DNA of 64,000 nt, from NCBI GenBank assembly GCA_033439255.1, contig CM065883.1:1984001-2048000 (forward strand), in the 5' to 3' direction. Of the stretch, positions 1 to 64,000 are shown in pieces. The stretch's first letter is position 1. Each line of letters opens with the position of its first letter. A program made the position numbers and the translations under genes. A model generated the notes under the pieces. It saw only the letters and a program-made list of their open reading frames with translations. It made no database searches and was not told the origin of the DNA. This DNA is from Hericium rajendrae. Taxonomy: Eukaryota; Basidiomycota; Agaricomycetes; Russulales; Hericiaceae.

Positions 1-557
1 AGCAGCTTGATCGTGACCTCCATGGGCACGATCGTGCCCTCGCGGATGCAGGTGCGGATGAGCTCGCCGAATTCAGATTGGGGGCGGTCTTGCTCTGCGC
101 GGAGAAGGTCACCTGCGGAGAGATGGCAGAAGTTGAAGTCCTCGACGAGACGCCCGCATTGGGTGCCCTTGCCTGCGGAAGTGTAAGATTGGGAGAAATG
201 TAAAACGAAAACATACACACCAGCGCCGGGTCCGCCGAGGATGAAGATGACGGTGATCTTGGAAGAGTCAAAAATGGTTTTGTTGGACGCGTCGGCCATG
301 TCTATAGTCTATTTGGTATCGGATGGCGGTCTCTGGTCTTCGTTATTGCGATGTACAGGCCAGACAAGCGGGTGGTCGTTCTGGCGGGGGCGGGCAGAGG
401 CGGGGTTGGTAACGGCGCGGCGGTGAACGAGGTAGTAGAACGACACGCCTGACAAGAGCGCGACACCGAGGAAGAGGAGCGGGTTGGGTCCTTTGGACGG
501 GGGCTTCGACGAGGTGCTGAACGTGCGCGACGGCGAGGTGGATGTAACGGGCAACAT
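1..557 (-). CDS. URA6: Uridylate kinase (UMP-CMP kinase), 3' part outside window
   Basis: Phosphorylates UMP and CMP to the diphosphates using ATP. The core begins at the P-loop GGPGAGKGTQC, followed by the NMP-binding stretch [11 protein letters not shown] and the [14 protein letters not shown] segment, all typical of Ura6. Proposed exons are 557-357, 308-221 and 172-1; the protein runs off the left edge. Splicing at 356/309 (48 bp intron) joins, in frame, an N-terminal piece with a serine/arginine-rich presequence-like start and a hydrophobic segment ([20 protein letters not shown]). This would give a membrane-anchored, probably mitochondrial form. The alternative start is the ATG at 299, which gives the short cytosolic/nuclear form as in yeast; the upstream ORF (557-309) would then be a separate 82-residue protein only 9 bp away. 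The kinase identity is very secure and the extension is likely. It diverges from NUP37 with start codons only 38 bp apart. Confidence 0.9.
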
Positions 558-595
558 GCAGGTTCGAAGGAAGGTCCAACACGCGCAAATACCTC

Positions 596-1970
596 ATGGC
601 GTTCGACATCCGACACGACCATGGCTCGCTCGTCCATGTCGTCCGCGCATGCCACAACGATGACGGCTACGATCTCATCGCCATTGGCGGCGAGCACACC
701 GTCGAGGTTTTGTTGATTGTGAGTGTCTTTGTCTTTCTGCGCGTTCATTGCAAGATCCAACTTAGTTGCTTTTAAACTGCAGTCAGAGCACACCGCGACG
801 CCGCTCGCGACATTCCAGATTGGCTGCCGCATAACCGCCCTCGCATGGTCATCAAGAACTCTATCGCCTTCGCAGTCTGACCAGTGGCTCATCGAGTACG
901 CTGTTTCATCATAGCCATCCTCGACGCGTCCTGACTTCACGCCAGACTTGCAGCAGCCACGTCTGACTTTGGCCTGCACCTGCTCACGAAAACGCACGAC
1001 ACCGCTGAGGACGTCTTCCCATTCGGAGGCGGTCTCAGCGGGCACCATGGCACGATCAACGACATGACATTCTGCGGCGGCCGCACGCCCGACAGCGCGC
1101 AGTACGTCGCGACTGTCTCCGGTACGGACTCTCCCTCAATCACTCGCTCTATCTAACCTCCACCCCTGCTCTGCAGATGACAAAATGCTCATGGTATGGG
1201 ACCTGCACCCCGCCTTCGACATCCCCTCCCTCCGCGCCTCCGTCTCGCCCGACCCCGTCCCCCACGCGCGGCCACAGCCCACGGCGCTCGCGCTCCCCTT
1301 CCCGCACCCGCTCGGCAGCATCGCCGCGCACCCCACGACCGCGACCGCGCTGCTCGTCGCTGACGCACGGGGTGGCGTGTTCCTCGTCGACTGGCGCGAG
1401 GAGTTCGAGGTCGCGCGGCGCGGCGTCATTGAGCTCGTTGAGCCGCGGGCGCTCGCGGCTGCGGGCGTGGGCGCCGTTGGGGTGGACTGGCGACAGGATG
1501 CGGCGGATATGTGCGTGTCTCTTTAGTTGCGGGTGGGAGGTTGCTGATGTGGTGGTGTGTAGCGTTGGCGGGGTGTTCGGCGCGCGTCTCGCGATTTGGG
1601 ACCTGTCGAAGCTGCATGGCGGCAAGCCGACCTACACAGGACTCAGTTTCTCCTCCGGCGCCCGGCGCTTCCGGTGCGTTATGCTCTTCCTCGTGATCGC
1701 GTTCATCGTGCTGATATGCATGAAAGATGGCACCCGACGCAGCCTACAGTCTTTGCGATCTCCCCGGCGCGTGGCAACGCGCTGCACGTCCACAACGCGG
1801 CCTATCCGCATGCAGAGGCAGTTGTGTTCAGCGCGCGCCCCGGGCTAGAGGTGCGCGATTTCGATTGGGTCGGCGGGGTGAATGCAGGGGGAGATGTGAG
1901 GCTCGCGGTGGGTGCAGGGAGGGGGATCGTGATTGGACGTGTGAGGGAGAAGGAGAGGGTAGTTGGGTGA
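596..1970 (+). CDS. NUP37: Nucleoporin Nup37-like WD40 protein
   Basis: Proposed exons are 596-718, 783-895, 946-1121, 1177-1510, 1563-1673 and 1727-1970, giving 366 residues in one continuous frame. The order of segments matches the Nup37 beta-propeller: an N-terminal strand ending LIAIGGEHTVEVLL, then GCRITALAW, then SGHHGTINDMTFC, then the best WD signature VATVSDDKMLMVWDL, then a second LAIWDLSKL and a final FRWHPTQPTVFAIS. Nup37 is a scaffold subunit of the Nup107-160 (Y) complex of the nuclear pore. The ATG at 596 is chosen because it starts the first conserved strand; the open frame continues upstream without another ATG. Other WD40 proteins (Seh1, Sec13) fit less well in length and blade order. 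Confidence 0.72.
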
Positions 1971-2924
1971 CGGGAAGGTTGAAATCGTGGTTCGTCGCAA
2001 TCTAGCACACAATGACAGGTTTGATCTTGTTGTGCAGCATCTAACTTTGATTTGTATACCCAAATAGTTGTTTATGTTAATCCACAATCACAGACCAGTT
2101 GAGACAGAGACCGCATTTAATCAAGAGGAGCCCTGTGGTCTCATTATACACTTGAATGTGATCAAGCAAAAAGGAGACAAGCATGCTCTCTATAACATCT
2201 TAAAAACACATTCAGAAGCAGGGCATTAATGCTGCATATCACATGAGGTCCGATATAACCTGGCTTTCTGCTCTATTCGCCATGCAAAAATCTCCGTTTA
2301 AGGCTTTATATCTTTCAGCTGAAGTAAAGAAAATACCATGTAGCAAGTAACTTCTCACAAAGCAAAAATTCCCAAAGAGCAGTGCAAGCAGCCCTTGGCC
2401 TCTTGCCTTACAATCTGAGCTATCTAGTGCTAGGGGGATTGAACCCTGGATCCCAGCTTATCCAAAATGCATAAATAAACAGGAGGTTGAGTACTAGATC
2501 TCAGGAGTCAGTAGAACTAAAAATAAACAAACAAGCAGTCAATTGACTACTGGATCTTAGCTTGATCAAAAACAAATAAACAAATGACTCACTAAATACA
2601 AAGACACTCTAAAGCAGCATTCTCAGATATTATATCATTAAGCTCTAAACATCATAATTATTGTAACTTTAGCATTAGTATGCATATCTGGATGAGCATC
2701 AGAGATAGACACAGTCATTTAAGCTGAAAGTTGTCTCAAAGATTAGCATATAAAATGCATCAACCCTCAACTCTACTATTACTCAATGTTGTTCAGCAAT
2801 GAATAACATTTCTCTCATATCATCAAATATAATAAAACCAAATGGCCAGTTGGCAAAACAGATACTTCACATTGCTGAGTCCCTGCAGCAATTCTACATC
2901 AAAAATTACCATCCAGGACATTTC
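1971..2924. other. AT-rich island without recognisable gene
   Basis: Base composition drops abruptly from the GC-rich coding level to strongly AT-rich from about 2020 onward, with many stops in all frames. No protein of convincing composition is visible. It carries tRNA-like promoter boxes on the minus strand near 2401-2453. It looks like degraded mobile-element DNA, but no terminal repeats or protein domain were identified. Confidence 0.6.
2401..2453 (-). repeat. tRNA-like boxes in permuted order (SINE-like)
   Basis: Read on the minus strand, a T-arm/B-box (GGTTCAATCCC) comes first and is followed at once by a D-arm-like A-box (TAGCTCAGATTGTAAGGC). A normal tRNA has the opposite order. The D-stem is mispaired, so this is a relic: either head-to-tail tRNA-derived repeat units or a scrambled tRNA pseudogene. 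Confidence 0.35.
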
Positions 2925-3479
2925 TGGACAGGCAGGGGATTGAACCCTGGACCTCGCGCATCACGTGCCTAATTACATAAGAAGACGGCTCTCTCGTTAT
3001 GGCGTTGGCGCCGGTGCTAATGTCACGCATGCTGAATATCTTCGTCGGAAGGAAGGAAGGATCGGCAAGGACAAGTGTGCAAAACTTCGCAAGGAAGCTT
3101 TCTATAGCAAGTCAAACAGGCCTGTGATGACCATGTTACAATGGACATCACGATCGACAAGTGTGGAAGTTCACGGAGCGGATATGGTGGCGATAAACAT
3201 CATTCTCGTGCGGCGGCTCTTGAGACATACGGCTACATACGGGGTGTATCGCCATTGGAGAGACCGATGCGACGCTGCGAGGCGCCGACGCGTTCTGGAA
3301 AGCGCCGCGTCCCAAAATGGAAGGCACCGACGCGCGCGTCCCAAAATGGAACGGCGGGTATGCATGCCGATCGACTTGTTAAATTTCTCCACTCCTTCCT
3401 CTGCCTTCCGACCTTCCAGCGCAGTGGTAGAAAGCTGAGCCGGCACAAAGCGCGCGCTCTACCACTGAGCTACATGCCC
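2925..3479 (-). tRNA. tRNA-Ala(UGC)-like gene split at the anticodon by 484 bp
   Basis: Minus strand 3479-3446 reads as a perfect 34-nt tRNA 5' half: acceptor GGGCATG, D-arm GCTC-loop-GAGC, anticodon stem CGCGC and loop start TTTG. Minus strand 2961-2925 reads as a 37-nt 3' half: loop end AT, stem GCGCG, variable AGGTC, T-arm CAGGG-TTCAATC-CCCTG, acceptor CCTGTCC and discriminator A. The two acceptor strands pair at six of seven positions (one G-U, one mismatch). The halves together lack exactly one base (position 36, expected C), which would complete a 72-nt tRNA-Ala with anticodon UGC. The gap is far longer than known fungal tRNA introns, so this is probably an inactivated gene with an insertion. 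Confidence 0.6.
2962..3445. mobile_element. Sequence inserted within the tRNA anticodon loop
   Basis: This 484 bp segment lies between the two tRNA halves. It is GC-rich compared with the island to its left and contains a 16-bp direct repeat (GCGTCCCAAAATGGAA at 3307-3322 and 3336-3351). Its ends show only a weak inverted match (TGCC/GGCA) and no clear target duplication. No transposase is encoded, so if mobile it is non-autonomous. It could also be ordinary DNA joined by rearrangement. Confidence 0.35.
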
Positions 3480-4070
3480 TTGAAGGCTGACTTCCATTGA
3501 GATAACAAGTCGGACAATAACATCTCAAGGTTTTCTGCAGTACTTGATTTCAAGGCAAGGTAAAGCATAGCTGCAGAGTGTTCCTGCTGAATGCTACTGA
3601 GATGCTGGACTGGAGTAATTTAGGATGTATGAACACTGCTAGCCACTGATTCTGCCCTCGAACTACGCAACTCTCCTCTTGCCATCAACTTTTGAAACCC
3701 CGCGCGCGTGCGGCTCTCGGCGCACAACCACGGAACACTCGCTCGCAGAAAATGCACAACGCAATTATATATGCCAGCCTCTACACAGAAAACGAAACAT
3801 GAATCCGAATGACCGACCGTAACAGGCCCAAACATGAAACGGCAAGTCCATGCATGCATGCGAGGCGGATGTATATGTACTGTATATGTATGTACGAGGC
3901 GAAACGACCGGCGCGAGAAGAATACACAGGCAAACGGAGTCAGTAAAGTGCGGTGCGTGCTACGATATTTGTGGATGACGATGACGGTGCTATGTACTGT
4001 ATGTAGGGTGGGTGGTGGATGCGGTATTATGGCGGTATAGGGTACTTCGCGGGGCGGGCGGGGGGAGCGT
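3480..4070. other. Intergenic, downstream of the cyclin gene
   Basis: No coding region, RNA gene or repeat could be supported. The stretch holds the 3' flank of the minus-strand cyclin gene. Confidence 0.5.
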
Positions 4071-5367
4071 CTACGGGCTGCCCATGCCGCCGTCCTCGCT
4101 CATGCTGACGCTGCCGGCGCGCCCCGGGCGGATCGTCGGCTCGTCGTCCGTCGAGCCGTCGAACTCCGTCTGCGACTCGGTGTCCGCCTCGCTCGCGGTG
4201 CTGAGCGACGTCGTGGAGCGGCACGCGTGCAGCGAGGGCGTGCGGTGCGCATCGGGCGCGGGCGGCGCGGGCTGCACGAAGAACTGCGAGCCTGCGTCGG
4301 GCGGCTGCGGCTGGTGCGGCGGGAGCGCGTGCGTGCGCGAGAACATGATGAGCTGCTCCGCGTAGCTCTGCATCTCCTGCTCCGAGATTGTCAGGCGGAA
4401 GTCGTTGAGCAGGAGGAATTGGAGCTCGAGGCGGTTGAGCTCGGCTTGGGGGAGGCCGCCGACCTGGGAGAAAGGAAGGGGTACTAAAATTAGCAAATGT
4501 ATAACGACAGCGGAACACGGAAGGTGAGCATGACCGCGCCCATCGCCGCGCAAGGGGCACAAAGGCTCAGGCTGATTGCTGGCCGACAACAAAGGACGCG
4601 TGAAAGAGCGGGAGAAAGAAACGCACCTTGGCATATCGCGAGTTCGTATAGAACACGTCGCTGAAGAATTTGCTCGCGACAGTGACACCGGCGATGACGA
4701 GGCGGTGAATGTTATACGAGTCGATGACGAATGTCCTGCCGGTCGCCTCGGTCGCTATCCGCGCCATGCGGTCAAAGTACACGAGCAGGCTGAGGAAGAC
4801 GTCATTCGTTGTCGGACAGTACTTGAGAATACGCAGGAGATATGCCTCGAGCGAGATGGAGGGGATGTTGCGGGCATGGAAGGAGAGCATGGAGGAGGGT
4901 GTGGAGAGTGCCGCGCGTGACGCGGTGGTGAGCGTGTGCCATATTGGACGGCTCTGCATCTCGGAGGGGGGAAGCGAGGGCTGGGAGGAGAGGTCTGATG
5001 GGGGTAAATGGTCGTTGGCAGCGGCAATCTGGGTGAGCAGAGAGGCGAGCAGGCGCAAGAGATCCTGCGACGGATACGTGTGGATGTCGACAGACTTCGC
5101 AGGCGAGCTCGTCAATGGTGGCCGCGGTGGAGGGACATCGGGATGCGAAGCGCGTGAAGATGATGCAGATGATGTGGAGGCGGACAGAGGAGGAGGGTGG
5201 TGGGAGGATGATGCGGAAGATGAGGTCGACGCCACGATGACCGGCCTGGAGTGGGAACTGGAATAGGCGGAATTTCTGCGGGAAGGGGTTACGGAAGACG
5301 AGGAGGAGGAAGAAGGGGTGTGCAAAGGGTGGTCGTGCTGTGAAATGGGAGGTGCCAGCGCAAGCAT
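4071..5367 (-). CDS. PHO80-like (Pcl-type) cyclin
   Basis: Exons 5367-4627 and 4463-4071 give 377 residues. After about 110 residues rich in serine and proline, the cyclin box follows: a segment ending ISLEAYLLRILKYCP, then VYFDRMARIATEATGR, then the family signature RLVIAGVTVASKFFSD, and across the intron RYAKVGGLPQAELNRLELQF and LLLNDFRLTIS. Such cyclins bind and activate a Pho85-type kinase in phosphate or polarity signalling. The C-terminal 90 residues are low-complexity and acidic. The start is the ATG at 5367; a TTG further upstream is not used. A 49-bp intron (5454-5406, GTAAGT...TAG) appears to lie in the 5' untranslated leader. Which Pcl subtype it is cannot be settled. Confidence 0.88.
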
Positions 5368-6531
5368 TCTGGAGGATAACTGGCACTGGATGATGGTAGA
5401 CAAGTCTACAAAAGCCGTCAACGAAAAAACGCGGTACTAGTGACTGTGACTTACCAGGTCACAACTCGCACGTGTATACGATCAACGTCGGTCTGGTTTC
5501 AAAGGTTCAAGTTGTTCTGTGGCACTGGTATGTGTAGCAGCGATGGATGAAGATGGATGTGGTCAACAAGCGGAACTGACAAGCCTTCCCTCGGTTATAA
5601 GCCATTCGCTGCGCGCACCGCCTTTCATGTCTCGCCGCGTTTTGCTCCCGTTCCTCTTAATCCGGCTTCTCTAAAGCCACCTCCTCCTTCAACGTTGGAC
5701 TTCAACGCTCGTGCCTTGGGTTCTGTCCCATTGGCGTACACCTCTGCCCTTTGTCTTTCGTCGTACTTTCACAATTCTTGCCAAAAAAATGACACCTTAA
5801 GGTTCAGGCAAAGGTTCTGCTTCTCACATCCCGAAGCCCATGCCCTACCTCTTCCTGAACAAGAACACTGCCATGACGCACCTGCACGGCTACCGGGTGT
5901 TACCCTTCGGAAGATGTGTCAGTCACAACTGTCTCCGTTCCGTCCCCGACTCAAACGTGCTCCGTTCGGTCCATTCGCACGTGTCGGCGAGACAACGCCC
6001 GTTTGCCGCCATGGCAACTTGTCAGAATATTATCGTGGGTAGTCAAAGGGTAGCCAGGACCGGGAGTTGCAGTCAGGCTTAGGAAGTCCTGCTTTCGTGG
6101 CGCTTGCACTTTCTGTGGAAGGTGAGGGTGTGTTCCGAAGTCGACCCGGCAACTGCGCAGAAACTATCTGTTCATCAAGAGCGTCGATCACTTCTGTCCA
6201 GTCTGTACTTACGTGCATTCGCAGGCTAGATTCCATCCGACCTGTCGCACTGTTCCGGATAAGAAGGCTCACCGAGCAGTGCTTACCCGGTCCAGGCTTG
6301 CAGGTTGGTCCGAAACCATCTACCCGCGGTAAGCCCATTACAGTCCATCGTGGTCGCATATGGGACCAGTATCCCGACGAAGCTCGGGCACTGTGGGCAT
6401 CAGATGATCGACAGATCCGGCCTACTACCGGCGTGTAAATAGACAGCTGGTGACCGTCTCTCGTACACAATGAGGAACGAGTCGAGTAGCGGGCCATATC
6501 CTGGCTGCATCTTGCTTCGTCTCGCCACCCA
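5368..6531. other. Intergenic region upstream of the cyclin
   Basis: It contains the 5' leader intron of the cyclin gene (5406-5454). Open frames at 5557-6042 (+) and 6030-6590 (-) have no recognisable domain and a random-looking composition. No gene is called. Confidence 0.4.
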
Positions 6532-7118
6532 ATGTCGCAGCTAGCACCATCTCCAGGCCTCCAAGCCCCCATCCACATCCGCGCATTCAAAAACGCGCGT
6601 CATCCGCGCCTGGTTCGCCGGCATCGGGGCACTCTCCGAAGAGGCACTTCCCACCATCCTTTTCTTCTACTCACCATCACGCAAGTCTTCGCCACGCCCA
6701 TGCGCCTCTCCTCCCACCTCCATGAACTGCGCTTTCGCATCGCGTCCGAGCTCCAGAGGCGCGTGCAACCTCGAATTGCTGACACCACCGCTCACGCAGA
6801 CATGCTTCGCCGATGAGCCCGTGGCTCGACGCGCGAAGGGTATCGGGATACACGCCGCAAGACCGCCGGCCCGAGGTCGCGGCAGCCGTGTTGCACGACG
6901 TGCCGCTTGTCGCGGCGGCCCTTCAGAAAGCGCTCGAGCATGAGAGCGTCGATCCTGAGAAGCCGTTGGAGGGTGCGCATTCGAGGCTGGTTAGATGGCG
7001 GAGGTCTTGTTTACCTTGCTTGTGCAGCGCTCCTGCCGACGTTTGGCTCGGTTGGTATTACTGTGTTTCCTGGGCCGTTGCCGAGATCTGGATGAAAGTT
7101 TTGGGTACGTGTGAATAG
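6532..7118 (+). pseudogene. Possible decayed protein-coding fragment
   Basis: Protein-like stretches succeed one another in different plus-strand frames: AWFAGIGALSEEALPTIL, then WLDARRVSGYTPQDRRPEV with a helical continuation to about 6990, then GGLVYLACAALLPTFGSVGI. Two frame changes are needed and no intron with good signals removes them. Family unknown. It may be a disrupted gene or a chance reading. Confidence 0.25.
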
Positions 7119-7363
7119 AGCAGCTTATGGCTCGACGAGGAGCGAGGGTTGAGTCCTCGCTAGGGATGCAGAGCTTGCCGTCGAGGACTGCTCGACGATA
7201 GAAGGCAATTATAATGCCTGTCACGCGCCCGAGGTGACCCAAATCAATGGACATACGCAACATATATTCTGAACTCGTCTGGTAGTCGAAATTGTCAACA
7301 GAAATTCCACCAAAACAATCAAGGAATATTCTATAATGCTTTTGCCATACCATACACCATATG

Positions 7364-10111
7364 CTATAATTGAACTGGAAAATGATTCGGGAATTTCGCC
7401 TGCCAGTGCTGCATCATCCGCGCCGCGCGCTCTTTCATGCCGTGCTCGTCGCCGAAGGGAATCTCATCCAGTGCGCTGACCAGCGCCATGCTCTGTGCGA
7501 GGCGGGTCGTCTGCAGATAGCGGGTCAATACTGGGGTGAGTAATCGATGACGGGGTATATACCGTGAGCAATTCCGGAGAGATGCTGTCTTTGGCTGTGT
7601 CAACGAGTGTAAGTACACCGGATAGGCTTTGCATGGCCTGTATACGGAGCTGAAGTTGAGCACAGCACGACGCGGAGAATCAGACGGTCACTCGCACCTC
7701 GCGGTCCATCGTCGTCTTCCCCTTCGCGAGCTTCTGCAATGCGCCGGTCCAACTTAGTATTGTCTGTTCGTCAGGCGCATCTGACACCACCGCGTTCGTG
7801 TCGTCCGAAAGACGGCGGATTGGCCACGGGCGGTTGTTGTCTTCCGTGCTGGCAGCACGGCTGTCGATATCTCGGCGCGCACTGCCGTACCGGGAGGTAT
7901 TATTACTGTCGGTGTTGACCACAACGCGGCGGCGGCGGCGTTTCTTGCCCTGCTTAGGCTGCGAAGAACATCAGCAATCATTTCCCCTACTACGCAAGGA
8001 AGGCACGCACACGCGGCGGCTTGTTTCTGTCGCCGCGAGCAACATCGCCCGGGCCAAACAGCCCCTCGAGCCTGTCCACCCACATCAGCACCCGCGACGT
8101 CTCGTCCCGCATGACCGACCGCGGCGCGCTCGGGTTTCCCATGCGCGTCTGCGTGGCGTGGTCCTCCATGCGCCGGTGCATCATGCGCACGTCCATCTTC
8201 ACGCGCTCCTCCAACTCGTCGCCCTCCCACCAGCCCACAACCTCGACGACCTCGCCCTCCGCGTCGTGGTGCGTGAACGTGCCCGGCGGCAGCGCGAGGT
8301 CAAGCGGTAGCGGCTCCGTGCCGAGCAGCGCGTCCACCTGGCGCGCGCTCAGGGCCACTTCGCGCGGGGCCCGGCGTCGGCGGGGCGGCGCGACGACGGG
8401 CTCCTTGGTCTCGCCGAGGTGCGGGCGGCCGCGCCGCTGCAGGAGGACGACGGGCTTCGGGCGCGTGTGGATCTCCGGGTAAGACGCGGCGCTGCCGTCT
8501 TTGTCCTTGTTGACGGTGAAGGTCGCGTTGAGCGCGGAGAGGAGCCCGCCGCCGGAGGGGGCGGGCGGAGCCTTCGGCTTGGGCTGGGGTGGCTGGTCAG
8601 CCGCGGGAGGATGCTCTTCGGAGGCAGAGATGAGAGGTCGGTCGTCCGAGTCTGTTTCGATTGGCGTTTCAGGGACGGAGGTGGGAGTCTCTACGATAGG
8701 ACGTGGGTGCCACCGCTTTGCTGTGGGCCGCGTAGGTGGTCCTACCCGGGCCACACCCAATTCGCGCGTTACGCGCAGGAGGATGTCGTCCTCGTCAACG
8801 TCCTCGTCCACGTCGATCGGGGTTTCGGCGACGGTGGCAGGAGTTTCTACGTCGAGATATGAACGTCGTCGCTTCGCGGCGGGTCGCGCAGTCGTTCCCG
8901 CTTTGACTGCATCGAGCCTAGGGTGTTTAACCGGCGACGAGCTATGTTGCGCATATACGCGCGCGATGGCATCGGCAAGCGACTCTGCGGCGGCGTTCGC
9001 GGGGTCCGATGTGCGCGAGGACGACTGGCGCGAGCGGCTCTGCGAGTCCGAAACATATGAGCTCGAGGTGGGGCTGGGGGAGCGTTTGCGCTTCTTTTGT
9101 TCAGAGACGCGCGCCGGTTGGGCTGCTTTGGATGCAGCGCGGACAGATTGGAGTGTGGGAAGCTCGACGCCGGCGAAAAGGAGAGCGGAGCGCGGCTTCG
9201 ACTTGGTGGCAGCGCGGGCTGGGCCTGGCGGGCTCGGGCTCTGGGCGGGACGCGCCTCCTGCACTGGGTGTGGGAAGGAAGGGCGAGGGCGAGGTGCTCT
9301 TTTCGATGCGGACGCGTCTTTGGGTTTGGGAACAGGCTTTGAAGTCTGTTTGTTGAAGAGGGCAACCAGCGAGTCTGTGATGGTCTGCTGGGCGGGTGCG
9401 GGCGCGGGCGCAATCGTGGACGTTGACGCCGTCTGCGGCTGAGCGGGAAAGGAAGACTGGATTGTGCGCGCTTTGCTTTTGGAACTGTACGTCACCTTGG
9501 GCCGTGGACGGACTGGTGCTGGCGGAGAATCCTGCGCGAGCAGGTCGAGCTCGTCCACATAGGTATCCTGCTGCAACACAGCACCCGTCCTTTCCGCCCG
9601 CCTTGCCTCGGTGCTCTGCTTCTCCTCTGCTCCCGAGCCCTGAGTCCTTGGAGGAGTGGTGTGCGTGAGCGACTCCGATGCCACTCGATGCATCTTCTGC
9701 TGTAGCGCGTCGCGAACGGCGGCCTTATTGGCTTGGAGCGCGTCTGGAGTCGGGAGCGCGTCGTCACCGTCGTCGTCGACTTGCATGCGATCTGTTACTG
9801 CGAGAGGGGTCCATGTTGGCAGTTCCGCCTCGTTTTGTGCGCGATGGCGGGATGATGAGGGAGGTGTAGCGTCGGTATTTGGACGTTGCGCGTCGCTGTC
9901 GTGCTCTACGTCCTGCAGAGCTGATGCTTGCCGGCTTGAGTGGCTTTGACCCGCATTATTCAATACTGTTAAGACAGTTGTCAGGAAGGTGGACCCAGAG
10001 CATGAATTGAAAAGAGAGATTACACGTGTCTAAAGGGGTGCGCGCGGTGGGAGAGGGTGATGGCGGTTCGGTCGGTGGTATGACTTCGACCGGAGTCATG
10101 AAGGTTGTCAT
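7364..10111 (-). CDS. Long low-complexity protein, probably nuclear, function unknown
   Basis: Proposed exons are 10111-10024, 9965-8011, 7958-7698 and 7510-7364, about 815 residues in all. Most of the protein is serine/proline/arginine-rich and disordered, with basic clusters (KKRKRSPSP, KRRRS, GKKRRRRRVVV) typical of nuclear localisation signals, and acidic DVDEDVDEDD-type stretches. The last 90 residues are ordered and helical (TILSWTGALQKLAKGKTTMD, then AQSMALVSALDEIPFGDE and AARMMQHWQAKFP). They loosely resemble the helical bundle of TFIIS N-terminal/LEDGF-type domains, which would suggest chromatin or transcription work; this is only a guess. The first exon and the last intron are the least certain parts. 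The family was not recognised. Confidence 0.6.
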
Positions 10112-10199
10112 CAGAGAACGTGGTAGACCAAGACAACAGAAGGGATTGCTTTGACCGCAAACTTCGAAGTGAGATGAGGGTGGCAAAAGCTATTGAGAA

Positions 10200-11770
10200 T
10201 AACAGCTATGCAAGTTCAGAGAATGTAAACTATAAGAATTGAAAGCTGATGCACTAGAGCAGACAGACACTGCACTAGACACTACAGACAATGGAAGATG
10301 GTGAAAGGAAAGCTAAACAGATTTGGGAGTGGATGTAGAATAAGAGTTTGGCAAACTGGGCATATTCTTGTTTATATGCATTGATATGTAAAGAAGTAAC
10401 AACAAATAACAACAAATATCAATAGAAAATAATAACAATATACTCGAGTATACAAATATTAGTTATGCAACATGTATTTGTCCATTATGATATCACAATT
10501 TAAAAAAATTGTGTTAAGATAGAGTTGTAGAATGTCAAAAATTACTTTGTTTCTCACTGCTTTGTTCTCTGTATCTATACATTGTGTCTATAACATGCTC
10601 CTATGAATCTATTACTTCTCATATGATCTGATTCATCCTTTATCTATATTTTTTGCTCTATTTATATTTTGATCATTATTATTTTCTGCTTCTATTGCTA
10701 TATTCATTGTTCTTTATTGTTCTTCCAATATATCTAGGCTTTTTCTTACTCATAATTTTTTTTATAGACTATCTGCTTTGTCTATATCATATTGTATCTG
10801 CAATTTAAGTTATTATGCAGCTTACTGCTATTAGCACTATCTTGTCTAATATTCTTCCTTTTTAATTAGTGATTTGAGCAGCAATTTTATAATTATTGAC
10901 TAAATTTTATTACTAAAGCATGAGTTGTATACAATCTTTTCTCATTTATACAAAATGTTTGCTTTATAGCAAATTGCCAAAGTATCACAATAAATAGGCA
11001 TTTTATTGTGGTTTTAGTATTTAGACTTACTGATATGCAAAAGCTAGCATTTTTATAATATCATCTCTGGCTTCTTTGTTAGCTCTTAGTTCTTTTACTA
11101 TATTAATATCATGTAATTGCATTATATACATAATATTAAAACAGTATATGAAAGATTTCAATAAACCTAAAAGGTTTGATGTTTTTTTTTTTTTTTAATT
11201 CAGATAGTTGTATAACAGAGCTAAATTTAACAACATTATCCAAAGTCAACATCTCTCTACAGGCACACATCTTTCATACTTCAGTATTATAATAACCTTT
11301 AAAGATACTAGTACAACATATACAGTTTTAAACCTTTAGTATGATAAAACAACAGAAAAACATTGATTCTGCCTTGATACAAATAATTTTTTTTATAGAT
11401 GTAGCAAACAAGAAAGATGCAAGGAAGTCATCCAAAGCTGAATGTCAAGTAATGATAATATGGTTGATAAGATTTCGTACACATCCATTGAGGCAAAATC
11501 TACCAATATAAAGACAAGCATTATAGTAGAGCAGTGTATTGATAGATTTAAGACTTTTGTCAAACTAGAAGTTTGCAGCATCATCGGAGAGCATTGTTTG
11601 GAGCCTTGTTCGAAGCATTATCAGAAAACATTGTTTTCAGATTTATGAATTCATTTTTGACTTGAGCAGCCACAGCCAAGATGCTTGACAGCAGTTCCAT
11701 CTTCATGGCAATAAGATAGAAGGAATTTTTTTGCAGACAACAGTTCTCCAAACGTCCAAGCTCGTTCATC
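10200..11770. other. Second AT-rich island, no recognisable gene
   Basis: This stretch is strongly AT-rich, with poly-T tracts (near 11180), AAC/AAT-rich runs (10390-10450) and dense stops. Its composition matches the island at 2.0-2.9 kb and contrasts with all genes nearby. Short reading frames around 11400-11770 have no convincing homology. Most likely this is old, mutated transposon sequence. Confidence 0.55.
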
Positions 11771-12819
11771 AAGCCATCGGATAGGGGAGAATGACTGCTC
11801 TAGGATGAGAACATAGTTGCAGCGGAAAACGATAACGAAGTCGCAAATGGCATGGCGATCGATGGGGCCAGGCGTAAGAAAGACTTGCTCGACAACTGAT
11901 CACCATGTGGAGTGCTCCGTGGGTTTCCAGATAACTGTGCACCGCACTAAAACATGCGCCGATGAACATAGTCCTTGTTCACATCTTCCAAATCATTGGC
12001 AATATGCGCTGGGGTGGGAGGAGTCGTCGTTGGTAGCCAAAATACAGGCGGGATCACTGGTGTATAGTCTGGTCTGCATGAAAATACCAGTGAAAAGAGT
12101 GGGTGAGGGAGGCTGTACACTCACCCGTATGCTCTCGTCATGACCCAGCAGCAAGCTATCCACTACGCTGTCTCCTAGCACCGATCCTCTGTGGTGGACG
12201 GATACGTATGACCAAGGCTAGCGACCTGCGTTGGACCGACGGGAAAGTGGGGGACGTGGCCACACGGGAAAGGTAGCCCGGAATCAATTCTTGACCCCAT
12301 CGCCTCCTAGTCGCGTCAAGACACATTGCGCGATATTGACGTTGACCCGAACTTGTTAGCTGGCAAAGAGAGAATACGATGCCAACGATGTCAGTGATGC
12401 CACTTGCAAGAAGACGCCCCTGAGAGCGATACGTTGCATGCTGATGGATGGTCAGGAATGCCGCCTGCGGGGGTTATCGCGTCATAAGTAGCAGATGGAG
12501 AGAATCTGACAGTTGAGGATTTGACAACTCTGACGAGTTAAAGGCGTTGGACAAGAGGCCGCAGCAGACCACAGATAAGCGGAGAAGTGGTCGAATGAGG
12601 AGAAGAAGATGGACATTGGAAGCGACACCGATTTGGAAACCGAACTCATCACGACTGTTACTTAGCGCGCGTGGTGATGTAAGCCTTCAAGCGTAACATG
12701 TAACAAACAACACTGTCATTTCATTTTTCATGCTTACGGGAAGGCATGTCGTGGACGTTGGTATGCTGATAATACAAAGACATAAATTGCAAGCGCAGTC
12801 GCATGGGCCATCGCAAGCT
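11771..12819. other. Intergenic, nothing recognised
   Basis: Composition returns to normal here, but no frame longer than about 110 codons looks like a protein and no RNA gene is visible. Confidence 0.4.
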
Positions 12820-14718
12820 TCACTTCGTCACTTCTCCCGGGGTCAACAACTGAAATCCAAGTTGCTTCATCTTGTCGAACACGCCCTGCAGCTGTTCCTC
12901 AGCAGCTTGAGAGGGCTTCAGCCGCGGGTCACTGCCCGGCGGACACGCCTGCTCAACAAACCCACGCAAGTCGAAAATCTCGAACGGCCCGTCCGCCTCC
13001 TTCAGGAACCTAGGCTCCGGCATCAACGTGCCCTGCGCACGCCCAGCCTTCTGCCGCACGAACGCCCACCGGCGCGTGCTCGACCACAAGCCAAAGGACC
13101 ACTCCTCGTCGAGTGGCGCGGACCGCTCGTCCGGGCGCGGCAGATACACGACGCTCCGCGTGCCCCACGGCTGGCCTGGACGGCGCACGGCGCCCGTAAG
13201 CGCGGTCTGGATCGACAGCTCGTTGTGGCTCGCGGTGAGGAGCGAGATCTCCTCGAGCGCGGGCTGCAGCAGGTCGGAGAGGACCTGCACGATGCGCGCG
13301 GGGTGGAACGTCGGGAGGATGTGCCGCGTGGGCTCGAAGGGCATCATCCACATTCTGCCGAACCAGTAGATCGCGAAGCGGCTTATGTAGGGGATCTCGG
13401 AGACGAAAGTGAGGAAGAAGGGATGGATCACGGCTTCGATGGGGTCGAAGAGCACGGGGTTGGCGGCGTGGATGGTGGAGAACTCTTTGTTGCTGAGCGC
13501 GGGGCACTCGAGGAGAACAAGGCGGCGAAGCTTGGGGAGATGCGGGAGAATGTGCAGAAGGGCGTTGGCCGTGAGATGCGAGTTTCCCGAGAGGTTGAGG
13601 ACTTCAAGCGACTGCGGCTCAGCGACAACTTGTAAGATTTGCTCGGCTGTAAGGGGAAGCTGCGACATATCCAGAGAGGCTTGAGTTCCGTCGTGGGCGA
13701 GAACTTTGGTCAGGAGAGGCAGGCCGGCAGGAGGAACGTCTGAGAATCCTCTCAGCTTGGCCAGCACTCGAGGACGATAGTCTTCCCGTGTGAGTATATC
13801 GTAGACTTGTTCCATATCGCCACTGGACCCGGCGACATCGCTGTCCAAAATGGCCCTGAGAGAAGCCTCCAGAATCGGGTCCTGCATTCTGTTGGCAGAC
13901 TCAGCTGCCTCTGAATCGGATCCTTCTTTCTCTGCAGCTGGGGATACCTGATATTCCGAGGGCCAAGCTTCGGCAAGCGAGGCCAGCATGATGACAGGAA
14001 TGTCGCCCAAGGTCGCGATCACAGACCTTACGGATTCTTCGCACTCTATCTGGCCATCGTCCTTTGGAAGAGACTTGAGTTCCTCGAGATCTTGCGGCGG
14101 ATAGTACGCGCGGCAGTACTGCTCTGCCGAAAGTGGAATGTAATGTTCAGGCTCGGGACTATCGCCTTGAGCTTCCAAGCCATTCACAGAGACGAAGCAA
14201 TACGCAGGCGAGGCGGGGTCTGTGACGTCTATCACTGTGATCCCATCGTTGTTATCTGATTGGAAGGGGCGAGTAAGATCAGTCTGGTCAAGATGTGAGA
14301 CGAGCAAATTCAACTCACCTCCCTCGCCGCTGCCCATATCGGGATCCATACTAGAGCCGCCTATGGAACCGCGACCCGTTCTCAACCCCCGGCCGGCACC
14401 TTCATCCTCTATAGGTTCCAGGTTGACATCCCAGGCCGAAGCGAGAATGAAAGAGAGGAACGGGCAGGGGAAGCGAGTCCCGATGGCCTCCTGCTCCTCC
14501 CACAGTCCCTGGATGGTCTTCAGCTCGTGCTGGACGATTTCCATGTTTTCAGGCTGCTGCAGGAGGGTGATGAAGCGACGCGTCCCAATCAAGGGGAGGC
14601 GGCCGTAGCACCATTGGTGGTGCCACGCGAAGATGCAGCGGAGACGGCCTCGGGAGGAAGGGGGTGCACCTTTAGCACGAACTCGTGCAATGAGGAATAC
14701 TTGATGGCGCTGACCCAT
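12820..14718 (-). CDS. Conserved-type unknown protein with leucine-rich segment
   Basis: A single 632-residue open frame without introns starts at the ATG at 14718 (MGQRHQVFLIARV). A longer reading from a TTG at 14841 is rejected because TATATAAG lies at 14825-14818, about 100 bp upstream of the chosen ATG. The middle holds leucine-rich repeat-like sequence (SLEVLNLSGNSHLTANALL, then LPKLRRLVLLECPALSNKEF), as in F-box/LRR proteins, but no F-box is seen. The C-terminal part has WSFGLWSSTRRWAF and an acidic tail. It diverges from the permease gene. The function is unknown and the coding status is secure. Confidence 0.75.
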   Translation of the reverse strand: MGQRHQVFLIARVRAKGAPPSSRGRLRCIFAWHHQWCYGRLPLIGTRRFITLLQQPENMEIVQHELKTIQGLWEEQEAIGTRFPCPFLSFILASAWDVNLEPIEDEGAGRGLRTGRGSIGGSSMDPDMGSGEGGELNLLVSHLDQTDLTRPFQSDNNDGITVIDVTDPASPAYCFVSVNGLEAQGDSPEPEHYIPLSAEQYCRAYYPPQDLEELKSLPKDDGQIECEESVRSVIATLGDIPVIMLASLAEAWPSEYQVSPAAEKEGSDSEAAESANRMQDPILEASLRAILDSDVAGSSGDMEQVYDILTREDYRPRVLAKLRGFSDVPPAGLPLLTKVLAHDGTQASLDMSQLPLTAEQILQVVAEPQSLEVLNLSGNSHLTANALLHILPHLPKLRRLVLLECPALSNKEFSTIHAANPVLFDPIEAVIHPFFLTFVSEIPYISRFAIYWFGRMWMMPFEPTRHILPTFHPARIVQVLSDLLQPALEEISLLTASHNELSIQTALTGAVRRPGQPWGTRSVVYLPRPDERSAPLDEEWSFGLWSSTRRWAFVRQKAGRAQGTLMPEPRFLKEADGPFEIFDLRGFVEQACPPGSDPRLKPSQAAEEQLQGVFDKMKQLGFQLLTPGEVTK

Positions 14719-15468
14719 TTTGCGAGGCGTACAGAGTATATATCGGCAATGATGTTGGGTATCGAATAGTGAGATGGGAGTTCGAGGACTTGGGAGAGAC
14801 TCGAGTGAGGCCTTGTTCTTATATAGCCTGCAGAGTGGCAAGAAGCGCTTTTGTTCTCAGTTAAGAGCCTGGACGCATCGCATTGATGTGATTGGATCGT
14901 CCTACTCCGCAAATAGCCTTCTGTCCTCCTTTGTCTAAAAACAAAAGAGCTTTTCAGTTTGCAGAGATGACGAGGAACGAATGTCAAAGCAGAAAAGGGG
15001 GACGCAAGAAGCTCGGAGCCAACAAAGCCTCCGACTTGAACCAATTCACCAGATGATCGATGATCCCGTTAAATGTTTGGTGCTTCAAGTTCAACACCAC
15101 CCATCCTTCGTCCGCCAGCAGACCGCGTTCATGATGATCAGCTTTGACCACTGCCTGTAGGCTGAAAAGGAAATGTCATCACCGACGGTGCTGCACGCCA
15201 ATGCACCATTTCGACCTTGTGACCATCCTTTTTACACAGAGAAGCCTGCAGCGCTGATAAGATTCCGAGGAAAGCATCCAAGCAGCCTGACTCGGCCAAC
15301 GACGCAGAACGAGTGAAAATGGTCTGACGTCGGTGACTCGGTCCCCATGTGGAGCTCGAGAAAGATACGGTGCCTGATCATATCGCAGCGTATATAAGCG
15401 CCAAATTTTTCACATCGTCCCTTGCGCCGACCTCTGCCTTCCCCCCATCCCTCGGACCCAGCAGCACC
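14719..15468. promoter_or_regulatory. Divergent promoter region with two TATA boxes
   Basis: It separates the minus-strand LRR-like gene and the plus-strand permease. TATATAAG occurs at 14825-14818 (minus, about 100 bp before its ATG) and at 15391-15398 (plus, 71 bp before the permease ATG). No gene lies between them. Confidence 0.6.
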
Positions 15469-17844
15469 ATGTCGACCTATTCCATCAAGAAGGACGACCA
15501 AGAAGAAGTAGCCTCCTCGCTCGACCAAGACGAGATCCAACTGGTAATACCACTGCAGTCGCGGCAGCTGTCGGGGACCATCTAGGCAGGCATGAGCATG
15601 CCCTCGCGGCATCGTCGTTGAATCGGTAACGTCGGTTTCTGGTGGTGAACTGGAACGGCTGCGGGTATCCCCGTGCATGTCTGCGGCGCGGCTCGCGCTG
15701 CGTTGCAGGGATGTCGGGGATTGAGATTATACCGCTTGAACCTGATCAGCGCTCAGACCTGCGTAGGGAAGCCCCCAGTGTCACAGCCACCTTGTTCCCT
15801 CCCTCGTCGAGGGAGCAGAATCGTGTTTACTGACGTTTATTTTGCTATCGTTTCAAGGAGCATCTTGGGTACAAGCCGGTATGTGGATGGCGTATTACTG
15901 ATCTATGTGCGCTGACATACTGTTGACACCTGTCATTCTAGCAATTGCACCGTACCTGGCATCTAGTGGAAAGTTTCGCAGCAAGCTTCTGCGCCCTCAA
16001 CTTCATCGGCGGCGTCAGGTCAGTACAACCCTAATATAGGAGTTATTTTGTCTCATCTTCAATGCAGAGGCGCGCTCTTCCTCGGGTTACAAGCTGGTGG
16101 TCCGGCGGCAGTATGGTAGGATATTAGCCTGCCTACCAATCGCTGCGCCGTCTGACCCGCGAACAGGTCATCGTACCTCATCACAATGGTCTTCATGTTC
16201 ATCACCGCAGCCGTGCTCGCTGAGATCTGCTCCGCGCTGCCTCTGAGCGGGTCCATCTACATCTGGAGCGCAGAGAGCGCAGGACCGAAGTACGCCCGGT
16301 TCTTTGGCTTCATCGTAGCGTGGTGGTCGACCACGGCATGGATGACCTTCGTCGCCGGAAACTGCCAAGTAAGCGGACGCCATACCCACTCATGCTGGAG
16401 ACTCAGACTTTCGTTTGCATCGCAGTCCACCGCAAATTACGTCGTCTCGCAGCTCGCAGTCTGGGAGATCGACTATCCGGGCGGCACCGCGATCGAGAAC
16501 GTCAAATGGCGCGCGCTCATCTGGGCCATCTCCGAGGGCATGCTGCTCGTATCCGTCGCAGTGAACTACCTCCCGCCGAAGTGGTACTCTGGAGTGTTCA
16601 GGTTCTCCATTGGTCTGATGATGGTCGATTTCTTCCTGTGCCTGATCTGGCTGCCCATCGCGGTGCACAACACATACGGCTTCCGGTCTGCAAGTCAAGT
16701 GTTTACCATGACATGTATGTATAGTGTCTTTGGCGGGGATGATGTTTGTTGATTTTGTTCTTGCAGATAATGGGACTGGAGCGCCTGCTGGGTGGAATTG
16801 GATGCTGTCTTTGTACGTATCGACGACATGCTAGATACAGCATCAGCTAAAGCCGCGTCTAGCCTCTTCACCGCTGGGACATTGACAGGCTTCGACGCCT
16901 CTGGACACATCGCTGAGGAGACCAAAAATGCCAGGTAACCGAGCATGCTTCAGCAGTGAAGTCATGGCTTACGCGTATGATCACAGCGTTACCGCAGGCC
17001 GCGGCATCCTCTTCTCGGCCATCGCCACGGGTGTGCTGGGCTTCATCACGACGATCCTCTTCCTCTTCTGCACGCCCGACCTCGACACGCTCTTCGCCCT
17101 CGACGCCCCGCAGCCCTTCGTGCAGATTTACGCGCTCGCGCTCGGCAAGGGCCCAAGCATCTTCATGACCGTCATCGCGGTCCTCGGCCTCATGATGAAC
17201 ACGAGCATCGCAATCGTCGCCGCCTCGCGCCTCATCTTCGCCGTCGCGCGCGACGGCGTCCTCCCGTTCAGCTGGTGGATCGGGCGCGTCGACGGGCAGG
17301 GCCAGCCGAAGAACGCGGTGACGGTGATGCTCGTGTTCGCGGCCGCGCTGCTATGCACGATCCTGCCGAGCCAGGTCGCGTTCACGTCGCTCGTGAGCGC
17401 GGGCGGCGTGCCGACGATCGCGGCGTACGGGCTCATTGGCCTGCTGCGCTTCACGATGACGCCCGCGTCGTTCAAGGGCTCGCACTTCTATCTCGGCCGC
17501 TTCCGCCGCCCGATGTACCTCGCGACGTTCTTGTTCAATGGGCTCATATTTGCCGTGAGTTCTTTCCTTGCTTTTCCGAGAGAGAGAGCGTGCTGATGGG
17601 GTGGGTGCAGGTCATGATCTCGCCGTTCTATTTCCCAGTCGACGCGCAGAGCTTCAACTTTGCGGTCGTGATCTTCGGTGCTGTGACGATCTTCGCGTTG
17701 GTATCGTACTGGTTCATACCCGCGGAGAAGTGGCTCCGCCAGGAACAGATTGTGCAGGTGATGTGTACCGCCGAGGGCGTGGACGTGCTGGAGGGCACCG
17801 AGGACCTCACGGAGGGCACGTACGTGCACCCGCATGTGGAGTAA
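15469..17844 (+). CDS. Amino-acid/GABA permease (APC superfamily)
   Basis: Ten exons: 15469-15543, 15858-15878, 15942-16018, 16068-16115, 16167-16368, 16426-16714, 16767-16812, 16863-16934, 16987-17554 and 17611-17844, giving 543 residues, the usual length. Motifs of the fungal UGA4/choline-type branch are present: LGYKP-QLHRTWHLVESFAASF before the first helix, then GALFLGLQAGGPAAV, AEICSALPLSGSIYIWSA, the consensus FDASGHIAEETKNA and a cluster of hydrophobic helices ending VMISPFYFPVDAQSFNFA. It is a plasma-membrane or vacuolar 12-helix transporter for amines or amino acids; the substrate is not predictable. Exon 2 is only 21 bp and follows an unusually long 314 bp intron, so a missed small exon there is possible. 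Confidence 0.88.
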
Positions 17845-17978
17845 GAAGTAGAGAAGAATGACGCGCATACACGACGGTGGTTTGATCTCTTGACGATTAT
17901 AAAGAATATTTTGGGATGATATATTTTGTTCGATCCGCTGCATCACGCGTGATCTTTTTGTTGTGTTTCATTATGCCC

Positions 17979-20213
17979 TCATGCATACCATACTTTCGCG
18001 CTATACCGAATCAAAATGGCTCGAAGCCTAAGAGACCTTGACACGCCCCTTCCACATCCGCGATCTATCATGCCGTACCGACTCATCAGCTTCGAACGGA
18101 GCGGAGAAATAGAGATGATATCTACCTCCTTTGGCGCTGCGCTGCTCAGCACGACGGGGTCTTTCTCGCCGATGAGCACCTCGTCCTGCGTGCTTGCATG
18201 AGCGGTAGGGAAGCCAAGTGGCGAATAAGTCGACGTACCTCGATGCGGATGCCAAGGCCCTGAAAGTGTTTGGGAAACGCGGGGTCCTTGGGGACATAGA
18301 TGCCTGGTGGGCTGAATGAGATGTGGAAGTAATGAAACGGGGAAACGCACCAGGCTCGATCGTAACGACCATGCCTTCCTCTAGCCTGCATATCAGGATG
18401 CGTTGGTTAGCCAGCCTGGAAACGCCACGCGCACACAACGCACCGGGCACTACGATCAAAGCTCCCCGACTCATGCAAATCGACGCCAATCGAATGCGAC
18501 AGGTAATGCGGGTACAGTATGCGCTCGAGCACGCCGGTCTGCCAGCCGAGCTCGAAGCCGATCTGTTTCAGCTCCTGGCGCAGCAGTTCCACAGAGCGGT
18601 AATGCAGATCGTTGAGTGAGTGTCCGTTTGCGGACGCGCAGAGCGCGACGCACGCCTTCTGCACGGAGAGGAGCGCCGCATAGAGCTCGCGCTGCGGGGC
18701 GGTGAAGGTGCCGCTGGCGGGGAAGGTACGTGCTGCGTAAGTTACCGACGCGTTTAAATTTAGAAGGTCACGGGAAACAGGGCGTGGAGGTTCTTACTGA
18801 TATCTGAAGCGTAGCCGCTGTGGAAGGGTTAGACACGGATGTATAGAGAGGTAGGAAGTGGCTTACTTGTATTCACAGCCGGCATCCACAAGGACGAGCT
18901 CGTCCTTGAACAAAAGGTTGTCGTTCTTGGTATAGTGTATGATAAGGGCATTCTCGCTATGTAGGATGACTATGAGCAGAAACTAGCGGGTTAGATGGAC
19001 ATGCGCACCCGGAAGCCACGACTGGCACATATGCTGGTCGCTGGGATCCCGAGCGCGCGCACAAGTATTCGAAGTGTGCAGCGAGCTCGTGTTCGGATTG
19101 GCCGGGCTGAGCAAACCTCATGGTCTGGCGTTCCGACGTCAGCACGAAGGATGGCATCCATGTGTACCATTGCAGGACTCGCCTTGGCATGCGCATTCCC
19201 GCTGATGTCGGCCGCTTCCTTCATGACGGCCTGCTCCGCCTTGCTCTTCACGCTGCGCAGCTTTCCCACCAGCGGCGCGAGCGGCCTGCGCTTCGCAGAC
19301 GCGAGTCCCTCCAGCACGCTGTCGTGTGCGCCCTTGGCGCCGCCGGTGCCGACGAGATACTTCAGCAGCGACTTAGCGCTCGTGCGGCTGACGCGCTCGC
19401 GCTTGGACGACGGGACGTCGACGTACATGCTCGAGGCACGCGGAAGGAAAGACTTCAGATCGGCAGGAAGCGCGTCGAGTGGGCGCGCGTCGTCGGCGCG
19501 GAAGATGGAGACGGCATCGGCGTGGTCGGTTCGCGCGCCGTCCCATTTCTCTTTGACAGGGTCGCGGCCAAGGCTGTAGAGAATCATTCTGTAGCCACGT
19601 GGGCTGCCGTTCTTTTCTAGGGTGGTTGTTAGTGGGGAGGGGCTGACTGAGTTCGTACCAACCTAGAATTACGGCCGAGTCCGGTTCCTCGAACCCCGTG
19701 AGGTACCAAAAGTCCGATGCTTGTCGAAACTTGTAGCTTCACAGGAAATGAGCTACAGGAAGTAAAGTTGGGGCGAGTTAGACTTACAATATACCTGCGC
19801 GAAATGGACAATGGATGCGTTATGGACATGGACGGACTGGTCGCGTGCTTGCTCACCTCCGCTCATGTACTTTACCTGTCCCGCAACAGACACGACCACG
19901 CTCCCCTCCGGCAACTCACTCATGAGAGCAGACCGTCTCCGCTCATATTCCTCTGCAGGTATTCCCGGCGTGATTTCATTTGGCTGCACTGCAATATTTT
20001 CTATTTTAATTCCACCCATTATGCACGCCTGCGACACTCACCGAGATGCGGATGACTTTGGAAGGTCGGCTGGCCGAAGCGTGTTGGCTTTGGCGGGCGG
20101 AGAAGATCAGTTTCAACTGCGTATGACCTACGCTGAATACAATGTACACATGCACTGGGCTGGAGGCGTCTTGAGGATGCTCGGGCGAAGGTGGACAGTG
20201 ACCGGAGCGACAT
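17979..20213 (-). CDS. ICP55: Mitochondrial Xaa-Pro aminopeptidase (intermediate cleaving peptidase)
   Basis: Twelve exons: 20213-20042, 19988-19857, 19794-19788, 19736-19663, 19616-19183, 19124-19009, 18956-18867, 18817-18798, 18732-18444, 18385-18351, 18303-18239 and 18185-17979. They sum to 1641 bp, 546 residues. It removes one residue from the N terminus of imported proteins after MPP cleavage. The arginine/serine-rich start is a mitochondrial presequence, followed by GQPTFQSHPHL and NEITPGIPAEEYERRR typical of the family. M24 metal ligands are visible: Asp in LVLVDAG, Asp in YASDITRTF, His in YLSHSIGVD, Glu in VVTIEPGIYV and Glu in GIRIEDEVLI. A 7-base microexon and a GC-AG intron (19182-19125) are needed to keep the frame. 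Confidence 0.9.
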
Positions 20214-20444
20214 GAAAGCTAGGTTATTCTCGGGTTAGGTCTTGCTTCTTCCGCCCGATGCGGCAATTGCCGAATGATCTTGTACTCGATCCATCACTCG
20301 GAGGCAAAAGCTGCTCAAGAAATCATTCCATACGGTGAACTGGTATCATACAAAGCAACATCCCACAAATCCACACATATTCCGTGAAACTATGATCAGT
20401 CAATTACATATTCAAATCCAATTTCCGATATCCTCCAACTGAAT

Positions 20445-21043
20445 TTACGAAACGGTGACGCGCTTAGGCGCTTGCTCGGGCGATGTCCTCGGGAAGGTGA
20501 CCGTCAGGACGCCATTCTCCAGGGACGCCTTGATTTCATCGACCTTTCATATCCGGTCAGCATCTTCGTAGTCTTTAGTCTCCAGATTCATCCTGCGAGT
20601 GCTTACCTTGATGCCCTGGGGTACTGGCAGCGTCCGGGAGAACTTCCCGAATCTGCGCTCGCGCACGGCATAGCCCTTCTCATCGCGCTCAGAAGAGACA
20701 CTTGTCTCTCCCGAAACGGTGAGTGCGTTATTTTGAACGTCGATCTGGACATCCTCCTTCTTGAGGCCTGGCAGCTCGAAGGTCACGGTCACGGTGTTCG
20801 ACTGCGTGTCTTCGTGTACATCCATCCTTTTCAAACACCCGTCAGTTTTGATGCTCGTGAGCGTGTGTACCATTTGGCTACTTACCTTGGCCTTAAGAAG
20901 CCCGAGCCTATCTCTCCGACGTTCCTGTGGCCTCCGCGCTGGAGCTGGCCATTACCAGCCCGCGCGGAGAAAGCCTCATCGAAGAGCTTGTCAAAATCGG
21001 ACAGAGAGTAGAAGGGCTCGTAGAAGAATTGAGTAAGAGACAT
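20445..21043 (-). CDS. Small heat-shock protein (Hsp20/alpha-crystallin)
   Basis: Exons 21043-20886, 20826-20607 and 20543-20445 encode 158 residues. The alpha-crystallin domain spans roughly residues 50-158: RMDVHEDTQSNTVTVTFELP, LKKEDVQIDVQNNALTVSGE, RRFGKFSRTLPVPQGIK and, in exon 3, IKASLENGVLTVTFPR; the tail is KRVTVS. The N-terminal arm (FYEPFYSLSDFDKLFDEAF) is typical of fungal Hsp20. It is an ATP-independent holdase chaperone of the cytosol. Upstream lie a TATA box (21147-21141) and a perfect heat-shock element, so heat induction is expected. Confidence 0.93.
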
Positions 21044-21140
21044 CTTTCTTGTAGGCGAGAGATTGTAAAGATGGGAAGAGCGTTGAATGTGAATGCTTTG
21101 CTTGTTGTTGAACTGTGGGGCACCCGCAAAGTCACACCGG

Positions 21141-21147
21141 TTATATA
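21141..21147 (-). promoter_or_regulatory. TATA box of the Hsp20 gene
   Basis: TATATAA on the minus strand, 98 bp upstream of the Hsp20 start codon. Confidence 0.6.
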
Positions 21148-21286
21148 CCTGTTCGACATGATGATCCCATGTTGAACGGAGTATGTCGTAGAGTTTTCTC
21201 GATCCTCCGCGTCCCCTGGAATCTAAGTTACTTACTTAGCAAGGACCAAGGTCCGCCGAATATGGAAACGATGGTGCTCTCAAAAT

Positions 21287-21299
21287 TTCTTGAAGATTC
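21287..21299 (-). promoter_or_regulatory. Heat-shock element (three perfect units)
   Basis: TTCTTGAAGATTC is a perfect nTTCnnGAAnnTTCn element, the binding site of trimeric heat-shock factor. It lies 244 bp upstream of the Hsp20 start codon and 140 bp upstream of its TATA box. Confidence 0.75.
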
Positions 21300-21617
21300 T
21301 ATAACGCTCACAGCCACTTCTGCTCTAGACTCTAGCGCTCACACGACCATTCGCGCTTGCTTATGGCACGGCGATGTGATTCACCAGCCTTGTGGTACTA
21401 CATATACTGACATGGCCCACATGGGATTAGTGAGCCGCGCGGCGCAGAATCAGCCTACCGGGCTCGTCACTCTAAACGTCGGCAACCACAGTGCAGAGAA
21501 ACTTGGGATCATATCAATGAAGAAATGCTAGCGGGACAGAAGAATGATCGAAAGGCCTGTCATGGCGCATTTGCTCAAACGGCATACCAACACTGAGGTA
21601 TCGTCTTCAGGTAGCCA

Positions 21618-23386
21618 TCAAGCAATAGATAGAAAATTACTAACCGGGCTCAACATATTCTGCAACATAACTTCCGGGACGACATCCTCCAACGCTAGGA
21701 GCCATTCGCCATCGACAGCATCAGGTGAACACCGATCAAAGATGAGCACCTGCAGCGGTGCGCTGCGATCCCTGCGCGAACGCAAAGCCTCGATCAGCGA
21801 CCTTTTGACCTCCTGAGCAAGCGAGGTTGTGATGGCTTTGATCGTCAAAATCAGGAGATTTGGAAAGGGCGTAATATCATAACCCAAGAATGCACAGAAC
21901 TGTGCAAGTCCTCGGCCGTTAGTCGAAAGCGACTCTGTAGTCGATGCATGGGGTAGGGGGACATTAGCGAGCCAGTTGGGCCACGAAAATGTATCAAGCA
22001 GCCTCCTACTGCCTATCTCCATGGATCGTACCGCCCCAGAATTTATGCAGGAGAAAAATGCCTGCATGGCACCTGATGCAGACATGGGTGGGAATTCAAA
22101 CACCACCGTTTGCTGACTTTCGTCATTACGTTTGACTGTTCCTGTGATATGAAGTTCACCAGGACCTGAGATACTGATATCGCAGAAGGGAATGAGTGTC
22201 TCCGGTGTCTCGATTGTCTCTCCGTTGTGTGCAAAAGCCGAGTGTATGTCCTCAGCCTGATAATGTTTCCATGGGAGGGGAGTTCAAGGACATTCAGTAG
22301 GGGCAATATGCTCGAGATGCCATCATTTAGATACAGATTTGCCAGGTAAGGAAGTCTGACCCTATCCACCTGGGACTGAATGTCAACGGCCTCGTGCGAT
22401 ATTCTCAGGAGGGAATGGTGTAAGTTGAGGGTTTCCAGATTCGGCATGTTTTTGAGTACACGCAAGAATGACATGTAGTCAAGCATTAGGTCCGTGCGGT
22501 AGTCTTGAAAGCCGATGCATAAAGTGCGGAGATCCTTGAAATCGGCTGAAATCCATGACAATGGGAAGGACATGTCCAGCAGCGAGAGTGACTGCAATTT
22601 TGATACGTTGCCACCTAAGAAATCCAGAGGGACTGTGACTTTCTCCTGGTCCATTCGCGCCCGAATAACATATTTATCGTGATATAATCTCAATGTATGC
22701 AATTCGGGGGCAGGATCAACCAAGGATTCCAGAATGGACTGCAGTGGATGTCCCCCGGCGGAGAGCTTGAGCGTATGTATATGCGTAAGATGGTGACTGA
22801 TCATCCTTGCGTTATGGGTAGCAACGGCCGCAGTGGAGAATGGGCCTAAGCCATATGCATCGAAGGACAAAGAGCACTGCTGTGCTCGCATAAGGATGCG
22901 TTCGGCCCATCGCAGACCAAGTTTGAAAGTGACTTCAGTCCACAATGCAGGACATCGAATGGCTACGTTGCGCCAGCGTCGACAGACGTGCGTGACAAGA
23001 ATCCAGCCAAGTTTCAACGCGCGAGGGCGGTGTCTGACGAAGTTGGCTATGGCTTCCCAGTGCGAGTTCGGTGTGTCACGAATGATGATGAAGATGTAGA
23101 TCAGGAGTTCATGAGGGAGGCGGGAAACTGGTGCTAACTCATTCGCCCGGGCTTTCCTTGTCTGCACTGGCTGGCCCACGAGTTCAAGCAACAGGCGTTC
23201 ATGTTGGAGTTTTCGGTTCATAGAATCTGGAGGGCATGATGCGATGTTTGCTTCGATCTGCATCAACGTCGCCTTGTGGCGTCGCTCTTGAGCGGACTCA
23301 TTCCAGCCAAAACTAACATGCAAGTAGAGGTGGTCATCAGAAAAAAGATCTAGATTGACGATATTTGCTTACTATTTGAAGTCCAT
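21618..23386 (-). CDS. F-box domain protein
   Basis: Proposed exons are 23386-23373, 23312-22292 and 22256-21618, 557 residues. The tiny first exon supplies MDFKY. A coiled N terminus (RHKATLMQIEANIAS) precedes the F-box (VSRLPHELLIYIFIIIRDTP, then LKLGWILVTHVCRRWRNVAI and PALWTEVTF), the arrangement common in Agaricomycete F-box-like proteins. LRR-type leucine-rich sequence follows. Such proteins pick substrates for SCF ubiquitin ligases. The junction at 22291-22257 is doubtful: a 35-bp intron with a weak GTCCTT donor restores the frame, but a frameshift mutation would look the same. Confidence 0.75.
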
Positions 23387-24086
23387 CGTCCAGTCCTCTC
23401 CAGTCCTCGCAGTTGGTCAGCGTAGCTGCGTATCGAACGGCAAAGAGGACTAGGATCATGTGGGATATCAGTTTCATCCGGAAACGCCACCATCCCTTCC
23501 GTACTCACTAGACTACGATCCAAGGGCGAGAGAGTCAAAGAGACGATGAGAGCAAGGAAAGCACCAAAACGCCTTGGAGTGACTAGTAGTTTGGAAACCA
23601 GCTGCGATAAGGAGGTATCTGTGCTCGCTCGGTATGAGGAGCAGGAGATCGCGGACACTGGGGCCTGTGTATCAGCGCATTGGGTAGGATCTGCTTTCCG
23701 CATGTGCCACATCGTGGACGCCTGCTTGCCCGATTGTACTGGGGCAACAAGTCTACATCTACGCATCGCCGTTCATGCGTGTCTACAACATCACGTTAGA
23801 TCTTGTCTATAATTGTGTTCATTCTGAATCTGTTCTGAACGTCGTGGGATTGGCTCCAAAACAGCATAGATACAAACCAGGCAGAATTACTTCACATATA
23901 TTGCATTATCGTCGCTCAACGCCACGAGAAAACGCGGGATAGCTACATAAGCCTCCATGAGCCCACCATTGCAGGCAATGTTTTTTGAGCTTAAATTCGC
24001 ATCTTCCGGCTGCTTACTTATTGGCTGTGGCAGTTGAGAACTTTTGTCAATAGCGGACGCGCTTGAATTGCCCGTTCAGATCACTA
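23387..24086. other. Intergenic, nothing recognised
   Basis: This is the upstream region of the F-box gene and the downstream region of the family A gene A1. No supported coding or RNA feature was seen. Confidence 0.4.
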
Positions 24087-24624
24087 CTAACAAGATTCGA
24101 ATTTCTCCCCATCGACCCACCATCGCGGCCGGCAGCCCATGATCTTCGTCAACCGGTCAACTTGCGCCTGCGTAGGTCGATTGCGGTAAGTCACACCGCC
24201 CGCAGAGCATATCGACAGAATGCAAATATTGCCAAGTTGCGTGAGCGCCGGATTCGGCGGGATGGTTTCATCTCGGCGTGCGATGCGGAGTTCGAGCGAC
24301 TTGATCTTCGACTTTTTCCGGAGCATGTTTCTGGCATGGAAGATAAGTTGTAGAGAGTCGGCCTCCTCGCGGTCCGGAGAAATGAGACGGTTCCGGGCGT
24401 AGTCCATCAACCAATCATGGGTGACGTTGTAACCGTACCAGCAGAAGCGACCGACCCTTTTGAACTTGTAGTTGGAGGGAAGAGGGATGGAGATCTGTGG
24501 AGATGTCTCTGTTCTGTTCATGGCCTGGGTACAGCTCATCACGCGAGATTGGCGTCACGATGGATGAATGAAAACTTACTGCAGTGAGCTGAGAAGACGC
24601 ACTCTCCGAGGCTTCACTGCTCAT
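24087..24624 (-). CDS. Small unknown protein, family A, copy A1
   Basis: Exons 24624-24580 (45 bp) and 24524-24087 (438 bp) encode 160 residues. The family is not one I recognise. Two other intact copies (34583-35165, 51344-51880) share the exact architecture: a 15-codon first exon, a phase-0 intron and then a core. Shared motifs in A1 are WYGYNVTHDWLMDYAR, SLELRIARRDETIPPNPAL, NICILSICSAGG and the C-terminal RPTQAQVDRLTKIMGCRPRW followed by a second Trp and an acidic residue. No signal peptide or membrane segment is visible, so a soluble intracellular protein is expected. Preservation of frame, introns and motifs across copies argues that it is a functional gene. Confidence 0.7.
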
Positions 24625-25119
24625 CCTGCATGTTTGTGACCCAGTAGAAATGGTAGCAGGGATGAAGACAGGAATGAAAACAGTGTCGTGTCCGAGCCTG
24701 ATCAAGTTGAAGTTTGCTGGGCAGCTTCTTCCGGGTGTGACTACAGCTAAGGCTGCAGCACGGTCTGACGAGAGACAATGCAAGATGCTAGATACACTGT
24801 ATGGTGCCTGTAGAATAGGCCAAAGACAGCTTTTTCAATTGTCCAAACTGCTGTTGACCGGAAGGCGACAACGGGGTAACGCGGTTTGATGACGTACAAT
24901 CGGAGTATTTAATCGTGCCGTTACACTGCCGTTACCTTGGAACGATTACCGGGCCGGAGAGCAGAATCATGACTTCAGAAGCCAATCAGAACCAACATAT
25001 CATTCCAGTAGTATTGCTACATCGGCTTTGTCCTTGTTGAAGGACATCCATAATGGTGCTACAGTACAAGTACACGGCATAGTTGAATATATGTTCGAAC
25101 CTCATTTTGTCTGACCTGT
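24625..25119. other. Intergenic between A1 and the O-methyltransferase
   Basis: It holds the A1 promoter and the 3' flank of the methyltransferase. No other feature was seen. Confidence 0.4.
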
Positions 25120-27013
25120 TCACGCAGGGACCTTCAGCTCCACCAAGCCCGTGTCGACGAAGTCCCACAACCGCACAAGCTCCAAGCCGGCTTGTTTCCT
25201 TCACGCAAGGACATCAGCGTTGGAAGTAGACTAAAATGTTGAGAGCTACGCACCCAAGCTCGGTGAGCTCCTCGGCGGTTCGCTCTTTAGCGTTCAGAAC
25301 GGCGAGCATGTTCACATCCTGCTGGTACTTCCGCGCACTGCCGTCGCCGTAGTTGGGCAGAAGCGGCTTTGGTGCCTGTTAAGTCTCGATCAGCACTGGC
25401 TACAACTCGTGCCTTTGCTGGACCTCGTACCAAGCTTGCACTGGGCACGTCTTTCGTGGCGACACTCGGCTGCAGGATGAACTCATCTGCAATATACGCC
25501 GTCAGCACGCATTTCAGGGGAATGAAAATAACGAAAAGAATACTGACGGATGATCAGCCGGCTACTGGGCGACATGGCCTTGCGGATGTTCTCCAGAATC
25601 TTCACGCAATCGGCGTCCGGCCAATCGTGCAGGCATTGACGGATCTGATCGTATCGCTAAGCGCGTCCCTCTGCACGTGAGGATGCAAACGTACGTAATA
25701 GATGTCCTGCCCCTCGACGGGCGTGTTTTGGAAGAAGTCGATAGGCACGAAGTTGATGCGCTGCTCCTCGACTGCCTTCGGGTATTCTCTTGCCCAGTAC
25801 TGCAGATCTGTTTAGATGACTGCGGAGACGGGAAACGGCACGGATAGACCCACCCCGCGAGCCTGCTGCAACACATTCGGCAGATCCTGCAGCGTGAGAC
25901 GGAGGTGTGTATGGCTTTGTGCAATCTTGGCCGTCACGGCGCCGACGCCGCCGCCCACGTCGCAGACCTTGCTGCCCTCGGGCAACAGATGCCATGGGTA
26001 ATCTGGTGGAAAGTAGTGAATCGTCAATACACAACTGGTGAATGTACGGGAGGCATACGTTTGACGACGGTATCGGCTTCGGTGACACTTGCCATTGCTA
26101 CCATGCCCCTGCCGAAGCGCTACGAACATACAAATTTTAGAAAACCGAGATTGCCTCGCCGAAATCAGTACTCACAGCGCTGTGTTCAGGCTGGACTCAT
26201 AGGGTCAGCACTCGGCTACCATCCAGATAATGCAGATGAAGCACTCACATGGTGGCCATACCAATCGAACACCGTTGAGTCCGGCATCGTGTCCTTGACA
26301 CCGTACGCGAACGGCGTACGCTTGTTGTCGTACGACGGTCCGTACTCCGCGTCCGTGAGCGCATCATATAGCGGCACGACCGAATACCGATTCAGCTCGT
26401 CGGACTGCATGAGCACAAGCGAGGCCATCGGCTCCGTCGAGCGAATAAATAGCGACAGGCGATTGTTCGCGAAGGTGTCCGGGGCCACTATCGGGTGCAG
26501 GCGTGAGCGACAGGAGATGCGGGACATAGGAGGACACGCACCTTCACGGAAGATGTGGCGCGAGGCCAGGCAGCGCAGCACACGCGCGAGCTTCCCGCCG
26601 TGGATGCCGACCTTGGCGCCGATCGCGTCGACGTGCAGCCCCGCGGGGTGCTGCTCGAGGAGGTCTGCGACCTTCGCTTCGATCGCGACGCGCAGACTCG
26701 CTTGCTCGAGCGCGGCCATCGTGCGCTGTTCGTGTGTCAGATGCGGGGAGGGTCGTGAGAAAAGGAGTGCACGCACGGTGAAGATAACGCTCGGGGGAGG
26801 GGCGAGCGTTGCGCAGAGCTGCGTGGTCGCGCCCTCGAGGAGGCGCATCGCCTTCTTGAGCTCGAGTGCGTCGGCAGGCTGCGCTGAGGGCTCGTTGAGG
26901 TTTGGGACGTCGCAGCCTGCATTCTCGTATGCGGCGATAGCATCCTCGGCCGCAGTGTTGATCAGCGCGAGCAGCGCGCGCAGGTCGGCCTTGTTGGCGG
27001 CAGAGTCGGGCAT
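25120..27013 (-). CDS. SAM-dependent O-methyltransferase (COMT type)
   Basis: Eleven exons: 27013-26777, 26725-26542, 26487-26249, 26190-26176, 26119-26059, 26002-25850, 25807-25695, 25656-25548, 25486-25431, 25375-25254 and 25198-25120, giving 455 residues. It transfers a methyl group from S-adenosylmethionine to a hydroxyl of an aromatic or polyketide-like substrate. The N-terminal winged-helix/dimerisation part (LHVDAIGAKVGIHGGKLARV) is followed by GRGMVAM, the SAM motif VCDVGGGVGAVTAKIAQ, LTLQDLPNVLQQARG and the catalytic His in CLHDWPDADC. The ATG at 27013 is chosen because TATAAAG lies at 27092-27086; an ATG at 27100 is upstream of this box. No biosynthetic cluster partners are adjacent. 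Confidence 0.9.
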
Positions 27014-27085
27014 GGTCGGGCGTACGTGTGGAGAGGTACGAGGTTCGACGAGCTGTGCGGGCTGGGGTGTGGGACCGGCCGCACC

Positions 27086-27092
27086 CTTTATA
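27086..27092 (-). promoter_or_regulatory. TATA box of the O-methyltransferase gene
   Basis: TATAAAG on the minus strand, 73 bp upstream of the assigned start codon. It decides against the longer in-frame reading from 27100. Confidence 0.6.
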
Positions 27093-27100
27093 CATTGCAT

Positions 27101-28232
27101 GGGAGGGCGTCTCTCTGCATCAAACGCCGTGAAGAATGCACCACGGTCTGTATGGGTAAACGTTCCCAGCGAGCTGGGAGTCTGCGTGCGGGGGCATGAC
27201 GACTATCTGATTTTGCGAGTACGCCTCTTCGCTGAAAGCTAGTTGATCTGCATTGTGTCGACGTGGCCAGGAGCCTTCCAATTTGATTGAGCAGGTGGGT
27301 GCCGATGGATCCAGCGATATAGGGACAATCGGTGTTGTAGATCGCTAGATGCCTGATTAGTTAGTGATGTTGCGCCGATGACGGCTATACCCATCAGTCT
27401 TCTATCAACTCAGAAAGCTAGGCGGGTCCAATTCGTGAGACGATAGGAAGATAAAATGAATACACGTGTGGAGAAGCACATAATCTCGGGGAACAAACGG
27501 GAAATGCTGTCTGCCACATAAGGCTTGCTCTAGGTCACGATGGACGTAGACCGTGCTATTCACGTAGCCTTCTGGCGTGAGCTACGGAAATATAGGCCTT
27601 GTTGCGAAATCGTTCATTCACGTCTGCGCTGCCTCAACTTTCGTGCATGTCATGGAGCAAAATAGCGCCGATTTTCGCCTCTGCGATTTAATACTTAATA
27701 TCAATGAACATTCGCTAGCGGCAAATGTGAAAGCAAGACAAAGAGCTTACTCCATCGATACGCTGAGGTGCCTAGCTGCAGATGGTTGGTGAAATGATTT
27801 CCAGTGGAAGGCGAACTGTGAATCCCCAGCTACAGTCCGTCAGGCAACACTTAACGCCCACGACGGTCCCTGCGTGGTGCGTAACACTGAGGAAAAGTTT
27901 ACTTGAATAGGATCGCTTCACGTAAGGGTGCCTTTGCCTGTGTTCGCAAGGCGTCTCGCTGATAGAGCACGACAGGCATACCGAGGAAAACGAAGAAAGA
28001 AAGAATGCCCGATAAGCGCCCATAGCTTCAACTTGTCACCCGTGACATGCTTTCTCGCGTGACCTTCTGATTAGATCATGTGACCGTGATAGGCGCATGT
28101 GATTTCTCCGCACCCCGGAAACGCTTGGCGCTCCCCCGCATCGACTTCATCCCGAGTCCGGGCTACACTTACTCCTGACCGTTTACTTAAAGTTATACCG
28201 GTTTTGCACCTCTGTCAGTACGATCATACGCC
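27101..28232. other. Divergent intergenic region
   Basis: It separates the O-methyltransferase (minus) from the acyl-CoA dehydrogenase (plus) and must contain both promoters. No coding region or RNA gene was supported. Confidence 0.45.
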
Positions 28233-29896
28233 ATGTTTCGCGCAGCCAGCCGAGTTGTCAAGCCGTTCTCTGTAGCTCGCTCGCGGGCGGTGGTGCCCAG
28301 GTGTGTGCATCCGGAATATATTCGTTCGTGGTTTGGAGGCTAATAGCGTCGTTTCGCAGGACATTTGCTACGTCGCGGGTATGCTCGTCGGGGCTGACGT
28401 CGTTGCACACGTTCTCGGAGGAGGAGCAGATGCTGCGCGAGTCAGGTGCGATGCGCCGCTGTCGCTTTCGTATGAGAATTATGCTCATGCCAGTGTGCAC
28501 GTTCGAACAGTTCAGCGGTTCGCGCAGGATTTTATTGGGCCTAAAGTCCGCGATATGGACGAGAATGAGAACATGGATCCCAGTGTGATCAAAGCGCTCT
28601 TTGACCAAGGGGTGAGTACGCCCAGCCATGCCTCTCGTCGTGGACAGGGACTAACGAGCACGTTGTGTAGCTTATGGGCATCGAGACGAGCGCGGATTAT
28701 GGCGGTGCCGAGTCGTCTTTCACGTCCGCCATCATTGCGATCGAGGAGCTCGCAAAGGTCGACCCTTCGGTGTCGGTCATGTGTGACGTGCACAATACGC
28801 TGGTGAACACCGTTCTTAGGAAGTATGCCACGAAGGAACAACAGGACAAGTGGCTACCTTTGCTGGCGCAGTCATCGGTCAGTCGGCCCCTGAATATGTT
28901 GCGGTTGTCCCTCTTATTTATCTCTTTGTCAAGCTTGGCTGTTTTTGCTTGTCCGAGTCTGGCTCGGGGTCGGATGCGTTTGCGCTCCAGACGAGAGCGA
29001 AGAAGGACGGCGACCACTGGGTCATCAATGGCTCGAAGATGTGGATCACGAACTCGTATGAAGCCGACGTCTTCCTCATCTTCGCAAACGTATGACTCTT
29101 TTCCTACGATGTCTATTTGCCTGTTCTGATATGTGCTTTCTGCAGATTGACCCTAGCAAGGGATACAAGGGCATTACCTGCTTCATTGCGACCAAAGACA
29201 TGGGTGTCCAGATCGCCAAAAAGGAGCAGAAGCTTGGTATTCGCGCAAGCTCCACTTGTTCCCTGAGTTTCGATGACCTGAAGGTCCCTGCTGAGAACGT
29301 CCTCGGCGGCGAGGGCAAGGGATACAAAATTGCCATCGAGATCCTCAACGAGGGTAAGACCACATTCGTCCCCTTTCCCTGAAGACAATCGCTAAGCGCG
29401 TATGCCTGGCTATAGGTCGCATCGGCATCGCCGCGCAGATGCTCGGTCTCGCACAGGGCGCCTTCGACAAGGCCGTGCCCTACACGTTCGAGCGCAAGCA
29501 GTTCGGCCAGCCCGTCGGCACGTTCCAGGGCATGCAGTTCCAGATCGCGCAGGCGGCGATCGAGCTCGAGACGGCGCGCCTGATCACGTACAACGCCGCG
29601 CGGCTCAAGGAGGAGGGCAAGGCGTTCACGAAGGAGGCCGCGATGGCGAAGTACTGGGCGAGCCAGGTCGCGATGAGCGTGTCGGGCAAGGCGATCGAGC
29701 TTGCGGGCGGCGTCGGGTTCACGCGCGAGACGGGCATCGAGAAGTACTGGCGGGACTCGAAGATCGTGAGTGCTTGCTGGCATTGCTGTTCGTGAGGAGG
29801 GTGCTGACTGTATTGTGACAGGGTGCGATCTACGAGGGGACGTCCAACATCCAGCTACAGACCATCGCGAAGCTACTTCAGAAGGAGTATGCATAG
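28233..29896 (+). CDS. Mitochondrial acyl-CoA dehydrogenase, short/branched-chain type
   Basis: Exons 28233-28300, 28360-28445, 28511-28611, 28671-28877, 28934-29089, 29146-29353, 29416-29765 and 29822-29896 encode 416 residues. It oxidises short or branched acyl-CoA to the enoyl-CoA, passing electrons to ETF through FAD, in isoleucine/valine or fatty-acid breakdown. The first 25 residues are arginine-rich (mitochondrial presequence). Family motifs: [76 protein letters not shown], and [16 protein letters not shown] carrying the catalytic Glu. The ACADSB-like assignment rests on overall motif similarity and is less sure than the family. Confidence 0.92.
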
Positions 29897-29988
29897 CGAC
29901 GTCATGCCATTAGAGCGCTTTAGAGTACTGTATGCAACCGCCAGCCCGGGCTCACAAGATGTAATGTTACAATGCAATGACGCTCTAT

Positions 29989-31336
29989 TTATATTGGAGT
30001 TCGAAGTTGATCCTGTGTGTGAATGAAAAGGAGGGCTGATTCGTAGACTGCCCAGCCGATGGCAGATGAGAAGATCTTGCGAGAGAGGCGCAATGATGCG
30101 CCGTCGAAGAAGCCGGCAACGCCTCGTTGCTGTGACAGTCCTGTGTTGAGCGACGAGAGCTGTGATTTTGTGGAAGCATAAATACCTTCCAGATGGTCTG
30201 TATTGTGCCTGCTAGGCCTTGGTATCTACCCCCGGTATAAATCTGCATTTTTGTCTTACAAGCCGTTAGATTAGAACGTCACACAGCCCTAAAGTTGGCG
30301 GACGCACCTTGATGACATCGAAGGGGTGAGTAGCAAGAGTCGCTATCGCACCAGCGGTAGCAGCCGACCCACTATGGATCATGGCAGACGAAGCCTGCGA
30401 TGATGGTGGCAGGGCGGAGGCTGCACTACGAATTCAGTAGCGCGCTAGAAATGGTGAGCACACACATACAGGCTTCGCGTTTGATGCCTTCGTAGCAGAC
30501 GATGAAGAGGCCTGCGTATGGCGCGTCGCGCATCGACGACGCGACGAAGCCGCGGAAGAGCTCTGAGGGCCCGGAGCGGACTATGGACGCGAAGGAGGAT
30601 GCGAGTGAGTCGTAGGCGTAAATGTTGCTCTGTGATAATTCGTCGGCTTAGCGCCTGGAGCGACACGAGATTCGCGATATGAAACATACCTCATAGCGTG
30701 CTTTGAGAACAGAGACTGGGTTTAGTACAAAGCCGACGGCGACTCGCGTCGCTGCGCCGGCGAGCAGGTTGCCTTGCGTCGTGAGCTTCGGCAGGACGGA
30801 GCCCTGGCTTGAGGCGTTCTGGCGAACGGCAGCGAAGTAAGGCGAGGTTGCGAGGGCGGTGCGCACTTGGTTCAGGCCGGTCATGTAGAGGGCTATGCCC
30901 GGGACGTTGCTGTCACCAGAAAGTTAGGAAAATGGGGGGAATGCGCGGAGGAGAGGAGGGGCGTACCGGATGAGAGATGCTGAGGTGCCGCGCCAGAGGC
31001 CAAGCACACCGTTGGATGTGACTATGTCCTTAATTATGGGGATGATGCGGCCGGGCCTTGGTTTGCGTTACCCATGGCTGAAGGAGTTCTGCAGAGTCTC
31101 TCGTACCTTGCTCCGTCACTTTGTTGCAGACGCGTTTTCAGCAGGTCGACTGGAGAGAAAGAAAGACATCGGTGAGGGTGACTCGAGAGATTCAAATGGT
31201 GCGTACATGGTTGGAGAAATAATGTGGACGCGAAGCCAGACAGCGCGCCTGTATCTCAGCACGCGACTGAGCTTCTGCAATCGCAAATTCAAGGATGGTA
31301 CGGACCTGATGCGAGGTGGTGTACAACATTGGTCAT
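29989..31336 (-). CDS. HEM25: Mitochondrial glycine carrier (SLC25A38/Hem25)
   Basis: Nine exons: 31336-31306, 31248-31207, 31149-31107, 31056-30967, 30909-30690, 30629-30470, 30420-30308, 30254-30186 and 30129-29989, summing to 909 bp and 302 residues. It imports glycine into mitochondria for the first step of haem synthesis. The three carrier repeats are visible by their signatures QPFDLLKTR, NPVSVLKARYE and HPFDVIKTK. Sequences specific to this branch include GLWRGTSASLIRNVPGIALY, ELFRGFVASSMRDAPYAGLF and SRKIFSSAIGWAVYE. The first three exons are only 31, 42 and 43 bp. It converges with the acyl-CoA dehydrogenase, with 92 bp between the stops. Confidence 0.9.
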
Positions 31337-31643
31337 ATATTGTGGCCGTCCTGCGGAGCGCTGGCTTTGACTGAAAAGGTAGCGGTCGAGATGAGACGGA
31401 GAGGGTCGTGAAGAAGGTATGGATGGATGGACGCGACTCTTGCTCTCAGGCTGAGGCGTTTCTCGATGACTGATTTGCTCTGACGTCAATTTCTGACCTG
31501 CCCGGTACCCGACCCGGTCTCTGGTCCAATGTTACTGGAAACTCCGCCAGACTCCTGCAGTTGGTGTCGAAGTCCATTTGGCTTTTCCAAAGCTTCAATT
31601 TCTCCCACATTTTCCTAGCTACGATAATAAAGCGAAGTGAAAC

Positions 31644-32114
31644 GTGCTGGCGTGTGAACACTTCGCTACGCTCCCAGCTTCGTCCGTTGATTTAGAGTCA
31701 GTGCCGGCTGACTTTAAACGAAGCCGCCATTACTGGTGGACCGTGGTATGGGTACAACGTCGGGATACATATGACTGTTTGGCCGAGTATGCTAGGCCAG
31801 GGGCTAATAGGGAGCGCAACGACTTCAGCCTGGTCGCGTACGCCGGAGATCGTTGCTTAGTCGGTGCACACTGCACAGGCATTAAAACACTTACATTGGG
31901 TGTGGCGCTCCCAGATAAAAGTGTGAATGCAGACGCAGGATGCTGGTTTTCAGTTATACTCGATGGCTTCGTCTTCGTCGTAGCCATCTGCGGTGCTAGC
32001 TTATCAAAGTTGGCACATACTTACAGGCGCAGGTCCACAAGATGCCGGGGATTCTCGATTGTGAACTGCAATAGTGGGTTGATACCGAGTGCCATGATTA
32101 TTATGCTAAGTTGA
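31644..32114 (+). pseudogene. Family A relic (psi-A2)
   Basis: Pieces of the family A core are recognisable but broken. The TACTGGTGG-TATGGGTACAACGTCGGG block at about 31732-31768 is interrupted by seven extra bases (ACCGTGG), which change the frame. Further on, a DKSVNADAG-like match to the RDESVPRDAA motif and a VFVVAICG match to VAILAIC follow in shifted frames. The C-terminal PTQAQVD/PRWW block is missing or unrecognisable. It lies just beyond the 3' end of family B gene B1. Confidence 0.6.
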
Positions 32115-32307
32115 GGTTCAATGTTCTCATTATGATGCAAGCCGAAGGCGCCAATTCTGCTCAGTTCTCGCACTGTGGTCACCGATCAATTTACAATTAA
32201 CAAACACGACTAATCAATAACACAGAGAATCGTCTACCGCGCTCTACTTTCAACATTACTTCGGAGACCATTGCAATTGCGACTGAGCCTCTGCAGCAAA
32301 ACTCATC

Positions 32308-33444
32308 CTAATTGATAGTATTGTCCTGTTGTGTAGAAGAATAGTCAGTGATTTGATATCGCAATGACACGGAGAGCCATTAACAAGTAACGGAACTGAC
32401 CATCGGGTTCCAAATAGCCGTATTGTGTTTGACGATCCGGTTCACGATCATCTTGAGAGCATTTGGGGTGCGAGGGTCGAGTACATCCATGTCTGTCACA
32501 CGAGGACCGAAGATGGCAGTCAAGAACGGAGCAGGAAACCCGCCTTTCTTACTGTCGGAACTTGAGCTCGAACTTGATTCATATGTGGAATCTGCGGCCT
32601 CGGACCCGGATCCAAGTGGTGCCTGGTCAGGCATAAACCATTCAGTATAGGTCCAGCGCCTCCCTATGCACAATAGCACGCCGAGGTCCTTGATCCCTTT
32701 GTCCTCTGCATAGGCGTGGCGCGCTTGATCGAAAATCTGTCTCGAAGCTGAAGCAATCGCAGGCCACATACGACCCGACTGTGGTTTGATCTCGTTGATC
32801 ATGACGATCCGGCTCCTAAGGATCTCCAGCGGAGACACTCGCATACCCCTCTCAACCTTCACGCGATGGGCGATCTGAACGAAATCAGGGATGCGCGTAG
32901 AAAACTGGTCCTGAGGAGTGTTATCAGAGGCGGTGGTGCCGGCCGTAGGCGAGTTGACGGCCCCACCAAAGGTCTGGATGGTGGGCGATGGGGTATGAGG
33001 TAAGGGAGGTCCGTACGGCTCTTGCCAATCGCCCTGAGCAAGCTTATCGGGGCTAGCAGGATTGCGTTTGTCTATGAAGCTGAAGGAAGGGCTGGGAGCT
33101 GCCTCGCGAGTAAAGAGATGGGCGTTGCGTAGGTCAACGGTGTGATCGGCTACAATGGGATATTGCGGGTATGAAATGGAAAAACAGTGGGCGGTGTTGG
33201 CATTTGCCCACATCATCTGCAGACGATGATTCCAAGGCCCATACCAGGGACCCTCCCGGGTCTCCCAATCGGGGATCGCTGCCACTGCAGCAGCTAGCAC
33301 GAATTGGTCTTCATCGTCTCTAGAACCTTGTGGCCAGAAGGTCCGGAGGCAATCTGAGAATAAGGCATATGTAAGTATGTACAGGAGAGCAAAGAAGACG
33401 ATTGATGACACCTTATTGTCGATGGGAGGTACGCGGGGTGCCAT
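32308..33444 (-). CDS. Unknown protein, family B, copy B1
   Basis: Exons 33444-32401 and 32325-32308 encode 353 residues. The family was not recognised. It shares with B2 (49064-50124) the motifs DEDQFVLAAAVAAIPDWETR then EGPWYGPWNHRLQMMWANAN, SYPQYPIV, DFVQIAHRVKVERGMRVSP, QARHAYAEDKGIKDLGVLLC, WTYTEWFMPDQ and DVLDPRTPNALKMIVNRIV. Both copies end with a very short last exon after IWNP/IWHP. TATAAA at 33543-33538 supports the ATG at 33444, which adds a hydrophobic N-terminal segment (VSSIVFFALLYILTYALFS) that B2 lacks. The middle is serine/proline-rich. It is divergently paired with A3. Confidence 0.65.
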
Positions 33445-34582
33445 CGCGACGATAAAAACTGCCCAAACGGCGACGTTGGTGTCGGTGGTGGAAGGTGTGC
33501 GAGGGCAGATAATGTCAGAACGAACATAACTGGTACCTTTATAAGAAAAACAGTCAGCAATGAAAGGCACATTTCAAATTCTGGCTTGGATTGAGAGGGC
33601 ATGAGGCAGCTTAGGATTATCCGGAGTCTTGGAGACGCATGGTCAGACTCGTGTTGAATTTCATAAAATTCACGACACAAAGTCTTTTGTTCTTTGCTTC
33701 TTTGCGCTGCGAGGGCGAGGAACGCCGGCTAAAGCATTCGGGCAGATCTCCAGGAGCATAAGGAAATGCGCAATTGTTTAGTCTAGGATCATATGGAAAG
33801 CCACTGTACCATTTGGGCACAATGGGCCAGAGGTTACAGCGCCGAATTTCCACAGCCGCACCCTAGATTACAACCGATCGTACATGCCCCATTAGCACTT
33901 CTTAGCTTGAGACAAATAATACGAACCTTACTCAAACGAAGCATACCAAGTTCAATCCTTCCTGTACATAAAAGCACCTGCAGAAGTCTGAGATGAGTTT
34001 GGCTGCGGGAATGGATGATCGACAGCAATGGCGCACGGAAAAAGCATTTGCATGATGCGTGAATGCGTGACATGTCGAACTAGGTTGAAGTCTTAGACTA
34101 TTTCAGAGCGGACAGCGTTCGCAAGGCCTTTCCTGTGCGGTGTGCGGCTGCCGGCACAACTTCGAAACTTCAGAGCACCTCGAAGCACCCGGCAACGACT
34201 TCTAGCAATTGGAGAACAATGGAAGACAACAGAAGACAATGGATGATGAGACCATCAGTGGGACATTATCGATGGTTGCTATGGCCAGAGAAGCCCCGAG
34301 CCTATTGTTCTGAGTGTAGACAAAAGAGAATAAGTACGAACCTCAGATTTGCCCGAAGATCCAGGACTTCAAGAAGTGTGAAGTACTTACGTAATAGACA
34401 ATCCGCCGTATCCACGTGATAGATGCGTGGAACCTCTGGAACCTAGGCCGCGTAAGCGGCACATCATGCTTCGCCGTAAAGCTATAAGAGTGCATGGGCT
34501 TGTACCGATTTCCGCCACCCGTCGAGAACATCTCTTTACATCTACCATCCTATCATCTTATTCTCGTCAATAAGCTTTCAGC
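33445..34582. other. Shared upstream region of the B1/A3 divergent pair
   Basis: A 1138 bp region separates the two start codons. TATA-like boxes occur on both sides (33543-33538 minus, 34483-34488 plus). No convincing gene lies inside. Confidence 0.5.
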
Positions 34583-35165
34583 ATGACATCCGAGGCTACT
34601 CGAGCGCGTACATCTGACTATCTAGCTGTACGTCCCAATTGAGATACTGCGCTGATACCATTTCGCTCACGATCAGCTCAACCATTCGTAGGTCCCGGGA
34701 CCTACCCGACGCCCTGCTGCCCAGCGTCCCACTCCGTTTGATTTACCGTTGCCAGTCAACTATAAACAAAGACAAACTCGCCAGTACTGGTGGTATGGGT
34801 ACAACGTCGGGCACGACTGGCTGATCGAGTACGCGAGGCAAAGAGACCCGAATCCCGATCCCAACGACACGGATCTAACCCTGCTCATATATGCTCGAGA
34901 CCTGCTCAGTTCGTACACTCGCATCAAGACACTCGCGATAGGCACAGCGATCAGAGATGAGAGCGTGCCGCGGGATGCTGCGCTCTCGTTTGACGGCTAC
35001 GTCGCCATCCTGGCGATTTGCTCGTCTAGGCGGGAGTCTTATTACAGACGGCCTACGCAGGCGCAGGTCGACAAGCTCACGCAGCTTTTGGGGTGCGAGC
35101 CGCGATGGTGGATTGACGAGGAAAACCCACTGCAGTATGGGGCCATTGATCCGGTGGTCGGGTGA
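34583..35165 (+). CDS. Small unknown protein, family A, copy A3
   Basis: Exons 34583-34627 (45 bp) and 34692-35165 encode 172 residues. The core motifs of family A are intact: YWWYGYNVGHDWLIEYARQR, LAIGTAIRDESVPRDAAL, VAILAICSS and RRPTQAQVDKLTQLLGCEPR followed by the paired tryptophans. The N-terminal part of exon 2 is proline-rich and longer than in A1 and A4. TATAAG at 34483-34488 is about 95 bp before the ATG. No targeting signal is visible. Confidence 0.68.
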
Positions 35166-35666
35166 TAGATCTTGAATCAGAGCAGTTCTCAATGCGGTTG
35201 TACAATATCTATGTAAACTCTCCACGGCACAGATTGCAGTATCGAAATTTATGGTGGATTATAGAAGGTTTGAACTTTGAACCGCCCTAATGACTCTGAG
35301 ACATATTTGAGACGAGTTTCGCCAGCTGCCGGAAACGTTCGAACTCCATCAGGTCCTAGGTCATCCACACCTGCGGCGGAGCTGAAGATTGCCCGGCGAT
35401 GGTGTGATTGGGTACTCGGGCCCACGAGCCAGACTCCGGATGAGTCTCGCCGGACAGGCTATTGTCAGTCTGTCTCTCCCGTTCTCGCTGTGTCAGTTTC
35501 TCTGCTGTTATCCATACAGTTCATTCCTGACGACTTCGAACATTCCGTCGAGATTTGCAAATGATTCGGCGCACTGTCTGGCCTTGAGACTTTGCATGGT
35601 TCCTGTACATATCCTGTTAATGAAGAGGCGGGATGATGATACCCGACATACATACCATGGTCGAGG

Positions 35667-38652
35667 TGCTGAGCATTTTACTGCCGATAGTTCCCTCCTC
35701 GTGAGTACGAGAGAAGGCAGACGTGTTTCTTGCGCTGAAGCGAGGCATAAATTTACAAATAACACTTCCATTGGTGCGCATCGCGCTACCGTACATCAGG
35801 CCACAAAGCGTGTGATAACGAGCAACTGGTACTACTATCCGAGATACTGACAGAGAGAGGAAAAGGTAAGGCATAGACGTGAGGACAGGGCATAGGACAA
35901 AGCACAGAGACAATGAAATAGGGATAACTATAAAGTCCGAAGCCCGCGCAGTATGTCGCAGGGCTAGTCGCTCGGGGCGTGCAAAACGAATGAATAAATA
36001 AATTCGGGGGTCGTCGGGTCGCGTCGCACACTATCGGGCGACGGGTTGGCCAGTCCGGCTGGCAGATCACTGAGTGTAGAACTCAGGAGTAGCCTGGTCC
36101 ATCTCGGCGAGCCAGAGAGCCACCTGCTGCTCGCTGACGTGCAGCTGAGCAGCCAGCTCGGACAGGGTCTGCGAGGCGGCGGGCTGGAGCTGCTCGACTC
36201 GAGGGGGAGCGTACTGGTCGTAGGTCGCGTTGAAACCGAACGTCGGCATCGAAGGCTGAGCCAGAGGCAGAGCGTAGCTCATCGACTGGGAGACGGCGCC
36301 GTTGTAGGAGATCGGCGCGTCTTGGAACATGGCTGCGTAAAAGCTCGCCTCGGGGGCGGAAGCGGCCTGGACAGCACTGTAGAGTGCCTGAGAGTAGACG
36401 TCCGCGCCAGTCCAGTTCTGCGCCAGGATGGGCGCAGACGAGTTCATGCCGTAGCAGTTGTTGTTCTCTTGCTGGACAAACGAGGCCCAATCGCCGTCGG
36501 TAAGGCTGACCTCGAAACCGCACATGGCGTCACTGGCAAGGAAAGGCGGGCCCTGGGGCATCGGAGAGTCCAGCATGCTCACGTCAAAGTTGTTCCAGGA
36601 GCTAGACGAGGCAGGGCTGCTGGCAGTGGTGGACGAGCTCGAAGAGTAGGACAGGCTCGGGGCATCAGCGCTCGGGCTGAGAAGCGGGAGAGTGCGCAGG
36701 AGCTCCGAGAGATCCGAGAGGGCAGAGGACGAGAAAGCATCGTTGGACGGGCCGTAAAACAGCCCAGCGTCGGTGAAGGCGCTCGAGCTCTCCTTCGCGG
36801 TCTTCTTCGCCCTCGCAGCGCTCCTTGCTGCCGGTGCAGGAACACCGTATGGCGACGTACGCCTCTCGTCTCGTCTCTCCGCACGTACGGCAGTCGACGG
36901 GGTGGCCTTGGATGTGCCCTTCTTGGACGCGCTCTTCTTGCCGCCCTTGATGGGTTTGATCTCCAGGTAAGCCTCGGTGTGGTGGGGTACATGCCCATGC
37001 TCATTCTGCCTGTGACGGCTCAGAGACGACGCGTCGGCGAACGATAGGGTGCAATCCAGGCAGTGCTCGGTCCTCAACTTCGAGCTGCATATTATCGCCA
37101 AGGTCAAACAATGTCAGTCGCAGAAACAAGAAGACGTACTGCGTGTTGCCGTGAGGCTTGAGCGCAGACCTCTGCAGGCACGAGAAATCGCACCCGGGTT
37201 CCTCGCAGTAGTATCTAGTGGGACGTCAGGGTGAAGCGAATCCACGAAAAGTCAAGGCGGCGTACCGAAAGGCGCGGGAATCATGCGTCTTCATGTGACG
37301 AGGTAGGTCAGTCTTGCGATTGATGCTCGTTCCGCAGTTAGGGCAGTTAACTCGTTCCGTCTTGAACGGCTTTGGGGAGGTCCTCTTGGACTCGCGCTTG
37401 AACCAAGTGGTCAGTCCAGTGAAAGACAAGGTAACATTGGGAAATGAGCTACCTTCGATGTCCGGGTAGGAGCCATGGGAGTAAACTGCGTTGGGATGAT
37501 GAGGTTCAGAGAGGTAAGATGGGATGCAAAAGCGAAGAGATGAAGTCCTTGGAGATGGGTGCTCAAAGGGATGGAAGTTGTCAATGCAATCCCTCCCTGT
37601 CGAAGCAGCCCATTAAATACATGGACAGACTTTGCTTCTCACAATGCCACTCAGCCTCACCTCCAGGCCACTTTGATTGTACGTTCACTTTGATGCCCTA
37701 ATGGGGGGAACAGAAGAAGAAGCGTTGCCTCCCTTAGCAGCTTTGCCATGATGGCAAACACGAGGCGTGGCGCCCACCAGGACCGCTTTGCCATCCACAG
37801 CATCAGCTTTCCGATTATGGCGCGTACGATCGCTGGGCGAACGCCCGGGAGATCGGCTGGTAACGGCGTAGTCAGGGACAGGAAAGGAGGACAAAGCAGA
37901 AGGAGGGGACGGACTCTCCCGTCAGGGGGACAAGCGCCAGCAATCATGGCTCCCGAGCGTGTGTGTGGCAAGCCGATGTCCGCGCGGACCCGCCGGCCTG
38001 ATCTCTGACGTCGATACCAACAAACAGATCGGGGCATCACTGGACAAAGGACGCCCACAGGGCAAGACAAGGCCGAAGCATTGTACCGGCATCGCCCCCG
38101 AACACAGACAGAGCTTGGACCGTTGATTGTCGCGCGGTCTTCGCGGTGCGCTGAGCACGTGACCGCGTCATCGCGTTGTGATTGGCCGTCGGAGGGTAGT
38201 ATGCGTACACCTGGCACGCTGAGCACCGCCCTCCATCGACGTAGTACTAGAGAAGCAATGGCACAGATACACGTCGAAGTATGGCGCGAATATGGAAGCC
38301 TGGCATGGGGAGCGTCAGTTCAAATCAAATGATTAGGCACACCTGCATCGAATGGGCGAAATATCCGTGGACACCCTAAACGTTTCATTTTCCAGAACTT
38401 CTGAACAAGGGCAAAGCGCTGCGTATGAGTTAAATCATGGCCACGGGCGCTTTCCTGCCAGCGCGAGGAGAAGAACCCAGATACGCCGTCAGGATATTCG
38501 GTACACGCCCCTCCGCCGCCGCATGTAACGGGTAAGTCCGCATGAGAATAACAGGGTCTCACTTTCCTGCGCTTCTGATGGCCCATCGGATATATGTTCC
38601 AGTTTGAAGTTCGTACTACGTATCTGAATATTAAGTTCAATCAACGGCATTT
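35667..38652. repeat. Left arm of a large inverted repeat
   Basis: The sequence 35667-38652 is repeated as its reverse complement at 39737-42716. The outer limit is set where similarity stops after GCTCAGCA (right-arm reading), and the inner limit after GGCATTT (left-arm reading). The inner 900 bp are identical apart from a single-base length difference in a G run (near 37925). The outer 1 kb carries many substitutions and a 12-bp coding difference. Confidence 0.93.
36067..37476 (-). CDS. C2H2 zinc-finger transcription factor, left copy
   Basis: Exons 37476-37453, 37396-37266, 37214-37140 and 37084-36067 encode 415 residues. Three C2H2-like fingers lie in the N-terminal quarter: CPNCGTSINRKTDLPRHMKT(H), CEEPGCDFSCLQRSALKPHG and CLDCTLSFADASSLSRHRQN. 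A basic GGKKSASKKGTSK stretch (likely nuclear signal) and a serine-rich, acidic activation-type region follow. The C terminus is a conserved helical tail (LSELAAQLHVSEQQVALWLA). Targets are unknown. It is duplicated in the right arm (411 residues) with nearly identical fingers and a more divergent tail. Confidence 0.88.
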
Positions 38653-39736
38653 ATTGACCTGCCTTGGTTTGGTCTGTCTAGCATCCAGATTTGAGCTGGT
38701 AGAGCCACGCTGATATTGCTCAGCATGAGTATCGCAACATAAACTGACCTAGAGAACCCTGAAGTATTGGAGTCATTGAACGTCGAGTGCAAGTTGAACG
38801 TAGAAGTAGAACAACGCAAGTCGGCGTCTTGCGGGATCTGGTGTCCGGGGTACGTAGACGGGACCTCGAGAACACATAACGGCATCGGTCCAACTTGCGC
38901 ACAACGTTGCCAACAGCGAGCAGCATCGTTTCTACGTCTTCCACAACTACAGCCTCATCGACGACGGCATCGCAGACCGAGCTCAAGGCCAAAAAAGTGC
39001 CCATTGCTTGGAGAGACCAGCGTTCTGCGTATGTCCATCTCCGAATGCATCTCGAAGCTCACTCACAATTGTCTACGACACTGCTCGTGCTACCGACTGC
39101 TTCCCTGCCTTACTTGCATACTCCGCCTACCGTTTTCTGAATCTGGGGGAACAAACCAACCTGGTACTTCCTTCGAATGTCTGCCGAAAGGATAAATATT
39201 ACCTGCCGTGGGAGTACGAGATGAGAAGTATGTCTCACTTTCTACGTATATTCTGTGCTGTGCTGAACAGCGACTATCTAGGTGCCAATACGAACATGTC
39301 CCCTCATGTTCAATTTATCAGAGATCTATCTTCCAACGTGTGTTCCAATTACATTCGCCGAGATCCTCTCGAAGCAGAAGCAGCAGGGGACACTCGCCAA
39401 CATACGCGTACCATATCACGGACATGTCCTCCAGCTTCTGGGTCGTCCCGGTTATGTCGCATAGGACTGGTTCGCGCTGCATGTTAAGTGGTCTGAGCAT
39501 TGCGTTCGATACGACGAACCTGGTGCTCGGGTCGTCGGTGCCCGTGATGGGCGGACGCGCGACGAGCACGAACGTCAAGCGGTTGAGAGGCATGCCGTGC
39601 AGCGAGGCGCTACCGTGCTGGACGCGCGCCGCGCAGATCGAGGCCCAGTAGATGGTGACGTGGTTGACGGAGACCCACTCGTTGAACTGCTCATACTCCT
39701 TCATCCGCACTTCCTTGGAGCTGCTGCCGCTCTGCG
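38653..39736. other. Spacer of the inverted repeat (1084 bp)
   Basis: Unique sequence between the two arms. Its right third holds a minus-strand gene fragment. The rest has protein-like stretches in several frames but no continuous gene that I can defend. Confidence 0.6.
39381..39736 (-). pseudogene. Gene fragment truncated at the right-arm boundary
   Basis: A GC-rich, coding-like minus-strand stretch reads MKEYEQFNEWVSVNHVTIYW, then ASICAARVQHGSASLHGMPL, then RLTFVLVARPPITGTDDPST, about 110 residues in one frame. Its upstream continuation is cut exactly where the inverted repeat begins (39737), and downstream it loses coding character near 39380. The family was not recognised. It suggests the duplication junction cut into a pre-existing gene. 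Confidence 0.4.
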
Positions 39737-42716
39737 AAATGCCGTTGATTGAACTTAATATTCAGATACGTAGTACGAACTTCAAACTGGAACATATATC
39801 CGATGGGCCATCAGAAGCGCAGGAAAGTGAGACCCTGTTATTCTCATGCGGACTTACCCGTTACATGCGGCGGCGGAGGGGCGTGTACCGAATATCCTGA
39901 CGGCGTATCTGGGTTCTTCTCCTCGCGCTGGCAGGAAAGCGCCCGTGGCCATGATTTAACTCATACGCAGCGCTTTGCCCTTGTTCAGAAGTTCTGGAAA
40001 ATGAAACGTTTAGGGTGTCCACGGATATTTCGCCCATTCGATGCAGGTGTGCCTAATCATTTGATTTGAACTGACGCTCCCCATGCCAGGCTTCCATATT
40101 CGCGCCATACTTCGACGTGTATCTGTGCCATTGCTTCTCTAGTACTACGTCGATGGAGGGCGGTGCTCAGCGTGCCAGGTGTACGCATACTACCCTCCGA
40201 CGGCCAATCACAACGCGATGACGCGGTCACGTGCTCAGCGCACCGCGAAGACCGCGCGACAATCAACGGTCCAAGCTCTGTCTGTGTTCGGGGGCGATGC
40301 CGGTACAATGCTTCGGCCTTGTCTTGCCCTGTGGGCGTCCTTTGTCCAGTGATGCCCCGATCTGTTTGTTGGTATCGACGTCAGAGATCAGGCCGGCGGG
40401 TCCGCGCGGACATCGGCTTGCCACACACACGCTCGGGAGCCATGATTGCTGGCGCTTGTCCCCTGACGGGAGAGTCCGTCCCCTCCTTCTGCTTTGTCCT
40501 CCTTTCCTGTCCCTGACTACGCCGTTACCAGCCGATCTCCCGGGCGTTCGCCCAGCGATCGTACGCGCCATAATCGGAAAGCTGATGCTGTGGATGGCAA
40601 AGCGGTCCTGGTGGGCGCCACGCCTCGTGTTTGCCATCATGGCAAAGCTGCTAAGGGAGGCAACGCTTCTTCTTCTGTTCCCCCCATTAGGGCATCAAAG
40701 TGAACGTACAATCAAAGTGGCCTGGAGGTGAGGCTGAGTGGCATTGTGAGAAGCAAAGTCTGTCCATGTATTTAATGGGCTGCTTCGACAGGGAGGGATT
40801 GCATTGACAACTTCCATCCCTTTGAGCACCCATCTCCAAGGACTTCATCTCTTCGCTTTTGCATCCCATCTTACCTCTCTGAACCTCATCATCCCAACGC
40901 AGTTTACTCCCATGGCTCCTACCCGGACATCGAAGGTAGCTCATTTCCCAATGTTACCTTGTCTTTCACTGGACTGACCACTTGGTTCAAGCGCGAGTCC
41001 AAGAGGACCTCCCCAAAGCCGTTCAAGACGGAACGAGTTAACTGCCCTAACTGCGGAACGAGCATCAATCGCAAGACTGACCTACCTCGTCACATGAAGA
41101 CGCATGATTCCCGCGCCTTTCGGTACGCCGCCTTGACTTTTCGTGGATTCGCTTCACCCTGACGTCCCACTAGATACTACTGCGAGGAACCCGGGTGCGA
41201 TTTCTCGTGCCTGCAGAGGTCTGCGCTCAAGCCTCACGGCAACACGCAGTACGTCTTCTTGTTTCTGCGACTGACATTGTTTGACCTTGGCGATAATATG
41301 CAGCTCGAAGTTGAGGACCGAGCACTGCCTGGATTGCACCCTATCGTTCGCCGACGCGTCGTCTCTGAGCCGTCACAGGCAGAATGAGCATGGGCATGTA
41401 CCCCACCACACCGAGGCTTACCTGGAGATCAAACCCATCAAGGGCGGCAAGAAGAGCGCGTCCAAGAAGGGCACATCCAAGGCCACCCCGTCGACTGCCG
41501 TACGTGCGGAGAGACGAGACGAGAGGCGTACGTCGCCATACGGTGTTCCTGCACCGGCAGCAAGGAGCGCTGCGAGGGCGAAGAAGACCGCGAAGGAGAG
41601 CTCGAGCGCCTTCACCGACGCTGGGCTGTTTTACGGCCCGTCCAACGATGCTTTCTCGTCCTCTGCCCTCTCGGATCTCTCGGAGCTCCTGCGCACTCTC
41701 CCGCTTCTCAGCCCGAGCGCTGATGCCCCGAGCTTGTCCTACTCTTCGAGCTCGTCTACCACTGCCAGCAGCCCTGCCTCGTCTAGCTCCTGGAACGACT
41801 TTGATGTGAGCATGCTGGACTCTCCGATGCCCCAGGGCCCGCCTTTCCTTGCCAGTGACGCCATGTGCGGCTTCGAGGTCAGCCTTACCGACAGTGATTG
41901 GGCCTCGTTTGTCCAGCAAGAGAACAACAACTGCTACGGCATGAACTCGTCTGCGCCCATCCCGGCGCAGAACTGGGCTGGCGCGGACGTCTACTCCCAG
42001 GCACTCTACAGTGCTGTCCAGGCCGCTTCCGCCCCGGAGGCGAACTTCTACTCCGCTATGTTACAAGATGCGCCTGTCTCCTACAACGGTGTCGCCTCCC
42101 AGTTGATGGACTTCGCTCTGCCTTCGATGCCGGAGCTCGGTTTCAACGCGACCTACGACCAGTATGCGCCCGCTCAAGTCGAGCAGCTTCAGCCCGCCGC
42201 CTCGCAGGACCTGTCCGAGCTCGCTGCTCAGATGAACGTCAGCGAGCAGCAGGTGGCTCTCTGGCTCGCCGAGATGGACCAGGCTGTTCCTGAGTTCTAC
42301 ACTCAGTGATCTGCCAGCCCGACTGACCAACCCGTCGCCCGATAGTGTGCGACGCGACCCGACGACCCCCGAATTTCTTTCTTTATCTGTTTTGCACGCC
42401 CCGAGCGACTAGCCCTGCGACGTACTGCGCGGGCTTCGGACTTTATAGTTATCCCTATTTCATTGTCTCCTTGTGCTTTGTACTATGCCTCGTCCTTACC
42501 TCTATGCCTCATCCTTCTCTTCTCTCTGTCAGTGTCTCGGATAGTAGTACCAGTTGCTCGTGACCACACGCTTTGTGGCCTGATGTACGGTACCTTGCGT
42601 AATGCGCACCAATGGAAGTATTGTTTGTAAATTTATGCCTCGCTTCAGCGCAAGAAACACGTCTGCCTTCTCTCGTACTTACGAGGAGGGAACTATCTGC
42701 ATTGAAAAGCTCAGCA
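39737..42716. repeat. Right arm of a large inverted repeat
   Basis: Reverse complement of 35667-38652 with the same limits. It contains the second zinc-finger gene, transcribed outward, and about 1.2 kb of its upstream DNA, which is identical to the left arm next to the spacer. Confidence 0.93.
40912..42309 (+). CDS. C2H2 zinc-finger transcription factor, right copy
   Basis: Exons 40912-40935, 40992-41122, 41174-41248 and 41304-42309 encode 411 residues. The fingers and the serine-rich first half are the same as in the left copy, with one Asn-to-Asp change before residue 260. Differences accumulate toward the C terminus (for example QDLSELAAQMNVSEQQ for QTLSELAAQLHVSEQQ) and four codons are missing in the region ending FALPSMPELGFN. 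TATTTAA near 40771 may serve as the TATA box. Both copies have intact frames and splice sites, so both are probably expressed. Confidence 0.88.
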
Positions 42717-43006
42717 GTCTTCGTTGAGCCAAATGGGCGCTTATCCCGGCCCGGCCGCCTCGGCGACACTCTGCCAAAGCGGCTTGAAAGCCTATATACT
42801 GGCATCGTTTCTACCAGCCCCTCTTGTCCTGTCGTTTCCCTCATCGCTAATAATCTGCATCTCATACACAATTGCTACACATATTGAAGGCGATAGCGAC
42901 AGGAGCTCTACAATTCTCCCCTAATCCACAGGTGCTAGCCATTTCAAACGGCCCGTTTGACAGTCGTTTGACGCGTCATGTCGAGCTCAGCCAATGTATC
43001 TACTAC

Positions 43007-45592
43007 ATGCGGCTCCCATATAGCGAAGAACACAAGAAAGGGAAAGGTCACGGATCAGGGGATGAATGTCTCCCAAATCTTGACTGTCTGCCGGTTGAAC
43101 TTCTCGCAACGATCCTCTCATATGCTCGATCACCGAAGGATGTCCTCGCAGTCGCGCGCTGTAACAAGCATCTTTATGCTACCCTCCTCAACCCAACAAA
43201 TGTTTGAGTATGGTGCAACGCGAGAAAGGAGTGTATCTCTGGCCCGATCCTCCGCCGCGGATGAACGAGGCTGCGTTCGTGTTCGATGGTGGGCCGTGCG
43301 AGGTACGTGCTGCGTTGTCTCTCCTCACTCTGATGAATCGGTGAATGGTGCTCGTTGTGAAGATCTGCAAGAAATGGACAAAGACTATGTACGTGTCTTC
43401 CGCCCTCCGGCTTCGCCTCTGTGGAGACGTGCGTCCCTTTGTTCTTTCTGCCAATTACAGGAGAACGGGTATCTAGACGTTTTATTGCCACAATCCAAGT
43501 GCATATCTGTTTATCCTGGGCTTACTGTACATTTGTGATTTTGTCAGAAGCGGACGTTCATGCACGGGACTTTCAATAAAGCTGAAGAACACATCCAGAA
43601 ACGGCCTGTACAACTAGAAATAATGACCTATGTACGTGTAGTCAATCCAAACTTTTTCGTCGAATAACTTGTATCCTGACAATACCTAGATTGAACCTCT
43701 TCTTCCGGGTTAGAAAAATGTGCGTGTCGACGATACCGATGCATACACGCATTCTGATCTTATCAGGGTTGCAGATCGCGCAGCCGCCTGGCTAAGCGCT
43801 GTTGATGAGTACAACAAAGTCATCCGCGTTGGAGAAGGTCTCGTTGAGTATCGGGAGGTAGACGAAACCTTACCCCTCACACCAGTCGCTGATTTCCCTC
43901 TGGCAGCGACATCAAGAGGAGCAACGCCGGTTGGAACCATTGATGACGGTGAGAGTCTGGTTCAGCTATGTCATTTGTTGCACTCATTGATTGACAGTCG
44001 TTTTCAGTTTTACAGGCGCCTCGTCGCCTGGCGCAAAAACCGGGAAATCCTCTACGCTACTGTCAAAATCGAGAATGGCAATCTGTTAGTCGATGTTGAG
44101 CTCATCGCCCGATACGTTTGTGACCCTTATCTGTATGTCATATAGTGGAAAGGCAAGAGCTAGTGCCGCAGGATGGACTCCAAAGGATCTCATGGACATG
44201 CCGTCCTTCGGCTCCTTGTTCAGAGCATACTGCAATAGTCTGGAATCACTGTCTATGAGAGGTTAGTACTGAGTCTTTTCCAGCATGACCTGATCCACCA
44301 TCTAACACTAAGCTATATTTCTTAGATGGGGTGCAATTGAACCTCAAGTTCGGCTGGAGGTCAGGATATACGCCCGTCGAGAACGTCGGTCGAAGGAGCA
44401 AGGCTCTCAGAAACGGTGTCAGGACATAGGACACCATTATCAGAGGCTGCTGTCAAACCCGGACAAAATTGTGGGGCACGACGTTGTTATCCCTTCTCTT
44501 ATCGGATTCCGCCGCCTGTCCATCATGCCGCTTCTGCGCGACAAAGAAACGTCCGCCTCAGAGGGCCTTCGGACCGAGCTGAAGCAGCCCGCTATATTGG
44601 ATCTGCTGTGGAGCGAACTGACGACGTGAGCTGCGACGGCGAAGGGTGAGCTGGCAAAGGTCTGGGTTTGCCCACATCCCGTCCACCGCTTGACCCCGCG
44701 CTTTATTTGCACCAGATGCAATGGGTGTCCCAAAAATATGCGAACGAGGGCTCATTGGACTTCATGGGTACCTGCAGGCACGAATGTGTCGGCCTCTCGA
44801 AGAAAGAGCAGAGGAAGGAGTCGAGCGCATGGAGTCTTGGCCGGTCCGTTCCTGATCAGAAGGTGTGTTTCGAGCTGCCACGCGAGCCATCACACGGATA
44901 TTGGTTGCCACCTCGTATGGATCGTCATATACTCAGGCTATGGACGTTTTCCCTCAAGCTTTGGTGCTCAGTAAGACGGATGCAGAGGATGATATTACCG
45001 AGCACAAACTTGGGCTTCTTGGGCCGGCTTTCCTCTGCAAGTCATGCCCGTCCCCTATCATGATGGACTACACCTGTCTTGTGCGTGTTCACTCGTTCAC
45101 ATGTGCTGTAGTACCTGATCACCGGTTCTTCTTCCAGGCCGGCCACAGCAAGCATCACGAAAGCATGCAACTTGCCCTCTTAACTCTGGAGCAAATGAAT
45201 CCGCTCACTTTTGGATATATCTGCGGGTCGTTCGCCGAATGGATGAGCTCGGCTCCCGAGGCCAAGGAAGTCCTCACATCAAAGACATTCTTATGTCGGC
45301 ATCGCTCGAATCATGGTCAGGCAGCGCATGCGCCAGCCGACGATGCGGGTATCACATGTGCAGCGGACCACACGTCGTCAATGACTGCCAGCAGCACCAA
45401 GACCAACCTCATGAGTTCGGGTAGGATGTTCTCTCACGTTAAGAGTAAGTACGTGATGGGTCCGTTCGATCGGACGAACCGCTGATCAATTTCTATCATT
45501 CTAGACATGGAATTGTACGTATGGACGACGAGGACTTTAACCGAGACCCTACCGCGGCCACCCACGCAGAGCAAGCAGGAGCAGCCTTCTGA
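43007..45592 (+). pseudogene. F-box protein with C-terminal zinc-binding region, probably damaged
   Basis: A typical Agaricomycete F-box gene can be followed: F-box LDCLPVELLATILSYARSPK plus VARCNKHLYATLLNP (43080-43200), PPPRMNEAAFVFDGGPCE, then ICKKWTKTMYVSSALRLRLC, a helical middle (VADRAAAWLSAVDEYNKVI), GWTPKDLMDMPSFGSLFRAY, and a C-terminal C/H-rich end (FLCKSCPSPIMM, then FSHVKSKHGIVRMDDEDF) stopping at 45592. An in-frame TGA follows LLNPTNV, a frame change is needed before PPPRMN, and another near 44140; no good introns remove them. It may be a recent pseudogene, or I have missed unusual splicing. Confidence 0.6.
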
Positions 45593-46301
45593 AGAACGTG
45601 GGTTGTGCGGCGGGATAAATCGATAGCCGTGGAAGGCGAAAGCCTGCAGAAGTAATATCTATCGTGGGAGATTTTTTTCTACTCGTAGCTGAACGCCAGC
45701 TTCTTGAAATCTAGAAATTATGGTATTGAAAGCGCTTTTGGCCGTGTGCCGCCGAAGAACGGCCAGATATGGTGAATGTTGGTAGCGGCGTGCTATCAAC
45801 CCCAATTGGAACAAGAGTCGTCAGCTTCTCAAGTGTATGCGACTGATTTAGTGTTCTCTTATTTGACGTTCCAGACTATCGCAGGCCTTCTTTCGTTCAT
45901 GCAAATTTTCGCAGGCATGCGGCGTTATCGCGGTGATCACACTAGCCATACTAACACACCTCCAATCAGCGTCGTCGACAGAAGTGCTGCACACCACAGC
46001 AGACTTGCCAGCAATATCAGAATAATGAGCTTCGTTCGGTACGCATACTGCTCTTCTCGTCGGCTGCATCTCCCGTGACCAGTCCTGAAGCCCATCCATT
46101 TGCTCAGGCACTGGCAATTGATCTTGCCTTGTATCTCGGAAGCATGCGCTACACGGAATTCTGGGACGATCCACTGCACTGCGCGAACGTGTCTAACGAT
46201 CTCTGGCTATTAATATGAGCTTGGCAAACGTCGGGTTCGTAGGCTGCTTGGTCTCTTCCGCTGTCCATTTCGCCCTCGCCAGTGACTGACTTTCGTGCTG
46301 A
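45593..46301. other. Intergenic, nothing recognised
   Basis: Upstream region of the GH47 gene. Short frames here lack protein-like composition. Confidence 0.4.
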
Positions 46302-48735
46302 ATGATGCGATCTCAATACTTGCGCGTCGTAGGCGTAGCGCTGCTCTGGCCTTCCCTTGCGCTCGGAGCGAATATTCAGAAGTCGGGAATCAAATTGCCC
46401 AGTGATGCTGCAGTCCACAAGCAGGCCACGAAGGATATCTTTGTCGAGAGCTATCAGGCTTACAGGTGATATACACAGTGTCCCCTGCTTCATGCGCCTT
46501 GACGTCTCATTTTTGATGGCAGAAAGTTCGCTTTTGGCCATGACGAGGTAACTCCTATAAGCCAGTCATTCTCCGACCCTCGCAATGGCTGGGGTGCGAG
46601 TATCGTCGATGGTCTGTCTACCATGGTATGTCTGTAGAAGTCCGCGGCTCGCACCCTCGACTGATTTTATAATTCTCCCCAGCATATCATGGGTCTCTCT
46701 GTACGTCCCATCGCATCGCTTTCCCTTCTCGTGTGAGGCATCAATCAAATCGTGGCAGGATTTCTTCAATGAAGGACTCAACTTCTCGAGGAGCATCAAC
46801 TTCAACCAGTCAAACACACCGGACACCGTCAGGTGAACGACGTACAATCTAGAAGTCCTTTCGATGTTCTTAACGCCGTACGCCTTCACTCAGCGTCTTC
46901 GAGAGCACGATTCGTTACCTCGGGGGCCTTATCAGTGCGTGGGAGCTCAGCGGAAGGCAGCCTCAGAACTTCTTCCTGGTGGAGAAGGCACAGCAACTTG
47001 CTGATAAGCTGGCTTTTTCCTGGGTCGGCGTAAGTGCAGGATTTTGTGACCGGAGACGTCGATTTTTCAACACACGCACAGAGCAATGCCATACCTTTTG
47101 GAAACATTGACTTCTCGGAAAACTTCCCTACCGAGACGACTGTACGTCATATCCTTTCACGTCTGGTGAATGTATTGAGAATTCTTCCAGAACAGTATAG
47201 CAGGAGCCGGGACGGTCAGTATTTGGGTTACTCTCGAGCGCTTCGTAGCTGACGTTGCAATAGCTTACCTTGGAATGGTCCAGGCTTAGGTCAGTCAAGC
47301 ATATTCTGTCGAGTAACGGACCAGATTGACTCTCTATCAGCGTGTACACAGGCAATGATACCTATCGGAAACTGACGGAAGGATGCGTCAAGCAGATTGC
47401 AGCGCAGGTATGTTCGTTAATTCTGTTTCCGCTTCGCAAGGCTGAAACGTCCTGTCGGCAGCCTGACCCGTTACCAGGTATGGGTCATGGACGAACCATT
47501 CAAGCTAGGTTGTGACTTCTGTATGCAGGTCTTCCGGGACAAGTGGTAGATCCCGCAAGTGGCACGGTCGTTGACTCTTATGTCGTCAGTATTGCCAACT
47601 TCCAAATGTCAATTGGATTGACGCTTTCTTCTCACCATAGACATGGGGTGGAGGTTCAGACAGCTACTTCGAGTACCTCATCAAGTATGCACGCTTGTCG
47701 AACACAGCCGATGACACTTTTGCAAATACTTGGAGGACTGCTGTTGATTCGTCCATCAAGACCCTACTCAAAGTCTGCCATCTTCATATTTCTATATACT
47801 GTTTCTAAGCTCTCCCTTTATGCAGACCTCTACGGTGGGAAATCATCTCTATCTCGCTGACTTCGATGAGAGTCGTACTATTCGTCACGTCGGCTCTCAC
47901 TTGGCTTGTTTCTACGCCGGCAATTGGTTGATGGGTGAGTGATATGCGAGTGTCTAGATGCCTGCAGTCTCTCATATCTCACTGCAGGTGGAAAATTGAC
48001 CAACAACCAAACAATCGTCGACATCGCTCTCGAGCTGAACGATGCCTGCTGGAACACCTACGCAGGCGATGCGTTCGTACTTCTTCGCTCTCATCATCCG
48101 ACCCGTCTCACCACCCCACAGCACCGGCATCGGTCCCGAAGGCTTCGCCTTCATCTCATCTGACGGCAACTTCACCGGTGGCGGTGGCATCTCAGCAGAG
48201 CAGCTCGCATTCTACAATGAGCATGGGTACTACATCACGAGTTCGGACTATATTCAGCGCCCTGAAGTGCTTGAGAGCAACTTCTACGCGTGGCGCGTCA
48301 CGGGCGACGTGAAGTACGTCGAACGCGCAGCAAGCGCTGTTGCGAGCTTCCAGAAGTTCCTTTCGACACCCACCGGGTTCGTGGGGATCAATGACGTGAA
48401 CAATGTGAACACGACGCTGATCGACGATACGGAGAGCTTCTGGTTCGCGGAGGTGCTAAAGTACCTGTACCTCACTTTCGACGACCCTGAGACCATCAGC
48501 CTCGACGAATGTACGTCTCAAGCCCATACCATCTTATGCGCATACTCTGAAGCACCTTCGTGCAGGGGTCTTCAACACGGAGGGACACCCCTTCATCGCG
48601 CCCCCGGCCAAGCCGGTGTACGGTACGGGGATCAACCCCGCAGGGCCCGTTGCGCCTACAACTGCACAGTCGGGCCCGCGCCCTGCGGTCAGCCCCGACC
48701 TGGATCCCGCTGGTGTGAAAACCATGGGCTTGTAG
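46302..48735 (+). CDS. Secreted/ER class I alpha-1,2-mannosidase (GH47)
   Basis: Sixteen exons: 46302-46465, 46523-46625, 46683-46700, 46759-46832, 46894-47029, 47082-47141, 47191-47214, 47264-47289, 47341-47407, 47462-47477, 47529-47584, 47641-47772, 47826-47934, 47988-48072, 48122-48510 and 48566-48735, summing to 542 residues. It trims alpha-1,2-mannose from N-glycans. It opens with a signal peptide (LRVVGVALLWPSLALG). GH47 landmarks: FAFGHDEVTPISQSFSDPRN then GWGASIVDGLSTM, ESTIRYLGGLISAWEL, TWGGGSDSYFEYLIKYARLS, HLACFYAGNWLMGG, RPEVLESNFYAWRVTGD, TESFWFAEVLKYLYL and VFNTEGHPF. Two cysteines (EGCVKQ, DACWNTY) match the conserved disulfide. The start of exon 4 (46759 rather than 46731) is the least certain choice. 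Confidence 0.9.
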
Positions 48736-49063
48736 AGTGTGGAGTGCCGCGCGTGTGTTTCTGGTGTTGGTTCTAGGTGTAAACATCGCCTCGGGCAATG
48801 GAATGTTAGACAGTGTCAAGAGCTCGTTTCTTAGTCATGGAGCCATATTTTTCAAGTGTTAGGGCAGAATATGAGGTACTTATGTCTTGATCTGGAAGAG
48901 CAGCTGAAGCGGAAGAAAGACAGGTCTCACGACTATTTAAAGAACTAAAAGTCATATATTCATACAAGAGTTAACGAATCACAGTTCTCCACTTTAATTG
49001 CACCTTCGTCGCGACCAGCCGTTGCATCCACCGTCCTGAACCTCGGCCTTCCAACGTTGACAT
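48736..49063. other. Convergent intergenic region
   Basis: It lies between the 3' ends of the mannosidase and B2. No feature was seen. Confidence 0.4.
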
Positions 49064-50124
49064 TTACGTCTGATGAGCCTACGTGACGAAGAATAAGCAA
49101 TTCGGAGACAACTGTAGGCTACGCGGCCATAAGAACTCACCTCGGGGTGCCAGATATCCAAGTTGCGACCAATAACTCTGTCCACGATCATTTTCAGAGC
49201 TTCCGGAGTATTAGGATCCAGGACATCCAAGTACTGGTTATCCCCGAACAAGGGCTCTAAGAATTCGCTGGGCATGCTTGCATCTAAATCCGAGCTATCG
49301 TCCGAGTCATCGTCTTCACCGCCCGGCTCGGGCGTCAGCTGATAGGTACCGTCCTTCGCCTCCAAAACCGTCGGAAGAGGCTTCTGATCAGGCATGAACC
49401 ATTCGCAGTACGTCCAGTATCTTCCTACGCAAACAAGGGCACCGAGCATCCCGATGGATTTATCCTCGGCGTAGGCATGACGTGCTTGCTCAAGTACTTG
49501 TTCATAAGCCTGGTCCGACCTGTGCGAAGGCTCATCCCCCCCACCTTTGTTCTCCTTGAGCAGGACAATTCGACGTAAGAGGATTTTCGGAGGAAGAACC
49601 CGCTTGTCACCGTCGACCTCCACCCGATAAGCGATGTGCACCCCATCAGGGATGCGAGTCGAAAAAAAATCACGGGGGTCCAGGATCTGTTCAGAAGAAA
49701 TGGTGCTAGCTGCAGAAGGTGTTTGGGGGTCGAAAGCTTGCGTGCGAGTGGCTGGCGGGGTAATGGGTAGTGCTGCTGCATGCAGAGGCAGCCGAGCAGG
49801 CGCGAGAGGAGGGGGACGAAGGTTTGACTTCGGTGGGCTGAAGGAAACGAGGGTCTTGGCCGTACGGTGCCAGGATATCATGCTGGCCGATGGACTTGGC
49901 GGCACTGAACGGATGAAACGTGAGTCTCGCAGATCAACTCCTCTACTGTGCACAACGGGATACTGCGGATAGATCAAGGATATGCCGTGTAATGTGTTGG
50001 TACCCGCCCACATCATCCTCAAACGAAGGGTCCAGGGCCCGTACCAAGGCCCTTCTCTGGTCTCTTCTGGTGGAATGGCCGCCACAGCTGCAGCGAATAC
50101 GAACTGGTCCTCTGGATCTTCCAT
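49064..50124 (-). CDS. Unknown protein, family B, copy B2
   Basis: Exons 50124-49141 and 49078-49064 encode 332 residues. It is a paralogue of B1: PEDQFVFAAAVAAIPPEETR then EGPWYGPWTLRLRMMWAGTN, YPQYPVVHSRGVDLRDSRF, STRIPDGVHIAYRVEVDGDK, EQARHAYAEDKSIGMLGALV, WTYCEWFMPDQ, and NTPEALKMIVDRVIGRN. An acidic patch (EDDDSDDSSDLD) replaces the polyserine of B1. The last exon codes for only AHQT after WHPE. The B1 N-terminal hydrophobic segment has no counterpart here; the frame opens with GTG/ATG at 50139-50124. It is divergently paired with A4. Confidence 0.65.
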
Positions 50125-50322
50125 CGCTTGAGTGATCACAAGACGAATAGAGAAGTAGAAGGTGGGTTATTGCCAGTCTGGCTGACAAGTGTCGATTAGT
50201 GCTGTGGAAAAAAGAGTTCCAAAATGGGTCGGAGGCTGACGCTTTGCGAAAGACGCAGTAGGGATGAGAGACTTTCAGATCCGCATTTATATCACCCAGG
50301 AGCACAGGCTACAATAGCGAAC

Positions 50323-50592
50323 TTACGGGTTGTGGACTTGACAGGCTCTTTGTCCACCAAATTCACAGAGACACGTCATGACGTTTATGCCTAGTGAATC
50401 CGATCCATGTGAAGCAAAGGAGGTGTATTGTCTGTGATCATTATCAGATCCAGGGGCGTCATACTGGATCGGCGCCATCTGGTTCATTGTTCCTTGCACA
50501 ACGTGGTTTGACGTATAGCCATGACCGACACTATTTGCAAAGAGTCCCACGGCTGTGATTGGAATAAGAAAAGTCAATACCCTCGTGCTCAT
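50323..50592 (-). CDS. Putative small secreted protein
   Basis: An 89-residue frame from the ATG at 50592 begins with a plausible signal peptide (MSTRVLTFLIPITAVGLFAN). A polar mature part follows, with three cysteines close to the end (MTCLCEFGGQRACQVHNP). A GTAAGT donor overlaps the stop codon, so a further C-terminal exon may exist. It lies within the intergenic region of the B2/A4 pair. Family unknown; it may be an effector-like protein or a chance frame. Confidence 0.35.
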   Translation of the reverse strand: MSTRVLTFLIPITAVGLFANSVGHGYTSNHVVQGTMNQMAPIQYDAPGSDNDHRQYTSFASHGSDSLGINVMTCLCEFGGQRACQVHNP

Positions 50593-51343
50593 ACATGAAG
50601 CCGGTTGGCAGAAAATTTTGATAGGCCTCCACCGGATATATCGCCGGAGATGGAGATGTGAGATCGTGATAAACAATGTAAAAAAAAAAAACTCACCAAC
50701 GTCTACAAGATCGCATGCCGCTTGCAAATCTAGTGGTGAGTCCAAGATGAGTCAATTTGGCAGCGGCACTGACGAAAGTCACCGCTTTGATCGGATAAAA
50801 CAATGGTCATTTCTCTCAAGATTGCCTGCCACGGGAAACTTGTCTGATAGTTTCGTCAGCGGTTAAGGCTCTCAGCAGCTTACAACACTTACCCGCGTCG
50901 TCCATCATTGTGTTCCAGAGACGGTCACGGATAGCCGACAAGATTTACGTTAGCATCGCCAGGGCTCGCGTCGAAGAGGGGACAATCAACTTGTGCTAGT
51001 AAGTAGACCACTAGGCTATCCGACTCAACGTTCCACGAGTATTCTGTGGTTGAGGATCGCCAGCCTAGAAGACAATAGGGGAACAAAGGAGTCGGAGTTG
51101 ATCTTTACGACGTTCTAGCCTTGTGACTGATAGATCTGCTAAAACGCATTGTTCATTGTTCCAACGTTCATGCGTTCATGGTTGTGCGATGTGCATTTGG
51201 AAAATCCTTCGGACCGTGCCGAGCACAGAGTATGATTACATAATATAGAGGTACTGCTATAAATCGACAGCCTGTTGAGCGTAGGTCGGCTCGCCCTTCT
51301 CGTTCCCACTCCAGAGCATCTTCATTATTCTCAAGCGTGCAGG

Positions 51344-51880
51344 ATGGACAGTCAAGTTTCACAGAGCGCATCTTCGCAGCTCCCAGTAGTAAGTTTCAGT
51401 CGTTCATTGTGATCTCATTTCGGCGTGTTGAACTACTCTCAGGCCACGCCCAGGACACAGATTCCTCCACAAATCTCCGTTCCTCTCCCCGCCGACTACA
51501 AAACGATCCACCGTTTCTACTGGTATGGGTACAACGTTGGCCACGACTGGTTAATGGAGTACGCCAGGAAGCATCTCGGGCCTGAGCGCAGCGCGAAAGT
51601 CCGCCCCATCCAACAGCTCTCCTACGCCAAAAATCGGCTCAGGCGGAAGACGGGGATCAGAACCCTCGCACTTTCCATCGCACGCCGAGACGAAACCACT
51701 CCTCCGAATCCGGCTCTCACGGTTATGGGCAATATCTGCATTTTGTCGATCTTTACTGCGGGCGGCTCGTCTTACCGCAATCGCCCTACGCAAGCGCAAG
51801 TTGACCAATTGACGAAGATCCTTGGCTGCCAGCCACGATGGTGGGTTGATGGGGAGACTATGGAATCGTATTACGAGTGA
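51344..51880 (+). CDS. Small unknown protein, family A, copy A4
   Basis: Exons 51344-51388 (45 bp) and 51443-51880 (438 bp) encode 160 residues, with both exon lengths identical to A1. Motifs: PPQISVPLPADYKT, FYWYGYNVGHDWLMEYARKH, LALSIARRDETTPPNPALTV, NICILSIFTAGG and RPTQAQVDQLTKILGCQPRW followed by Trp and Val-Asp. TATAAA at 51258-51263 lies about 80 bp before the ATG. It is closer to A1 than to its fellow pair member A3. Confidence 0.7.
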
Positions 51881-52482
51881 TATGGATGGGCGAGATCATT
51901 GGACCTTTGGTTAACATCGGAGTGGGGCAGCAATTCTGCAACTAGTGTACTATTATATATGGAGACGATGTCTATCACCCTTATTCCTCTCAGATTTTAC
52001 CGTTGTTTGCTACGTTTGTCTTATCGTGCGCAGCTTCCCCTGGTTTAATCGGGATCGTTTTAAGCCTTCTTCCCCCTTGTTCGAGGATGCGAGACATTCA
52101 GCCGACCTATGTCTTTGGGTTGAACAGTGTGGAAGCTTCGGTATTCATCAGGGAAGACTGGTTCTTGTGACATTATATTCGTGACCCCAGTCTCGCGATT
52201 CTGGTCCGTGCTTCATCCGTAAGGCTTGGTGCCACACTCCCAACATCAGTCATTGCATGTCAAAACTGCCAGATCTCATAGATATTGCAGCGCTGCGCAT
52301 ACCTACACACGCCGACAGTTGCTTAGCATTTGATGTATCACGTTAAGCAAATCTGTGGTATTGACTTCGAGAGTACCACTCATTTCCCAGTACTATCGCT
52401 CTATCTTACCCTGCGAGCTGATCATGTATAGAGTATGAGTATTCATTAAGCAGTAACAGGATGTAGAAAGCCTACTGATGCG
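51881..52482. other. Intergenic, nothing recognised
   Basis: Convergent region between A4 and the cysteine-rich secreted protein gene. No supported feature. Confidence 0.4.
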
Positions 52483-52918
52483 TCAGTATTCAACTTCAGT
52501 ACAATTGACGCCGATTGGTCCATCCATGCCGTTACCACAGGCTGGGCAAAAAGAGCATCAGATCCGAGAGGCATATGGTGATTGAGAAAGCGACATACGG
52601 AGGACAGATTGGCAACATGCTGCCACGGAACCTTGTAGGCTGAAATCGATGTTGCTCAATAACATGGTCACGAATTCCTATTCGTAAAACTCACCAAGGA
52701 TTGTAGGCGCTAGTGCAGAATCCGGAAGCGGTAGGCGTAGACGGATCAACGCCCTCGATGCCGCAGTGATCGCCAAGGTCTCCGAACTTGCCAAATGCGA
52801 CACAGCACAGATGGTTGGATTCGGTGGCAGGGCAGTCCCAAGGGGGTAGCTGGGCGACAGATACTGTCACAGCGAAGAGGAGGATGAAACTGACGGCTTT
52901 CGAGGTGATGCTGGCCAT
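52483..52918 (-). CDS. Small cysteine-rich secreted protein (hydrophobin-like cysteine pattern)
   Basis: Exons 52918-52695, 52639-52599 and 52541-52483 encode 107 residues. A signal peptide (MASITSKAVSFILLFAVTVS) is followed by ten cysteines in the order C-X8-CC-X12-C-X15-C-X6-C-X7-CC-X5-C-X10-C, ending NCTEVEY. Two CC doublets recall hydrophobins, but the spacings are short, the mature part is not strongly hydrophobic and there are two extra cysteines. It is therefore more likely a relative of small secreted cysteine-rich proteins of wood-decay fungi. The ATG at 52918 is in a better context than the in-frame ATG at 52939. Cell-wall or effector roles are possible; neither is shown. Confidence 0.65.
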
Positions 52919-52939
52919 GGTGGGCTGTATGCTGACCAT

Positions 52940-53915
52940 GTTAGTCGGCGAAGACTATCCAGACTTTATAGAATCATGGATGCCCGATCGTCGCGCAATC
53001 ACGCTGATTACTGCTGCTCTAAAGCGGCGAGGAACGCGGAATGCAAGGCCGATTAGCTGCTGTCAGCGGGCGGGCATGCTGTGACAGCAAATGCCTGTTG
53101 TGTAGGACGATGTTGCCTGCCCCTGGATGCATGACCTTGGGCGCGTCACTATTTCTGATGGTGGACTGCGTTAGAGTGGGGAGGAGTAACATATTGTTTT
53201 TGCGGTGGATAGGGAGAGTCCAACGAAGTCTCGACTTCTTGGGTCTATGTTAAGGCTGCTTCAAACCTTGAAAAGGCCGAGACAGCGTGCGGCCAGCCCA
53301 CCTACTAGACTAGAACATTACTTTTCAATTGAAACGTGGACCTGAAGAAACCGTGAGAGGATAGTGAGGTGCCTGTATCATTAGACGCGTAAGTCGAGTC
53401 GATAAGGCGGACACAGAAGCATGTTGGCACCGGTAAGTTTCAGCAGTGATGGACGAGAATGCTGGACCGAGCGGATCATACAGAAGGCCGTTCTGATTTG
53501 AGGCCTGGACGTCCACCTTTGCAGGAGACAGGAAAGGGTGAAACCACATCGAATTCGAAGAGCTGCTGCAGACCGACTGGACACCGACATCGGACTTGGA
53601 GATGTACGTCTTCAGGACTCGATATAGATGGCTGGCTAGGCGAAAACCATCAGAAATTTCGAGGATGAGGTACTTACCTCATAAGTCAAGCAACGACACA
53701 TACTTCCTGTAACTTATGCTGGGACACGGTGACGGCCAAATTTCAGAGGTGAGATGACGGGAACGATGTGCTGATGTAGACTTGTTCAGTTTCTTACCTT
53801 GGTCACGACGGCATTATAATGAGGCAAACAGGCATCAACAACGCCAGAACGCGTCCACGTCAATCATTCGTAGTCCCAAGCTCAGATTTCAGTACATTGA
53901 GCAGCGGGCGCACCA
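52940..53915. other. Divergent intergenic region
   Basis: It holds the promoters of the cysteine-rich protein (minus) and GTB1 (plus). No supported coding region. Confidence 0.4.
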
Positions 53916-56053
53916 ATGGTCCCCTGGATAGTCCTCCTGCTCCCCGTCCTTTCACTACATAATGTCCAAGCGTCTGTGGACAAGACCTACGGTGTAGCAC
54001 CAGATTTATTGGTTCGCTATAAGCCAATCAAGTCTGGTGCAGTGCAGAAATGGACGTGTCTGGATGGTTCCAGGGAAATTCCTTGGAAGGCTGTCAACGA
54101 TGACTACTGTGATTGTCCAGATGGGAGTGACGAACCCGGTATGTCGTTTCTGCGGCGGTTGAGTGATACAGAGTTATAATAAGCTGGGAAAGGTACCGGG
54201 GCATGTCCCAATACATTCTTCTACTGCAAGAACGAAGGCCATATTGGCTCGAGTATCCCGAGCACACGAGTGAGGGATGGTCTCTGTGGTACGTATACCT
54301 CCGTATTCTGCGATCTCGCCGCTAATGCGATGTTCAGAGCTGGAATGCTGTGATGGCTCCGACGAGCCAGCAGGCGTTTGTCCAAACACCTGCAAGGAGG
54401 TTGGTGAAGCGTACAGGAAGAAGCAGGAAGCAGATCGTAAACTCAGGAAAACGGTGTGTGATAATGGTGGTTTGATAACACTCTAGCTAAAGAAACGCTG
54501 TGCATAGGGCTCCAAAATTCGATCCACTTATATTGCCTTCGCTCAGAAGGCGAAAAGCGGGTTGGAGGATACCATTAGAGATTCTGAGAAAGAAATTGCT
54601 ACGAGAGAGAAGGAAGTTGCTCGCCTCAAAGGTGAGGCAGGATCCGTTAACAGTCCCATCATTTCCTGGTTCTCACGTCCTTCTCTATAGATATCTTGGA
54701 CAGCACAGAATCTCTTTCAGCTGCTGCTTTGGAACAGAAGAAACAATCTCGTGAGCGCTCTCGTCTTTCCTCATGACTATGTTTAAGCAACACTAATATG
54801 CACATTCGACAGCTCTATACGCATCTCTTATGACTCACCACAATGCCTTGAAGTCGCTTCAGCGGGAGTACAAGAAGCACCTTGAACGCGAGAAGTCTCT
54901 CGGAGATATTCTAGACCAGCTGAGGAGAGGATACAACCCCAATTACCAGGATATGGCTGTTCTCGAGGCTGTTCGTGGCTGGGAAGAGCTCGCAGGTCTG
55001 CAGCATATCAATGATGAGCAACGCGAGGAGGGTTCGGACGAAGAGGAGGAAGCCAAGGAGGAACCGGAAGAGGAACTGGAGGAGGGCATGTGGAGTGCTG
55101 TTCGGCTAGAGCACGAACTCGATCCTCTACTGAACAGTGACTACACCAGTCTTCTCGTTCAGCACGACAAGCACGTGGGCACGTCAAATGCGGGCGAGTC
55201 GCTGCGTAAGTCATTCGTTTTTATTCTAGTTATGGGAAATTTGACATGGACGCAGTTTACGACCTGTCCGCGTATATTCCGGACGCGTTACTTCCACAAT
55301 TTATAGCCTTCCGTGACTTGGTTGTTTCGTTGCTGGAGACAGTCGGTATCATCAAGCACGATTCTGCAGGCGACGATGCAGGTTTGTTCCTTTTCGAGTT
55401 GTCTCTGCGAGGCACATGCTCACTGAATTATTAAGCCGTCGTCAAAGCTCGCGAAGCGTACAATGAGGCTGAGCACAGTCTCAATCTGGCATGCAAGGAA
55501 CTCGAAGGAGCTGAATCCTCACTTGCTGACCTCTTTGATCCTGAAGTCTTCGGCAAAGACGGTGAATGGAACAAGCTTGACGGAACCTGCCTGAACAAGG
55601 ATACCGGAGAGTGAGTCTTTTCTTTCCATGTTCGCTTGACCTCATGTTGACGAAACTTCGAAGCTATACCTATGAGGTCTGTCTTTTCGATGAAGCTAGG
55701 CAGAAACCGAACAAGGGGGGAACGACATTCAGCTTGGGGTTCGTCTTATTGCTGTCTCTGCATCGACGAATTCTAACGAGATCTACTCCAGTAAATTCCA
55801 CTCTTGGAACCCTGACTCAGGAGTTGAAGTCGGTTCGCCGCAATACTACAGCAAGCAGCTGTATACCCAGGGCACCAAGTGTTGGAACGGCCCTAACCGC
55901 AGCGTTCTGGTCAAGCTGGAGTGCGGTCTGGAGAACGCACTGCTCACGATCGAAGAGTTAGAGAAGTGCAAGTATCAGTTTACGGCGACCTCGCCGGCGC
56001 TGTGTTTGCCGCTTGAGAACGGTGAGAATGGGAAGACGAAGGACGAGTTGTGA
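53916..56053 (+). CDS. GTB1: Glucosidase II beta subunit (PRKCSH family)
   Basis: Ten exons: 53916-54138, 54193-54288, 54338-54453, 54508-54631, 54691-54750, 54813-55205, 55256-55381, 55436-55610, 55664-55738 and 55792-56053, summing to 549 residues. It is the regulatory, mannose-recognising subunit of ER glucosidase II, which trims glucose from N-glycans in the calnexin cycle. Domain order: signal peptide (VPWIVLLLPVLSLHNVQA), two LDLa-like repeats (DDYCDCPDGSDEPG and LECCDGSDEPAGVC), a coiled coil (SEKEIATREKEVARLK), an acidic Glu-rich stretch (residues around 280), and the C-terminal MRH lectin domain (YTYEVCLFDEARQKPNKGGT to LECGLENAL). The protein ends KTKDEL, an ER-retention signal. Confidence 0.94.
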
Positions 56054-56285
56054 TTATGTATCTAGAGCGAGTAGTATCGGAGACACGGATTATTTATGCA
56101 ATTCAGAGTTAGCAACGTCGGTCGGACAGCGATCTTGAAACTCCGTTCACGATAAGGGCAGTAAAGGCAAGACTGCCAACGAACATTGCCACGATGCCAT
56201 TGCCTCCATGCTCGCTATAGCTACAGGAAATACTAACGGACATGCAAAAAATATAATGTAGGTATTACACAAACACCCGCTGATA

Positions 56286-59200
56286 TCACAGTGCGCCCTC
56301 AAACAACAGTGGCCTTGGTTTCCTGATATGAGGTGAGGGAGAAATAAGAGCAGGCCTGAAGGTAGAAAAAAGTCTATGAGCGTCATATCATCCAGATGTA
56401 AAAAAAAATACTCACATTGATGTCCCACAATTTGCCGCCGGATTGCCCATGATGATACTCTCCGACACGCCGGCAATACTGTCCGTCTTTCCGTAGGCTG
56501 CGGCGTCGAACAAGTGGTCGGTGGTCTTCTCGAATGAAGCAAGCATGAGCACGCTGTCTTTCATCTTCGCCACACCGAAGCGAGTGATCCCCAACACTTC
56601 GCCCTTGTATGACATGGTGTCGCCGAGCAACATGACGTGACGAGGGTCAATACTCATGCCGTGGCTCCCCATTGTGAACTGGATTTCGTCGATGATGGTC
56701 TTCCTGGCAGCTTCAATGCCAAGGACTTGAGCGACTTCAATGACATGATTGGACGTGGTGTGTTCCCCGACGATTCCTATGGTATGATTTTTAGTCATGT
56801 TGGCGGCTATAGATAAATGAAGACCGACCTTCCGTAGTCATGCACTTTTGCAAGCCATAGCCCTCGACGAGCAGCTCCTTATCGCCTTTCTTACCCCGAT
56901 CGTCATCTTTGTCCTTCACGTTAATGACGGCACGGGCAATTGTTGGTACGCCCTTGAAAAAAGTCAATGAAGACTCAAGGAAGATGCGGCAGGGCTGCTT
57001 ACTTTGACGACAACCTCTGGCAACAGCCTCTTCAGTTCCCTCAGACGATAATAGTTATCTTGTCCATCTATATAGATGCGCAGGCGATTCTTGCGGGGGA
57101 TGATGGTGATCGACTTCATAGGCCATAAGTAATCAGTCCCTATATTAATCATTATAGGCTCACCTCCTGCTTCACTTTGAGCTTCCTCGTGTTTACGATA
57201 GCCCATTTGATGTCGTCTATTGTCATTTCAAGCTGGATGCAATCAGTCAGTCAGTCATCGGTTCGAGGCCCGCAAGGTCCGGCGCACCTGGAGTCTCTGA
57301 ATACCCTCCATATCGACAATGATTCCGATATAGGTGTATTCCGGTGCCCAAGCTTCTTCCAAGACGGAAGCGATCTGAAGGAATACTGAGTATTGCCACG
57401 ATAGAAGAATCAAGTCAAGCACGTACGTCGCCGAGATGTGTTTTTTCTAGCCGGCCCTTGACAATACGCGCTGAAGGCTCAGAATCTGCCGTTACTAGCC
57501 TACAACTGATGATGGGCGTGCTGATAGCCTTCGCGGCGTTGATAATTTCCTTGATACGGGGAACACCCAAGGTGACGTTCATGGACGCGACACCAGCGAA
57601 ATGGAACGTCTTGAGAGTCATTTGGGTACCAGGTTCACCAATAGACTGAGCCCCAACGGCACCAACAGTGGAACCTGTGGTGGATACATTTCTTCAGCAA
57701 TCCGGCCACATCAAAAAAAGAAAGACAAGATACCAGGCTCAATCTTGGCTTTGACATATTTTATCCAGCAGATACTCAAGAACGAAAGTAGCTGATCCTC
57801 AGTCACTTTGGCCTTGTTATCAACGATCGCCTTGTCCGCGTCTAGATACAGATGCAGGTCAGCTCTGTGCGAACATCTGCACTAAGGAACTTGAGTCACT
57901 CACCAGACGCTCCCATGGATAAGTCGGTGTCGGCATCCCACTCCTCTTCACGCTCCAGTGCCTCGAACATGCCGCGACTTTTACGCATCCTCGCTAGATG
58001 CTCGGCGACATGCTCTCTGACGAAGGTACGGACGATGGAGATGTAGGACGGAGTACATTCGGAAGCGAACTTCTTCAGGGAAAGCTCGCGAGCAGTGATT
58101 TCTAGAATTTCGTACGGGAGAAGGCCTCGCGAAGTGCGATCCGCGATTGACTAACAATGTGATCTCAGTCGTCGGTAATGATGGATCGGAAGGAGGGACT
58201 TACCGCAGCATGTCTCCAAGCCCGAACGAATTCAAGGGGCTGGGCATCACCTTCCAGGCAAGCAGGATCCAAACCGTCGTCGCCATATCGGAACTGCACG
58301 AGACCCCCCGTGCCAGTGCGCACGGAAAGATCATATTGGGTCGTCAGATCCTCCAGGGCCTTCATCAAACGCCGCTGCATGTAACCTGTCTCTGCCGTCT
58401 TGACAGCAGTATCGACCAAGCCCTCACGTCCAGAGATAGCGTGGAATAGGAATTCCGTAGGGGACAAGCCAGAGTAGAAACTATTGCGAACGAATCCCTT
58501 AGACGGCGGTGACCGCGACTTCTTTGGAAAATGTGGCAAAGATCGGTCCTGGAAGCCATCCGGGACACGATGTCCGGCGATAATCTGTTGGCCGACACAA
58601 GCAACCATCTGCGAGACATTGATGATGGAACCTTGAATCCGACCGACAATGAGAAACGTTTATTATGGATATGTTTCAAACCCTACCTTTTGAACCACAA
58701 GTTGCCATGATCAATGGTGCATTGTGGCGACTAAGCTCCTTCATGCAGATTTCTCCGACCTCATCACGAACTTTCGAGAGTTCCGACGAGATCATGGCTT
58801 CCAGCGTCTGTTCTTGATTACACCCCGCTTTGTTCTCTAGTTTACCCTTCTTCGCCAGAGTGATAAGATCCTGACACGCAGCATAGGCTTTCTCAACCAG
58901 TGAATCCTTCTTGCTCGAGAGGACTGGGCCAGGAATAACATCATTGATACCTAGCGAGAAACCGAAGTTCGCTGCGCAAATACCAGTTCAGTGCACTTGT
59001 TGCAAGAATGAAGTTGATGGCAGTATCAACGCACCAAGATATCGAGCACAAAGCTTGGCAAGGCGATTCATGGCTGCAGCGGCTTCATCTGGTCCGTAAT
59101 CCCTCATGATGACACCGAAGACCGACTTCTTCTTGCCGGCGCCAACCGTTGCCTTATCCATCACTCCACACATGATCTCGCTGTTGACGATTACAAGCCA

Positions 59201-61525
59201 CCCGTCATTCGGAGACATATCCGCTACCGGATTCATGCGACTGGAATAACATTTCGGATCCGGTTTGTGCTGTGTATTGCATTTGGATTCCACATTGACA
59301 AAAATGTTGTAGGACTTGTTAGGTCGCATGAGGACGTTGAAGATTTGCTTTCCCGTCCAAAGTCGTACAGGCTTCCAAATCGTTGGGGGAGGTATATCGA
59401 TTTGAAGGTCCGCGTCTGCGAAATACGAGCAAATCTGGGTGAACTGGGAACGGTCAAAGAATTGATCGCGGCGGGAGAGTAGGTAGGAGGCTGTGATGAA
59501 ATCCTGGATAGCGGCAATGACTGGTTCACCGTTACGTGGAGTGACCATGTTGAGCTTGACGCTCATAAGCTCCAACGCCTCTGTACGGGCCTCCTCCGTT
59601 TGTGGAACGTCTATGATGATGTCAGAGATATAATCCAATTATTGTCAGGAGTACTTACGAAGATTCATTTCATCACCATCGAAATCGGCATTGTAAGGAT
59701 TGCAGACACACTCATTCAGGCGGAATGATCGCCACGGCCTGACTTTGACCTATACATGCATGTTAAAAAACCTGAGGTGCATGGTTGTAATTTCGAAAAC
59801 TTACACGATGGCACATAATGGACAACTATAAACATGATAAGTACGACATTTGGGAGGATTTCGCATTTACGAACCTTGTGCAAACTAGGTTGTCTGTTGA
59901 AAAGGACAACATCTCCATCAATAATGTGCCGCTCAACGACATCTCCGTATCTTAGTCCATCGGCGATCGCAGTCCTATTGCCAAACTTGAGATACTTCTT
60001 GAAACCACTGCTACCAGCAGTAACATAATTTGCTCCTGGATGAACGTCGCAGCCATTCCGAACTGCCTTCTGCAACTTTTCGATGTTGAAAGTGGTCACG
60101 CGTTCCGGGTACGTCAGGATCTTGGCTACACGCTCCGGTACGGCGACTTCGTCGATGCGCAAGTTGGGATCGGGGGAGATGACGGTTCGTCCTGAGAAAT
60201 CGACACGCTTTCCTGAGAGATTGCCACGGAAGCGACCCTGCTTGCCTTTGAGACGCTGGCAGAAGCCGCGGATGGGTTTTTGGCCCATTTGCGAGGGAAC
60301 ACCTGGAAGCTCAGAGTTGATGTACATGGCCACAGAGAGCTGGAGGAATTCCCATTGTTCCTGAGAGAGTATAAGTTCCGCCGCACGATGAGTGGCATAT
60401 ATTTGAGTACTTACCATAAACTGAGGAGTAGGTGCGCCCTTGGTCAGTCCCTGACGGATAAGTGCATTGGTGAAGACTATCTCGGTCAGCTTGACTGTTA
60501 GATCGTCTTCGTTGGATGCGCCGTCCTGGGCAACTGAAGGTCGAATGCAAACTGGAGGTACGGAGATGTACTGCCAGAGATATTCCTCTGGTCTGTTAAA
60601 TTCGGGACGCAGTCCGAGGAGCTCGCAGTCCTATCAAACAATGTCAGATTGCAGACGTAAATATTTTGACTCCGTTCACATACTTCATCCGATATTCGTC
60701 TAAACAAGTCCAATACCTTCAAGGGGTTCAAATCCTCCTGCGCGGCCTTGTTGATGTACATACCGAGCTCCTTCTGACCCTCGACAGCAGCAGCAAAAGT
60801 CTTCTTCCACTTCTCTAGCTCATCAGCGGTCTTCTTGGCCCGAAATTTATCATGAATGATCTTGAGAGCTCCTGCTTTTTTGACCGCCCCATTAGTCGAC
60901 GTGCAATACTGGCAATATACTGTTTTCCGAGCTGCAGTGTTCACGGCTTTGATAAGAGTCATTCTCTGGATGTTTTCGAGGTTCGGCCGGCGAAATCGCT
61001 TCAGGTATGTACGACGATCAGGCTCGTCCAACATGACGCGTGCACAGCTCTGTGATAATGTTCAATAACCAGGAGACACCAAGTCCCGAGCCCACTCACC
61101 TTGCATATGCACTGGAGAATGCTAATGGTATGTTTGAAATAACCGATGTGGAAGACGGGTACCACAAGTTTAATATAGGCATAATGCCCGACACAGTCGA
61201 CCGAGTTAAGTCCACAGGTCTCGCAGAAGGCTCCTTTGTCAGATGTTCCCTATAGTTGTACGTTCAGTCGCGCTTCGCAGTGAGAATGAGGAACAACGCA
61301 CCAGCCTCCTGTCGAGGACACCATCCTTCACTGGCGCTCTTTCAGCCGAGGTATAGAGGTCACGATGGGTGACCTGGAATTCCGATAACTTGACTACATC
61401 CTGAGCAGTCAATGTGCTAAATTGAATTTGTGTTCTGGAGTAAAGTCTTAGCAGCCGGCCTGCCATCTATTAAAACAAGTTGCTTACATGACCTTCGGAG
61501 CATTATGGGATACCGTCTCCTTCAT
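56286..61525 (-). CDS. RPC1: RNA polymerase III largest subunit
   Basis: Twenty exons: 61525-61488, 61434-61302, 61249-61100, 61049-60684, 60630-60415, 60360-59875, 59825-59805, 59749-59659, 59610-59035, 58971-58687, 58631-58204, 58150-57904, 57841-57734, 57674-57427, 57374-57288, 57232-57164, 57113-57003, 56952-56829, 56776-56416 and 56322-56286. They sum to 4182 bp, 1393 residues, the usual size. It synthesises tRNA, 5S and U6 RNA. Landmarks: [20 protein letters not shown], a CETCG zinc motif, [20 protein letters not shown], the catalytic [10 protein letters not shown] (59663-59692), and [20 protein letters not shown] with [14 protein letters not shown]. Pol III rather than Pol I or II is indicated by the N terminus, the lack of a heptad tail, and [20 protein letters not shown] near the C terminus (yeast RPO31). 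Confidence 0.95.
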
Positions 61526-61754
61526 TGTTTCTTGCTATCGATACATGAACACGGACAAGTTGGGTTGCAGCGCAAGAGACAAGTGCTGGATAAGTGCTGA
61601 ATCCAAAATTCGGTCTGACCGAGTCCTCGATCGGGCAGAGATCTGATCACATGGCGGCTTCCCACGGGTCGCGTCCACTTGCGCGTCGCCCTCCGCGGCG
61701 CCTGCAGTCAGGCCCTCCTCATACCGTAACGTTCTCCCTCTCTTTCTCTCAACA
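61526..61754. promoter_or_regulatory. Compact divergent promoter of RPC1 and SCL1
   Basis: Only 229 bp separate the two start codons, so two housekeeping genes share one bidirectional promoter. No TATA box is evident. Confidence 0.55.
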
Positions 61755-62882
61755 ATGTCTCGCACATCTTATGACAGGTTCGTCTAGGGCTGATTTTCGA
61801 CTCCGTGTGATTTTCATAATCGTTTCTCAGATATCTGACCGTATTCTCGCCGGATGGCCGTTTGTATCAAGTCGGTGCGTCTACATTACTAGCCTTCGCC
61901 TTTCCAGCATCAGCAGTTGAGTTCACGATTCACAGAGTATGCATTCAAAGCGATATCTGGCTCGGGCCACACTGCCATCTCTGTCCGAGGGAAGGATACC
62001 TCTGTCGTAGTCATTCAGAAGAAAGTGCCGGTGCGTTCTATACTACTTATAGTACTCCTTCGGCAACAGTTGACCATCGATCCAGGACAAGCTCATCGAC
62101 GCGTCGACACTCACTCATCTATACAGTATCACGCCCACAATCGGATGTGTGGTCGCTGGTCTCGTCGGTGTGTCCTGCCTCTGTATCTTTGTATCTGTCT
62201 TGCGCTGACGCGTACAAGGCGATGCGAGGAACCAAGTCATGCGTGCACGGATGGAGGCGGCAGACTACCGCTATAAGTATGGTTACGAGATCACGCCAGA
62301 TGCGCTCTCGCGTCGTATGGCGAATCTGAACCAGGTCTCGACGCAGCGTGCCGGTATGCGACCATTGGGCATCTGTGCGTGTATTTTTGGATGCCCTATG
62401 AATTATTCGCTGAATTCATTTCATACTTCCATCAGCCGTGATTATCATCGGTATCGACCCTGAACTTGGGCCACAAGTGTTCAAGCTTGACCCTGCCGGT
62501 TACTTTGTCGGCTTCCATGCCACTGCTGCTGGTCAGAAGCAGCAGGAAGCTATGAACCATCTCGAGAAGAAATGGAAGAAGCTGGACAACGGGCGGGGCG
62601 CAGATGACGCACTTCGTGCGGGTGGAACGCTGTCTCGCAACGAAGCTATCGAGGTATGCGTGACAGTTGGGCTGTCTTCAGTTATGGCACTGATTATCTC
62701 TCGCATAGATGGCAATTGAAGCGATCTCGACAGTGCACGCGACGGATTTCAAGGCAGGAGAACTTGAGATTGGCATCACGTCCACAAGCGAGGAAGAGTC
62801 GCCCAAGACGCGAGGACTGTGGCGAGTGATGGGAGAGGCGGAAGTAGAACAGCACCTGTTGGCATACGCAGAAAAGGATTGA
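61755..62882 (+). CDS. SCL1: 20S proteasome subunit alpha-1 (PSMA6)
   Basis: Seven exons: 61755-61777, 61831-61874, 61936-62030, 62086-62167, 62219-62374, 62436-62653 and 62709-62882, giving 263 residues. It is a structural subunit of the outer ring of the 20S core. The proteasome alpha signature [20 protein letters not shown] opens the protein, followed by [80 protein letters not shown] and [17 protein letters not shown]. The YKYGYEI and RPLG segments single out alpha-1 among the seven alpha types. The last 40 residues carry a longer Ser/Glu-rich loop than the human protein. Confidence 0.95.
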
Positions 62883-63075
62883 TTGTAGATTACCTGTTTA
62901 CGAGAATGCGCATTCATTACGTCGCACACCAGCGCCGATTGTATCAATGCTATGTCTACTCGACGAAAATGCAACGGGAGCTCTAAGAAATTGACTTTCA
63001 GGAAAGGGGGATCACTAGTAGTGCAGTCATGCGCTGGGAAGCATTGGGTCTCGGGCAGATACATCAAACTCTCAA

Positions 63076-63402
63076 TTAATGAAGCGACGCTCCTCCACTC
63101 TATAACTCAAAGTTGGTCCATATCACGAAGAACTGAGCATTACTAGGACTCACCGCAATCGCGTCAATTTCCGACTCATCCAGGTGTCTGATCTTTGGGT
63201 CCGAGACCCAAGCCGGTGCCTCCCAGAATTCTTCGTATACCTGATTGCCCGACCCATTTGAGCCGCTTGCAGCAGGTCCAGCGCTACTTTTCTTGATGGA
63301 GCTCTCAAATTTCTTCAGGAAGTCTGAGAACCTTTCCTTGAGCTGTGCGGGTGCAGCTGGGTGCGCGTGCTGAGGCTCCGGTGCTATTGAGAGGAGGGAC
63401 AT
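63076..63402 (-). CDS. Small conserved fungal protein, function unknown
   Basis: Exons 63402-63154 and 63099-63076 encode 90 residues. A helical segment (QLKERFSDFLKKFESSIKK) is followed by a glycine/serine linker and an aromatic stretch (YEEFWEAPAWVSDPKIRHLD then SEIDAIA), ending SGGASLH after the intron. I recall similar short fungal proteins with FWEAP and SGGASLH but cannot name them. No transmembrane or signal sequence is present. Confidence 0.7.
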
Positions 63403-63796
63403 AAGTCTAGTTCAGATTTCACTAGTCAGAGCGCGTACTGGTGGGCCATTTCCGCTTTCCAATGAAATGTATGAGCGGTTTATGTTGTGCAAGGCGGAGA
63501 GAGGGATGCATGGTACTGAGGAGGTCTTCGGGAATTACCGGCCCTTGGAAATGACGGAAGGTTGTTTGGGTTTGTTAGATTCAGAAGCTCTTGGACAACA
63601 TATGTCAATAACGCCCCCGAAACTCCAGCCCTAACGGCCTCCAGAGTGCTTCCAGGCACCGCACTAGTACTAGTGCTGCGGAGCCGGGATAATTCAGACC
63701 TCTGGGACCTCACCATCAACTCACCATACCAAAGAATCGATGGGAAGATGGAAAAAAGCAGATCATAGCACATTAATATTAAGTAGCATCGAGTGT
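63403..63796. other. Intergenic between two minus-strand genes
   Basis: Promoter of the 90-residue protein and 3' flank of the next gene. No supported coding feature. Confidence 0.4.
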
Positions 63797-64000
63797 CTAC
63801 CATTCCTCTGCGTCATCGTCAGGATCTTTTTCCAATGGAGGCCATAACGTCGTGATCTCCTGGAAACAATCTCCTGCACTACCAGCACTCGTCTCTCCCT
63901 CCTCCACTTTCCACAAATCAGGGCGCTTGGCCTTCAAAACCTCGACGGCTTTGAAGAAGAGCGATTCCGCTGCGACGCTGGCGGAGTCTGACGCCTCGTT
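63797..64000 (-). CDS. C-terminal end of an unidentified protein (cut by window edge)
   Basis: The last 67 codons read in one frame from the right edge to a TAG at 63799-63797. They contain ESLFFKAVEVLKAKRPDLWK and a tail FQEITTLWPPLEKDPDDDAE followed by EW. The acidic end is typical of a protein terminus. Too little is visible to name the family. Confidence 0.6.
   Translation of the reverse strand, partial: NEASDSASVAAESLFFKAVEVLKAKRPDLWKVEEGETSAGSAGDCFQEITTLWPPLEKDPDDDAEEW

Follow-up and report, generated by a model that had tools for sequence, protein, structure and literature searches.

Ectopic gene conversion between inverted repeats in yeast is a non-reciprocal copying of DNA. The palindrome described here resembles that process in a tract that breaks off abruptly inside a gene after what appears to be non-reciprocal copying, and differs from it in that the other edge of the tract lies where the arm homology stops, at a truncated junction. 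Large palindromes on mammalian and willow sex chromosomes are described as undergoing arm-to-arm gene conversion (PMC8981503, PMC7023750). As far as these accounts go, the likeness lies in gene-bearing inverted arms around a spacer, apparently kept alike by recombination, whereas the arms in the present case are much smaller (3 kb) and only their inner two thirds are homogenised. The kind of process, going by the account of the mammalian sex-chromosome palindromes, is already known (PMC8981503), and a literature search found no fungal case resembling the palindrome in the sources it reached, although one may still be in print. Fungal C2H2 zinc-finger regulators include c2h2 of Schizophyllum and Agaricus, in the description available (PMC7005679); the likeness of our genes to them rests on the C2H2 zinc-finger domain type, and the family studied here differs in comprising six full copies on one contig. 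The DNA comes from Hericium rajendrae, of which a published assembly (strain NPCB A08, BioProject PRJNA1018320) is described as 46.77 Mb in fifteen pseudochromosomes and four contigs, built from Nanopore and Illumina reads (PMC10608310).

A palindrome with a zinc-finger gene in each arm

The window, i.e., the whole stretch of 64,000 nucleotides that was analyzed (C6:1984001-2048000), contains two long inverted arms around a spacer, the layout of a gene-converting palindrome. An earlier note had given 2986 and 2980 bp as the lengths of the arms and 1084 bp as that of the spacer, and these figures proved exact. Specifically, the left arm (WL) occupies positions 35667-38652 on the (−) strand and the right arm (WR) positions 39737-42716 on the (+) strand; blastn recovered them as a single inverted pair (35667-38652 / 42716-39737) of 2,993 alignment columns with 97.0% identity and 5 gap openings, and a repeat search found the same inverted pair in six ungapped pieces (I1-I6). 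A pair of this length and identity leaves chance out of consideration. The genome searched comprised 46,767,965 bases in 19 contigs; the arms of a second pair found there are called PL and PR, and two single copies S1 and S2.

As the note had also held, each arm carries an intact C2H2 gene transcribed outward from the centre. Both genes have an open four-exon frame and no internal stop. The left copy is predicted at 36067-37476 (−) and encodes 415 aa; the right copy, predicted at 40912-42309 (+) and encoding 411 aa, has exons placed by eye, using GT/AG boundaries and reading frame, at 40912-40935, 40992-41122, 41174-41248, and 41304-42309. The introns of both arm genes measure 56, 51, and 55 nt, and all start with GT and end with AG. 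Introns, together with F-box-like and Rpb1 matches elsewhere in the window, identify the DNA as eukaryotic. The protein of the right copy, the only one run, matches PF00096 (Pfam zf-C2H2) with 28.3 bits against a cut-off of 25.2, and the finger region of the left copy is identical to it. Three C..C..H..H fingers were read by eye in all six full copies, each of which has an open frame with exons placed as in WR. The arm gene, a fungal C2H2 gene, probably encodes a transcription factor. A sequence search of the PDB returned 38 sequences, whose names point to C2H2 zinc-finger proteins; Rfam gave no matches over 34500-43800 and ARAGORN no tRNAs over the window.

Residues 1-241 of the WL and WR proteins are identical, and 25 alignment columns differ beyond them, four of which are an indel; the two proteins are therefore not exact dosage copies. 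The dN/dS ratio was 0.28-0.36 for PL-PR and the four between-pair comparisons and 0.44 for WL-WR. S2 gave 0.30-0.41 when compared with the four palindrome copies, and S1 gave 0.61-0.81 when compared with the remaining five. By these values, most of the copies seem to be maintained, whereas S1 may be under relaxed or diversifying selection. By eye, S1 (C6:2517077-2520320) also shows changes at zinc-finger helix positions, as if binding were drifting.

Step in divergence between the two arms

For a divergence scan, both window arms were aligned with the four other full copies. The inner part of the palindrome, from 36655 to 38652 (−) in the left arm and from 39737 to 41733 (+) in the right, shows no substitution in 1,997 aligned bases and a single 1-bp homopolymer indel (at 40461), and it covers the promoter, the three introns, and all zinc-finger codons. 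The outer parts, 35667-36654 (−) of WL and 41734-42716 (+) of WR, differ by 70 substitutions in 976 aligned bases. The best changepoint for WL-WR is abrupt and falls at 41733, inside the last exon, with a dlnL of 79.7 against no more than 10.2 in 300 shuffles, and none of the 14 other copy pairs (12 scanned with shuffles, 2 without) has its best changepoint there. PL-PR has one at 40389 (72/639 substitutions, then 131/2219; reached by 0 of 300 shuffles), and several pairs with S1 or S2 shift within the last 81 bases. The longest WL-WR run of matching polymorphic sites spans 422 of 687 sites (no more than 130 in 2000 permutations); over the whole arm, long match runs reached p < 0.05 in two of the 14 other pairs, WR-PL (0.004) and S1-S2 (0.04).

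WL and WR are also alike at all of 1,175 bases upstream of the gene, 162 bases of intron, and 76 synonymous sites in the finger-coding part; upstream, other copy pairs differ by 8-12%. Outside the same cut, identity is 92.8% for WL-WR, 92.6% for WR-PR, 93.2% for PL-PR, 91.6% for WR-PL, 90.5% for WL-PR, and 89.4% for WL-PL, and in each of the 14 other copy pairs the identities on the two sides of the cut lie no more than about 4 percentage points apart. Because the outer WL-WR identity is about that of separate paralogues, the arms would be old and their inner part made identical long after the split. As is typical of a gene-converting palindrome, the arms are far more alike than their age would lead one to expect, though in the inner two thirds only, and the near-identity over the whole arm that also marks such palindromes does not extend to the outer part, which stays at 92.8%. 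Of the three options that the note had offered (selection for dosage, a recent event, and gene conversion), the data favor gene conversion, or related copying between older arms; the step from 0/1,997 to 70/976 speaks against a single recent duplication of the whole arm.

A second pair and further copies on the same contig

Some 480 kb off, the contig carries this gene in another head-to-head arrangement, the second pair, whose left arm (PL) is at C6:2497985-2501474 and whose right arm (PR) is at C6:2504192-2507752. PL and PR are 88% identical over the blastn alignment with flanks and, in the region of the window arms, 92.8% identical in the inner part (144 substitutions in 1985 bases) and 93.2% in the outer part (59 in 873). 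The single full copies are at C6:2517077-2520320 (S1, 2.517 Mb) and C6:2609796-2613009 (S2, 2.610 Mb), and there is a gene fragment at C6:2598915-2599362. All six full copies are on this one contig; another contig holds distant matches only.

The two pairs have in common a homologous spacer with inverted arms on both sides. In the window, the spacer (38653-39736; 1084 bp) consists of a stretch at 38653-39392, ~83% identical to the inner flank of PR and joined to its arm likewise, and a 345-bp gene fragment at 39393-39737 (−), 90% identical by blastn to a longer copy of that gene. The spacer of the second pair contains that longer copy, with an open frame of 265 aa; a neighbouring frame matches the MYND finger weakly (E 0.0013), its 19.1 bits falling short of the cut-off of 22.7. 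Relative to the second pair, the window spacer is missing ~490 bp before the 345-bp fragment and ~1.4 kb after it. WR starts directly in the spacer-gene fragment, with an overlap of about one base. Four weaker relatives of the fragment (31-41% identity) are found at C6:2430852-2433718 and 2495347. Since the second pair has the longer spacer gene and the window a shortened remnant, the 2.50 Mb locus is more likely to be the source, with the window pair derived from it.

Arm ends, flanks, and history of the window pair

Homology of WL to other copies runs past both of its ends, into the spacer on the inner side and, on the outer side, as far as 35513 and then, beyond a gap, 35476. The outward extension (35476-35666, −; blastn and flank alignments), which matches the second pair and is missing from WR, is made up of 35513-35666 followed by 35476-35518, the two being separated at the second-pair locus by ~245 bp that are missing here. 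The outermost piece, 35476-35518, matches PL at 2497978-2498020 with 95% identity, and the spacer side of WL is contiguous as in PR. The inner end of WR is abrupt at 39737, where the five other full copies share further homology. A mobile element with fixed ends found no support as an explanation of the repeats, as the ends of homology vary among the copies, though WL and PL share the outermost 43-bp piece.

The left flank occurs once in the genome, short matches and the extension of the arm aside. To the right, a block of ~6.1 kb (42728-48831) starts 12 bases past the last base of WR and is similar (83% and 87% in two matches) to C13:1874297-1880500 (−). With this duplicated block nearly abutting the palindrome, the window locus is a patchwork with at least two duplicated blocks. 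An open frame within the C13-like block, at 42872-43204, has an F-box-like match.

If the whole palindrome was copied, the orientation of the spacer would make WL correspond to PR, and WR to PL. Site patterns among the four arms, counted as within-locus : orthologous by spacer : cross, were 97:0:0 inside, which follows from the identity of WL and WR and shows nothing more, and 19:3:3 outside; the tree of the outer part also places WL with WR (support 96% and 91%). The outside pattern and this tree fit either repeated conversion in both pairs or two independent formations of a second arm. The spacer joins WL as it joins PR. When the three sequences WL, PR, and PL are compared, the inner flank is most alike between PR and PL, and the outer flank (no outgroup) between WL and PL; the outermost 30 bp of WR also resemble PL (a run of 21 sites, p 0.004). 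With WL PR-like on its spacer side and PL-like outside, the spacer may have been inverted in the past by crossing-over between the arms.

Explanations for the identical inner arms

The reading that we favor, and consider quite probable, is that WL and WR are old inverted C2H2 paralogues whose inner 2 kb were recently homogenised, as seen in one assembly, probably of a dikaryon. An artefact of assembly or correction could imitate this outcome if self-correction or a wrong repeat path had equalised the inner arms, or if an inverted chimeric read had been incorporated, and the published description of the assembly gives some ground for concern, with Nanopore reads processed by NECAT, Racon, Pilon, and purge_haplotigs from a strain read as a dikaryon at 3.61% heterozygosity (PMC10608310). 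A fold-back chimera, however, would leave the arms uniformly identical, and the uniform identity near 100% that marks such an artefact is absent, the outer arms differing at 70/976 bases. The second pair in the same assembly, moreover, keeps its differences (144/1985 bases in the inner part and 59/873 in the outer), which shows that such repeats were not generally flattened by the pipeline, and we regard an artefact as improbable. Even further from our expectation, and in effect ruled out by the divergence step, is a recent inverted duplication of the whole arm whose outer parts then diverged faster; the grouping of the outer arms within the locus (19:3:3 and the tree) speaks for it, yet 0/1997 against 70/976 substitutions within a single unit, changing sharply partway through an exon, would need an abrupt jump in rate at 41733, and in the 14 other copy pairs inner and outer parts stay within about 4 percentage points of each other at the same cut. 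Selection alone, holding the promoter and the zinc-finger half identical in the two arms with gene conversion playing no part, is the least credible of all, to the point of near impossibility. The coding part is moderately constrained (dN/dS 0.28-0.36 for PL-PR and four between-pair comparisons), but purifying selection is ruled out as the sole cause by the unchanged synonymous finger sites (76), intron bases (162), and upstream bases (1175), the last of which differ by 8-12% in other copy pairs.

A different kind of alternative concerns how the pair arose and is compatible with homogenisation of the inner arms: the window pair may have been formed locally, with one arm and the spacer shared with the 2.50 Mb locus, an inverted arm added, and the inner part then copied. 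We give this course substantial weight, though clearly short of even. It accords with WR being shorter at either end than the other copies and having its inner end inside the spacer-gene fragment, with the outer-part trees that group WL with WR, and with flanks lacking the orthology that a block copy predicts. Against this, an inverted arrangement around the same spacer would have had to arise twice, once at each locus, and the outer identity of WL-WR is barely above that of WR-PR (92.8% vs 92.6%).

Under the favored reading of old arms with a recently recopied core, homology-directed copying is the simplest source of a long identical stretch that is in perfect register with older arms. It would have taken place by homologous recombination between the inverted arms, as arm-to-arm gene conversion or as one-ended strand invasion with copying. 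One gene would thereby have recently taken over the promoter and the DNA-binding half of the other in place of its own, and the two C-terminal tails would have been left distinct; branch lengths gave an intermediate value for the conversion donor. With less confidence, the window pair would be the descendant of a copy of the second pair, 480 kb away, with two spacer stretches lost from the copied pair, one of them at the right inner junction. We also put forward, as a speculative narrowing that is rather unlikely to hold in full, that a single repair event produced both the identical core and the truncated junction. In that version, a break in the right arm or the spacer would have been repaired by one-ended invasion of the inverted left arm, and copying would have covered 2 kb, starting in the last exon and taking in the zinc fingers and the promoter, to be finished by end-joining in the middle of the spacer gene, with the rest of that gene deleted. 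The outcome would be two regulators whose promoters and DNA-binding domains are identical and whose C-terminal tails differ.

Together, the partial tract, the comparison pair, and the truncated junction make the locus a clear example of what is most likely arm-to-arm copying, and a compact natural case in which, by comparison within one genome, recombination between inverted copies is separable from simple recent duplication. Where paired regulators have identical promoters and DNA-binding domains, the cause may be copying rather than youth or selection, and dating duplicates by such genes is therefore unsafe. Should repair events of the kind proposed above recur, head-to-head palindromes could, in this fungus, keep one target specificity while their effector tails diverge.

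Other inverted arrangements and features

A hairpin of the form TTCATGCTGA-loop-TCAGCATGAA is present at C6:2504272-2504297 and at the same place in other copies. Its loop is reverse-complemented in PR relative to PL, S1, and S2 (the last two with a base change), perhaps through a small template-switch inversion. A tandem array with a period near 129 bp occupies C6:2489047-2491004, ~7 kb outside the second pair. On another contig, C9:1052227-1063409 carries distant zinc-finger relatives (28-53% protein identity) that lie in opposite orientation and face each other at a distance of ~4-5 kb. They are enclosed by an inverted pair of 855 columns (71%), and a further one of 140 columns (70%) lies between them. 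The 855-column pair belongs to a stretch repeated several times there, and the arrangement is possibly an old third palindrome.

Elsewhere in the window, blastn found another inverted pair at 24070-24639 / 51329-51891 (572 alignment columns, 73% identity). The GC content falls to 0.34 at 10001-12000, the other 2-kb windows ranging from 0.45 to 0.66, and part of a gene for the largest subunit of RNA polymerase (Rpb1 domains 1 and 2) is found at 59719-60630 (−).
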